NCBI RefSeq assembly: GCF_910596095.1
Contig: NC_056553.1
Location: forward strand, 15,423,291-15,487,290
Source: Thunnus maccoyii
Lineage: Eukaryota; Chordata; Actinopteri; Scombriformes; Scombridae
Direction: 5' to 3'
Length of the DNA: 64,000 bases
A program made the translations under genes and the position numbers. How positions within the stretch are numbered: the first letter of the stretch is position 1; each line of letters begins with the position of its first letter. Below, in pieces: positions 1-64,000 of the stretch. Under the pieces are notes generated by a model. The model did not search any database and had not been told where the DNA came from. It worked only from the letters and a program-made list of their open reading frames with translations.

Positions 1-1740
1 TTCCATCATTTGAACTTTAAAGGGCATGTTTGCCCTGGGACCAATTCATTTCTGCATGCACACATAAAGACACATACTTGTGAATGCTGCAAGCACCACT
101 CGGATGATATAAATAAGTATATGAATACAATTATTATTATAATTTCGAAAGGGTGCAGTTTTGTCTTTAAACACCCTACTTCATTTGTCTTTGAGTTTGT
201 TTTTATGACAGTTTTGAGATTACATTTGCAACATCTCAACAAAAGGTGAGTAAAACTCCCAAATAAAAGAGACAAATGAACATGCAGGCTTGTTTACTTT
301 TCTCAACCTCCCAGCCTGTCGTGATGTAAACAGACATCCTGTCGCTTCAGCCGTTGTTCTGAGGACGCTGTTTATGAGACTGTGTGTGCTGCCAGATGCT
401 GCATTGTAATTAAAAGGAAACCGTCTGGACTCTCCTTCCTCCTCCTGCTGCCGCTGCTGGCACTTCAGGAACGTTAGCTCTAAGTGGAGCTTTACTGGCT
501 CATTTATTTATACACTCTCACACTCTTTCTTTTGTTCTCTCTGTCTCTTCACATATTCTATCTTTATGACACTCTATTTATTTCACTCAACTTAATCCCC
601 ACATTGTGAGAATTTGCAGTTTTGCAAAATTTCCAACACTTTTTCGGGCCAAAACCACATTGGACTGATTTCTTTAGCGTTTGAAATGGTCCCATTAAAC
701 CATATTTTTCAACTATGTGTGCATTAGTCGTATAATACACTACCACCAGAGACTGGAATTTTTAATAAGTGGGAGATGTCAGAGCTCTGAGAGGACAAAA
801 TAAAAAATAATGATAATAACAACGGCCTAAATGGGGGAAAAAACCACTAGGTGACTAACTGGAAGAATCATCAGCATGTTTTGGTGCAGGGTCTTCATTA
901 GGATGTTTTGCAGAATGTGTAAAAACACAGCATATATACTTTACATGAAGGCTGAATCATATCAGTTATCCAGTGAGGGTTAGACACTTGGTTGGCCAGC
1001 TTGGTGCTGAACCTAACATAGAAACTCCAAAATAAAAACATACAACAAAATTACATATGCAGACTTTTGATTTTGACATCACAGCTGCTTCGCGGAGTGC
1101 TAACAGCTTTCAGTTACAAAATGTACTTGTACTGTACATCAATCATTGACAAAAGCTGTTGGAAAACTAAACAATTTAGCTATATTAATAACAAAAAAGA
1201 AAAAAAAACATCCAATAGCATGCCCTTGATATCTCCCACACACACATGTACTGTACATGAAACAACACACACCCTTGCAGATGCAGGCTGCCGCTGTCAT
1301 CTGTGCAGTTACCATGGTGATATTGAGCGATTTCCTCATCCACTCCCTTGAGCGGTGGAGTGGCAAGCAGTGAGGAACAAAGGTGAGATGATGGTCATAG
1401 AGAGGAAATATGGAAGTTGGACGTGAGGAGGAATGTGCTGGACTAAGAGACACACACTGACCTTCCATCACCTCTGTAGCAACGAGGCAGTGATGCCGGT
1501 CTGGGCCAACCACTGAAGTAATCACTAACTCAGTGTATCATAGCTGCCTTGACATATATGATTCATGGATGAACAGCAGGCATGAATGGAGAGAATGACA
1601 AACAAAACGATGATGTGGTGACTCCCTTTAGCAATATGACATATTAAAAATGCTGTGAGACACATAATTAAACCACGTTTATTCATGCATGGTGTCCATA
1701 ATATCACATGTGACCAGTGGTGGAAGAAGAATTTGTCTAC

Positions 1741-2263
1741 TTAAAGGTCCCCTCCAGACATGTATTAAGACATATAAAATGACTCTGCTTGGAACAATGT
1801 GTGTCTAATATGGTTTTTCCACAAAAAATGAATAATTACCACTTTAAAATTCTTAAAATGGCATCTACTCCTCCCTCATTAAAAATACCAGAATCTATAA
1901 ATATACAAATATATTTCATTTTAGAAGTTTAACTGATGGATACAAGATGTCTCCTACTTCACTGTAAAGTCCAATCTCATTGTTTGTGCACTGGAGGGTT
2001 CAAGTTTCCACATCACACTTGTGTAAGTTGAATATTAGACCAGGATCAGCTTCAAAACTGTGTCACAAATTATGCTCATAGGCCCATCCTTAAAAATCTG
2101 ATTTTCAATGAGCTCAGATAAACTTCCCTCTTTCAGCAGTTGAATGTAAAAACAGCCTTCAAGTGTTAAACTCTGCACATACATCATTCTGCACAGTGAA
2201 GCTCAAACATCCAACTGTGGGAACAAGAAGAAAAACATATTTTTGAGTGGAGGGGGACATTAA
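1741..2263. mobile_element. TTAA-flanked MITE (piggyBac-like) nested in the hAT-like MITE
   Basis: TTAA occurs exactly at both boundaries (1741-1744 and 2260-2263). Just inside are inverted repeats: AGGTCCCCTCCA on the left and, read on the other strand from the right, TGTCCCCCTCCA. TTAA duplication is the hallmark of piggyBac-type transposition. About 520 bp, no coding capacity seen. Confidence 0.6.
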
Positions 2264-2660
2264 ACTTTTAAAATCAGCAAAGCAAAGTTTCCCTTCCCCT
2301 TTCAGTATTAATTTACATATTTTATATCTGATGGCTATTATTGATGCGTTAACATGTCAGCAGCATTTTAATGTTGTAGCTGGTTGAGTTGGAACTCATT
2401 TTGGCACTTTATATACTGGCGGGTATATATCTGTAATGATCCATTATATTTCATGAGCGTGTTTTATTTATGAAATTTTCATTCTGCAAAGTAGAATTGG
2501 TAGTAACTATAGCCTTCAAATAAATGTGGTATAAAAAGTGCAAAATGTGCCTCTGAAATGTTGTGGAGTAAAAATATAAACTATTGATAGTAAGTTGGAG
2601 CTGATGTATTGACCAGACTGATATAGTATATTGGTAGTTATTAGCTCAGATGTATCAGTA

Positions 2661-2662
<2 letters not shown>

Positions 2663-2715
<53 letters not shown>
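2663..2715. repeat. (GT)n microsatellite
   Basis: An uninterrupted run of about 26 GT units inside the hAT-like element. The same kind of repeat recurs throughout the window. Confidence 0.95.
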
Positions 2716-2716
<1 letters not shown>

Positions 2717-5360
2717 AGCCAATAAATAACAAGAAATTAGAGAAATGCCAAAAATATGTTGGAGGTAGTATAGAAGCAGTGTTGACTCCACCAGAGAGCA
2801 CAACAAGTTAACAAATATGTTTATGTTTCGTATTATGTTAAAATACCTAAAAATTATACTGCAGAAATCCACTTAGTTACTTTCCATCACTGCATCAGAC
2901 AAATTAATGAAGGCAATACAGTAATAAAATGCTCTTCAGTCCCAGTAGACAGTAACACATACCAGATCAATTTCCTTGCTTGTCCAAGATAAACACAAGA
3001 ATGCCACATAAGAAAGCATCCTGCTGGCTGCATCCGTATGACTGACAGATTGACAGAACTGGCTTATTCTTTTTGCAAATCGCCAAGTTCTGCTGACAAG
3101 CTGTTGTTTCAGAGGTTAGTGTTGAGATGCAAACAGTACCGAGCTGTGTGCTGTGAGTCTGGAGTTGGCGTGGGATGAAGTGTCATGGTGCACAGTCCTC
3201 AGAGGGTCTATTAGTCTATTTATTTCTGTATTAGCTTCCCTATTTGTCTGTGAGTGTGTGTGTGTGTGTGTTGCGTTACCTGCCTGCCTGTCAATGTGTG
3301 ATTCTTGCGAGGCAGCTCACTTTCCCTGACAGCAGTCCTTTTGTGTCTACATTGTCCTGAGCTGCAGCAGGTAATTTCCCCACCTATTGTCCCTTTTCAC
3401 ACTGCCAGAAACTATAATTCAGGTCTAACCAAGCGAGAACAGTACAGCTCTGTTGAACGCAACTTCAGTCAGAGTGAGACAACTCTGAGAGTGTGAAGGA
3501 CGGCTGGAGTGTGTAATGGTTTGGAGACTTGTTACACCCGTGCTGTGACTGGGAGGACTGGGCCCGTAAGTGGAAATACACAGCATGGGCGGCATGAAAT
3601 CAAATACACACTCCTTCAGGGTGAGGTGACTGTAAAGGCAGCTGTTGCCTGTAGTTAGATGGGTAGAGAAACATCAAAGATTGTCTTTTCTGGTTGAGTT
3701 ACAGCATGTCAAAGTGAAGTAATGTAAGGGTTTGTGATTGCCGGCTGTATGCTTACAGGCTCTGCACTAAAACGTTGTAGTGATTTGACAAACAGCAGTT
3801 CGTTTTGCAGTAAAGCTGGAATAGTATAACATATCTGACAGCTGGCTGTGTTACTGCTGCTGTCAAGGGGGGAAAAAAAGAAATGCCAGCTTCTTAGATT
3901 CTGATGTATTTGTTTTTTGAATGCCTGGCCTTGCATTTTTATGGATTGTGGTCTCATTAAACCCTTTCTGAAATCATTTTATGAAGTAACATGCTGATAT
4001 GTGCACAATATATGTCTTTTAGCAAGTCACACACTGGTGAGAGAGTTCTCATCCAGTGGCGACACTTCGGTGCGGAAGAGTGATGGCTGTGTAACGGCGG
4101 GTTGTTTTCTTGGCTGTGTTGCTGTTAGCTATGGCACAGATTGGTGAGTGGCTCTGGCTCCTTGAAGGCAGGCTTCACCAAACCACCGGCAGCATTCGAA
4201 TGTCTCTGTGCATTCAGCCAGAAACTCTAAACAGAAGCAGGAACAGGACGCTGCTGACTAGATTAGTGGCTGAGGCGAGGAGACAGGCCAAGGATGGGTG
4301 TCATGGAGTTTGGTTGTTTTTGTATTTTGTCAGCAGCAGGGGCTGAAGCTTTAGAGCAAAAGCTTGGTTGCGTTTTGGCTCCGGTTAGTGGATGTTCCTG
4401 TGTTTTGTCTGGAGCTGGGTTTGAGGATGATTATGGTATGGCAGTTAGGAGGTGAGATGTGTCTGGAGCTTACTTCCCTTCTTCCAATAGCATTATATTC
4501 TACCTTGGTGGTCTGGTGGATGCCTCTCCTATGCTGGCTGACACTTTGTCTTCTTAATAAGATGCACATCCATGTACACTGTCTTCACTTTTACAGCCTG
4601 GCTGTTGAGAAGGCCACAATAAACGGGAATCACAGGAGAGATATCTAACATGAATCAATGGGCCACAAAGGGAGTATGTGGTTTTCAAAGGCGGGAATGT
4701 TGTAACCGCTACACCTTCTCTGGGTATTTCACCATCTCCACTTTACTCTCAATCTCTCCCTGTGCTCTTTAAGTAGGCCTGTCTAAGAATTATAATCACA
4801 AAATTTCCATTTAGGTCACACGAATGTCCCTTTGCTAGAACTGTAGATTCTGCAGTTTGTCTGAGGGGAAGTGTTTACGTAAATATAGCAGCACTAATTC
4901 TTTTGAGACTTGGCCTGAATGAGCTGTACAGAAAATGTACAAAAACATTACTGGTTATGTGCACTGAGAATATGCCTGTGATAAGTGCAAGTGTGTGATT
5001 TGTTTGAAAGTCAAAGAGAATTATCAGATGAATTGTCACTTTCTTTCAACTGTCATTTTGTTTCTTTTTTTTGTTGTTGTTGTTATTGTTGATGTTTTTT
5101 TATGCCAGAGGGAAAAAGCATGAAGAAGAACACAATACAACTGACAGAATGACAAAATGGAGTTGACTAGTTGACAAGAGTACAAAAAGGGGTTTTAGTG
5201 GCTTTGTATGCAGGGTAACCTACTTATAATGTTGCAACAGTGCAAATGAAAGTATGCCGCTACGTTATTATATGGTATGATATGAGCAGAGTATTTGCAT
5301 GTTTGTGACAGGCGACAGAGTGACAGCTCTTATCTCTCTCTTTCTCTCTCTCTTTATCAG

Positions 5361-6533
5361 AAAGTAGCGTTCACGAGGGAAGCACCGGCAACGACAATGA
5401 TGGCAGCGTCTGTGGCAGTGACTCTGCCTTCTACAAACAGAGTGAAGGTGAGAGATGCGGTGGTGATGAACATGCGGCATTTTGAGGCAGTGCAGATGGG
5501 TAATTTCAGCCACGATTATAATCGACATTATCTTTGCCACTTTACAGTTGTTTCTTGTAGCTTTATTGATTTTTTTTTTCCCACCATTTGTCCCTTTTTT
5601 TTCCCATTTTCTTAAAAGGTTGAGCTTTTATGTTTATTGCTCATTAATTGTTCCCTTAACAAATAGAGGCCATTCTGTAAAGGGCATGTGTGAGGGGTGA
5701 AGTACATCAGAGCTACGCTGCACTAAAATGAGCTGAAACACAGAGCGACAGTCGTCTTTTAAGCATTAAACTGCCTTCTCGCACAAATGCACACACACAC
5801 ACTAAATTATGCCCTCCTACACACTACACACAACCCTTTTAGATGCCATTTACATGCACACGCCGTCATACACAAGTACACAACAACCAAATAGTCCCAA
5901 TATAACAGTAACGCTAACATAATTTATTTGCTGATAATTATGAGTTGTTTATGCAATGATCAAGATCTGCCATTTCGATAATGGCAGCTCTTGAGAGGCC
6001 AACAAACAAACAAACACTCTCTATGTGTGTGTGTGTGTGTGGGATCTATGTTTTCATTTTGACTGTGTTTAAATGGACCACATGGACAGAAAAACTGGTC
6101 TTTTACAGTTTGGTTCAATTATGGGTAAAAGATAGGGGGATGTTTGTGCGTTAGGGGATGTTTATATGTTTATGTGTGTTTCATGTGTGTTATATCAGGA
6201 CACAGTATGGCAGAGACGCTCACAGTCGCCTTGCGTGTCGCTGAGGAGGCTATAGAGGAAGCCATCGCTAAGGCAGAGGAGTTCAGTGACAGCTTGGTGA
6301 GACAGCCCTCCGCTCCCTCTTCTTCCTCTCCTTTTTTTCCTTTTTTTTGTGCTTTTCTATTTCTTCTCTGCTCTTCACTCCCCAATTTCTATCCCCGCTT
6401 CCTCTGTCATGGCCTCTTACTTCACCTCTCCTCGCCTCCCTCTCGGTCTCAGTATCAGCGGGATGCAGTCATGGTTTTTGGCTAAGGCGTCTGCACAGAC
6501 TGGTAATTCGCAGTCACTTTGAATAAATGTGTG

Positions 6534-6565
<32 letters not shown>

Positions 6566-9500
6566 CAGGAGAAGCAGAATGAGGCTCGGTATCTGCGGGA
6601 CCACAAAGAGGAGCTCATAGAGGAACTTGCTACAACTATTGTACAAAAAGTAGGTTGGGTAAGAGTGCGTTATACATGATTATTTTTCAGAATCATGTAT
6701 AGTTAACCTAATTCAAAAGTTAATGCACACTGGAAAATGAAGATGTCATTAACTTAGGTCTTTACCTTGACAGGATGACTGACAGTAGACCATCAAAATT
6801 TTAATCAAAAGCTTTTGCGTTGTCATTACATTTTGGTGAAGAGATAGCTCAGGAACATTGAAATGTAAATGAACATGACTGCAGTTCGTTGCCTCTTTTG
6901 AAACTGGTATTACAGAACAGTTTGAGAAAGGGGCAGAAAGGCTTTGAAAATAATACCAGTATGTTAAAATTCATATGACAATTGCTTTAATTTTTTTTTT
7001 TTTAAATGGAGACACAGTTGTTTGATTGCTTTTCAGTTTTAATTAACATTTGTTGGCCATTTAGTCTGTGGAATTAAAAAAAAAAGGATTTATTTTTATC
7101 TTCACTTTGAGGTTGTCAGTGCATAATATTACATGGAAATTTAAGTGGGAGCTGGATTATTGATTATAAAGTTATAACAAATTATTCATGGCTACGTGTA
7201 AGAATAAAAAGCTGTCGTGGGATTGCATATTAAGTTTCCAATTTGTATTTATTATTATTTTCATTATTTCTTTAAATGCCATATGCTTGCATTTCTCACA
7301 GTTTATATACTCTGATCTTCTTCCTTCTACTTTCCTTCTCAGATCATCCAGAGGAGGAAGCGTTCAGAGATGCAAACAGAGTATGACTTTGTCTGGCCTC
7401 AGCCTCAGTCCCTGATCCAGTCCAGTGAACCACCCTCCCCTTCACAGCCTCAAGCTTCTTCACAAGGACCACAGGATCCCCTCAAGACCTCCTACTCCCT
7501 CTGGGTCAGTAAGTGCTGTCAGCAGCAAAGAATAAATGTCAAAGTCAATCCTCCACATGATGTATGTGGCCTCCCTGATGCCTCTTTCAAACCATTTGTT
7601 CTTTGTTTTCAGACTGTGAACACATTTTCATCAATATTTTCCTGCTGAGTCTTCACCAGAAGGATTTGCTTCTCTATTGTGCAACATGTGTATAAAGAAG
7701 GGTGGTTTGTTTTTTCTAGTACACAGGCTCCTCATTTTGGAGCACATACAGTAAAATTCTCCTCTATCTGTGTTCTGATGTGGAGTCCTCCGGGTGGACC
7801 GGCTGTTGTCTCAGTGTCTTTGCCAAGTTTCAAAAACACGAAAATGTTGTTTTTGGCAGAAAATCACTTTCACTTTTCTGTAACACTGTGTCACATGTGA
7901 GGGGAGGATGTTGTCCCATTTTGCATTCAATTCTCTTTCTTTTCCTGCTGTCGTCTTTGGATCATGTAGTTGTTGTAGCGAAATCGACTGGTCAAGAGTC
8001 TGACTTGCTTGAAATTAGGCACACTTAATCCTTGTAATATTCCCAGGATTAGGGTATTCTCCAAAAATCAGCATGATCTGGGTTTTGATGCGGTTTCAGA
8101 TCCAGCTGCAGATTAAACATGTAAAAATAATTTTTAATATTGAAATAACTAATTAGACTTGGCAGAGATATGCCTTCTTTGAGTTTTATCATTAGTTTCC
8201 TTTGAACAAGGGGAAACATAGACCACCAAGCAACAAAACAGACCCACAGCTGCATGTCTAATAGCTCTTTTTCCACTGTTTTGAAATATTTTATAGCAGA
8301 TTTTCTCCTTAAGTAGGCAGAGGCAAAGCATGAAAATGTGATTTGAGCCAAGCATGAATTAATTCTGATTGATATGTGAGAGTGGACCAAAGATGACAGT
8401 TTACCTGTTCAGTATTCTGATGTTAAACCCTCTCCAGCTCACATGTAATAGCATTGGTTCAATAAATGTGCCAGGTTGGTGAGAAGTACACACCATACAA
8501 CACACTCATTACGCAGACACCCAGAGATATACAGTTACACACACACACAATCAGCAGTACACACACACACACACACCTGGCAGTGGTTCACGCTACTCGT
8601 CAGCAGGGACTGGTGGAGATTTGTCATCATCCCACGTGTGAGCGAAGCATCAAAGCTGCGCTCCCCAGGCCTCTCCGTTCTGCTTCCCGCTGTTTCACTC
8701 AGCGAAAATCAAAGTCCTGTGAAATACGCAGGGATCTCCCTTAACTACTCAGCCTGCCATGGGGCTGGCTCAGTTTATCAGCTCTCTGCAAAAACAATAC
8801 TGTACATGCAAATACACACTTTCATGACTCTGTCATGCCTGAATATTATCCCTCTAATTCCCCACAACCCCACACTGTATCTATGAACCTGTACCAGTGT
8901 TTCCGAAAGCTATAATTAGGAGAACAAACCCTTGAAGAGCTAACCTTTAACTTGTGTGTCAAAAGACAACCTTAAACTTGAGATGTTGCCTTTATATAAA
9001 ACACATTGACTCAACTGCCCTGTAGTGTAAAAATGTAAAAGATTATGGGCATTTTCTGCGTAGCTTAACCCTTTTTAGATGCAAGATTGGCAAAATTCTT
9101 TTATTTTTGGAGAATTTGGGAGAATCTCTCATTCATTGTCATTGTAAAGACACTTTATGGGTCTCAATTAAGATAGTGGCACATGATCTCTTTTTGTTTA
9201 TCTGTCTGTCTCACACAGCCTCTCCTCTCTGGCTAGTAATTCAGTTGTTTTCTAGCTCCACCTGCTGATGGGAATTTTGAGGTGCGCAGATTTCTGCCAG
9301 CACAGGAAGGAGACTAGCCAGCTGGACCAATTGCTCTCCTTTTATATTATGTTGTTACTCTATGTGGATATTATATATGACTGTTCCTGAGCACTGTGCA
9401 GCTGCTTCTGTCCATGCAGCTAGATTAAAAGTCTGTTTAAAGGGGCCTCTCAGAGTCAAGTGAACAGTGTGACAATTATTTTAAAAAGTTGACACTAATT

Positions 9501-12500
9501 TTCTGCACTTCTCTGGCTGAGCCTGTTGTCTGACCTGTTCCAGCATTTTATTGCTCACATTTGTGTTCCTTTACCTGTGTGTGCTTGCAGCGGTCACGCT
9601 CAGCCTTCTCCCTCACCAGTGACGACTCCCCAGATAAAGGTCCAGAGGACGAGGGTGCCGGGGCGGGCGGTGGCTTGCAGGAGTACGCCTCTCTGAAGAG
9701 GGAGCCCAAGGCCACGTCTCTGCCCAGCTGGAAGAGTGTGGATCGCCTGGACAACTCCAGTAACTACTTTTTAAAAATTTTTTACAGCTGCTAATGTGAA
9801 TTCATTCTCCTAAGCATTTGGTGTGGGGATATGTAGTTGGATGGATTAAAAATGTTTGTGTCTTGATAGCTATTTACAATATGGTATAATATTTTTAAAA
9901 TGTGTAAAGGAAAGTTGTATGTCTTCTCCCTCTCAAATTAGTTATATTCACAGTAGTTATCCCAGTGATTAAGACGATGACAAGACTGACTGTGGTTGTG
10001 TCATATTTTACATTTACCTGCAATTTATCCAACTCTTACTAGCTTTCTTTACTTTGCACTTAAATGTGATACTTCACGTTTTAATGTTTTCTTGCCACTG
10101 TGAAAATGTATCACCATTTGGTTTCATTGTAACTGACTGATATGAAGGGAATCACAGCTGCTGTTCTTCTTTAATGAGGAGACTAAAGCATTTTTTCTGT
10201 TTCTGTGTTTGATACTGGAGAGTGGAGTATCACTTCAATCCATTGTTGAACGGTTAAAGGTGCAATATGTAAGAATTATGTAAGAATTTTAGTTTTCTTA
10301 ATTAACTAAAATTGTCAACAGAATGTGAAGAAATAACAGTTTTGATGTTATGTCAAAGACGTGTATGTATTGTGTTGCAGAGATATCTACTGAAGTTAGC
10401 ATGCTAACCAGCTAGCCCCAGCACGTCTTCTCTCGTAAAACCACTTGTACCTCAAGAATCACCTCTTGAGGTACAAGTGAGTTACTGTAGCATCCAGTCT
10501 GCCCTCAGTCCAACATGAGAGGAAGAAGTAGCACTTTCTCTTCTAGGTTAGATTTATTAAAGTAAATGTTAACTCAGCATTAGCCCCAAATTCATATTGC
10601 TATCATACTTAGTCAAAGTCCTAGTTACCTAGTTTGCTAGCTAACAGAGAAGTGATACCACACTTGATTTGGAGCTAATGTAATGTCAACTTTCTGGTGA
10701 TACACTGCCCCCCATTAGTTTGGAGTGTTGAGTATGAATTTGCCAATTCTTACGTATTGCATGCAATCTTGTATTGATTGCAAAAATTCTGTCTATTACC
10801 CTGATGTTTCACACTCTTGCATCTGCACACAGCTCAATGAAGTGCAGGTGGAAATAAGATGAAAAAGATTTTGTTTTAACTTAAATTTCTGCTCTCTGGT
10901 CATGTTCATCCAGGTGCGTCCTCAGTTCTTCAGAGCCCAGACGGTAACTGGATTGCTCTGCACAGCTCCCAGCTGTCTCGGCCCAGCCTGCTAACCAAGA
11001 GGAAGAGCCTGGTGTTCAGCGTGTTGGAAAAGGAGTCCGGCGTCGTCTCAGCTTACGACGAAATGGGGTCCAACTCTGAGGAGGACGACGAGGGTGGCTG
11101 GGGAGCAGCGTTGCGACAATTCCGACGCAAACTGTCTGATGAGACTTACTACACAGACTCGCAGCACGACCCAGAGTGGACGTACACCCAGCACCTCCCC
11201 ATCACTTCACCGTCCTCTGGCCAGTACACCAACACAGAGACTCTCAACTCAGACTCTGAGGCCTCGTCTGTGCTTTCTGCATGTCCTCGGAAACCGCCTC
11301 ACAACCTGCTGAGAAAGAAAGGACCTCCGGACACACACCTACACCCTCACCACCAGCCCCTATACCACCAACACCATCACCAGAACTTCCCTCCGTATCC
11401 ACTTGTCTCAGAGTCACTGGATGTGAACTTTAACCCTAAGGTGATTTGTCTTAACATTGTCACTTTGGATATTCTACAATGTCTTAATCATTATTAGATG
11501 AAATGACTTTACACAGAAAATGTGACTTATCATGTGACTGATTGATAATAGATTATATCTACATAAATAAGTAAAGAACATGTGAAAGACAATGAATTTA
11601 CAATAGAATATGTTTTTTTCTAGGCAGTGCTGGCAAATGTATTCACATTCTTTACTTAAGTAAAAGTACCAATACAGCAATGTACTATAAAAATACAAAA
11701 TCCTGCATCTTAATTAAGTATTATCAGCAAAATGTACTCAAAATATCAAAGTAAAACTACTTCTACTGCAGAAAATGGCCCCTGTAAGTGATATATTATT
11801 ATGTATTACATTATGGATTGTTAATACTGATTCATCAGTGTGTAAGCAGCATTTGTAGCTGATTGATGTGGCGCTAGTTTAACTACTTTTTATAAAGTTA
11901 GGTAAGTTTACTGTAATGGTTCCCAACCTGAGGGTTGGACCTCCTCCAAAGGTTCACAAGATAAATCTGAGAGGTCGTGAGATGATTAATGGAAGAGGAA
12001 AGAAACTGCCACTAGAAACTGCTATTTTACAAGAAGTCACAAGCCAAAAATGTTGGGAACCACTGGTTTATTTTTAACAATGTATTGTATTTTATAAGCT
12101 TATCATATCTTTTTTCATGGAAAATCTTAAAGTGTAAAGTAGTAACTACAACTGTAGTGACAAATTTAGTGGAGTAAAAAGTACAATATTTCCCTCTGAA
12201 ATGTAGTGAAGAAGAAGAAGTAGTATCAAATGGATATACTCAAGTAAAGTACTGGTGCTCAAAATGCTATTTAAGTACAGTACTTTCGTAAATATACTCT
12301 GTTTCTAGGTGATGGGAGACAGCAGTGAGGCAGAGGAGAGGCAGAGTGACCCCGTCAGAAGATCGCGGCGACGCAGGAAAAGCAAGAGAGAGTCGTCATC
12401 AGAGCAGAGCAGACCAGCTGGCCAAAACCATGCACAGTCCCTTTACCCCTTGGTACAGGTAAAATATCACTCCTGTAGTTGATTATTAATAGTAACTGAA

Positions 12501-14923
12501 TTGAAATTCCCACCATGTCAGTGAAAATGTTTACAGTATATGTGGTTGTAAAATATTATTTAACCATTGGGAGGCAGCACATTACAATTCTGTTAATGCT
12601 CCTCAGGCTCCATAATCTCTTCAGCAATTATGTCTTTTTGCTAAATGAATGCCTTTTTTTTTCGCTGGATATTTTCTGATTATTTGTTCTTTTTTGTGTG
12701 TATTCCTGTCCCTCTTTGTCCACTCAAGGAGAACAGTGGTTTTCTACTCAATGCCCTGCTGAAGAGGGGTTTAAGTGAGGAACATCCAATACCTGACACT
12801 TTGCCAATGGCCACAGCTGCAACGGACGCCTTCAAATTAGATGCCATGACTACCGAGCCAGAAGACTTGGAGACAGTGGCCCCAAATTCAGCGGCTCCCA
12901 GCCCCCCGCAGCCCCACTCTCTGGGTCCGGGGCCCCAGCACTCGCTCAGCAGCTCGGGGAATGGATCAGGCTCTGGAGACCCTCTGGAGGAGGAACTGCG
13001 ATCCAGACTCAGAGAGCTGGTCAGCCGTGCCAACAGCAAAGACAGCAGCTCATCCGAAGAGGACTTTGCAAAGTGGCCTGCAGACAAACAGACAGATAAA
13101 GAAAGTGACAGACAGAGAGAGAAGACGAAGCTGAGAGACGTAGAAAGAGAAAGGCAGAGGGCGAGTGACAGATTAAGAGCCAGCAGTAAGGAAAGAGAAA
13201 AAGGAAGTGAAACAGTGGAACAAGTGAACGGACAAGAGATGACAAGACGTGAGAAACTAATAAAGAGTCCATCGCTGAGTGAAGAGGGAAGAGTTAGGGA
13301 GAGGAGGTTAGAGAAAGGAGTAGAGAGTTTGGAAGACAAAGTAGATGACCAGGGGCAAAAGAGAGGAGACAGAAGAGAGGGGAACAGACAAAGTAAGAGG
13401 CAACATAAAAGAGATGTGGAGAAGGAAGCAGGACAGAAAGGAGGAGGATGGAGGAGTGGATCCAGCGCAAGTTCTCCTGCAGTTACGCCTTCTTCCCAGG
13501 AGGGAGTGCTGTCTGACAACCAGGTAAGGGGGAGAGAAGAACGTGAGGCAGATTTATTTGTTTCCACCGCTTATATTCTACTTCTGTCGCTGCCCCGCTA
13601 GAGCTGTACTGTCTGTCTGTCTGCCTTTTGATAAATTTATTTTCCAAAAACTCCTCAACCACCCACTTTCCTCTCTTATCCATGTATTTATGTGACAAAC
13701 ACTTGTTGCTCATCCTGTGCTTTCCCTCTTTCTCTGTGCTCCACTTCTCCCTTTGTTCGGCTGGCCTGTGTGTTTCTTTGTGTGTGTGTGTGTGTATGTT
13801 TGTATGTGTGTGTCAGGAGCAACAGAATGACTTGGAGCAACAGCAGAGGCTTCATTTGCTCTCCTCTCTCTTACAGCAGGTGAGACATCAGCTAGAAAGC
13901 AAAAGGCATCTTGTGATATCTTGCACAGGATGCAATGCTTTGAAACACATCTGTCCTGACTAAATGCACAGTAATGCATCTACTTAATACGTGACAGTTG
14001 TGTTGAAATGGGGTAACAGGATCCAATAGCACTTCTGTTGATGGTATGTTTTTCTTATTTCTAAAAAATAAGGTAGACATGTGACATTGAGAGTGCAGCT
14101 AAAATAGTTTGTGGTAGCAGAAAAGCTAAATACAAGTGGAAACATTATACCTCAGTCTCTCAAAATCAGATAGCAAGGTCTTCTTTGTAGACTCACCATT
14201 TTGCAGTGGTTTTCGAGAATCATACAGGAAAACATCCATCATAGAGGTGCTGCAAATACTTTTTTTTTTCATTAATAAAAGTTTCAAAAGGTCAGACTGC
14301 AACATAGCCACAAGCCTGGTGGTGTTTTGCATAAATAACAATTTTTACTCCTCACAATGTGAACAGCTCCAACCAGTTAGCCTTTCTTCTCTGGAAGTTG
14401 TTAAATTTCTGGGGAATGTAAGAAATAACTAGTATCTGAAAAATAAGTACATACAGCATACAACAAGAATGAAATCTGATATTAAAAGACAAATGACATC
14501 CTGTTATAGTTTAACAGATGAGCTGTATTCGAATTCCATACTACATACTAATCCTAAGCATGTTTGTAGTATTTTCCTTTCCTTACAGATGTCAGATGCA
14601 GACTAAATCTGCTTGATTTTGAGTGTGCTGTTGTACTGTACACTAGTATGCACAATGCAACGCACAAAGGAAGTAGAGGAACTACTCACAGCTGGATATG
14701 CTGGAAAACAAAAAAGAAGTATTATTTTTATTTGGAAAAAGAACATTTTGTTTCCTAATTGTGAGCTTTAATTGGCAGGGACAGAGTGATTGATATTTGT
14801 TGGCTTACATATTGAATTATTACTGTGAACAAGTACTGTATATACTAACTGTAAAACTGTAAGACACATTGTAAATTCATGAACATATAGACATGTCAAA
14901 ACCATAATGAAGTGACATAGATA

Positions 14924-14986
<63 letters not shown>

Positions 14987-17900
14987 CCCTGGACGTTCAC
15001 TTTTGAAATCACCTCCTGTACTACTGGTGTTACATGTGAAGCGTGTGGGTCGATGTTGTGTCATTAGCCAGACTCATTAAAAGGGCTCCTATGAGTAATG
15101 CTCATCTCTCACAATGTGTATGACACATCTACAAATGTGATCTATTTCTGATGGTTTTCACAGCTCCCTTTTGAAACCCAAGTTGGACTGCTCAGTTTGA
15201 TGTGAATCGGGGAAAAAAACATGTCACAGTGACAGTGATATTTGTGTCTTTTTGTTCTTTCTTTTGTATTTACATCAAATGTACAGATTATTTAAAAAAA
15301 AAAAAAAAAAAAAACTTGTCATTTTAAAACTCCTGCACATTGTCTGGCTCACTGCTGATAAAGTAATTAACATTTTGGGTCTACATGACAATCAAGTATA
15401 TAAATAAACATCACAACAGTTCCATATATATTATATATACATAGATGCTGGATACTTGTCCAATCAGAGGAGCACAAAAATAAGGTCAGTTGGTGAATGA
15501 AATACCCTGAGAAAACGTACACAATGCCCTCCAGGCAATCTATAAAGAAGGCCTTTGTCTTTAAAATTATCAATAAAACATCATACAATAAATTTTTTGA
15601 AAAAGATGAGAAAACTGCCAATTTGAACATGAACATGTGTGCATGTAATACTGGCACTTTGGCGCAAGATTTTATTGACTGTAGAAGACATAATGTATAT
15701 ATGTCAGACTGTTTGATCTGTTTCTTTGGAGTGGATGAGAACATCAAAGTCTCAACAAGCATCCATTTCTCCATCGACCAGCTCAAGTCAATATCTCAGA
15801 GCATCCATGCAGCTCAGTCTTTTTGAGATCACTGAATGGTGTTTTTTTTAAAGAGATAAGAGGTTCACTGTGCTGCCTCTCATCTCTCACCTAATACTGT
15901 CTCTCGTCTCAACCAAAGTGCTGCCTCTCATCCGTTTTCCTTCCCTACTTGCCTCTCCCGTCACCGGCTAAAACTCTGCGTTTCAGACTGTCCCACTGTC
16001 TGTCTGTCTATCTTAGAGGGATCAATACGCCTCCAATCCTACTGATCAAAGCTTCAGCCAGTGATTCATTCATTATTGAATTACATCTGTCTCTCTTCAC
16101 CATGCTTTCCGTTTCTTACACGGTTTTTTCATCTATTCGATAAAAAAAAAACAACAACACTTTGCTTGCTTTCTTTACCAGGCATCTTAATGGCTAAATT
16201 ATTATTTGTCACAGACAGCTTGAATTTGGAAACAAGCTTGGATTTTGGGATGAACAAGCTGCTCCAGTTACTAGAGACACTGACCAGTAAACACAATGAC
16301 AAACTGTTTATTAAAAATGTTTTTTCAGTTGTCTGTCAATGGCATTTTGATATGGTGGCAAGTCTGCCAACAGGTTTGCCCGTCCATTCATAAATTAATT
16401 ACCTCAGCTTGTGACATTTAACCAAGAATGTTGATGCTCTTCTACTTTTTAAAACTGAAAGGTCAAAACTGATTATTTTTCAACAGCATGTTAATTTATT
16501 TTTGGGGTATTTTCTGTACTGGACATACAATCTTGGATAAAGTCTTTATAGCACTGTAATCACATACAATATATATATATTTTAATTGATAGCTAAATTA
16601 CTGATTCCTCAGCTGCACACCCAATCGTCATAATTTCTATCCTGGAGATAATCATACATCTCCTTTTTTTGAAAATGAGCTGCACAGTAATAGGAGAGAT
16701 TCTGCCCACTGCAACATCTTTTAACCATTCAAAGGCTAAAAAACAAAAGATCAGTCACTCCTCCAGCTTTGTCTTGAAACACGCTTTGTTTCCTTTCCTC
16801 CTCTTTTTCTTTCTTCTTTCACCTCCTGATTGCTCTTCCCAGGTCAAGCATGTGTGTGAGGAAAAAGTGTGACAAATATGTGTCACCTGCATAATATTCT
16901 TTTACAGATTTTTGCAGCATGAGCAAGGGTCTGAAATGCTGATAAATCACAAATCGTTCAACGGGTTAAACCACATTGAGTTTATTTGCTTTCCATTCAT
17001 TTTACAATAATGATTTTAAAATGTTTTTTGCTATGCTAATGATTTTATAATGTCCCAAAATTGTGATTGCATAATTGCCTTTTGTTACATCCCCTTGCTA
17101 GCAGAATGAAACATATTTTTTCATCATTATGCTACATTAGGCACTCAGTTTGTCATCAATGTGATGTTTGCAGATTTTATTTAGCTACATGCCTCAGAAT
17201 TTTCCCTACTCATGCATTAAGCTCCTAACATATGTTAAAGGGTTTCTCAGTTCAACACTGAAACTGATTTTGTGTTGCTATTTTTCACAATTTTTATTCA
17301 TAAAAATGTATTTTGGATGAATGTTTTTTATATGTTCCTTTTCATCATTTTTATTCATAAATATATTTTGTAAGTTAAATCAAATTAAGCCTTTCAGAAT
17401 GTATTATTTTGATCACTGACTTCTGTACTGTTTGTGTGTTCTTTAAATGAAGCAGAAGTACTCGGCTGCATCTCTCTGCAGCATCACCACGGAGGTGCTG
17501 AAGGTTTTGAACGCCACAGAGGAGCTGATTGGCGAGGCGGGAGGTGACAGCTACACCCCGTCTGAGTCCATCAGTGCTTCCCCTATCTCCAGCAGCTCTG
17601 AGACCCGCAGGCTGGATCAGAGGCTTACCAAGATGGAGGAGAATGTAAGATAGAGAGCACCGTAGCCCCTGAAAGTTTTAACTTTCAATGACAAAAGTTA
17701 TGTTGAAATCATCCTAAGAGGAACTAAATGTCTGGGTGTGTTACTCCATGCAGGTGTACCTGGCTGCTGGTGCTGTGTATGGCCTTGAGGGGGCACTGGG
17801 GGACTTGGAGCATTGTGCCCGCAGTATTAGCAGTGATACCACAGACACAGAGCTGGCTTTCCTGGAAGACCAGGTGGCCACCGCGGCTGCTCAGGTCCAG

Positions 17901-20900
17901 CAGTCTGAACTACAGGTACTGGAGAAGGATTTGTAACTCTCCACACACTTGTCCTGCTCATCAGCATCTGTTTTGTTCTTCAGTTGTCTATGAGCCAAAC
18001 AGCACCCCAAATCCCAAACTTTTCTCCCAGCTCACACACACTGTTGATTTTGTGAGCAATGAGTTCATTTTCAAGCCATTTATTGTAAAATCTGGGGGTG
18101 ATGTTACATGCTGCAACAAAATCAGGTGTTGGACTAAAGTGTAAATTAGGCACATCTAGCATTCTCCTTTCTCCTTTCAGATATCAAACATTGAGGCCAG
18201 GATATCAGCTCTGAAAACAGCTGGGTTGAATGTGACTGTCTGCAATCGCTTCTGCAAGTCCAAGCCAAAGGTACCTTAAGGCCCTTAAAGCTCCCTAATA
18301 ACTCTCATACACACAACCATACACACTTTTTTACCTGTAGGTCACCTATATTGTCTAGTGAAGCCAAATATCTTTGTCTGGTTGTGTATGCTAACATTTT
18401 ATCATAATGTATGGGTATGATAAGCAACTGAAGCTAACTGGCCTGATACTGAAAGTGAGAAAATGTAACATCTTTAAGTGTTTGTGGTCTGTTGATTTAT
18501 CAACACTCTCATTACAGCCTCAAACCCTGGACTCATCACGCCATCAGAGGAGGAAGCTGCCAGCCCCTCCACTGAAAGGTACCAAACAATGTTATTAATT
18601 CAGAAAAAACAAATCTTGTGTACTACTACATACTGTCATGGCACAGGTAGTACCACTAAAATGATTTGTTGTTAGATCTAGAGGATTTAATTTCCACTAA
18701 GCCTTACAGCTGTGCCAGCTATTAACAAGCCACAAAATACATTGAGCACAGCTCAGGCTAACAAACAGAAACTAATGTTATCGTTCATTGTTACAGTCTC
18801 AACAAAAGAGTTTTTTGCTAACAGCAGCACGCCACTCTCAAGCGCTTGTATCTCTACTCTCCGTCTTCTCTCCGTCTGCCTTGTGACAGGCTCATATTAG
18901 ATAAGACCCACCCTCTTGATGTTTGGAAACCAATCAAAATGACAACCATGAGCTTGACAGTACACACATGAAAACCAAGTGTATGCTGAAAATTAATACA
19001 AGGAAAAAAATGATAAACTAGACAAATACACTTCTAAATAACCATTAAAAATTTAAAATGAACATTTCAGTTTTTTAGCACTGCTCTGTCTGGCTTTTAG
19101 TCTTAAATTAAAACTAAAATTGAAAACTCCCAAAATGATACACACAAGCTGATTTAGCAAAAACTCCATGGTTAGAATTAGTAAAGTAATCAGCATTGAA
19201 GCAAAATTAACTCAAATAGTAACAAGTTCAAGATGCAGATTCACTCCAAATGTATTTTCTTGGGACACACCATATATCTTCCATTAAATTAGACAAACTA
19301 CAGTGATGGAAATTATTTTCAATCATTACTGAATAACATAATCACTTGACATTTTTAATAATTCCAAGCCCAATATTTATATCTGTTGAAATGGGGAAAA
19401 CATGACATTTAAATCTGTAGTAGCAGACTAAATGATCCAAGCTCTTGAAGGTTGTTACTGCTGTGATGTTGTACCCACATTTTACTACTTATCAGTCATC
19501 AGTGGGTTTAACAGAAGTGATGTGAGTGTCTTAACCTATACCTTATCAATCCATACTCTCCTGACCACAGACACTGCTTAACAGCCTTGTACGCACACAC
19601 TCTTTCTGTGAGTCAGAGAGAAACTGAGACAGCTAGAGATGGAGAGTGATACAGAAACAAGGGGACACTCTCATTCACCTTGTTCTTTGTCCTAAAAGAA
19701 AAGATCAGGGGCTGAATGGATGCAAAAGTGAATACATCTGCTAGAAAGGGACTAAGTAACTGAAAAGCTCCATTAGATGTAAAGAAGCCAAATGGAAACA
19801 CGCAGTACAGGAGGATAAGGCTGTTTTATCAACCAACAAGAAGTCGGTTCCTTTTCATGTCAGTGAATGGCTCTCTTTTTTTTCTGTTGGGGCTTTCTTT
19901 ATTTTCTATTTGTCTCGTTTTTTCTTCACCAGCATCCACACAATAGCTCTGATTCAGGGTGGCTTTTTTAGCACAGCTCGAAAGACATAGAGCATACAGG
20001 ACAATGGGCTAAAATCAGTGACCAAGACACGTAATCATATCTTTTTTTTTTTTTCTTTTTTTCTTTTTAAACTTTGTTTATTGGGTTTTGCAAGAACATA
20101 CAATTGTGTCATCAGAGCATCAGGTATCAGGTATATATTCCCTTTATAAAAAGACATTATAAAAAAGTGACAATTGACATATTGCTAAACACCAAAACAG
20201 CTTACAAAGACTAAAATAACACAACCATAAACAAACACAAATAAAAATACAAAAAAAAACATCAGTCAGCCAATAGTAAACCATGTCAGTAATAGACACT
20301 AATAGTCAGTACAGCAGCATATCACCCACGCCACAACAAACACAATATTGATGCCTCTCCAAACCACAAAAGTTGCATCAATCAGGAATGAGTGGGAAAT
20401 TTATCCTCTTAACGAATTGGAAGAATGGACTCCATATTTTCACAAATTTAATTGGAGGAGCCACTTAATAAAAGTCTGATTTTTTTTTTCCCATTCTAAG
20501 AAAATAAACGATGTCTATTATCCAGTGCAGTTCTAGCCAGTAGGGTGCCAAAACCTAAGACATCTTTTTTGGATGTTGAGAGGGAAGGCAACAAGTAGAA
20601 AATCCCAAATAATGCACTGAGAGAATTTGGTTCTACTTTTTCCCCATTTATCTCTGAAAATCTCTGTCCAATAATTATGTAGGGATGGACAAAGCCAAAA
20701 CATGTGTGTGAGGTTTGCAGGAGATTGCTGACACCTATCACAGGCTGGTGATACACCGTCACAATCAAGCCTTAGTGTAGTAGGTACGGTGTACCACTTT
20801 ACATTGAATAAGACCATGTCTTGCATAAATAGAAGATTTGTGTACCCGTTCTAAAATTTCTGTCCAAACTTCCTCTGGTATACTTCCCTCAGATGCTCCT

Positions 20901-22857
20901 CCCAAAGGGTCTTTATAGAGTTTGATGACTGGACGTAAAAGATTAATTTGGTTTGTGGATTAAATTGAGCCTTTCAGAGTTGGGATTGGTATCAGGAAAC
21001 CATCTAAATTTGAATAATTAGGTAGGTTGGGAAACATGGGGGAATGTGTTATGGGCAAAGCTACAGACCTGTGAATATCTGAAAAAAATGTTGCCTGGGA
21101 AGTAAAACTGTCCAAGTCCAACTCTGTCCAAGAGTTGCTGAAAGAATGCAAAAACATTATCAACATACCAGTATTTAAAAGTATTGATACCAAGATTTGA
21201 CCACATGAAGAAAACTGTCTGCTAGAGAAGGAGGAAAGACATGATAATAAGCTAGTGGGGCATAGGTAGAAAATGAATATAGACCAAAATAGCGCTTAAA
21301 CTGAACCCAGATCCTAAGAGAGGTTTTAACAATCACATTCTTAGTATAGGGAGAAGTGGAAGAGTGACTGGAGAGTGTACTAGAGCCATCAGTGATACAG
21401 GTTTGGTGGAGTTTGCCTCTACAACCAGACAGGTCAGGGGAGGTTCAAAGACCTCATATTGAAGCCATTATTTGAAAATCCTGATATTGGCAGCTCAGTA
21501 ATAAAACATGAGGTTTGATAAAACCATCCGTCCAAGTGGCTTAGGCCTTTGTAAGTATTGTTTACGCAGCCTAGGATCCTTCTTATTCCAGATAAACTCC
21601 AAGATCAGGCTATCCACTGTACGGAAGAAGGTCTGAGGGGGGAAAAGTGGTATGCATTGGAACAAGTAGGAGCACCATGGAAGAATATTCATTTTAACAG
21701 AATTGACTCATGCAACTAAAGATAGATTGAGCACAGACCAGCATTCACAGTCTTCTCAGATTCAGGTCAACGGGGGGGGGGCAAAGTTAGCCTTGTAAAG
21801 GTCTTCAAATTTGTATGCAACATGGACTCCAAGATATGTAAAGCTATGTTGGGCAATTTCAAAGGGTAGGTTGCGTAGAGGGTATTTCTTAGCAGCTGTA
21901 TTAATAGGAAATACCTCACTTTTGTTTAAGTTCAATTTGTATCCAGATATCAGACCAAATGATTGAAGAGTGGCAAGGGCAGTAGGGACAGAGACAGGCA
22001 GGTTGGAAATGTACAAAAGGAGGTCATCTGCGTAAAGGGAGACCTGCAACTCTATACCACTTCTAAGTATGCCTGTAATATGGGTTAGAAACGCTATCGA
22101 AAGGGGTTCAATGGCGATTGCAAATAATAATGGACTCAAAGGACAAACCTTGTAGAGCAATAAAGTGAAAATACTCAGATTGAATATTATTTTCCTGACT
22201 GAGGTTTGCAGAAAAGAATAGAGCAGCTTAAAAAAGGTAGTATAAAAAAGTATAAAAAAGGTAAATCCATTCCACTCTATCAAATGCCTTCTCAGTGTCT
22301 AAAGATATTAAAGCCTCATGGGTATTAGAGGTGGAGACATGTAGATTGTATTGAACAGACGTCTAAGGTTGAAGGAATGCCTGTTCAAGTGTAGTGCCAA
22401 CAGCTTTGACAACATTTTAAAGTCAATGTTCAGCAAATTATTGGGCAGTAGGAGGTGCAGGCTAGAGGATCTTTGCCTTTTTTCAAGAGGAGGGAAATGG
22501 AGGCTTGAGAAAGAGTGTAAGTGTCCTTTTCAGTCCATCATAGGCTCTAAATTTATGGCTGGGAAGACGGTCTTGACATTTGAGATAAAACTCAGTTGAA
22601 TCAGATGTTATGGCTTGTCTCTTTATGGATGCTACTTTTGTTCAGTGCCATCATTTTTGCATTTCAGATAAGTTGGAGCCAGAGCAGCAGGTGAAAGTCT
22701 TTCGTCCGTAGTGACAGTCAGCAGCACAACGAGTCCCTCAGGGCCACTTCAGAGCCCCAGGGACGGGGGGCCCCTCTCATCCAGTGCCTTGACCCAGCGT
22801 CCACCTCCAGCTCCAGGCCAAGCAGGAGCCAACACCTGCCCTGTGCAACCCACATAG
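5361..22857 (+). CDS. myrip: MYRIP (myosin VIIa and Rab interacting protein), partial, N-terminus outside window
   Basis: MYRIP is a Rab27a effector that links melanosomes and secretory granules to myosin VIIa/Va and anchors PKA. The first visible exon starts with two bases of a split codon, so the N-terminal Rab27-binding zinc-finger domain lies upstream. In-frame exons: 5361-5447, 6199-6296, 6569-6649, 7343-7504, 9591-9759, 10914-11440, 12309-12458, 12729-13523, 13817-13879, 17456-17644, 17754-17915, 18181-18270, 18518-18578, last exon from 22668 or 22673. This gives about 890-940 residues; human MYRIP is 859 in total. The helix ALRVAEEAIEEAIAKAEEF (from 6199) is the known PKA RII-binding helix. 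The C-terminal exons carry VYLAAGAVYGLEG, EDQVATAAAQVQQSELQ, ISNIEARISAL and RRKLPAPP, which match MYRIP rather than melanophilin. Exon 12729-13523 is unusually long and charged. The C-terminus is ambiguous: stop at 22711 or 22857. Confidence 0.93.
6525..6566. repeat. (GT)n microsatellite abutting a myrip splice acceptor
   Basis: A GT run ends directly in the acceptor GTGTGTGCAG used for the exon at 6569-6649, so the repeat replaces the usual polypyrimidine tract. Confidence 0.9.
8528..8576. repeat. (CA)n-rich interrupted microsatellite
   Basis: Two CA runs separated by a short unique spacer, in the intron between the myrip exons ending at 7504 and starting at 9591. No other feature was seen in this roughly 2.1-kb intron. 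Confidence 0.85.
10258..10764. mobile_element. MITE with inverted ends, in a myrip intron
   Basis: The left end AAGGTGCAATATGTAAGAAT and the right end, read on the other strand (GCAATACGTAAGAAT), form terminal inverted repeats about 500 bp apart. No open frame of note. I recognise this end sequence as a common teleost repeat, from memory and not from a search. Confidence 0.55.
11625..12300. mobile_element. Degenerate hAT-like MITE with a nested repeat, directly upstream of a myrip exon
   Basis: Contains the same teleost motif series as the 1714-2893 element (tracts such as TACTTAAGTAAAAGTACCAA, GAGTAAAAAGTACAATATTT and CTCAAGTAAAGTACTGGTGC). Within it, 11918-11927 (GGTTCCCAAC) and 12052-12061 (GTTGGGAACC) are inverted repeats bounding a second small insertion of about 150 bp. 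The element runs up to the acceptor of the exon at 12309. Confidence 0.55.
13880..17455 (+). other. myrip: Long myrip intron, non-coding
   Basis: No supported gene. It holds a (CA)n tract at 14925-14983 and an A-run at 15294-15314. The open frames around 15367-15826 lie on both strands, are AT-rich and have no recognisable domain, so I treat them as chance. Confidence 0.75.
14925..14983. repeat. (CA)n microsatellite
   Basis: About 29 uninterrupted CA units in the long myrip intron. Confidence 0.95.
20041..22640 (-). mobile_element. 5'-truncated, decayed L1-like non-LTR retrotransposon (LINE), antisense in the last myrip intron
   Basis: Minus-strand reading gives reverse-transcriptase motifs in order: DTEKAFDRVEW (about 22290-22258), then CPLSPLLFAIAIEPL, then SLYADDLLLYIS containing the catalytic YADD (about 22030), then YLGV. 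Further down come FFRTVDSLILEFIWNKKDP and THMFWLCPSLHNYWTEIF, typical of the L1 C-terminal part. Frames shift and stop repeatedly, so it is inactive. The 3' end (low coordinates) has AATAAA and then an A-rich tail, seen as T-rich sequence at 20041-20066 on the plus strand. The 5' edge near 22640 is approximate. L1 or Tx1 clade is inferred from motif style. Confidence 0.85.
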
Positions 22858-24270
22858 CACTCAGCCCTCAGCCAGGCACAGCACCGCGTCAGTCAAATGC
22901 CTCACAGATGCCTCACTCCCTTCTTTCCTTTCTCACCCTGAAGACACTACCTGCTTTTCCCTTTTCCAGTTGATCCCCAAATATCTTTTTCTCGCCATGC
23001 ATACAAAAGGTCAAGCAAGGATGACTCGACAGCCGGTGTCTCTGCCTTAAAATCTGCAAAACACTCCTTATGACCCCAAACTCAAAAAGAATATCTGTAC
23101 AGACAAAAAAAACTGTCATGTCCTTTTTCTATCTGTTTGCAAGAGTATTGTGATTTAATGTACAATGAAGATGTGTGGAAAAATCATGTGAAACTTTCTG
23201 TAATTCAGTGTCCCAAAAAGAGGCTGAGCCGTGTTTTATACTGCATCTTCGTCTCTCCAAATGAAATGTTGTGAGGAATCTTTATCATACTGTAAGCCCC
23301 TTCAGAGCTTTTATGAATGATTGTCAGTTTTCACACACACATACACACAGCTATCAGATGGTAATCCTCATTTTGGGGGATGATTGTACCTTTTGACATT
23401 TTAACCATTTTAAAATTCATGCACTAAATTACCAGAAAATAGTGTTTAGATGTGTATCAAAATGTGTTTGTCCTTCTTGCCTTCCACTAAAATTGCTAGA
23501 TGGCAATAATGGAACACAAAGCACATTTGATCATTTGTGAACAGACTGAAACAAACTAGTTACAGGAAATATAGGTTTTGTAATTTTACAAGGCTTTATT
23601 GCTGAGAGTTAGATGAAAAGATTGACACCAGTGGTATCAATCTCCTCATCTAACTCTCAAGAAAAAATGAATAAGGATATTTCCCACAGTGTTTCTTCAA
23701 TTAAATGCCAACTGTAATGATATTTAACTGGGGAAGTGCTCTCCTATTTATTCAAAAAAATAAAATGCTGATAAGAACTGATCAGCAGTCACACATATAC
23801 ACTCACTACAGCCTTAATATGGAAGCTACATTGAAATTAATCAAACATGAGGTTTGAATAAGTCTGAATGTCAGACCCAACATAAACCTTGATAGGTCTG
23901 ATATTCAGGTTTTCTCTGAGAGTGATTTCATTTTTTATTTAAAGAAACACAAGCCATCCCCTCATGCAGTATTCTTCAACCCAAAGTCATTTTTCTTCCT
24001 CTCTGTCATTTTCTTCGTTTACTTTCAAACTTTGTGGCCTTTTATTTGAGCGAAAGGTATTCTCATGTTTCCCCCTTCGCTGGGTCATGTCAGAACTTTT
24101 GTGTTGCATTCAGAAAATCTTGTAAAGATTTTTACATATTGAAGTCTAATGGGCTAAATAACAAAATACCATGAAACCATGATTTTGTTACGAGCAATTT
24201 ATTTTTGTACTTACTGAACGTTTTTATGCAATATCGCTGAAATAGGTACTATTGCAAATTAAAGGCTTTA
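22712..24270 (+). other. myrip: Probable myrip 3' untranslated region
   Basis: Non-coding sequence after the last exon. A variant poly(A) signal ATTAAA lies at 24258-24263; an AATAAA-like tract near 23758 is an alternative. It contains the 55-nt hairpin at 23604-23658. The 3' end is not certain. Confidence 0.5.
23604..23658 (+). repeat. 55-nt inverted repeat (hairpin) in the myrip 3' UTR
   Basis: Arms GAGAGTTAGATGA... and ...TCATCTAACTCTC pair over about 26 positions with three mismatches or wobbles and a 3-nt loop. The sequence resembles a widespread teleost repeat end, so it may be a palindromic transposon remnant rather than a dedicated RNA element. Confidence 0.7.
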
Positions 24271-25424
24271 TTCTCTCCTCAAAGGAGCCCTCCTCAATCG
24301 GTCCCGTCAAACTCTCTCATGTGATGACTCAAAGTGCTTTCAGTGTATGCCTGCATTTACCATTTGATATTCTGCCAGTAATGAAGATGGTAAATGTTAC
24401 AAAAACACGGCATTTTTGGAGTGGCTAGAACGATTCATACTGTATTTGTACTACTTTAACACTAGATTTGAGAATACTGCCTTTCATTTTTGGGTTATTT
24501 TACTTTACTCTGTGACCACTTACATCAGTCAGAATATCCGTTAGCCATGCACATGCTTGTCCAAGCTTTTGCTTGATGATTGGGCTACAGTTTAAGAGTA
24601 GGGCGGGATTTCCTGATGGACTAATTGAACTGAAAGGTGTGATGATCTTCTGTATGAATGCTCTGCCCCTTCTACCAGTGACCTTTTCATCCCAGCCTTT
24701 CACATCTCTGGTTTTGCACACTGACCCCGTTCCTTTGTCAATCTTGAGGTGTTGATGTATAAAAGCATGTTTCTGGTTTTATCAAATCGATGTACAAATG
24801 CCCATGAGAAGCACAGCTACAAGGGTCCAATCATCAGTGTCCTGTATTTTTCTAATGTAAAAAAAAATACTATCTCATCTCAGAATTTGTTAATATATGT
24901 ATATGTGTGAAAAGATGGATATGATATAGAATAATGTGTGTATTGACCAATCATAGTTGACCGATCTTTCAGTGTTGTGTGCAAGAGACTGTGTAAAATT
25001 GTCATGACTTGTAAGGCTGGATTCACACAGGACGTCTAATTTAATACTGTAACTGTGTCCCAGATACAGTCTCAGAAATGATGAGATATTCACACAGAGC
25101 TAAAAACAAATATCACTTTGTTCCTGTTTAAATCCAGTGTGAGTGACTATGATGAGGTTCACTGTGCACAACTCCACAGGTGGGCCATTCACTTTTATGT
25201 GCAATTGTTTGTTGCAATCCATATGACATGTTGGGGAAAATATTAACAAGCAAAAAATACAGATTCTCTATGTGCCACAGTACTCTGAGAGAAAAAAATG
25301 TATTATGAAATGAATAAAATTTGCAAACATAAAACAAGCTAACTCTTTTGAAAGAAAGTGTGTGCAGCAGCTTCACCCTAACATACAGTATGAGGATCAA
25401 CAGATATAATCACAACATCCTGGT
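24271..25424. other. Intergenic region between myrip and the PrRP-family gene
   Basis: The two genes converge here. No coding sequence or RNA gene was seen; AT-rich, without a clear repeat. Confidence 0.6.
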
Positions 25425-25425
25425 T

Positions 25426-25431
25426 TATTAA
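25426..25431 (-). terminator. prlh: Candidate poly(A) signal of the PrRP-family gene
   Basis: AATAAA on the minus strand, about 220 bp after the stop codon at 25649. Confidence 0.45.
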
Positions 25432-25648
25432 TCAATATAGATTGCATTCTCATATGTACAGATACATTTGGAGAGTGATTTCATCAGAGATCCTGTCAAT
25501 AATTAAAGGCCTCATAACAGACACCAGAGAGAAATACATGATGCAATAAAGAGTGAGGGTGAAGGAGTATTTAACCTCTATCAAGATAAAAAATGAAGAC
25601 ACTCAAAGTTTGGCGGGGGACCGTGGATGGAGGGAGGTGAGCATGCTG

Positions 25649-26281
25649 TCACGGTAACCAATCCCTGTCCTCCCCATCAAGCACTTTCTCAAGGTTTTCC
25701 TTGTTTCTGAGGCTGTTGAGGAGCAGCTCCAACATCCTGACGACAGGCTGCATCCCCCTGCTGCCCAGAGCCTCCACACTGCTGTGCCTCTTCCCGAAGC
25801 GCCCGATGGGTCTCACCCCACGCCCCACGTACCAGAACGGGTCTATCTCTGGACCTGGACACCAAAACAAGTGCATCAGTGGCAGATTTATTAAATCCTG
25901 GGAGCTCTCTACAAAAGTCAGTTTGCATAAAGGGATATACTCTGGTGTGGGAGGGGTGTTGGTCTGAAAGTGACCAATTTATGAGGATGATTTAATCTCA
26001 AATTCAGTTCTAATTTTCATATAAAAAGCTGGAGACATGCTTCTCTTTAAAGTCAGACTCCAAGTTAATGCCAAATGTAGCAACTCAAGTTTCACTTCTT
26101 AAACTGTACACTTGTTTATATGAATACAAATTATTTTCTCATCTCATTTGATGATTTAAAGAACTTTACATTGTAGACCTGATTTATTACCCTTCCAAAG
26201 TATATTTAATCATCCAGTCATTCGTTTATATTTAATGAAAAAAAATGTGCTGAAGCAACACTGACTACTAAAACATTACTG

Positions 26282-26364
<83 letters not shown>

Positions 26365-27136
26365 GAGTGCCTGTATTACAGTAGCATTTTGAAGTTTGTG
26401 GTAAATAGTCTAGTAGCAAACTTTCCACTCTTCAACATGGGTGCAATCTAAAGCCATTCAAATGATATTAATATACCTATACATTTGAATGTAACCCCTT
26501 CATAAGCCATATAATAATACTAATGAATACAGTAATGTCCATAATATTACTTCACATACATACTACATAGCAGATCGCTTGATAATCTACATTACTGATT
26601 AAAAGTCCACCACAAATGACAAGGATATCCCCACATTTTGAGCTAAATAAAGTCAAGCATTTATCTTTAAAATCCTTTGTCGCTCATTGACAACATATCT
26701 TAAATACAGTATTAAAGTCTAGCAGAAAACACTATTTTTTCCCAAATATCTGACAATAAATCCCTATGAGAATAAGAAAAAAACAGGAAGTAGAAAGTCA
26801 CTTTAAACTCACCACTACGCGCCACAGAAACATTGAAAATAAATAAATAGTGATTTTGTCTGTCCTCTTTAGCCTCCCAAATCTCTCTAACCTACTTTTT
26901 TTTTTTTTTTTTTAAAATCCTGCAGATTATAGTCTAATAAAAATAAAAATGATATAATAAAACCAAGTCTTACTTCTGTTGTCGAGATTGTGGACAATGT
27001 GGAAGTCGTGCTCCACCGTGGTGCTGTGAGCGCAGCTGAGGCTGGAGGAGAGGAGGAGTAACAGCGCCAGAGCTGCTGGCAGCCAGCGGCTCGTCAGGAC
27101 GCAGTGCCGGACATCAGCCGCTCTCCCAGGCAGCAT
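25649..27136 (-). CDS. prlh: Prolactin-releasing peptide family precursor (fish C-RFamide peptide)
   Basis: Neuropeptide precursor; its amidated product acts on PrRP (GPR10-type) receptors. Coding exons on the minus strand are 27136-26974 and 25854-25649, joined A|GT in frame, giving about 122 residues. The start MLPGRAADVRH is the first ATG after an acceptor at 27158. It is followed by a hydrophobic signal core (LPAALALLLLLSSSLSC). The intron falls inside the peptide: DNR-S then PEIDPFWYVGRGVRPIGRF followed by GKR, where G is the amide donor and KR the cleavage site. This is the RFamide known in fish as C-RFa, closely related to mammalian PrRP. The rest (ending RDWLP) is a non-conserved tail. 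A 5' untranslated exon at about 27750-27700 has a good donor (GTAAGA). Which paralogue name applies (prlh or prlh2) is not decided by sequence alone. Confidence 0.92.
26284..26362. repeat. (AT)n microsatellite in the PrRP-family gene intron
   Basis: About 39 AT units in the intron separating the signal-peptide exon from the peptide exon. Long AT runs are unstable and form cruciforms. Confidence 0.95.
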
Positions 27137-27773
27137 GCTGCGGAGTCGGTCCAGGCACTGCAAGCACGGAGGGAGACTGGTAAGTACTCACTGTTACAGA
27201 AAACTGATGCTCAGGGCGAGTGAAGCCTGGTGTAACAAGTCTACCAAAAATAATAATGATAACTCATTTTATTGGAGCTTAAATAAACAACTTTGAGTCA
27301 GGTAAGAGCATTATAATTTTACTATTGAATACCAGTGAAAGACCCTAGCCAGTCCTGGTTTGAACATGGTGAATTAAATAGATATAACAAGGGATTATTA
27401 AATGACTAAATAGGATTAAGTTATTTAAACCTCATTAATGAGCACCAATGCTTATATGATGAATTTACCAGGATTTAAAGAAAGAGCATCACTACATTAT
27501 AGATGTTATAATACTAGTGAAATAAAAATAGTTAACTCAAATGCACTGCAGTAGCCCAGTATCTATATATCAAAAGAATGGCTTAAACAATCAGTTATGA
27601 TATTCTCTACGTTAACTCTCTTGTATATAATACATTGAAATTGTCAGGCTGTAAAAAATAAAATAATATGAAAACCCAAACAGCAACTCTTTATCTTACC
27701 CTGAACTTTGGTAACAGGCTGAGGTCAGCTGGCGGAGGTCTGAAGTCGTTATTGTTGAGCAGGTGTGCTCAAG

Positions 27774-27781
27774 CTTATATA
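27774..27781 (-). promoter_or_regulatory. prlh: TATA box of the PrRP-family gene
   Basis: TATATAAG on the minus strand, about 25-30 bp before the inferred start of a short untranslated exon that ends in a GTAAGA donor at 27699. A TGACGT half-CRE lies about 45 bp further upstream (near 27825). Strong tissue-restricted promoters of peptide genes commonly look like this. Confidence 0.65.
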
Positions 27782-27789
27782 TCCATGCT

Positions 27790-30700
27790 GCCCATGTGGT
27801 TGTTGGATGATGAATCAAGAACGTCAGTCACACACACACAGTGATCCCAGACTACAGGATGCATCGCCTCCTCCCACTCTTTAAACCCCGCTCATCCCTT
27901 TGAGAATGGAGATTCGGTTTTTGAGTTTTCCTTGATGTCTGTCACGCAGCAGAGCAGTCCATCAGGAAGTCAATGACATGTGGACAACTTTAAATTAGTG
28001 AAGATAGGGGAGACCCACCTTGAGTAGGTCTGTCAGACAGTGACCCTGAACTGTGGTGGGCGTTTTTTGATGAGGCTTTCATCAATCAGCTTGATTACAA
28101 GGGACAGGGCAGGACACAATCAACTACTGAAAAGAATTCTGTGGATTCTTGAACAGTCTATTGGAAACTACCTTTTTGTAACTTTCTTAATGATAACCAG
28201 CTCCAATTACCAAGATTTTAAATGCAAACAGCTTCAGCTTTGGCTGCACCTATTGTCACTCTTTCTATTTAAAGCCACACACTGAACATATAAAACTATT
28301 TCACATGCTGAAATATACATACTGAAATACAAGATTAGAGCTTAAGTGATAAAAAAAAGTAAACATATTTACGTGCATGTGATCTCATGCTACACCTGTA
28401 TGTCAACAACCTGCCACGTGCTGAAAGGTGACAGCGATGAATCACAACTGAGAGGCAAAGGTGAGGAGAACTTTGTTCAGAGATGTAAAATCGCCTTGGG
28501 GCCTAAAACACATGACTGTAAAGGTCAAGATACTGTACGTAACAATGCAGCTCAAAATAAAACCAGCACGCGGCAGGAATTTTTGGTATTAATCCATTCT
28601 TTCAAGGTCCAATATTTGTGTTTTTTGTAACTAATTAAAGGAATACACGTTTGTTTATATGCTGTGAAAATCTCATGACAAGTTGCACCCACTGCACCTT
28701 TACAAAATCAAGTAAATTAATTCTACAGTAGATGCAGCACTAAAACAATAAGGCAATTAATCACGTAGTCAACAAATAGATAATTAATCAGTGACATTTT
28801 TGATAATTGATCAGTGATTTAAATCTTTTTTCAAGCAAAAATGCCAAACATTCACTCATTCCAACTTCTCAAATGGGAAAATTTGCTGCTTTTCTTTGAT
28901 TTATGTGATAATGAATTGAATATCTTTGAGTTTTGGGCTGCTCGTCTGACAAAAAAAGCAGTTTGAAGATGTAACCTGCTCTCAGAAAATGTGACAGGAA
29001 TGTTTCCCTGTTTTCTGAAAATTCATCCACCAAAATAATTGATCAAGAGAATAATTAGCAGATTAATCAATGATGAAAATAATAATAAGTTGCAGCCGCG
29101 GGTAGATGTGACTTTTTTAGCACAATAGTAAAATTATATATAAATGTGTACATTGCTAATGTGCATGTTGAGGAACTTACAGCATAAGTTCAGATCACAA
29201 AATATGGCAGTAATTTCTGACATGAGTTAATGTGGATTTTAAGTGGTTATGCTGTAAATATACATGATCCAATTTAAATTAAACAACAACAAAAAAACAT
29301 TAGGAGGATATCATTGTCTGTGTATGTAGCATATGATGCAAATGGCTGTATGTATGTATGCATGTACACAGCTTCACCACACAGCATCACTTTTTGGCTC
29401 TCTCCCTCAGATTAGGCCATTGGTAATTTAGTTCACAGACTGAGATCAGATGGTATGACGCAGATACAAGCCCAGCCTGCGGGAGAATACGGCTGCAGTT
29501 ATGAGAAGATAGTTACCTGAGGATGTGTAATCACACCTGGATATGGAGGCGTCCTTAAATAATAAAGCAAATTTGATTCATGACAGGAAGCCTAAATATT
29601 AAAACTGTGTGATTTGTTGCTTTTTAGATACCCAGTCACCGGAAGGTGTGTGAGATTTGTCGCTGTGTAAAAACGCAGGAAAAACATGCAGTAATATTTT
29701 GCGTCATCACTGATTTGTGACTAGAATTTGGCCTTATTGGTGCTACTCATGAGGACATTTATTATAAGTTGATTTCTCTGTGACAGGTCTCGAAACTTCA
29801 CTTTGAACTCATCACAGTGATTTAAAACTAATTATATTGCAATATGGTTATTTTACATTTTAAAACTTTTAATCATCACTGCTATAAGATTTACAAAATC
29901 TCCACATTTGCTTCAAAAACACACTGGGTCAGCACTGTCCTCACTTTCCTGCTCAACATTTGTTCCTTTGTATCATAACGCTGCCTCTGACACACGTGTG
30001 GTTCCTCCTCTTCAGACTATGACGTCATGGTCTAATCAGCACCTGATTGAATGGCTTCATCTCGCCAGTCTCATCGCTGTTTCTGTGAATTGAGGCACGG
30101 ACGAGCACTGGTGAAGTCACAGCATGGGGTGACCTGCCGCCAGATTTCCTGCTCCATTACACATCAGGAATAAAATCTGTCAGGGATAATGGCAGTACAA
30201 GCAAGAATGATATTTTAAGTGTCTAGAGTATAATGGTATTTCATTCATAAAAAAGCGCAACATAATACTATTATATGCTTGGAACATGAGGGCTCTAACA
30301 TCCTGTTGCTCCAGTCTTTGAGGAATGTGATATTGATTGAGAAAAACCCTGCTAGCAGAATGATAAACAGCTTGTCCCGGCTAACCTTTGTGGTCTAAAT
30401 CATTCCCCTTACGTGCTACAGTATATTTTGTTAATTGCCTCATAATTCGTGACCTACAGAGCATGTGGGCTGGTCCCTTCATTGACCATGTTTGGTTTAT
30501 CCTCTTTCTTTAAAAAAAAAAAAAAAAAAAAAGCTTCATTTTGGAAGTGAGTGGTCAACAGGGAGGTATTTGAAGGTATTTCCTGCTGTTGTTCCTTTCA
30601 ATCAGAACAAAGAAAGACACATATAATCTTGTTTTTTGATCATTTTTTAATTATTATTCATTCACTTATGACAGTCAACTTGTACTGTACAGTAATTCAA

Positions 30701-30798
30701 CAATGGATCAACATCCAGCAAAGATGTACTATATTGCCACAAATGCAGTTTGAGCCCACAAGACCTACAAACATTGATTGATTTCTTTGTCTCACAGG
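27790..30798. other. Intergenic region between the PrRP-family gene and tRNA-Arg
   Basis: No coding exon recognised. It holds one dispersed repeat (28720-29100) and otherwise AT-rich unique-looking sequence. Open frames here are short and lack domains. Confidence 0.6.
28720..29100 (-). repeat. Dispersed teleost repeat, copy 1
   Basis: Reads on the minus strand from GGCTGCAACTTATTATTA into tracts rich in ATTAATC and GATTAAT. The same start (GCTGCAACTAATGATTA and variants) occurs on the plus strand near 33594 and 34890, so three copies of one family lie within 6.5 kb. The class is uncertain; probably a non-autonomous DNA element. Confidence 0.55.
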
Positions 30799-30871
30799 GG
30801 TCCAGTGGCCTAATGGATAAGGCATCAGCCTCCGGAGCTGGGGATTGTGGGTTCGAGTCCCACCTGGATCG
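30799..30871 (+). tRNA. tRNA-Arg (anticodon CCG)
   Basis: 73-nt cloverleaf. The acceptor stem GGTCCAG pairs with CTGGATC (one G-T wobble), with discriminator G. The D arm contains TAATGGATAAGG, the anticodon loop is CTCCGGA with anticodon CCG, and the T arm is GTGGG-TTCGAGT-CCCAC. Both internal promoter boxes are intact (A box TGGCCTAATGG, B box GGTTCGAGTCC). No intron. It closely resembles vertebrate tRNA-Arg-CCG. No run of four T occurs on the sense strand for about 350 nt downstream. Confidence 0.93.
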
Positions 30872-31690
30872 TGTATGTCACTAAATTTATAATGACTATG
30901 AAGAAAAATCACAAGTATACTGCAGAGATGAAGTGGAATACAGTACACTGTGACATACAGGTTTCTTACATTAATTAAATGATATTTAAAAAATGGGCCT
31001 ATTATGCAATATGTTTGTATCACAGATAACTTGGTGAAGAGCCTAAATATTAAGAAAGTTAGAAAGAATGCAAGACTTTGCAACCCAGAGTGATATTAGT
31101 GGGTTCTCAGACTGTGTACAAGTCCAGTTAATAACTACAGTGCATTATAATGCTGTATGACTGCAACCAGTGTCTTCTGATTATATGACAGTCAAAGATT
31201 AATGCTAAAGTTATACGCCATAGTGTATATTTTTTTAATGTTTAAATGTTTATAAATATGTAAGCTACAATTTACAGTATAGAGTTGTAATAAATGGATT
31301 TTAAGAAATTGCAGAACATGTCAAAAACTGATTTCAGATTCATAAAGAAAAGAAGAGAGAATGTAGATAAGAAAAGATATACAGTATATATATAAATATA
31401 TATTTTATTATATGGGATGCTTTGCTGCCCCTTTGTGGTCAAATATGTTGCCTGCCTACACACACACATACACACACACACACACACACACATACACATG
31501 CTGTATACTGTGAAACACCTACATGTTTCTACTGCACTACGTTATAACAGCAGACTTAAAACATCTGTCTGTGGGAGACCTAATATGCATCACCTTGTGA
31601 TGGTAACCAAAAGCCAACGGAGGGGAAAACCAGCTAACTTGTCATACAGCTAATAAAAGCAACAACCCTCATGAATATTACAACAGCACA
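30872..31690. other. Intergenic, with a CA microsatellite
   Basis: Nothing coding seen. A (CA)n tract lies at about 31459-31496, and AT-rich sequence around 31383-31410. Confidence 0.6.
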
Positions 31691-31706
31691 CGTCACCATA
31701 CCAGTA

Positions 31707-31716
31707 GCGCATGCGC
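31707..31716. promoter_or_regulatory. NRF1-type site upstream of sharpin
   Basis: GCGCATGCGC is the palindromic core bound by NRF1, common in CpG-type promoters of housekeeping genes. It lies about 420 bp before the sharpin start codon; the transcription start is not known. Confidence 0.5.
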
Positions 31717-31721
31717 AAAGC

Positions 31722-31731
31722 GAAGTGAAAG
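31722..31731 (+). promoter_or_regulatory. IRF/PRDI-like site upstream of sharpin
   Basis: GAAGTGAAAG, six bases after the NRF1-type site, matches the core of the PRDI element of the interferon-beta enhancer (AANNGAAA type). It would suit a gene in innate immune signalling, but it is a single short motif. Confidence 0.4.
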
Positions 31732-32117
31732 CATACGCACCACTATCAAAACACTCAGACAGTGTTACCATTATGTAACGATACTAATACACTAACCTTG
31801 ATGTTAGAAGGGTAATTGGTACGGTGTAGGAAGCTATTAGAGTGGGAAAAGAAACGTCATATCTGCCTGTATCGGAGCTTTAGCTAAAACGGAAGAGGAG
31901 ACCATTAAACCTCTCACTTGGACTGGAGAGTTTCTGGAAGTCGCTCCAAACAGTTGTCAGACTACGCACTTGCTTCCTGTTGTCAGTGTGCTGATTAAAA
32001 CATCCAGCGACGAGACAGGATGTTACCAACGCTGTGAGAGGGAAGATACTTAAACTAAAGGGCTGGTAACAACGTGAGGACAGGAGGTAAATAAACAACC
32101 CTGTGTTTCTTCTCTAC

Positions 32118-32144
32118 ATGAGTCTGCGGGCAGAATGTCGCTGA
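32118..32144 (+). CDS. Short upstream ORF overlapping the sharpin start
   Basis: ATG at 32118 opens an eight-codon frame (MSLRAECR) that stops at 32144, overlapping the main ATG at 32135 in another frame. Its start context is weak (T at -3), whereas the main ATG has A at -3. It is relevant only if the transcript starts upstream of 32118. Confidence 0.4.
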
Positions 32145-35100
32145 GCTCGGACGGGTGGACTCACACCGCCGGTCTCACACCGGACCAGTCCGCCGCTCCG
32201 TCGCACCACCATGGGGCCTCGCAGTCTCAACTTGGCTGCCTCACAGTCCTCATGTCGGTGCGGGTGTCGGTGTGCCATTCGGGTATTCGGCCGCTGTGTC
32301 TTCCGGGAGCAGGTGATGAGTCACTCCGCCTGCAGCTCAGCATGGACCCGGGGAAATCCGGGGAATTCCGGCTGTCGCTGCAGGACAGCACCGGGACTGG
32401 CCGGAGTGTGGTGAGTTCCCAGCTACACAGCTGTGCTGCTGGGCTTGTTTTGATGTGTGTATGAGTGGGGAACTCCCCGTTTGATGAAAACATATCATAT
32501 CATCATCATTTTTAAAATGCTAGATGGGGCATGTAGTGCAAAGATTTGTGTGTGAAACGAATTTCACTTTAATGGGGACCAGCGGGGGTTTCCAACTTTT
32601 TTGGCTTGTGACCAGGGCTAGACTCTGAGAGCAAAAATAACCTGTGGGCCCCTATTGACCCCCTCTACTCTTTCTTTCTATTCATTATGTATGCAAGGCA
32701 CCCATCAGGTAGCCTCCAGAAAATAAAGCAGACAAACAGTCGGAGCTTTTTTTATATTTTGCTGCTTAAATCTCATTTTGCTCCAGGTTTGCTTTGGGTT
32801 AGTTTGTGTTAATTTAATTCAGGGCATATTTATATTTGTTTCGAACATTTTATCATATTAGTATGCATTGTGTAAACATAATATAATAGTCAAGGTATTA
32901 AAATGTCTCTTTGAGATAAGAGAAGATTGGTTATGAGTGTTTTTTGGTACATATTACCCCAAAAACTTGCAATAACCACAAACTTAATTGCCACACAGTG
33001 AACCTGGAGCCTTCAGTCTCTCCAAGGGTCTGGGGCCCAGGGCAGCTGCCTGTTTTAGTTATCCAGCATTGCTTGTGATCCTGTGAAACTAAGCAATAAA
33101 CCCGACCTCTCATTACAGATTTTTTACAGGCCTGGAAAGAGAAAAATCAGATGATACTACTGTTTGTCTTGTTTATTATCCTATGAATCATCTATGGACC
33201 CCCTCAGATTTAGGTTGGGAATCACTGACCTAGAGGACAAAGGTTAAAGCCACCATATTGACAAACACCCATCCTGCTGAGGTGTCCTTGAGCATGACAG
33301 CTCTGGCTGTTCTGAAAGTTACCCGGCAGAGTTAAATACAGAGCCTGTATTGTTGTTTGAGGTGATGATTCAACGTTATGGTAATTTTGGGGCCTTTAGT
33401 TTGTGGCGTTGAATTATTTTGTGTTATACTGAGAGGTGTTTTAAGATTTAGGGTTAGGGTTGTGGACAAAATATTAGAAGCACCTCTAAGTATAATGCAA
33501 TACAATACAAAGGCACGGAAAAAGTTAGATTCAAACACTTTAGTTTTGTCTTTTGGGATAAGATAAATGTTATATGTTATTGTTACATCTACAGTTGGGC
33601 TACAACTAATGATTACTTTCATTGTTGATTTATTGTTTTTTTTGTCCTAAAACCAAAAGATAATCAGTTGAAATGTTAAAATGACTTAAACGATTCACCG
33701 TTTACCAAAATTATGGTCACAGTAATTTTCTACCAGCTGATTAATTGGTAAATTGACCAAGTGTTGACTAAGAGCCAATCTACAGTATAATTCTGTTCAT
33801 TCTTATCATTGGTTGAGGCTTTATTAGCTACCTACTGTAACACTTCCATTTCTAAGTTTGTTACAGCCACAATATTACAATATTGCCAAACCAAGTACAA
33901 ATGCACTCATGCAGTAAGGCATGTATTTGCCTTTTTAGCATGACGTAACCTATGATTCAGACAAAGGCGTACATCGTTTTGCTTCCCCAATTCCCTCTAC
34001 CTCATGTCCTCTCATTCTCGCTCTCTCTTCCTCTTTACATCCAGACCATCGCAGAGTATGATTTGAGGACGGTAAACTATGAGGTGAAGTCACCAAAGTG
34101 CCACGAGCTGAGTTTAGCGGCACCTCCACATGACCGCATTAGTTTCAACTTTCGCTGTGAGCAGGAGGCCCAAGAGTGGGCTACCGTGGTGATGTCATCA
34201 TTGAGAGAAGCACACAGAGGTCAGTCACCCTTCTTGCCAAACACTCAAAAAGATGGAGAAATAGGTAAATATTTAATGCCTTGTAACAAGGCAAATGTGA
34301 ACATTTAAACCTACACATTTGTTATGTATTATCAAGGGGTGGAATTCATTTGCCCTTTAGTAAACTTAGTTTGTGCAAGCTGAGCCTGACGTATTGAACT
34401 GTTTGGTTATTTATTTATTTATTTGAACAAAAGAGTCTTTCAGTGCTTCGCTGGTTGCTTGTTAATATCACTATAATCAATCTCAACCACTGTAACCGAG
34501 CCTCATATTTTGGCTTCAGTGGGAATTTCAATAAATTTCCCTGCGCTTACTTACATAATATGCCCTTGTTTGCCCACTCACTTTCTAATAAAGTACAGAA
34601 AAGTTGTGAATGTAATTGTGTAATAATAAAAACTTACATACTTTTATAACCACTTTGGGCTGACATCACAACAGTATTCAAATAAATGTATGCAGATGGA
34701 TGACTGTGGCTTTATGACTATCCTATTGAACTTACAAACAGCAGCAGAAAGTGCTGCCGATTCAGGAATGTCCCTCTGGAATCCCCCTTGGGCGATTCAC
34801 TGTGCTCAGCCAGCTGGGAGGAGACCTCAGGATGAGATCGAGGACTTGCATAAAGATCTACATTTCTTAGTTGGCCTGGGAGCATCATAGGATTAGAGCT
34901 GCAACTAATGATTAGTTTCATCATCGATTTATCTGCCTGCTACTTTTTCGATTAGTCGATGAATCGTTTTGGCTATAAAATATCTGAAAAAAGTGAAAAA
35001 TGCCTGTTATACCTTCTCAGCTAGTCCGAGGTGATTGATCTTGAAATGTCTTCTGTCTGATCAATGGAACAAAATCTAAATATATTCAGTTTTACTATAA

Positions 35101-38100
35101 TGTATGACAGGAAAGCTCCAAATGCTCACATTTTAGAAAAAGGCTGACCAATGACTAACCATTATTCGATTATATAAGTAGTTCCTGATCATTCACTGCC
35201 GTTCAATTAATGGATTAATTGGCTAATCATTACAGCCAAATGTAGAAGAAAGGATTGTCTGGGCTGCTCTACAGACTTATAAATTGGGAGTTTTTCAGGA
35301 CTGACCTCCCTTTTGTGCATCCAAGCTGATGTAAAATTTGTAGATTCCGTGCTGTAAAGGAGGGTGTAACAGACTAATTAGCAAATTTAACTTCCCTGTG
35401 TAGACAAAGAGTTAAATATTTCAGTCTACGGCAACAGACAGAGCAAAATTAGTCAATAAGAGAAGTCTGTCGTACAGTGTGGAACAGTTAATGTCTCTTG
35501 TTGGTCTCTGTCTTGTGTTTTGTATCTCTTTGTTTAAGTACTTTTCAACATTTCTCATTGGCAGTTGCCCCTCAAGATAATGGTACACAGTGCCCACTGG
35601 ATGGTCTCCATCTTCAGAACACCTCGGCCTTGCAACGAACGGGTGAGTATATTGAAGATCTTTTTACCTCTATCAAATGTTATCTGATTGTATTTTTAGT
35701 TGTACCTCATGGATCCAGAAAACTAATGTCTATTTATTCACTTATTCATTCATTCATTCATTGAATCATTGTTAGCCCCCTAGTGGCTGTTTGGAGGTAT
35801 GGCAACATCCTCTGCACTCGCTTGCCTGTATGTTCACCTGTGTGGGCCTGTCTGTGTTTCCGTGTGCATGCACGTGTGTATGTACGTGTGTATCCATCTG
35901 TAGAAGAAACGTGCATAGAGCTGACCCGAGCCATAGAAGCAGGTGACATGCAGTCTGCTTCTGTCTTTGCTGCCACGCTTGCCCGTCAACATGCCGCGCT
36001 CAAGATCCAACCCTCTGCCAGAGACTATGAAGACACTGAAATCAAGTAGGAGGATGATTATTAAGATTTAAAAATTTCAAAACATTGTGTACAGTGAAAA
36101 ATGTGTTCAATCCTAGACTTATTAACAGTTTTTGTTAAATCTATCACCAATTTGAAGGCTGATGGTTTGTGTTTCCTTTTATCTAATAGTTTGGCTGTTA
36201 TAGTTGAAGATTCTTCTTCATCTTGTTGCGTCACTGTGAAAGTTTTCCCACATATGACTACCGCAGTGCTGAAACAGCAGGTTAGTCTGAAAAATGTTTC
36301 TCTTCTTCACTTTTGCCCTGCTGAATCCAGATCATTCTGCTTGAAAAGTTAGTTTCTCCCTCTCTCTTTCCCTTTCTACCACCTCAGATGTTCCTTGAGT
36401 ATGGCTTCCACCCACGGGTGCAGCGCTGGGTTATTGGCCAGTGCCTGTGCACCGACCAGCGCTCTTTGGCCTCATATGGTGTCCGTCAGGACGGTGACAC
36501 AGCTTTCCTGTACCTGCTGTCAGCCCGCCATGCTCGCTTGACACTCCAGGCCCTCCAGCAGGACCAGGAGAGTGCCCTCCTCCTTGGACCTCCGTCTCTA
36601 TCTCTCCCAACACCTCACATCCTTCCTACCTCTGCAAATGGCCCTGTATCTCAAGATCGGAGACCTTACACCACCTTGCCCCCGAGACTCAATACCAGCA
36701 GCAACACTGGTGAGTGAGGGCATTAATTAGCATGTCGGTCTGTCACAGTGGGTCATACAGTTGTGAATTGTTTAAATTTTCCTGTTTCAATGAACACAGT
36801 AAGTTTACCTTTTTTTGTTCGGTGGTGGTACACTTGTGGATATGTCTTTTCAAAAGTATATTTTAGACTTGGAAGTGAATCAGCGGAAAATTGCCTGACC
36901 TATTTAAAGCCGCAGTACCACACGAAACAAAAGCAGTGCTTTATAATATACTGTGAAAGAAAAACTTCCAGATGCTACAACAATAAAAGAAGATATGATC
37001 TTAGCACAGCAACAATACTGAATACAATGTGATACAGCATATTGTTACACCCATTTTATTGTACTAGCATAATCACAGTACTTATACAAAGCCAAGTTGT
37101 CAGTAGAACACATAGTGGTAAAATTGTTTTAGTGTAGAAGGGCACTTGCATGTATGTATCAAACAGATTCAAAACCATTTCTACACAAGCTTAATGAGAA
37201 AACACACGTGCATGCAGATTTGATACTGGTTGCTTTCTACATTATTTTCTCCTTAAATGTTTTAGGTGGATCAGAGAGAGGAAACATCGGTGAGATCAGG
37301 GATCTCATCAACCTAGAGATGCCTCAACTCAGTGAAGCACTGAGTCCAAACACAACCTCCATCCAGGTAATAGACAGGAGTTATGGTATTGTGATTTAAG
37401 TATGTTTAATTGTTTCGTTATTCACACACAATTTAAAATGGTCAGTGTTTTGATCAAATATGTCATAAGATAAAATATTTAATAAGCCATCACTTGCATG
37501 TAGAGCTTTTTTCACACGTTAAAACATACAGGAGACAACTACTGAAAAGATAAATGGTAAAGTTCAACAAGACTAATTAAACATAAAGAATAAAAATGCT
37601 CATCTGTGCTTCAGGGTTGGTCATGCCCCTCTTGCACTTATATTAACAAACCAACGCGGCCGGGCTGTGAGATCTGCAGTACAAATCGCCCTGAGAACTA
37701 CGTCATCCCGGGGGGATACCGACCCGACGCACTGGAACTCAGACGGATCCAGCAGGAGAAGGAAGCTATCAGACAGTACCAACAGGTAGGAAAAACACAC
37801 ACACACATACAAACACACACACACACACACACACGTACCACTGGGGAAACTTTGCACCCACCCACAGTCTTACACCCACATGTATGTACACATCTACCAA
37901 CAATTTCTTCCACCCACTTAGATTAAAACCTTATTTTGGCATCTGACACTGGGTGAAAAACAAAATTACACCAGCACAAACACTCTGCTCCACGTAAAAT
38001 TAAAAAGGCAGACGTACCATTTGGTGACCATTACATACAGATAAAGAGCAGATACGGGTCAAATAGTATTTGGTAAAAAGGTGAAAAAATAAGGAAAATA

Positions 38101-38802
38101 ATAAAGTGAGGAAACTTGCTTTTATGTACACATATGGAAAAAAAATGCATTAGAAAACTGTGGAAGACATACTTTCTATTCAGATAGCAACTAGAAATTG
38201 CATTACTATTTGCAAAGGTAACAGATAATCCACAGCTTTCTACTGCACTTTTTTATATAATGATGAGGTTTAAATTTTTACTGTCTGCATTAACAGCTTT
38301 CTCTTTATTTCAAATTCTTTTTACACATTATCATTAACATAATTCCTTTTAATGTGTTTGGACTGCCGATGATGGAAATTTCCTGTGATGTAGTCAAGTT
38401 GTTTATCAGGCTTTTTCCATTACATTGTGAACTGCAGAAGAATATGTTCAGTACACTGAGCTTAAAATACCTCACTGTGCTTTCCAAACTTGACACTCAT
38501 TGTTACTCATCTTTTGACAGGGTATCAAGTTCCTCTAATTTGTCCATTAATAGTCAAATCATACACACAATTATTTTGCAAATGCTATGTGACTCTTGCC
38601 TGCTATATTAAAACATAACATGAAAGAAATGGTCACAATGGTGGGGAATGGCGGTAGATATTAGGTGAGGCTCTCTCAGGTTGACTCTCTTCTCTTCTGT
38701 CTCTGTTTTTTTGAAGGAGAAAGGGAGAAGAGAGGTGCTGAGGAGTGCTGGGGCTCAAAACAACTCAATCCTGTTTAACCTGGACCAGGACTACTGAACA
38801 TG

Positions 38803-38851
<49 letters not shown>

Positions 38852-41800
38852 ACATACAAACACACACACACAGGCATACACACACTCAATGTTTATTTAT
38901 GCAAGATTTACTGAAAGTTGTGCACCTATTTAACAATATATGCCAAAAAAATACCAAAAAACCCCCCAAAATCTTTGTATTCTTATATCAAAATCTATGT
39001 GCTTTTGTAGACTTGAATCAACACTGCTCCTGTGAAGCAGTAGAGCCTGACAAATACTGGACTTCAACACCAATAACTGACATTTTTTTTTCTAAAAAAG
39101 GTTTTTTTTCTACATGAACACTTAATAAGAGACATCTTTGTCCCCACCAATATACTGTATGTTGGTCAGGCTCTAGTGAAAAGACTATGAAAGACATTTC
39201 CTTGTATTGACAATCAAGCAGGACAATCATGATCACTGTTGACTTTTAGCATCAAGTGACTTTTTAATGAACTCTTAAAATGGCGGTTGTCACAGAATTG
39301 AATGTATTAGCCTAGTTTTTAACTTTGCACTGTGTAATTGTATATACTGTCAAACAGATTAAAATAATAAATAAATGTTTATACGGTAAACAAAGTGTGT
39401 GTCTGTGTGTGTATGTATGTGTGTGAGGAATAATAATTGTTATTGTCTCCAAAAATACCTGGTTTTGTGCATTACTAAACTCATTATGCCCCTCATGACC
39501 AAACCTGAAGGGAAGTGGTATATGTAACATACGTTTAATACCCCCAACAACACCGCTCCTTGTCCCAGGCAAAGGAAGCGGAGCGCAGGGAGAATTTTGC
39601 ACGGATGGTGATGATGGATGGCCAGGACTTGGTGCCTAACCCAGAGCATGTAGACTGTAAGATCTGCTACGTGGAGCTACAGCCAGGGGACGGTGTCCTG
39701 CTGAGGGAGTGTCTCCACTGCTTCTGCAGGTAAGATTTGTGAAGAAGGGGAATTAAGGATGCAAGGTGTCTTGTCAAGGGAGGGAAAAAGGGAAAGAGTT
39801 TGGGGCAAGAAGGGTCAGTGTCTGTGCTGGAGCAGTGCAAGTAACATGACAAGATTTTTTTCCCTAGTCTGATTAAATAACTGTGATAGGCTACTGTTTG
39901 TGCTTGTGCTTGCCCAGAGACTGCTTACGTTCAGTCATCATGCTGAGTGAGGAGCCGGAGGTGCCCTGTCCCTACAGAGATGACACGTATGCCTGTACCT
40001 GTTCCCTGCAGGAGAGGGAGATCAGAGCTGTGAGTTACACCAACAAACACCTTTGATCTGACACACCTGGCTGAGATACAGTGCAGTTCTAACTACTGTA
40101 TTAGCAGGTAATATTAGCATCCTTAACCATCATACCATCGAAAAATGTAAGTCAAGCTTAGTCTACATTGTGTTGTAATTTATAGCTAGCAAAATCAAAT
40201 TAGTAGGTCATTGTCATCTATTACCACAATTCACTTATTTTGAGCTGTACAAAGCTGTTGGAAATCTCATTTCAACACTCTCAGAAGTAGCCAAGGAGAC
40301 GGAGCCACTGCAGGGATTTGTTTTTGACCCAGACAGTGGCCCAGCTGACATTAAGCAACAGTTAGCCATCCGCTCCACATGGCCACAGCTGCTAAATGTT
40401 GCACAATAAACTGTGATCCAACCAGGACTGCTGAAGACAGGCAATAGCTTGATGGTTAATTGAAAAGAAACAGGATATCTTGTGAGAAAAGGGCTAGGGT
40501 TAGGGCTCTGAACTGACAGCCAGTCATACTACTGGACATCTTTGCCCTAAAAAAACTGACTATACACCTTAATCTAATCGCATAAAGTAGAAACAAGCTG
40601 TTGTTTTGTTCACCTGCTTTTAGGACTCAAATTTGTAACTCAGATTATAACCTTTTGCTCACATTACTTGCATTAACTAGCCTCTCCGCTTTGTTTCCCT
40701 TTTGTCATTAACAGTTGGTTCCTGCAGAGGAGTATGAGCGCTGGCTGCAGAGAGGTCTGTCAGTGGCAGAGTCTCGATGTGAGGGCAGCTACCACTGCGC
40801 AACTCCAGACTGTCCAGGCTGGTGTGTGTACGAGGACACAGTCAATGTCTTCCACTGCCCTGTCTGCAAGAAACACAACTGCCTGATTTGCAAGGTATTA
40901 AATATATACAGTATATACACACAAACAACATCATTTTGAGGAAGTTGTCTTGTTGTGAACACATGACAAGATGTGTTAAAAGTGCATGTAAACATGCACA
41001 TACATATAACTATGGCACAAGTGGGGTTAAGATTGCACCATGTTAATCAATCAGTCAGAGCTAATTAATGACAAGTCCTTTGAAAGAAGCCAGTGACACT
41101 ACACAGCTTAGAGAGGTCACATTTCCACTTGGTCGCCTCAGGCTAAGTGCTGTTTAAAGACATAAATGACTCTATCTTTATGCATCAGAGACTCAATATC
41201 TTTTTCTGTCCCTGTTGCTTTTATTCTTCTCTCCTCAGTTTATCCATGAGGGAATGAATTGTAAGCAATACCAGGATGATCTTGCAGCTCGCGCTATAAA
41301 TGACTCTGCTGCAAGACGGACAACACATCTACTCAAGGTGAGCTGTAAAAGGCTCCTGTGTATATACTGTCTAACTCTATTTTTGAACTGCTGTTAAATG
41401 TAAAGTTGAGCAGAATTTGTCTGTGGCACAGCCAATCCATAATTAACTGCAGATATCAATTATGTTAACGTCCAGAGGTCGATGGCGTTGTGTTCTATGT
41501 GCTTACAGAGCAGAAAGAGGCATCACTTAACCACATCCTCCCGTTTCACCTGCCTTCTTTCTTCCTCTTGATCTTTTGTTCTCTATCTTACTCTCTTTGT
41601 GTTTCACTAACAGACTCTGGTGCAGTCAGGGGAGGCAATGCACTGTCCCCAGTGCGGCATCATTGTGCAGAAGAGGGACGGATGTGATTGGCTGCGCTGC
41701 ACTGTCTGTCACACTGAGATCTGCTGGGTCACCAGAGGGCCCCGCTGGGGTCCAGGGGTAAGAAATCTTTCCTGCTTTTCTTGCATGTCTCATCCACATG

Positions 41801-42120
41801 TCATTGCATCAACTTAACAAATGTACCTACCTGTCCTCAATTGTTGATGGTCTACATCTGTGGAATGGCAGTATGATAAATTAACTTTGGTTAGATAGTA
41901 TCGATACAGAAAAGTCTCCCCACATGTTTTGTTTTTTAAGTTTTGACCCTAATGAAGGTATACATCCAGACCTTGTTGTTAAAAGACAAGTTTTTAATTG
42001 CATGATAATTCAAAGGTTCTTACTCTGGTCCTTTCCAAGGGTCCTGGAGACACCAGTGGAGGATGTCGCTGCAACGTCAACAATCAGAAATGCCATCCCA
42101 AATGTCAAAACTGTCACTGA
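32135..42120 (+). CDS. sharpin: SHARPIN/HOIL-1 composite LUBAC protein with RBR ubiquitin ligase (long form)
   Basis: Exons 32135-32410, 34045-34219, 35565-35642, 35904-36045, 36190-36280, 36388-36709, 37266-37366, 37615-37785, 39569-39729, 39918-40029, 40715-40894, 41239-41337, 41614-41757, 42040-42120 sum to 2133 nt: 710 residues and a stop, all phases matching. Domains: SHARPIN-type N-terminal PH fold (about 35-150, ending [19 protein letters not shown]); LTM helix ([19 protein letters not shown]) for LUBAC tethering; ubiquitin-like domain (LAVIVED to [12 protein letters not shown]), the HOIP-binding part in LUBAC; NZF zinc finger [21 protein letters not shown], which reads linear ubiquitin; then RING1 (CKICY...CFCRDC), IBR and RING2 ([19 protein letters not shown]), ending NCH. 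Mammalian SHARPIN stops after NZF; HOIL-1 lacks the PH fold. The oplah neighbour supports the sharpin name; rbck1-like is the alternative label. Confidence 0.9.
32586..33230. repeat. Dispersed repeat with inverted ends in sharpin intron 1
   Basis: The left end GGGTTTCCAACTTTTTTGGC and the right end AGGTTGGGAATCACTGACC are inverted relatives of the GGTTCCCAAC / GTTGGGAACC ends seen at 11918 and 12052. The interior is degenerate. Confidence 0.5.
33594..33770 (+). repeat. Dispersed teleost repeat, copy 2
   Basis: Starts GGGCTACAACTAATGATTAC, then ATTG/GATTA-rich sequence; truncated relative of the copies at 28720 and 34889. Confidence 0.5.
34889..35240 (+). repeat. Dispersed teleost repeat, copy 3
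   Basis: Starts GATTAGAGCTGCAACTAATG and ends in ATTAATTGGCTAATCATTAC. Same family as 28720-29100 (opposite orientation) and 33594-33770; in the sharpin intron before the exon at 35565. Confidence 0.55.
37615..38797 (+). CDS. sharpin: Alternative terminal exon of sharpin: short, ligase-less isoform
   Basis: After the NZF exon (ends 37785, phase 0), an acceptor TTTTTTTGAAG precedes 38717-38797. This reads in phase [18 protein letters not shown]... and ends LDQDY-stop. Joined to the eight upstream exons it gives 1437 nt, 478 residues: PH-LTM-UBL-NZF, the mammalian SHARPIN layout. Two overlapping AATAAA signals (39366-39375) followed by a GT-rich tract (39393-39424) would end the transcript. 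From memory, human RBCK1 also has a splice form lacking the RBR (RBCK2), a precedent. Whether this exon is used needs transcript data. Confidence 0.65.
37793..37833. repeat. (CA)n tract just inside the sharpin NZF-exon donor
   Basis: The CA run begins about 8 nt after the donor GTAGGA at 37786, in the sense orientation of the transcript. CA repeats near splice sites are known hnRNP L binding sites. Confidence 0.9.
38804..38872. repeat. (CA)n tract just after the short-isoform stop codon
   Basis: CA repeat starting 6 nt after the TGA of the alternative terminal exon; it would lie in that isoform's 3' UTR. Confidence 0.9.
39366..39375 (+). terminator. sharpin: Poly(A) signal of the short sharpin isoform
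   Basis: Two overlapping AATAAA hexamers, with a GT-rich downstream element at 39393-39424, all inside the intron between the NZF and first RING exons. This is the standard layout of a functional cleavage/polyadenylation site. Confidence 0.6.
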
Positions 42121-42368
42121 GAATGTCCAGAGTAGCTGATTGTAGAAGGGAATGAGGGATTGAACTTGAAACAAACTATTGTCTGTTACAGGGAAAAGAG
42201 GAATAATGCACATAAAAAGGTATATTTAAGCCAAAATTGCAGGTTTGATACATAAAATGCATCCCTATTCTTATAACTGGAGACATTCTCAGTTTCCTCT
42301 TTGCAAATTTCTAACCATAACAAAATAATACGTGGCTTTTCGGTGTTATCATAATAACAGAAAGTATA

Positions 42369-42441
42369 CAGTACCAGTCAAAAGTTTGTACACACTTTCC
42401 CAGAATGAGAAAGTCTACACAAACTTTTGACTGGTACTGCA
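42369..42441. mobile_element. Tiny Tc1/mariner-like palindromic element in the sharpin 3' UTR
   Basis: Left arm CAGTACCAGTCAAAAGTTTG and its exact reverse complement CAAACTTTTGACTGGTACTG on the right, with partly paired inner arms and a loop of about 10 nt. TA precedes the left arm. These ends look like Tc1-family inverted repeats common in fish, here with nearly everything internal deleted. Confidence 0.7.
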
Positions 42442-43566
42442 TGTTGGCATCAAGCTCTGCATCTCATAAGCAAGGAAACGAGGGATGTATGATTTCAACA
42501 TTTCAGTGACCAACATAAATTAAACTGTCACATTTGGCGGTAACGATGAGAAGTGTGGTTAGAAGTATGCTCTGAAAGTATCAACTTTTATTGCGTGTGG
42601 TGCCTTTTCAAATGACTGCACTGCAAATGTAGCGATACAGAGAACAGTGTTCTGTTTTGGTAGTTACATACTGTACCTGGATGCATTAAATTAAAGTGAA
42701 GTGGCCTTATTCTTGTGCACAAAAGCTGTAGCAGGGTGTTTATGATGAAGTTTTCTGAGAAATGTGATGAAATCCTTGTTAGTCCTTGATATGCTATTCT
42801 CGGCAATGAAATAGATCAGACTTATGAGTCTGTGGAGTTCTATGTAGTTGTATATTTTTTGTGTCTGTGTGATAGTGTGACTGCGTGTGTGCTTTGTCAC
42901 CAAAGAGGTTTGAAATGAGTGTGTGTCTGCTTATTAATCAGCATTCATCTGTTGTTTTTACCATCTGACTTTCAGTGAAACCAGTCTGATCACATTTTGT
43001 TTGTCACTCGCATATGTCTGAATTTAACAAGCGGTGCAGCCTGGGGGTGAAAAGGTCACTGAGACAGTGTCTGCTGATCAGCTGAGAATTGAATACTGAC
43101 ATGCTCAATAAATGAGAGAGTGTATTGATTAATAGTCAACTATTAATTGCAATACTTGAATATTATCTATAAGAGAAGGCACATGTACACATTTAGTTGA
43201 TAAGCTCATATTTCCGTTAAGGAACCCAAATATTATTTATAAGGTGCATGGTGGTATTAGCTGGCTTACTAAATGGCTTTTCCTGTTTTTTATGGTCTGT
43301 GAAAGTTTTCTATCCATGGTAATATTTTGAATATTTTCTAATTCATGTATGCATGAATTTGTTATTCTAATAAGTTAATGGATTTTCACAACATATTCTT
43401 AACCAGGAGAAGACCCTCTGTTCACTCAGAAAAAATAAGATTAAATACCACAGTATACCCTGGACTACACTACTGCCCTGCACTGACAAGCCATGAATAA
43501 CTTAACTGTTACTTGTGTTCAAATGTCAGCACTGTGTTGCTGATGTACCGTTGTGCCTTAATGATC

Positions 43567-43572
43567 AATAAA
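43567..43572 (+). terminator. sharpin: Poly(A) signal of the long sharpin transcript
   Basis: AATAAA followed about 18 nt later by a T/GT-rich stretch. It implies a 3' UTR of about 1.45 kb from the stop at 42120. An earlier AATAAA near 43108 is an alternative. Confidence 0.5.
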
Positions 43573-43589
43573 CACCCTTTAAACTGGAC

Positions 43590-45240
43590 TTCTTTGTATT
43601 GTTTTATGTCCAATTGAATGAACTGTATCTGAAAATTTGTGAACATGCCTAAGCATTTTCACTTTGGGAAACTTAGAAAACTGAAGGGGAACATTGTCTC
43701 AATGAAGTCATCAATTATCATTCCTACCCAATAAAAGGATGAAGCTATCAGAATAAATAGAGGGATAAAGGATTCACTATTGCCCCTCCAGAATTTTATT
43801 CTAGGAATTTTAGATGCTTTGAAACAGTGTTTGAACCTTCATGTTGGGAAGTATTATATAGAAAATATAACTGATCAGTTGATTCATTAGATATAAAAAA
43901 TCCAAATGATGACTTTCCTTTTAATGTTTGGTCAGCTAATACTTGTGACCTCACTATTTCTAAAACTATTCTGTATTCTGTATTATATGTTTTGCAAGCA
44001 ATCTTTAAATGTAAAAATGTATGGCAAATTCAGATATTCTGCACTCCATTGGTGACATTTAGACCTTGTAGCAAAAAAGGAAACCCAAAAATTTGATAAA
44101 ATTTAAAATGAGCTTTTTGAACACATTAATGTGGAATCAAAGGTGATGAGGGGGTGACTGGTGAAAATAAATAACGGGAGAAATGACAAAAACAAAAAGG
44201 CACTTGAATTTTAGAAATGAAACATAAATGAACTATGAAAAAGACTGAAAATATGACTAATTAAAGGATTAAGTGGCATCTAGTGGTGAGATTACAGATT
44301 GCAATCAACTGAATACCCCTTCCCTCACACTCCCCTTTCAAGCGTTTAGGAGAATCTACGGTGGCCACGAAACTCGTGAAAAACGCAAAAGGCCCTCTCT
44401 AGAGCCAGTGTTTGGTTTGTCCTTTCTGGGTTACTGTTGAAACATGGCGGGCTCCGTAGAAGACGACCCGCTCCATGGATGTATTTTAAGAGCATCCATG
44501 ACCCGCTCCCTATGTAGATCATGGATGTATAATGAGCATGATGTAGATTTAAAGGGCTCATTCCAAGGTAACGAAAACACAACAATTCTTATTTTCAGGT
44601 GATTATACACTAATTAAAACATACTTATGAATATTATATTCCATCTCTGCAAAGTCTGTTCATTATTTTAAAATGTATTGATTGATTAATCTATTTATTC
44701 ATGTAATTTTTTAAAAATCGCCTAACGTTAATTATTTAGTAAACATTGAACACTTTGGGCCTCCATACACTTCCGGTTGTGAATTTCTGAAATCAAACTT
44801 TTTGATTCCTTTTATAATCAGTATTTTTTTTTAGCCATCCAATGTATTTAAGTTACATTTTATAATTACCTACATATATACTCGTTATTATAACGCGCTA
44901 CATTGAAAGCATACCTTAGTGTACATTACCAGTAGTCTATTTTTATATTCATACTAAAGCTAATTTATGTTACTCGCAGTCTATTTCAGTTGTCTTGTTG
45001 TTTCATTTAAAGAAAGTCACCTATTTTCGAGCACATTTAGTGGCCCATTTAAAATCGATATTCTCACCTGACACAGCTGCCTCACTAAAAAGAGAACTAT
45101 TATTATACCAGTCACACCACTGGCTGCTCATTCAAAAAGAGCTGCTCAAATGTCAGACCACAGGCTTCTTACAGGGGGGAGGAGTTAAACCCCAGACAAA
45201 CCCGCAGCATAAACCAACTCGGCTATGTGGTTGTTCGTGT
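43590..45240. other. Intergenic region between sharpin and oplah
   Basis: No gene recognised. 44255-44680 looks like a dispersed teleost repeat (tracts such as AAAAACGCAAAAGGCCCTCT and AACGAAAACACAACAATTCT, familiar from fish genomes); this is recognition from memory, not a search. The small open frames here fall in that repeat or in AT-rich sequence. Confidence 0.5.
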
Positions 45241-45336
45241 CCTACCGAGAGCGATCCGAGAGTTGACGGTAGGAGGATCTGACAGACACCGGATTATCAA
45301 AGATTAACACAGTGACTGTGCAGCATCGGCGGACAG
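45240..45336 (+). other. oplah: Probable 5' untranslated exon of oplah
   Basis: GC-richer stretch ending in an excellent donor (GGACAG|GTGAGTAAAG). The matching acceptor is CTGTCTCCAG at 46327-46336, so the coding exon begins at 46337. The 5' boundary is a guess. Confidence 0.5.
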
Positions 45337-46376
45337 GTGAGTAAAGATGCCGGTACGGTCGCTGTCTCTTCAAATCCTTATTGCTTCTGCATGGTTGAGG
45401 ATATGCATGCTTCCATGCACACAGACAGTGAATGGGCTGTAGCTACAGCATGCACACAGCCGCTGAGTCGGGTTGGAGCCTTAACAATTTGTTTAAAGGT
45501 TGTTTCGGTCGCTTTGAGATAATGCAGTGTTCCTCATTTATCCCCAGCCATCGCTTGTTGTCTCTCGTAGCCCAAATATTACTCAATTCCTGCTCAGTCC
45601 TCATGTTTATGATAGTTTTATCTTACTTAATGGTGCCCGGAATGATCAGAGATAATCCTGCAGGCTTCCCCTTGGATTTGCATGTTTTCATGTGATGCAA
45701 TATTCCTTTAAAATTTCATCGCCCTGCTGCAGTTTTGTTCTTTGTGGAAAATTTTTGTTTTTAAAGTCACAGCAGCCTGTCACCTGACCCTTGTTTGCAA
45801 ACAATAGCTTCTACACATGTAATACTGTGACCTTTAAATAGACTTAATAACATGTTTAAACTCACAATTCTGAGATGTTTCGTTAAAGAAAATGCTGAAA
45901 ACCTACATAAATATGTGACAGTGAAGCCGAGTTAAAATGCCAAATGATTTACAAAAATATCAGCATAAGCTGTGGAGTTTAGATGCATCTTTTGTGTTGT
46001 AAATGTACAGATTACTGAGAAATGTGTGTGTGAGTGTGTTGTAAGCAGCAAAATTAAAGGAGCGATGGCTTATATAAGCTTAGTGGAGGCCTAACAGATA
46101 CCACCACATTGGGAAAACAATGGTCCCAGACTGAATTCCTGAAAGAGATGATAGATTAGAAATGCAGGCAGAGAGAGAGGATCATAACAAATGCAATGTA
46201 TCTGTGCAACTGTATTGATTTTGTGAATGAAAAGTGTTTCTCCTCCCTCCCTTCACTTTCAAGCAGTATCTCACCTGTTCCCTTATCACTACAGTGTTTG
46301 TTACAGAGCCGATAATCTCCCCCTCTCTGTCTCCAGTTAGTCACAGATTCAGAAGCAGCTTTTTTCTCTCTTCACC

Positions 46377-49300
46377 ATGGCTGAGACTAAGGGGAAATTC
46401 GACTTTGCCATCGACCGGGGTGGCACCTTCACCGATGTATTTGCCCGGCTTCCTGATGGCCGTGAGAGAGTCCTGAAACTACTGTCCCGCGACCCCCAGA
46501 ACTACAAAGACGCTCCCACTGAGGGGATCCGCAGAGTCCTGGAAGAGGTAACATGATGGGATAGATGGATGGATGGATAGATGTATTAATACATACTGTA
46601 CTTCTCTGATATATTAGCAAGCACTTTTTTAGTTCACATTACGTTTATACAAAGAGTTTTGTGGGATTAGAGGTCAGGAGATTAAGAAATACAGGTGGAG
46701 GTAGCCTGAAGTCTTAAATGTTATGTTACTGGAGAGTAAAAGGCTGGATTTGGATTGAAAACCTGTATTAGATGCCCTTCACTCACTCGCTAACACAGAG
46801 TAAGTGTGGTTGAGATTTCCAAGAGAGCTGTCTTGATTTGAGCGTCTCAAATCCCAAACTATGCCCAAATGAATTTTTAGATAATCAGACAGTATGAGAG
46901 CAGATAAAACATGTCTGCAAACACAATCAGACAACTATAGAAAGAGACGCCATATTATGTAATATCATATAATATCATGTCATACAGTTACATCATCTGT
47001 ATTGACTGTATATGACATATTTCTGTGCATTTCTTCTCAGGAAACAGGCCGCGTCTTTCCTCGCGAACAGCCCGTAGACACCTCTCTGATTGGCTGGATC
47101 AGAATGGGCACAACGGTGGCTACCAACGCTCTGCTAGAGAGAGAGGGAGAGAGGACCGTTCTGCTGGTCACGAAGGGCTTCAAGGACTTGCTGCACATTG
47201 GCACACAGGCCAGGCCAAAGCTGTTTGATTTGGTTTGTAATGCTTGTTTTCTTAAACCGTGAAGATATACATACAGGTGAAAAAGTACACAAATTAATTA
47301 CTTGACCCTGAGTAGCCACTCACAAACACACTCCAGTAGCTCATCATCATTATGCCTTTTTGGCTGTAGCCTATGTGGTGTTCATGAGTATCCTTGGCAC
47401 AGGGCTAATGCCCGCTCAAGGTTTAGTCATTATCTCCTGTTAGAGAGACAGGGGTGAGGTCTTGGAATTTGCACCAAGACCAGTGTACCATTAATGGTTT
47501 AAGTGGTCACTTATCTGTGAAGCTACAGAGCAAACTGTCAGAAATGCCGTGGAAGAAAATGTTAGATAGAATGACACTGTCTGTTATTCTCCTATAAACT
47601 TTCTTTGGTTTATTTTAAGTGCTATTCACATACAGTAGAGCTAAACTATATCTATATGACAAACACATGGAAGTTTACCCTGATCACTGACTTCGTTACT
47701 GTCATGCTGACATCATTTGGTATGCATGTTGCAATATGTTATTCTCATTCTTATCTGTATGTCATTGGCATGTGCTATTTGTCAGATGTTTTTCTTATCA
47801 GTGCACCTGCTCTGAATTTACATAACGTATGGGTGTCTTTGCATTCAGGAGGTGGCAGTGCCTGAAGTGCTGTATGAGGAGGTAATAGAGGTCGATGAGA
47901 GAGTCGTCCTCCAGCAAGATGGCTGCCAGCTGCCTAGGAAAGATCCCAAACGTGTTGTCACAGGTGTGAAACAAAACTATTTGTGCTCATTTTTTAAGTG
48001 TCGTAATACTAATGCTGATAATCAGCATTAGTATATTCTGGGGCTCTACTGGAATATCTTTGCATGGTTTACATTTCAAAAGTTAATCTTATACTGGCCC
48101 TTAATGCAGCCCCTCAGTTCAGCCTCTGTTTGAAACAGGCTGTTTTAGCTCTTAAAGAGCCCCTACCGATGAGCCCAATCCAATTGGCCAGCCCCAGAGG
48201 CTACATAAATAAACAATGGAACAACCTTAGCAACACTGGCTATGGAACAGCCCTGGATTTTGACTTGAAAGCGGCATTTTTACATAAGTTCACCTCAAGT
48301 TTTGGAACTTTGACCATGTTAAACACAGACATCTGACATTATAACAGTATATAAATGACCGATCAATCACAAAAAACATGATATGTCCCCTTTAAAGTTT
48401 TGGTCAGAACCCTAAATGAGCCACAGACCCATTCACTTGGCTCCATGAATGGCAATGTCAGTCTGATGGTTGGTCCATCACTTTGGTCCAGATTGAAATA
48501 TCAGTTTGTACGTATATAAATTTTGCACGTATATCCATGGTGCACAGTGGATGAATCCTTCTGACTTTGGTAATCTTCTGACTTTTTATCAGGTCAAAAA
48601 TATTTATAACCACGTACATGCAAAGTAATGACATTCCCATCAGCGTCAGCTGTGCTTTGTGTTTAGTGCTAATTAGCAAATGTTAGCATTCGAAAAATGC
48701 TTAACTCAGCTGGTAAACATTAAACCTGCATTAGCAATGTTAGCATTGTCACAGAGAGCATTTTAGCATGTTAATGTTAGCATTCATTTCAAAGCACCAC
48801 TGTGCCTAAGTATAGCCTATATAGTATAGCTAGTAGAACTGCTGTCATGGCTGAGGACTAACTAATTCTTGTTTTACTACTAATACTTGCTCATTTATTT
48901 TATATTTGTTTGAGTCAATATATATCATATGAACATATACATATTTTTTACGCATATTTTTTGTCAACTCAAAAAGTCAAAACCCCGTCTTTTCTATCTT
49001 TTTCCCTCAGTTGTACTTCCTTGAGTTCTCCATTCTATCATTCAGTATCTCTTCCAAATTCTGTCAGAGGTTACAGAAATACAACAAACAAAATACACTG
49101 TATATTTGGTTGGGAATGTAGGAATGTAATCCACTGACACACACATGGTAAACTGCTTTGGATGAGAGCATTGACTGAATACTTTACATTATTTGAGATA
49201 ATCCTGATAATCTCTGCGTGTGTGCTGGTGTTCCTCAGGCAGCACAGGGGATTCTCTGGAGGTGTGGAGGGAGCTCAATCTGGAGCGCGTGGAGAAAGAC

Positions 49301-52300
49301 CTGAGAGGAGTTCTGTCCCGCGGGATCACCAGTCTGGCTGTACTTCTGCTGCACTCATACACGTCAGTACAGCTTGTTTCTGTACTTTTCAGCATGGAGC
49401 CATATTTGCTCAAACTCCTAATCTCATTTCTTCTCTCTATTATCTCTCTGTTTTTAATCCCTTTTTCCTTCTCTCACAATCTCCATGCATGGGACAGATT
49501 TTATTAATTATTTTTACTGCCACTTTACTACTTACTTATAGTACTCTCTTGTTTTTCTTCTCTCACTGTCTCTGTGGGAGCAGTGTTATGTACACTGTAC
49601 ATGTCAGAGGTGTCTGGTGTCCAGTAGCCTTTTTTCTACTGTGTGTGCAACCCATGTGATTTACTGGGTGGAAGTTCATGGTTTTCTTCCCATCTCTTCT
49701 CTCTTAACTTCAAGTCTATTCCCAGTTGTTCCTTGAAATCCATTCACATTTGAAGAAACTACCTCTGGTTTCTAGTAGTGAAAGCTATCAAAGCAGCTTG
49801 ATTCAATTGAAATGTGTTCAAGAAATCAGCAGTTGACCAACATTTTAGCTTCCTGTTGCATATCACAGACAAAGCACACATGCTTTTCTTTCCAATAGGA
49901 AAAAAGGAAGAAGGTGGTTTTGAGGCTTTTAAGTGATTACACAAACACAATATACTGTGCAGCAGCGGTGAAATTACATAAGAGCTATACTGTATGTTTG
50001 ACTTGCATTCCAGCTCCACCACATTCCTCTCCCCCTCTCTCCCCTCTCAGATGGTCTGACCATGAGAAAGCAGTGGGTGCCCTGGCGCGTCGTCTGGGCT
50101 TCACCCAGGTGTCTTTGTCCAGCGAGGTCATGCCCATGGTGCGGGCAGTTCCTCGGGGTTACACCGTCTGCGCCGACGCCTACCTCACACCCAAAATCCG
50201 GCAGTATTTAAAGGGCTTCACCTCTGGGTTCGAGGGTGCCCTGAAGGTGTGTCCTGTGTTTTTTTCTCACATCAGTATGTGTGTTGCTTTCTCAAGTACT
50301 TAGTCTACTATGGAGGTATAAATTAGGTCATTCATGCTCTAGGCCATGCAGAACACAGACATGATTTTCCAGATATTCCAGTAGCTCTGTAGTGACGGTT
50401 TAAAAAGTGGACAAGTGAGGGAAATTATCCTTTCACCTACTGGAAAACTAAAACCATTATTTGCCACAATACTTTTTAAAATCAACATTTATTATCCTTT
50501 TTAACAGAAAAAATACAATTTTGCATACAGAGTCAGATATGTGATTTTGAGGTTTAAAACTACTTTAATATCTAAGTTCACATTTTTTTGTAGTAGTGGC
50601 CAAATAGCTTTTATATATGACTTAATTACATCTGACTGTTAATGATGATCTCCTTTTTCCCTGTGTCCTCAGGATGTGGACGTGCTGTTCATGCAGTCAG
50701 ATGGAGGTCTGACTCCCATGGAACAGTTCTGCGGTTCACGGGCCATTCTGTCCGGCCCTGCAGGAGGTGTGGTGGGATACGCCATCACTTCATACAGCCA
50801 GATGGAGAAAAAACCTGTGATTGGCTTTGACATGGGTGGTGAGTCAGGGGAAACGTGGAGGGAGTAAGTTTAGCACCTTGAATAAACAGCAAGTACACAG
50901 ACTGTGGGAGTAACTTCCTGGTATTGTTTTGTAGTTCTTTTTTGCACAGTCTTAAACTTATTACATGTTTACTTTATTTCTGACTTATACTTATTTTTAC
51001 ACGATCTTTACAAATGGTATTAAGCACAAAAATTTAATTACATCTGGAGAAACTTTTTTAGACTTCATGCTTCTCGTCCTCCTGACTCCTTCAGTGTTGT
51101 CTTTCCCTCCAGGAACATCCACTGATGTGAGTCGGTATGCTGGCCAGTATGAACATGTGTTTGAGGCTACCACAGCCGGGGTTACCCTGCAGGCACCTCA
51201 ACTGGACATCAATACTGTGGCTGCAGGCGGAGGGTCAAGACTCTTCTTCAGGTCTGTCAGCGAATCAACATCACTCACATTGCTCTTGAATATTCAAAAC
51301 TAAATTTCACAGTGATTCATATTACAAAAAAAGCATGCATTAGTGTCAGCATGCAAGTAAAGTGGCAGTATTGTTAAGAGTTAATTTCATTTTTGAACTT
51401 CATCAAAAAGAGTGAACATTTCCCAGTAGCAGTTTTTATCACTGACCACATAATTTATGCGTACATCTTGGTTCCAGTAGATCATTTACTCAGTGGAGCA
51501 CTTGTAAAGGTTGGAATGTAAAGGAACAGCCTTTAATTGAAAGACCTTGTGTGTCTGAAAAGTTGGACAACAAATTAAGAAATTTAAAGTATTATATCAA
51601 TCTTTTCAGAATAATGAAGCTTTGAAAGTTTGAGATTTGATGTAATCTTGCTAAGATTCTGGTCATGTACTCTCACAGACACAGTTCTTTTTCTGTTTCT
51701 CTGATTTTAGCTGTTTTTAATAGAACTCTATTAATTAGATTTGTATATTCAATTATTTACTTAAAACTCTTTTATGCTCCTTTTTCCTGTTCTCCTTTCT
51801 CTGTTTTCTCTTCTTCCTTTCTCAGATCAGGGATGTTTGTGGTTGGACCAGAATCTGCAGGTGCGCATCCAGGACCGGCCTGCTACAGAAAAGGTAACAG
51901 ACTTATTGTTATTATTCCTCACCTTTTCCTTTATTTCTGTTTTACCTTTTCCAGTTTAGCTTCTTTGGTAGATGGTAAATTATACATTTCTACCTCACAT
52001 TTTTCACCCTCAGTGGTTTCACCCTCACTCTTTAAACCATTCTCATTCATACATCTGTCTGTCAGACAAAAATCGCAGGATTTGTGTGTTCTGATGTCCC
52101 TTTCCCTTCCCCCTTCCCTGAGTTGGTAATCGGGTTCAGCTGTGTGAGGGCTGTAAATTGGCACAACTCCAAGCTTCAGATGATATAACTCGGGCTTGCC
52201 TCATAGCTCTCAGTTGGAGCTGTAACTTGTGCTCTTTATTGTTGATGTTCCCTGTGGGAGAGTTGGGTAGTGGCTGGCTTAATTTTCTCCAACATGGTCT

Positions 52301-55300
52301 CCCGTTCCTCTCTACAGTTGTACTTGCACATTTCTCAGGCATTCACAATACTCATAAAATATGTTAACAAGATTGAAACACTAAATGGAGCATCATGCAC
52401 AAAAACAGTCTTTTAAATATATGCACATGACTATGGAAAAACATAATATTGATTCCCTGTTGGATTTTCCTAGGTGGTCCTCTGACTGTGACCGATGCTA
52501 ACTTAGCCTTGGGTCGCCTCCTGCCTTCCTTCTTCCCAAAGATCTTTGGGCCCGGAGAAAACGAACCACTGTCCTTAGAGGAGACCATGAAGCATTTCCG
52601 TCATCTGAGCCAAGAGATCAACCACTTCCTGTCTTCTAACCAATCACAGGCACTAATACTTACAGACATATTCTATATTAAGAGTTCTAATTGTCTTAAT
52701 AATTATGTAAGGGAGTATTAATTATAACTGGCAAGTCATTTTTTGTGTGTTCATTTGCAGGTTGGTGCAAATGGCGCCCACCACTCACACAACAGCACGT
52801 TGCCAAACAACCAATCACAGATGAGTGTGGAAGAGGTTGCCATGGGGTTCATTCGTGTTGCGAATGAGGCTATGTGCCGGCCAATCAGAGCTCTGACACA
52901 GGTAATTTGGATATTGAAGTCTTAGTTCTAGCTTGATAAAAAAGTAACACTGTATGTCTTTAGATTTGTGGCTGTGTTGAACATTTAAAATCATGATTTC
53001 GTCTCTTTCCCTTCTCCAACCTCCCATACCCTGATAGGCTAAGGGCCATGATACATCTCAACATGTGCTGGCATGTTTCGGGGGGGCAGGTGGCCAACAT
53101 GCATGTGCTATTGCCAGAGCCCTAGGGATGAAGACTGTATTTATACATAAGTAAGGTTGATAGATTGTGTTTATGTGTTGTATGCATGTGGCTGGGAGAG
53201 AGAGTGTGTATCTAACACACACAGAAATACAGTATAACAGGTAATTTAAAATTGCACAATGGTCGTAGCAGCTCCTTTTCTTTTATCTGTTCATTGACAA
53301 CAGACAACATAATCCATATTGATGTAATGTGTGTTTGTGTCCTAGGTACAGCGGCGTGCTGTCGGCCTACGGTCTGGCTCTAGCGGATGTGGTGGAGGAG
53401 GTGCAGGAGCCGTGCTCACTGCAGTACGAGCAGAACTCTTTCACTGAGCTCAACCGCAGGGTGGAGCAGCTCTCAAAACGCTGCCACGATACACTGTGCG
53501 CACGCGGATTCACCAGGTCGGCACCAACACATACCACATGCTCATGCTAACCTCATGCCTCACCAGGTGTTTGTTGTCTACCACGATATATACAAAAAAA
53601 AAAAATACCATGTTGATTTTCCCATTGAAATACCAGTAATGTTACATTGTTTGAACAATCTTTGTAGAAGACAAAAGTGCACCAGACTAAAGCATTTTGT
53701 GTTTCTTGTCCTCTCAGCGGTCAGATTACCACTGAAATTTTCCTCCACCTGCGTTACAAGGGCACAGACTGTGCTCTCATGGTTACCGCCGCCGGTCACC
53801 CCAGCAATACCCAGTCCTGTCGAGCCGGCGACTTTCACAGCGCCTTCACTGAACGGTTAGCTCTTTGTTAACGCATTTGTCTGTTTCATTGTTTCAACCA
53901 TGTTTTCACTTATGAGTAGATTAGATGGCAGTTTACTCTTCTCTCTGCCTATTTTTATTCTATTTACACTGTATAAGCAAACACAACATCAGGTTAATGT
54001 GTCCTTTCTCCATAAGAGATAAGCTTGGTAAACTTTGGAGCGGAGATTTGTTTACACTTCTCATGTTTTCTTATGTTCCCTCTAACCTGTACATTTCTTT
54101 CTCAAACCCCTCCTCTGTTCTTTTTTTTCCTTTCTAGGTATCTGAAGGAGTTTGGCTTCACCATCCCAGACAGACCTATCATGGTTGATGACATCAGAGT
54201 GAGGGGTTGTGGCAAATCTGGTATCAAATCAGTGTATAAAACAAAGATGGGACAAGGACAGGCCAAACCTGTCATGGTAAATGAACACACACACGTACAC
54301 ACACAATTGTACAACTTGGAACAAAACAGAAGTTGATACTAATTTGTTCTTCACTGTAGATGACAAAGTGTTACTTTGAGGATGGTTACCTTGACACCGC
54401 TGTGTATCTATGGGAGGAGCTGCCGTGTGGTCACAGCATCCAGGGACCAGCCATCATCATTGACAAGAACAGGCAGGAATTTTACACTTACTACCATTAC
54501 TACCTTTCATATGTATATCTTTTGTCATTATAGTATTTTTTATGCTTAATTTATCTAATACTTTTTTGTTTTTAAAATTCCAGATGTTAAAATATGTTAA
54601 ATATGGTTAAATGCTGCCTGTTTTGTTGCATTGTTGCTTTTCCAGTGTGAAATTTTTATGGACATGAGCACATATTCTGCTACCTTTACTTTTAAAGTAA
54701 ACCCGGTCTTAATTGAGGTCTTTAAATGCTTTCAAAAATCAGTAATACTGTATTTAACCTGTATAAACATCTGTTCTTCTATAATTTGTATTTTTTTTCT
54801 CCTTCAGCACCATCCTGGTGGAGCCGTGCTGTGAGGCCTGTCTGACAGAAGGGGGCGACGTGTGCATGACTGTAGGCTCTGACCCTCACTGTGCCCTGGG
54901 CACAGAGCTCAACACTGTGCAGCTTTCCATCTTCTCTCACCGCTTCATGAGCATAGCAGGTCAGTGAATGTACAGCTACAGAGGAAATGGGATGGAGAGC
55001 GATGAATTGGGGAGAATGAGGAAAGAGCAAAGAGATTGGTTGATTTAAATTATTGGGTTTAAAAGAAGTGTTCTCTTTCTTCACTTTAAGTTTTTAGTTT
55101 CATATTTTACTGCTCGTCCTTTCCTTTAACGTGTCTATCAGCCTGCTCAGTTCTGCTCCATCTTTCCCCGTCTACAGAACAGATGGGCAGAGTTCTCCAA
55201 AGAACCTCCATCTCCACCAACATCAAGGAACGTCTTGACTTCTCCTGTGCTGTGTTTGGACCAGACGGCGGTCTTGTGTCCAACGCACCACACATCCCTG

Positions 55301-58300
55301 TCCACCTGGGTGCCATGCAAGAGACTGTCCAGTACCAGGTGAGGGATGTGTAGGTGTTTGTGTGTGTTTTTCTGAGTGCAGATATGTCACTGAAGCAACA
55401 CAGACAGAGTGAATGAAAGTATATGCTTCTTGTCTGCAGATCAGATCACTGCAAGGCAATCTGAAAGAAGGAGATGTGATTCTGAGTAACCACCCATGTG
55501 CTGGAGGAAGCCACCTCCCAGACCTCACAGTCATCACACCAGTCAGTCTGTCAAGCTATTATTCAGCATCCTTGCTCTCTTTAATGTCACTGGTTTCTTT
55601 TTCTTATACACCTCTCCTGTCCTTTTCTAACTCGATCTCATTCCCTCCTTTTCATCCCAGGTGTTTAGAAAAGGGGTGAGCAGTCCAGTGTTCTTTGTAG
55701 CCAGCAGGGGGCACCATGCTGACATTGGAGGCATCACTCCGGGCTCAATGCCCCCTCACTCTACCTCCCTTCAACAGGAGGGCGCTGTCTTTATTTCCTT
55801 TAAACTTGTCACCGGTGGGGTCTTCCAGGAAGAGGGTAAGACAGGAGGAGATCAGGCCCCTAAGAAGTGTGCCAGGCTTTGAAGCCAATTTGGCATTTTT
55901 CCCTCACACAATCATGTGAAAAGGAACTGTAAAACAGCCCACCCAGAATAACTCATTTCACTATCAGACTTTGATCCATTCGGTCTGATCACATTTGGAA
56001 AGTCTAGAAGAGCTGCACGATCCAGACAAAGTTTTGTCAAATAACAATAACAAATAACAAATAGCTCATACTTATTACAACTGCCAACCATTTTCCAAAG
56101 CATACCATAAATGTTTTGCGTGATTACCAACCTTCCCTGGCAGGAAAACTCACAAAACTACCAGTGTGCTCCTGCATGGAGAGCTCACAGAATCATTGTT
56201 TTGAGTCAACATGTGCTGAGCATTTTTAGTCTGTCTTCTTTAACATTCACGTCACTTTCATCCTTCTTTCTTCCCATAATGATCTTGTTTGTCCCTCTTC
56301 TCCCTGCTGCATTCTTCCCTCGGCTTCTCTATCAGCTGTAACTGAAGCCCTGATGGCTCCAGCCCAGTACCCAAACTGCTCTGGGACTCGTAATCTCCAT
56401 GACAACCTGTCAGACCTGCGGGCTCAGGTGGCAGCCAATCAGAGAGGCAGCCAGCTGGTGGGGGAGTTGATTGACAGCTACGGGCTGGCTGTGGTCCAGG
56501 CGTACATGGGGTACATTCAGGTAACCGTGGCTGCAAGTGAAACAATATGAAAGAAAAGCAAAAATATTGTATTTCTGAGAAGTAGTGATAGTAAGAATCA
56601 CAGCCTGTGTGACCTTTGTGTTTCAGAGTAATGCAGAGCTGGCAGTGAGGGATATGCTGAGAGACTTTGCACATCGTCGACGGCAACAGACAGGCGCCTT
56701 GGAGGTGGAGTCGGAGGATTTCATGGATGATGGGACGCCAATCAAACTGCGGGTCCAGATTAATGAAGAAGAGGTGTGCACGGAGAATCTCATTGTTTAG
56801 TAAATAATCCTGACATTTTGTCACGCACAAACCCAGAATATAAATATTACAAACTTACTTTAACAAGAGGTCAGCTCATTACTTACATGTAATAAAATGT
56901 AAAAAACCTCCATCACCACAGGGCAGTGCGGTGTTTGACTTCACAGAGACGGGGACAGAGGTTTGGGGGAACTGCAATGCTCCTCGGGCCATCACCCTCT
57001 CTGCCCTCATCTACTGTCTGCGCTGCATGGTGGGACAGGACATCCCCCTCAATCAGGTGAAGATGGTTATTCTAGGAAGTTTATTCTAGATGGGGTTTAA
57101 GTTATTTGTAAGGTTTGACTTTGTGTTTTTTGGTAGGCAAGCTCAGAGCAGCTTTGGGACACCAGATGCTTTTAACACACAGGAAAATCCTTGTACTTAA
57201 AAACACATTAAAAAAATGTTAATATTCATGGTTTTATTAATCAGCTTTTCCCTTTTTTTACATTCAGGGCTGTCTTGCACCAATCAAAGTCATCATCCCC
57301 CCGGGCTCAATCCTCCAGCCTTCCCAGAATGCAGCTGTGGTTGGAGGAAATGTACTCACATCCCAGAGAGTGGTTGACGTCATTTTTAAGGCGTTCGAGG
57401 TGTGCGCCGCCTCGCAGGTGAGAAAGTGGGGGGGGGGGGGGGGGGTGGGCCAACATGTCTCTGTGTGCATGAATGTAGTTCTACTTGTGTTGCCTGCTAA
57501 TTTGTTGGCATTGTTATTATCAGGGCTGCATGAACAACATTTCGTTTGGCAGTGAGAAGATTGGTTACTATGAGACAGTTGCCGGGGGAGCTGGGGCGGG
57601 GCCAGGCTGGACTGGGCGCAGTGGAGTTCACAGTCACATGACCAACACCCGCATCACTGACCCGGAGATTCTAGAGAAGAGGTGAGACATAAGATTTAAA
57701 ACAACAAGGTGCTGATTGTAAAGCCTTTGATTATAATACTTATTGTAATCTGTATGTTTCTGTTTGCTGCTGTTTGTCTGGTGTTCAGGTATCCAGTAAT
57801 TTTGGAGCAGTTCTCCCTGCGGCCGGGCTCAGGAGGTGCAGGGAAATACTGCGGTGGAGACGGTGTGATTCGGAAACTGATGTTCAGGGACCACGTGGTT
57901 CTGTCTGTACTGACTGAGAGGCGATCCACCCGCCCGTACGGCCTCCAGGGTAAACCGTCAACCTTTGAACGTCTCTACAACACTCCTCAGCAGTCAGTGA
58001 CCAGTGGCCTCTTTTCTTCTAATGTTTATATTGTCTTTTCTCTCTGCTGGTCAGGGGGTGAGGATGGTGCTGCAGGGCTGAACCTGCTTCACAGAGCAGA
58101 CGGTAGAGTCCTCAACCTGGGAGCCAAGACCAGCATCAGCATTCAGCCCGGGGTAAGACTGCACAATATGTGTGTTTGTGTAATAATTCTTTATTTTTTA
58201 CTTAACTGGATTTTTTTTTGCAATTGCATGAAAAAGCTATGTATTTTAATTACATGATTTCATTCTAAAATGCTAATGATACACACATATTGTAAGTTTT

Positions 58301-58598
58301 TTGGGGTCAAAAACTCAGCAAGGTACCATTAAGTTAAATTTCATGTTTAAAATGTATCTCCGGCTTCCTGGTTTTCATAAAAGTTACTATAACCTGATGT
58401 TTTGTCAGCCATATCCACTCTTTTTCTGCGTGTCTCCCTCTACAGGACATGTTCTGCCTGTACACCCCCGGAGGAGGAGGACATGGAGTGGAAGAGGAAG
58501 CAAATAGAAGACCCCAGACTAAGCGCAGGCGCTTGAATGAGACTTTCCCTGAGAGAGGCAGCGTCTTTGAATACCGAATGGCACAAGAGGGAGTGTGA
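46377..58598 (+). CDS. oplah: 5-oxoprolinase (ATP-hydrolysing), OPLAH
   Basis: Cytosolic enzyme of the gamma-glutamyl cycle: 5-oxo-L-proline + ATP + water to L-glutamate + ADP + phosphate. Exons: 46377-46547, 47041-47232, 47849-47963, 49239-49362, 50051-50246, 50673-50838, 51113-51251, 51826-51893, 52474-52649, 52761-52901, 53038-53150, 53346-53516, 53718-53855, 54138-54276, 54360-54472, 54808-54959, 55178-55338, 55440-55541, 55661-55835, 56336-56520, 56627-56773, 56922-57056, 57268-57417, 57524-57681, 57789-57949, 58055-58152, 58446-58598. Total 3939 nt, 1312 residues (human 1288). The HyuA-like half carries [19 protein letters not shown] and [16 protein letters not shown] (ATP-binding fold) and [18 protein letters not shown]. 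The HyuB-like half carries [54 protein letters not shown] and [20 protein letters not shown]. The first exon has a good start context (CACCATGG). Intron 15 begins with GC; the end of exon 9 is ambiguous. Confidence 0.95.
48006..48034. repeat. Perfect 14-bp palindrome with a 1-nt centre in an oplah intron
   Basis: ATACTAATGCTGAT, one A, then its exact reverse complement ATCAGCATTAGTAT. It sits at the edge of the dispersed repeat that follows. Confidence 0.85.
48035..48397. repeat. Dispersed teleost repeat in oplah intron 3
   Basis: Ends with ACATGATATGTCCCCTTTAA, an end sequence I recognise as frequent in fish MITEs. It contains an open frame of about 90 codons without domain similarity. The following 48660-48790 is rich in TTAGCATT/AATGTTAGC repeats, also transposon-like. 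Confidence 0.45.
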
Positions 58599-59307
58599 GA
58601 AAAGATGAGAGAAAAAGGGAGAGTGAACAGACAAGTCAGAAGTAAGAGGAGAGGGAGAGAGGTGGGAACTCAAGCAGAGTGACAGATGGAAATGCTGGAG
58701 TTGAAGATGAACAAGGAAAAAAAATCATAGTTATACTGTGAGAAATAAGAAGCACTTGTTTAAGTCAGAAGGGAAAACAACATTTTAAGCCTAGAGATAG
58801 GCAAGCAACTAACAGTTTCTACTCACATTGTTTTTAGATAATACTGTTTTGCAGTATCTGGTGCTAACAGATATTCAGTAGACATTTAACACAAAGAGAT
58901 GTCATCTTTTATCAGGGTTTATGAAAAACAGGCTGTGCCGCACTAGCAGGCCACGTGACTCACCAGTAGTAGCTCAGGTTAAAGTGTCAATGAAATTTGT
59001 TTCTCAGTTAAACTTAATATTCCACTTGTTAGTCGCAATATTTTTCATATCACTAGCCAAGAAAACTCTGAGTAACCCTTAGCAAATCTTGCAGCACCAT
59101 TTTGATAACACATATTCCAGTGTGCATTTCATTTTCTGGAGATATACTGTATGTATTTTCCTGATTAAACTTTTTTTTTTTTAATTAGTTCTAGTCTAAC
59201 TGTTCAGGATAAAGCCAACCATGTGAAGCTGCTAATCTGTTTTAACCGGAAAAACCACTTATCTAACACTAGTACTTGATGGTGTGGTTATTTTAACAGA
59301 GCAGACA

Positions 59308-59313
59308 AATAAA
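59308..59313 (+). terminator. oplah: Candidate poly(A) signal of oplah
   Basis: AATAAA about 710 nt after the stop at 58598. No coding sequence was seen between. Confidence 0.45.
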
Positions 59314-59329
59314 CCTCATTTCTGCTAAT

Positions 59330-61560
59330 GAGACTGACCTTTTTTCCCTTCAAATCATATCCTTCAAGAGAATAGTAGTTTTCAATTCATAGTTTTTGGA
59401 GTGTTGGACAGGAATCCATTAATACAACACATTGAATTAATAAAAATTCTGTTAGATTTATTTATCAAATTGGAAAGCAGAACTGTATGAGCATGATTTG
59501 GGACATCACAACTAGTCTGAAAGCCAATTTTGGTCCAGTGTGCAACTCACACAAGCGTGATGTTGAAACTTGAAGCTTATAGTGCACATACACTGAGAAT
59601 AGACTTTTCAGTGAAATAGGAGACATCTTGTGTCCATCAGTAAAACGTTTGAAATGAAAAATATTTGCATATTCATAGCTTCTGTCATGTTTAATTAGGA
59701 GGGAGGAGTGGATGTCATTTTAAGAAATTTTAACTAATTAACTGAACTTTTTTGTGGGAATAATTTATCGGACACAAATTATTATTCAAAGCAGAGTATT
59801 TTTACATATCTTAAGACATGTCTGGACGGAATCTTTAAACACTTTGAATACTTGTCTGGTCATGTTGCCCATGAACATTGATTTAGCTCATTTTAAGTTA
59901 TTTCTCAATGGGGAAATAAATTTAAACTTTACTGCCTCCAAGTGTTTGGAAAATACACAACACATACTGTACACTGCAGATGAGTTATTGGTCATTTAGG
60001 GACTTGCCACAATAAGAAAAATGTGCAACTTAATAGAATGTGAAAACCAGTCATACATGCAAATTCATGAGAGGGAGTGTGATACAACCCAGAATGTTTT
60101 GTGTGTGTGTTTGGGGGAAGGGGGAATGTCCCAAGTGGAATCCCCCTCCTCCAGTCTTTGAGCCAGGAATGATCTGGGAGCATCGGAGGAAGGATGGTGA
60201 AGGAGTGCAGGCATGCGTAGGCAGCTGATAAAGAGATAGCGGCCACTGCGGTGGAAGCAGCAGGAGGCTGACGGCTGCTGGACTGTTGATGTAAATCAGC
60301 TGACTGTATGTGTGTGTGTTTGTATGTGTGTTCTGGAAACTCCAATAGAGTGGCCATGGGCCATGGATCAAAGATAGTTTCCTTGTTTATGGATTACAAA
60401 TCCTGTGGTAAAACAATATATCATATTGAGAGGATTTGAGACTCACCCCCTGGTGCTGCCCGGAATGATCTCTCCGCTTTATCCACTGACTAATCATCAG
60501 CTTTAGAGATCTGTGGTCTCATTATGGAAGAGTGAGAGACTCTGTGTGGACAGAAAACAAGCATGAATTCAGTGGAAATCCATATTTATAAAAATACAAT
60601 ATCATGCAATTAAATAAAAATGAAACGCTAACCTCAGCCAGTCTTTCTGGAAATGAAAATGCAACCGCACAAAGATCTGTTGTTATAATCAGAACAGCAT
60701 GTCATTAGTCAAACTGTACATTACATTCAGAGGCTTTTACGAGACAGGAAAACTGAAATTGTGGAGCAGAATAGCTGTAAAGGCAATCACAAAAAAAAAC
60801 TTCTGCGTGAAAAATGTTTCTCAAAAAGTGCAAATACACTAAGAGAGAAACATTTTTAATTCCACTAAAAGACTGAGAGAACATGCAGCACTACCTCAAA
60901 CTAACTTGATAGGTTTTCCTTTAAATATCTAAAAAAAAATTGAAATTTTTCCTTTTCATTTTTGGCAGCCAATTTACATGAAAATAATAAATAAACATAG
61001 AGATGGTATGCTACCTGGCAGTTTTTACATTATACCGTTAACTTTTTGTGTCATTTTTGTGTTAAAACAATTATAATCAGAGGGTTTGAAATAGAAAGTG
61101 ACCTCCTGCCTCCACTGGTGTAGCTGCTTTAACTCTCCCTCTGCCATATATCTGCAGAACTATGTACATATGAATGACTAGAATACAGTAAGTTCTGATT
61201 TATGGAACAAATGTTAACACTTTAAGGAAAGTAATTTCCTTTAATGCAGCATTAATTCTCATGTGAGAAAAAAACAACTCAAATTCTAAACTGTAAATGT
61301 GAACCAAACAAACATGAGCTTTTTACTATCTATACAGGTTTGGTAACTCATGCAAGTTGAAATGTTCAGCTACAAAGACGTAGAAAAGTCAAGCAAGTAA
61401 TCTGGTCAGGACTAAACCAGCCATTTCAACATTAATGATTCAGTGATAAAATAGCTTTCAACCTGTAAAGATTCACATTCACACCATAAAAATGATTGTG
61501 CAGTTTCAGTTTACTTATTACCATATACAACGCAGAGCAAGACAGTTAAAATAAACAGCA
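59330..61560. other. Intergenic region between convergent oplah and foxh1
   Basis: No supported gene. AT-rich, with short GT runs near 60100 and 60310. The open frames on the minus strand around 60000-60370 are unsupported. Confidence 0.6.
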
Positions 61561-61561
61561 T

Positions 61562-61567
61562 TTTATT
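61562..61567 (-). terminator. foxh1: Candidate poly(A) signal of foxh1
   Basis: First AATAAA on the minus strand after the stop codon, about 1.29 kb downstream. The context is not strongly GT-rich. Confidence 0.4.
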
Positions 61568-62856
61568 AGATACCCTGTTCAGCACCATAAACTTCTTTTG
61601 ATACTTCAAGCTGTTTCAATTTCAGCTCAATACTGTACAAACCTTTAACAAAACCACAGGAAAATGGCAAAAAACTAACAAAACATTCACCTGTCAAGGT
61701 AGGCAGACATTCATAAGAGATGTTTCCTTTGGAAGATGATCAGAACGACATCAAAACAGTGCAAATAACCCGCAGTCCAAACTCCACATCAAACATGTTT
61801 TAGTCCATTTTAAAAAACCTGAGTTAGGTAGTGGTGGTTGTGCCGTGGTAGATTGTCTCCAGTGTCATGAGAACATGCTGCAATTGCAAAGATTGACTAC
61901 AATCTAAAATGTCAATTTTCTTCACTAAAAATATTTTTTGTAATGTGAAAACTAGTCAAATATCAGCACAGAAGACATCAATAAATAGAATCCAAAATGA
62001 AAAAGCCAACCATAATCAGCCCTATTGATCAGGCTAATGTGCAGATAGTCCAAGCAATAGTGTAAATGACCTGTCCTGTATATTTAACCACAGGATTTTA
62101 CCTGAGAAAGTAAAAAATAATGGCTGTTTTCATTGAAATACTGTCAGTTTTGTACCTACCAATCCTCTATTGCATACATATTTATATTGCATACATATAC
62201 TGTGTTCAGTGGTGGCAGGAAAAACATTTGTCTGTACTCTGTAATTGGGTTTGACTTCATGCACCTTTGAAAATCCAGCTCATTTGTGTTTCACATGACC
62301 ATAAAATCCAATAATAAAATTCACACAATACATTCAGCAGTCACAGTAGGTAGACAACATGCAGAAGCAATTCACGGAGGAAAGAAAATCATGGCAATAA
62401 AAAAAAAACAACTGTGCAAATAAGACTGGCAGTGCAAAGAGCCTGTAATAATACACACACATTTCATTGAAAGACTGAGGTAGATATTAGTTTGGTTGTA
62501 TAGTTGTTTGAGGTAGCATTTCTCCAGTGAAAGCAATTAATACTTCACAGATTGATGAGAAACTTTTGAATGTGTACCTTAAAATAATAAATCACCGACT
62601 CTTAATTGTACTAAAAACAAGAATCCATCAACAGCACTGTCTGTAGTTCAGCACCCTTTTGCATATTGTCAACCTCTCTTGAGCTGGAGGTAATAACTAG
62701 ACTTAATTTGGGAGAAGTTGCAGCAGAAATATGTTTTCTTTTCTTTGTGTAGCTTGATTTAAGCTCCTGAATTGTGTCATAGTGGTTTTACGACGGTGCA
62801 TATTAAAGTGACAGTATGACTCAGTTTGAGTGAAGGAGTCAGTAATTCAGAGTCAG

Positions 62857-63831
62857 TCAGTACTGAGGATACCTGTTTATGGGAGGCCCGTTCTGCAAGG
62901 CGTACTGACTAGGTGGTTGGTGATGTGAGTGGGAGTTCTGATTGGCTGGGACCAGCACATCAAACACACTTTTATTTGGAGGCACAGACTGCAACATGTT
63001 GTCCAGGTCCATGATGAGAGGGGGGGCTTGGACAGAAACTCGCCCGCTTGGAAGGATGGGCCAATAGGCGTGACTTAAAAAGTGGCCCGGGGCCATAGGA
63101 GAGCCGCCATAGCCGTAGAGGGGGAGTCCACCATGTAGCGGCATTAGAGGCCCTCCATTGAACCGCATGCTGGGTGGTGCAACGGCATTGGGGGGAGCGT
63201 ATTTGGCATAGGAGGTAGGGAGCTCCCACGGAGGTGCAACAGTCTCCCGACGAGCTGATTTGTGCAGTGGTGGTTTGTAATCGTCGTAACCATCTGACCC
63301 TGCTTCACCATCAGGAGGAACACGCTTCCCAGACAGTGACACCCCTTTCCACTCTTCATCAGAGGAGGAGGAGGAGGAGGTGGAGGCTGGGCTAGCAGAG
63401 CTGGCAGAAGCACTCCGGGCGGAGGAGGCGTAGCGAGGTCGTGGAGGGGGTGACGGCCGAGGGTGCTCTACCTCGCCCCAGCAGTCCCTGGTAGCCACAT
63501 CTACATCCCCAGAGGCACTAGTCGGCCGCAGGCTGTGCAACAAAGAGTCGATAGCGAAGGATGAGTCAAGCTTGGGTAGGAACAAGTCCTCTTGGCGTGG
63601 GGAGAGGTTTCTGGAGCGCATGGGAGGGAGAGAGGTCACAGGGTCGGAGGGCAGCTCAGATTCTGGCTTGTGTCCCTGCAGGATGTAGGGGGCCAGATCC
63701 TGGGCAAAGATTGTCTCATCCTGACGCGATACAGCCGTGTTCTGCCTCTTGAGGAGCTCCAGGGGGACACGGCTCAGCTCCACAGCCCAGAAGTTGCCTT
63801 TGCCCTGGGGCTTCCCAGGGTCTTTCAGCAC
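62857..63831 (-). CDS. foxh1: FOXH1 (FAST-1), last coding exon, partial gene
   Basis: Forkhead transcription factor that recruits Smad2/3-Smad4 to Nodal/activin target genes. The exon begins after the acceptor CACCTGTAG at 63832 with [20 protein letters not shown] and [16 protein letters not shown], the C-terminal end of the forkhead domain; earlier exons lie beyond the right edge. A proline/serine-rich linker with a serine tract and DDEEW follows. Near the C-terminus, [20 protein letters not shown] holds the FOXH1 Smad-interaction region with its PPNK-S/T core. The reading frame stops at 62857 after NRYPQY. The 324 codons visible are nearly all of the regulatory half. The first codon is GTG inside the exon, not a start. 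A 3' UTR of about 1.3 kb is likely, to AATAAA (minus) at 61567-61562. Confidence 0.93.
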
Positions 63832-64000
63832 CTACAGGTGGAAGGAGGACTGACAATGAGTTTTTGGCCTGTCAACCTAGTCAGGCAGGACTGACCCATA
63901 GTTTCAGTTAACCATCACAATAACAGTAGATACAAGCTTCCAACTGGTTTGAGGCTTCAACCTAATCTTCAGAACATATTTCTATAACAGAGGGAAGCAA

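Follow-up and report, generated by a model that had tools for sequence, protein, structure and literature searches.

The SHARPIN gene on contig 21 of Thunnus maccoyii encodes an intact HOIL-1-type RBR, and to judge from its sequence it probably represents an ancestral, two-ended form of SHARPIN in which the RBR is retained and the choice of ends would be made after exon 8. In mammals, SHARPIN is a non-enzymatic part of the immune ubiquitin machine; it has the architecture PH-LTM-UBL-NZF with no RBR, and is regarded as an adaptor with no catalytic role. The contig 21 gene lies within the 64,000-nucleotide stretch of DNA that was analysed (the window), where the joining of open reading frames yields 14 exons (32135-42120) separated by 13 introns, all with GT-AG boundaries. 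The exons join in frame into a protein of 710 residues plus a stop (Table 1), confirming the gene structure and length given in the original prediction, and the protein contains, in order, Sharpin_PH, LTM, UBL, NZF and a HOIL-1-type RBR. The join from 37785 to 39569, which connects the NZF to the RBR, is based on splice sites, phase and homology. Pfam recognises the SHARPIN-like PH fold that had been proposed (Sharpin_PH, PF16764, 2.1e-56), as well as the LTM (PF25393, 1.6e-18) and a RanBP-type NZF (1.3e-6), and returns four RING/IBR matches that are each below their cut-off. When the protein was compared to PDB sequences using phmmer, its UBL matched both SHARPIN and HOIL-1 UBL chains (5x0w_B, a SHARPIN UBL, and 5y3t_C), and residues 432-710 matched the RBR of human HOIL-1 (8eaz_A, 409 bits, E 2.5e-121). 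Over the 279 aligned residues all 26 cysteines of human HOIL-1 and six of its eight histidines are kept, and the column of the catalytic Cys460 is occupied by Cys660 (codon 41683-41685), so that the RBR is complete, as had also been claimed.

Table 1. Predicted features of the contig 21 SHARPIN gene and its neighbour, in window coordinates.
Feature	Position	Strand	Basis
Exon 1: start Met, first half of Sharpin_PH	32135..32410	+	ORF, GT donor, Pfam
Exon 2: second half of Sharpin_PH	34045..34219	+	ORF, Pfam, genome Sharpin_PH matches
Exon 3: linker	35565..35642	+	ORF
Exon 4: LTM (LUBAC tethering motif)	35904..36045	+	ORF, PF25393
Exon 5: UBL, first part	36190..36280	+	ORF, phmmer
Exon 6: UBL, second part, and linker	36388..36709	+	ORF, phmmer (5x0w_B, 5y3t_C)
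Exon 7: linker	37266..37366	+	ORF
Exon 8: NZF and NZF-tail segment with Y-x-P motif (YRP)	37615..37785	+	ORF, Pfam, phmmer
Exon 9a: predicted alternative last exon, 478-aa form without RBR	38717..38797	+	Phase 0 after exon 8, acceptor, contig 12 homologue
Short-form 3' UTR and poly(A) signal	38798..39400 (3' end approximate)	+	AATAAA at 39366 and 39370
Exon 9b: linker and RING1, first part	39569..39729	+	ORF, phmmer, RBR profile
Exon 10: RING1, second part	39918..40029	+	ORF, phmmer, RBR profile
Exon 11: IBR	40715..40894	+	ORF, phmmer, RBR profile
Exon 12: IBR end and linker helix	41239..41337	+	ORF, phmmer, RBR profile
Exon 13: RING2 with catalytic Cys660	41614..41757	+	ORF, phmmer, alignments
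Exon 14: C-terminal zinc-binding tail and stop	42040..42120	+	ORF, phmmer
OPLAH, next recognised gene, synteny marker	46341..55879 (three tested ORFs; gene extends further)	+	Pfam

The gene shares features with both SHARPIN and HOIL-1 (RBCK1), and its relationships identify it, at the level of sequence, as a SHARPIN orthologue. A five-row tree of the LTM-UBL region places it with mouse SHARPIN and a second tuna SHARPIN on contig 12, and sets these against mouse HOIL-1 and the tuna rbck1 (99/98). Its PH, LTM, UBL and NZF follow the order seen in mammalian SHARPIN, and OPLAH, a gene placed near human SHARPIN, lies close by. Mammalian SHARPIN is not known to extend beyond the NZF, and the SHARPIN chains matched in the PDB are fragments, whereas the long fish form adds a full RBR and a HOIL-1-like NZF tail; the Y-x-P motif in this tail is described for HOIL-1 in PMC10511788. 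From the LTM to the C-terminus the gene resembles HOIL-1 in its run of domains, its conserved cysteines, its catalytic cysteine in RING2 and the introns that it shares with fish rbck1, but differs in its N-terminal Sharpin_PH domain and its place in the tree. The possibility that it is rbck1 itself was rejected, as the tree excludes this and an intact rbck1 is present as a separate gene on contig 3. The genome therefore contains two RBR-bearing accessory genes; the two RBR-bearing LUBAC subunits originally proposed stand as genes, and their products are putative members of the complex. A genome-wide search with the Pfam IBR model gave 16 matches that include neither gene, and no HOIP was recognised among the eight loci inspected (L001-L008). 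The PH-LTM-UBL-NZF-RBR architecture may already be present in fish databases, and Marin (2009) reportedly treats the evolution of animal RBR proteins.

The introns and RBR distances bear on where the ligase came from. Between the LTM and the C-terminus, all ten introns agree in order and phase with those of fish rbck1, and eight of them, among which are all six of the RBR part, fall in the identical alignment column, the other two being in linkers that cannot be aligned; the intron preceding the LTM is equal in phase and lies within one column. A fish-specific fusion, in which an early loss of the RBR from SHARPIN was followed in a fish ancestor by the recovery of one through recombination with rbck1 or a tandem rbck1 copy, could produce the same pattern, since recombination of homologous genes within the post-NZF intron would likewise keep introns in phase, and it accords with the RBR-less SHARPIN of mammals. 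A fusion with rbck1 after the fish-tetrapod split predicts that the two fish RBRs should be the closest pair, but they are the most distant: the contig 21 RBR is identical to that of rbck1 at 159/275 positions and to that of human HOIL-1 at 170/275, and rbck1 matches the human protein at 175/275. In bootstraps, the contig 21-rbck1 identity reached that of rbck1 and human in 52/2000 replicates and that of contig 21 and human in 177/2000, which is moderate sequence evidence against an origin of the RBR from fish rbck1. To survive, a fusion must be at least as old as the fish-tetrapod split, and it requires a gain as well as a loss on contig 12; we consider it unlikely. The ancestral composite gene that the original prediction preferred is instead supported by the introns, RBR distances, tree and separate rbck1, in a comparison that covers one fish genome and human and mouse fragments. 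Together, intron positions and RBR distances indicate that the RBR is older than the fish-tetrapod split and hence that mammalian SHARPIN would be a separate loss, which suggests that it is a trimmed form of an older enzyme. With synonymous sites at saturation (dS about 2), constraint on the RBR was deduced from protein conservation.

The original account of the gene's anatomy was correct for the exons but overlooked an alternative last exon (exon 9a) and its poly(A) signal, which are located between the NZF exon and the RBR exons. Splicing of exon 8 to exon 9a predicts a PH-LTM-UBL-NZF protein of 478 residues in which the RBR is absent, the architecture of mammalian SHARPIN. The exon 9a acceptor has pyrimidines at 18/20 positions, and the first six codons encode the same protein sequence (EKGRRE) as the last exon of the contig 12 gene, with three synonymous and no nonsynonymous changes; past these codons the two exons are unlike in length and sequence. 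On both strands of the window, two contig 12 loci and the rbck1 locus, EKGRRE follows just two of 12,257 AG dinucleotides, which are exactly those of the two homologous short exons, and chance was rejected as the source of exon 9a on this basis. No exon start with four or more of the six residues was found in the rbck1 locus. Exon 9a is likely an alternative last exon of the contig 21 gene.

The canonical poly(A) signal upstream of the RBR exons means that these exons could be rarely reached, and two further explanations of the locus build on it. In one, the locus holds two transcription units: SHARPIN, with no RBR, stops at about 39.4 kb, and the RBR belongs to a gene of its own further downstream or to run-on transcription. 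The AATAAA pair (39366/39370) and the GT-rich tract directly 3' of it lie where this reading needs them, exon 9b has in-frame ATGs near its start (MVMMDG), and the 12-residue stretch ahead of the first Met shows poor conservation, with identity to human HOIL-1 at 2/12 positions and to fish rbck1 at 4/12. However, the exon 9b acceptor occupies the site of an rbck1 intron, in the same column and phase, and both exons are 161 nt long; moreover, there is no CpG enrichment at exon 9b (observed/expected 0.14 for the 39000 bin and 0.33 for the 39500 bin), as compared to 0.76 in the 32000 bin at exon 1, the maximum among bins 31500 to 42999. Two separate units are accordingly improbable. The second explanation, in which the RBR exons persist as a relic that is not expressed and the short form is the sole product, draws on the position of the same signal and on the absence of an RBR from the contig 12 copy, but is contradicted by six intact exons with splice sites, the complete set of cysteines and an identity to human HOIL-1 (61.3%) near that of rbck1 (63.3%). 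A relic would have decayed over such time, and we regard this reading as very improbable.

The Sharpin_PH model has four matches in the genome, which fall in two genes, those of contigs 21 and 12. The original prediction was right about the ligase-bearing gene but overlooked the second SHARPIN, which encodes PH-LTM-UBL-NZF only and whose final exon is the homologue of exon 9a. A hidden RBR at this locus was rejected: a profile built from the contig 21 gene, rbck1 and human HOIL-1 recovered all six RBR exons in the window, which were among its sources, and found nothing better than E 4.3 in 20 kb of contig 12. The predicted adjacency of OPLAH is borne out by plus-strand exons from 46341 onwards (Hydant_A_N 46341-46553, Hydantoinase_A 50649-50864 and Hydantoinase_B 55631-55879). 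The contig 21 gene is accompanied by OPLAH and FOXH1, and the contig 12 gene by GPAA1 and EXOSC4, all four of which we take to lie near human SHARPIN at 8q24.3. Upstream of the two loci are, respectively, a Rab effector, and a DEAD-box helicase and an AAA ATPase, which are not known to be neighbours of human SHARPIN. No common neighbour was found when ORFs of at least 35 aa, taken from the window beyond the gene itself, were compared to 80 kb of contig 12; the six matches at E 1e-4 or better were taken for repeats. Because each copy keeps different genes of the human neighbourhood, the pair may derive from the teleost genome duplication.

Under the preferred reading, an ancestral two-ended gene, one promoter region would drive the contig 21 transcript and the choice would follow exon 8. 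Use of exon 9a and its poly(A) site would give the classic RBR-less SHARPIN, and skipping it would join the six RBR exons to give the 710-residue ligase. Both forms would occupy the same seat in LUBAC, with the LTM against the HOIL-1 LTM, the UBL on the HOIP UBA and the NZF on linear ubiquitin. Transfer of ubiquitin via Cys660 would be confined to the long form, probably in HOIL-1-like fashion to Ser/Thr hydroxyls of LUBAC subunits and their neighbours, and the relative use of the two ends would determine the amount of ester-forming ligase on LUBAC. The short exon would be older than the split of the two tuna genes; the contig 12 copy has no RBR, retains the short end only and would have lost the ligase independently of mammals. 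The sequence establishes the anatomy, homology and orthology of the gene, its second copy and the separate rbck1, and from these we infer that both ends are used, that the enzyme is active, that the products belong to LUBAC and in what order losses took place outside this genome.

Related processing occurs in HOIL-1 genes. RBCK2 is not known to carry the RBR. RBCK2 and HOIL-N are splice forms of mammalian RBCK1 according to PMC6044281, and resemble the predicted short form in that alternative processing drops the C-terminal ligase part; they come from RBCK1 and have no PH domain, whereas the tuna form is a SHARPIN product for which a dedicated last exon and poly(A) signal are present. According to PMC9334734, Aplysia has one HOIL1 gene (LOC101863809) and no separate SHARPIN, and one of four isoforms has no TRIAD, which its authors consider a possible functional analogue of SHARPIN. 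This single gene resembles the two-ended contig 21 gene, but the fish has SHARPIN genes as well as rbck1. Among the literature matches listed, in the parts available, the Aplysia remark is the only one in which an RBR-less isoform stands for SHARPIN.

More tentatively, and with somewhat less than even confidence, we propose that a HOIL-1-type ligase gene gave rise to SHARPIN, at first as the product of an alternative last exon that leaves off the RBR, that the two-ended gene persists on contig 21, that ligase-free SHARPIN was fixed at least twice (on contig 12 and in the lineage to mammals), and that fish control LUBAC's content of ester-forming ligase by switching between last exons. A living SHARPIN gene with both an intact RBR and an RBR-less ending would explain the origin of SHARPIN, and the origin of the three-part LUBAC would become testable in fish, where one genome offers a natural contrast between SHARPIN with ligase, SHARPIN without ligase and HOIL-1. 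It also bears on why the HOIL-1 ligase tempers LUBAC, as fish could tune the dose of ligase by RNA processing.

The gene model for SHARPIN on contig 21 comprises 14 exons, with GT-AG boundaries at all 13 introns, which join into an open reading frame of 710 residues followed by a stop. Pfam places a Sharpin_PH domain at residues 34-151 (2.1e-56), an LTM at residues 178-219 (1.6e-18) and a RanBP-type zinc finger at residues 397-421 (1.3e-6); its four matches to RING and IBR are weak and all below cut-off. A search against solved structures matched residues 432-710 to human HOIL-1 across the entire RBR ligase module (8eaz_A, 409 bits), and scored the LTM-UBL region as closer to SHARPIN than to HOIL-1 (5y3t_C, 127 bits versus 5y3t_A, 101 bits). 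Within the RBR, all 26 human HOIL-1 cysteines and six of the eight histidines are conserved, and Cys660 occupies the alignment column of human HOIL-1 Cys460, whose mutation abolishes activity (PMC6613137). The NZF tail contains the Y-x-P motif known from HOIL-1 (PMC10511788). The splice sites, joined reading frame and domain matches confirm, as a gene model, the fourteen-exon, 710-residue SHARPIN/HOIL-1 composite of the original prediction.

Coordinates of features at the loci compared (L030, a stretch of the contig 12 SHARPIN; L031, the stretch containing rbck1)
Feature	Position	Strand	Remarks
SHARPIN gene model, contig 21	window 32135-42120		14 exons
Exon 9a, predicted	window 38717-38797	+	between NZF exon and first RBR exon
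CA repeat, contig 21 copy	window 38798-38880		shortly 3' of short-exon stop
AATAAA	window 39366 and 39370		followed by GT-rich tract
CA repeat, contig 12 copy	L030:2570-2620		shortly 3' of short-exon stop
rbck1, contig 3	L031:3112-9036		intact
FOXH1 exon	window 62860-63831	-	phmmer match: Forkhead box protein H1 (1.3e-25)
Rab-effector exon, MyRIP/melanophilin type	window 10880-11494	+	upstream of SHARPIN; Rab_eff_C 1.7e-37
Reverse-transcriptase-like broken pieces	window 20536-22529	-	RVT_1 2.3e-12 for 21765-22298

The NZF exon (exon 8) can also be joined in phase 0 to an alternative last exon, exon 9a, which adds 26 residues before a stop and yields a predicted 478-residue protein with the SHARPIN domains. 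The acceptor of exon 9a has 18 pyrimidines in 20 positions and an A at -3, and that of exon 9b, which opens the RBR side, has 13 in 20 and a C at -3. Two AATAAA hexamers and the tract behind them resemble a normal poly(A) site; after exon 8, splicing to exon 9b would compete with cleavage downstream of exon 9a.

Searching the genome with the 710-residue protein revealed two SHARPIN genes, on contigs 21 and 12, and a Sharpin_PH search returned four matches in two genes. The assembled contig 12 gene encodes 435 residues, with PH, LTM, UBL and NZF followed by EKGRREDRGEPGLSSS and a stop, and lacks the NZF tail. The first six residues of its last exon are identical to those of exon 9a (three synonymous and no nonsynonymous differences), and the two exons diverge beyond these codons. 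A scan of 12,257 AG dinucleotides in the window, L029, L030 (both contig 12) and L031, each read on both strands, found EKGRRE only after the AG of the two short exons, with four other sites matching at four of six residues. Both copies have a CA repeat near the short-exon stop. An RBR profile drawn from the contig 21 gene, rbck1 and human HOIL-1, which detects all six RBR exons of the contig 21 gene, gave no match with an E-value below 4.3 in 20 kb of contig 12. The dN of 0.287 and dS of 2.18 between the short forms (427 codons) indicate that the split of the two copies is old and that their sequences are under constraint.

We consider it likely that the contig 21 gene is a ligase-bearing SHARPIN with two alternative ends, whose RBR is ancestral and was lost separately in mammals and in the contig 12 copy. 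The poly(A) signal ahead of the RBR exons and the divergence of exon 9a beyond its first six codons count against this reading. These exons could form a separate gene downstream of an RBR-less SHARPIN, which we regard as improbable; the 12 residues of exon 9b ahead of its first methionine show little conservation (identical to human at 2 positions and to rbck1 at 4) and therefore provide no argument against such a gene.

The genome does hold a separate, intact rbck1, which the 710-residue protein located on contig 3. Counting from the LTM exon onwards, it and the contig 21 SHARPIN each have ten introns with an identical phase series; eight lie at the same alignment column, including all six of the RBR side, and the remaining two are in linkers that do not align. 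The intron preceding the LTM has the same phase in both genes and is positioned within one column. Five of the six RBR exons are equal in length (161, 180, 99, 144 and 81), the sixth being 112 versus 100. Over 275 RBR columns, the contig 21 protein is identical to rbck1 at 159 and to human at 170, and rbck1 to human at 175; 24 columns are common only to the two fish proteins, fewer than the 35 common only to the contig 21 and human proteins. The identity between the fish proteins reached that of rbck1 and human in 52 of 2000 bootstraps and that of contig 21 and human in 177 of 2000, which is moderate support against any extra closeness of the contig 21 RBR to fish rbck1. Combined with the shared introns, and in a case built on one fish and fragments of two mammals, these values argue that the RBR was already in SHARPIN before the fish-tetrapod split, in which case mammals and the contig 12 copy would have lost it separately. 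They thus support the original proposal of an ancestral composite from which mammalian SHARPIN lost the ligase. SHARPIN-RBCK1 recombination earlier than that split may instead have been the source of the RBR. Relative to human HOIL-1, fish rbck1 has a four-residue gap in RING1 and a lysine replacing the histidine of the RING2 CHTEI segment (CKTEI); the SHARPIN-borne RBR is full length at the former site, keeps the histidine, and at both is more HOIL-1-like than fish rbck1.

A five-row tree of the LTM-UBL region bears out the placement of the gene with SHARPIN, as it separates mouse SHARPIN and both tuna copies from mouse HOIL-1 and fish rbck1 (support 99/98). OPLAH, originally noted as lying near the gene, is downstream of it on contig 21, together with FOXH1; GPAA1 and EXOSC4 lie downstream of the contig 12 gene on the opposite strand. 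All four have human counterparts close to SHARPIN at 8q24.3, which makes both loci appear to derive from one ancestral segment; the duplication probably stems from the teleost genome duplication. Counting against a one-segment origin, the stretches compared contain no neighbour common to both loci, and the genes lying upstream, a Rab effector in the case of contig 21 and both a DEAD-box helicase and an AAA ATPase in that of contig 12, are not known from the human neighbourhood.

The PH-LTM-UBL-NZF-RBR architecture may already be in fish gene databases; none of the excerpts of the literature matches listed describes an RBR-bearing SHARPIN. The nearest published parallel among these matches is Aplysia, which has a single HOIL1 gene and no separate SHARPIN, and in which one of four HOIL1 isoforms is without the TRIAD domain and could substitute for SHARPIN (PMC9334734). 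This case fits a one-gene ancestor with two kinds of product. SHARPIN and HOIL-1L are described as conserved from human to Xenopus in one species set and not in Drosophila (PMC5090701). The observation is confirmed, its interpretation is supported, and the anatomy of the contig 21 gene is richer than first reported. Going by the title of a 2008 paper, a splice variant, RBCK2, reportedly inhibits RBCK1 ligase activity. The LTMs of HOIL-1L and SHARPIN co-fold and the UBLs of both bind the HOIP UBA region (PMC6044281), and HOIL-1L adds ester-linked branches to LUBAC-made chains (PMC8245127). Judged by its domains, the predicted long form has all the parts for LTM/UBL binding and ester-linked branching; the predicted short form and contig 12 protein have the binding parts only. 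Such short forms would dilute the ligase within the LUBAC of the fish.
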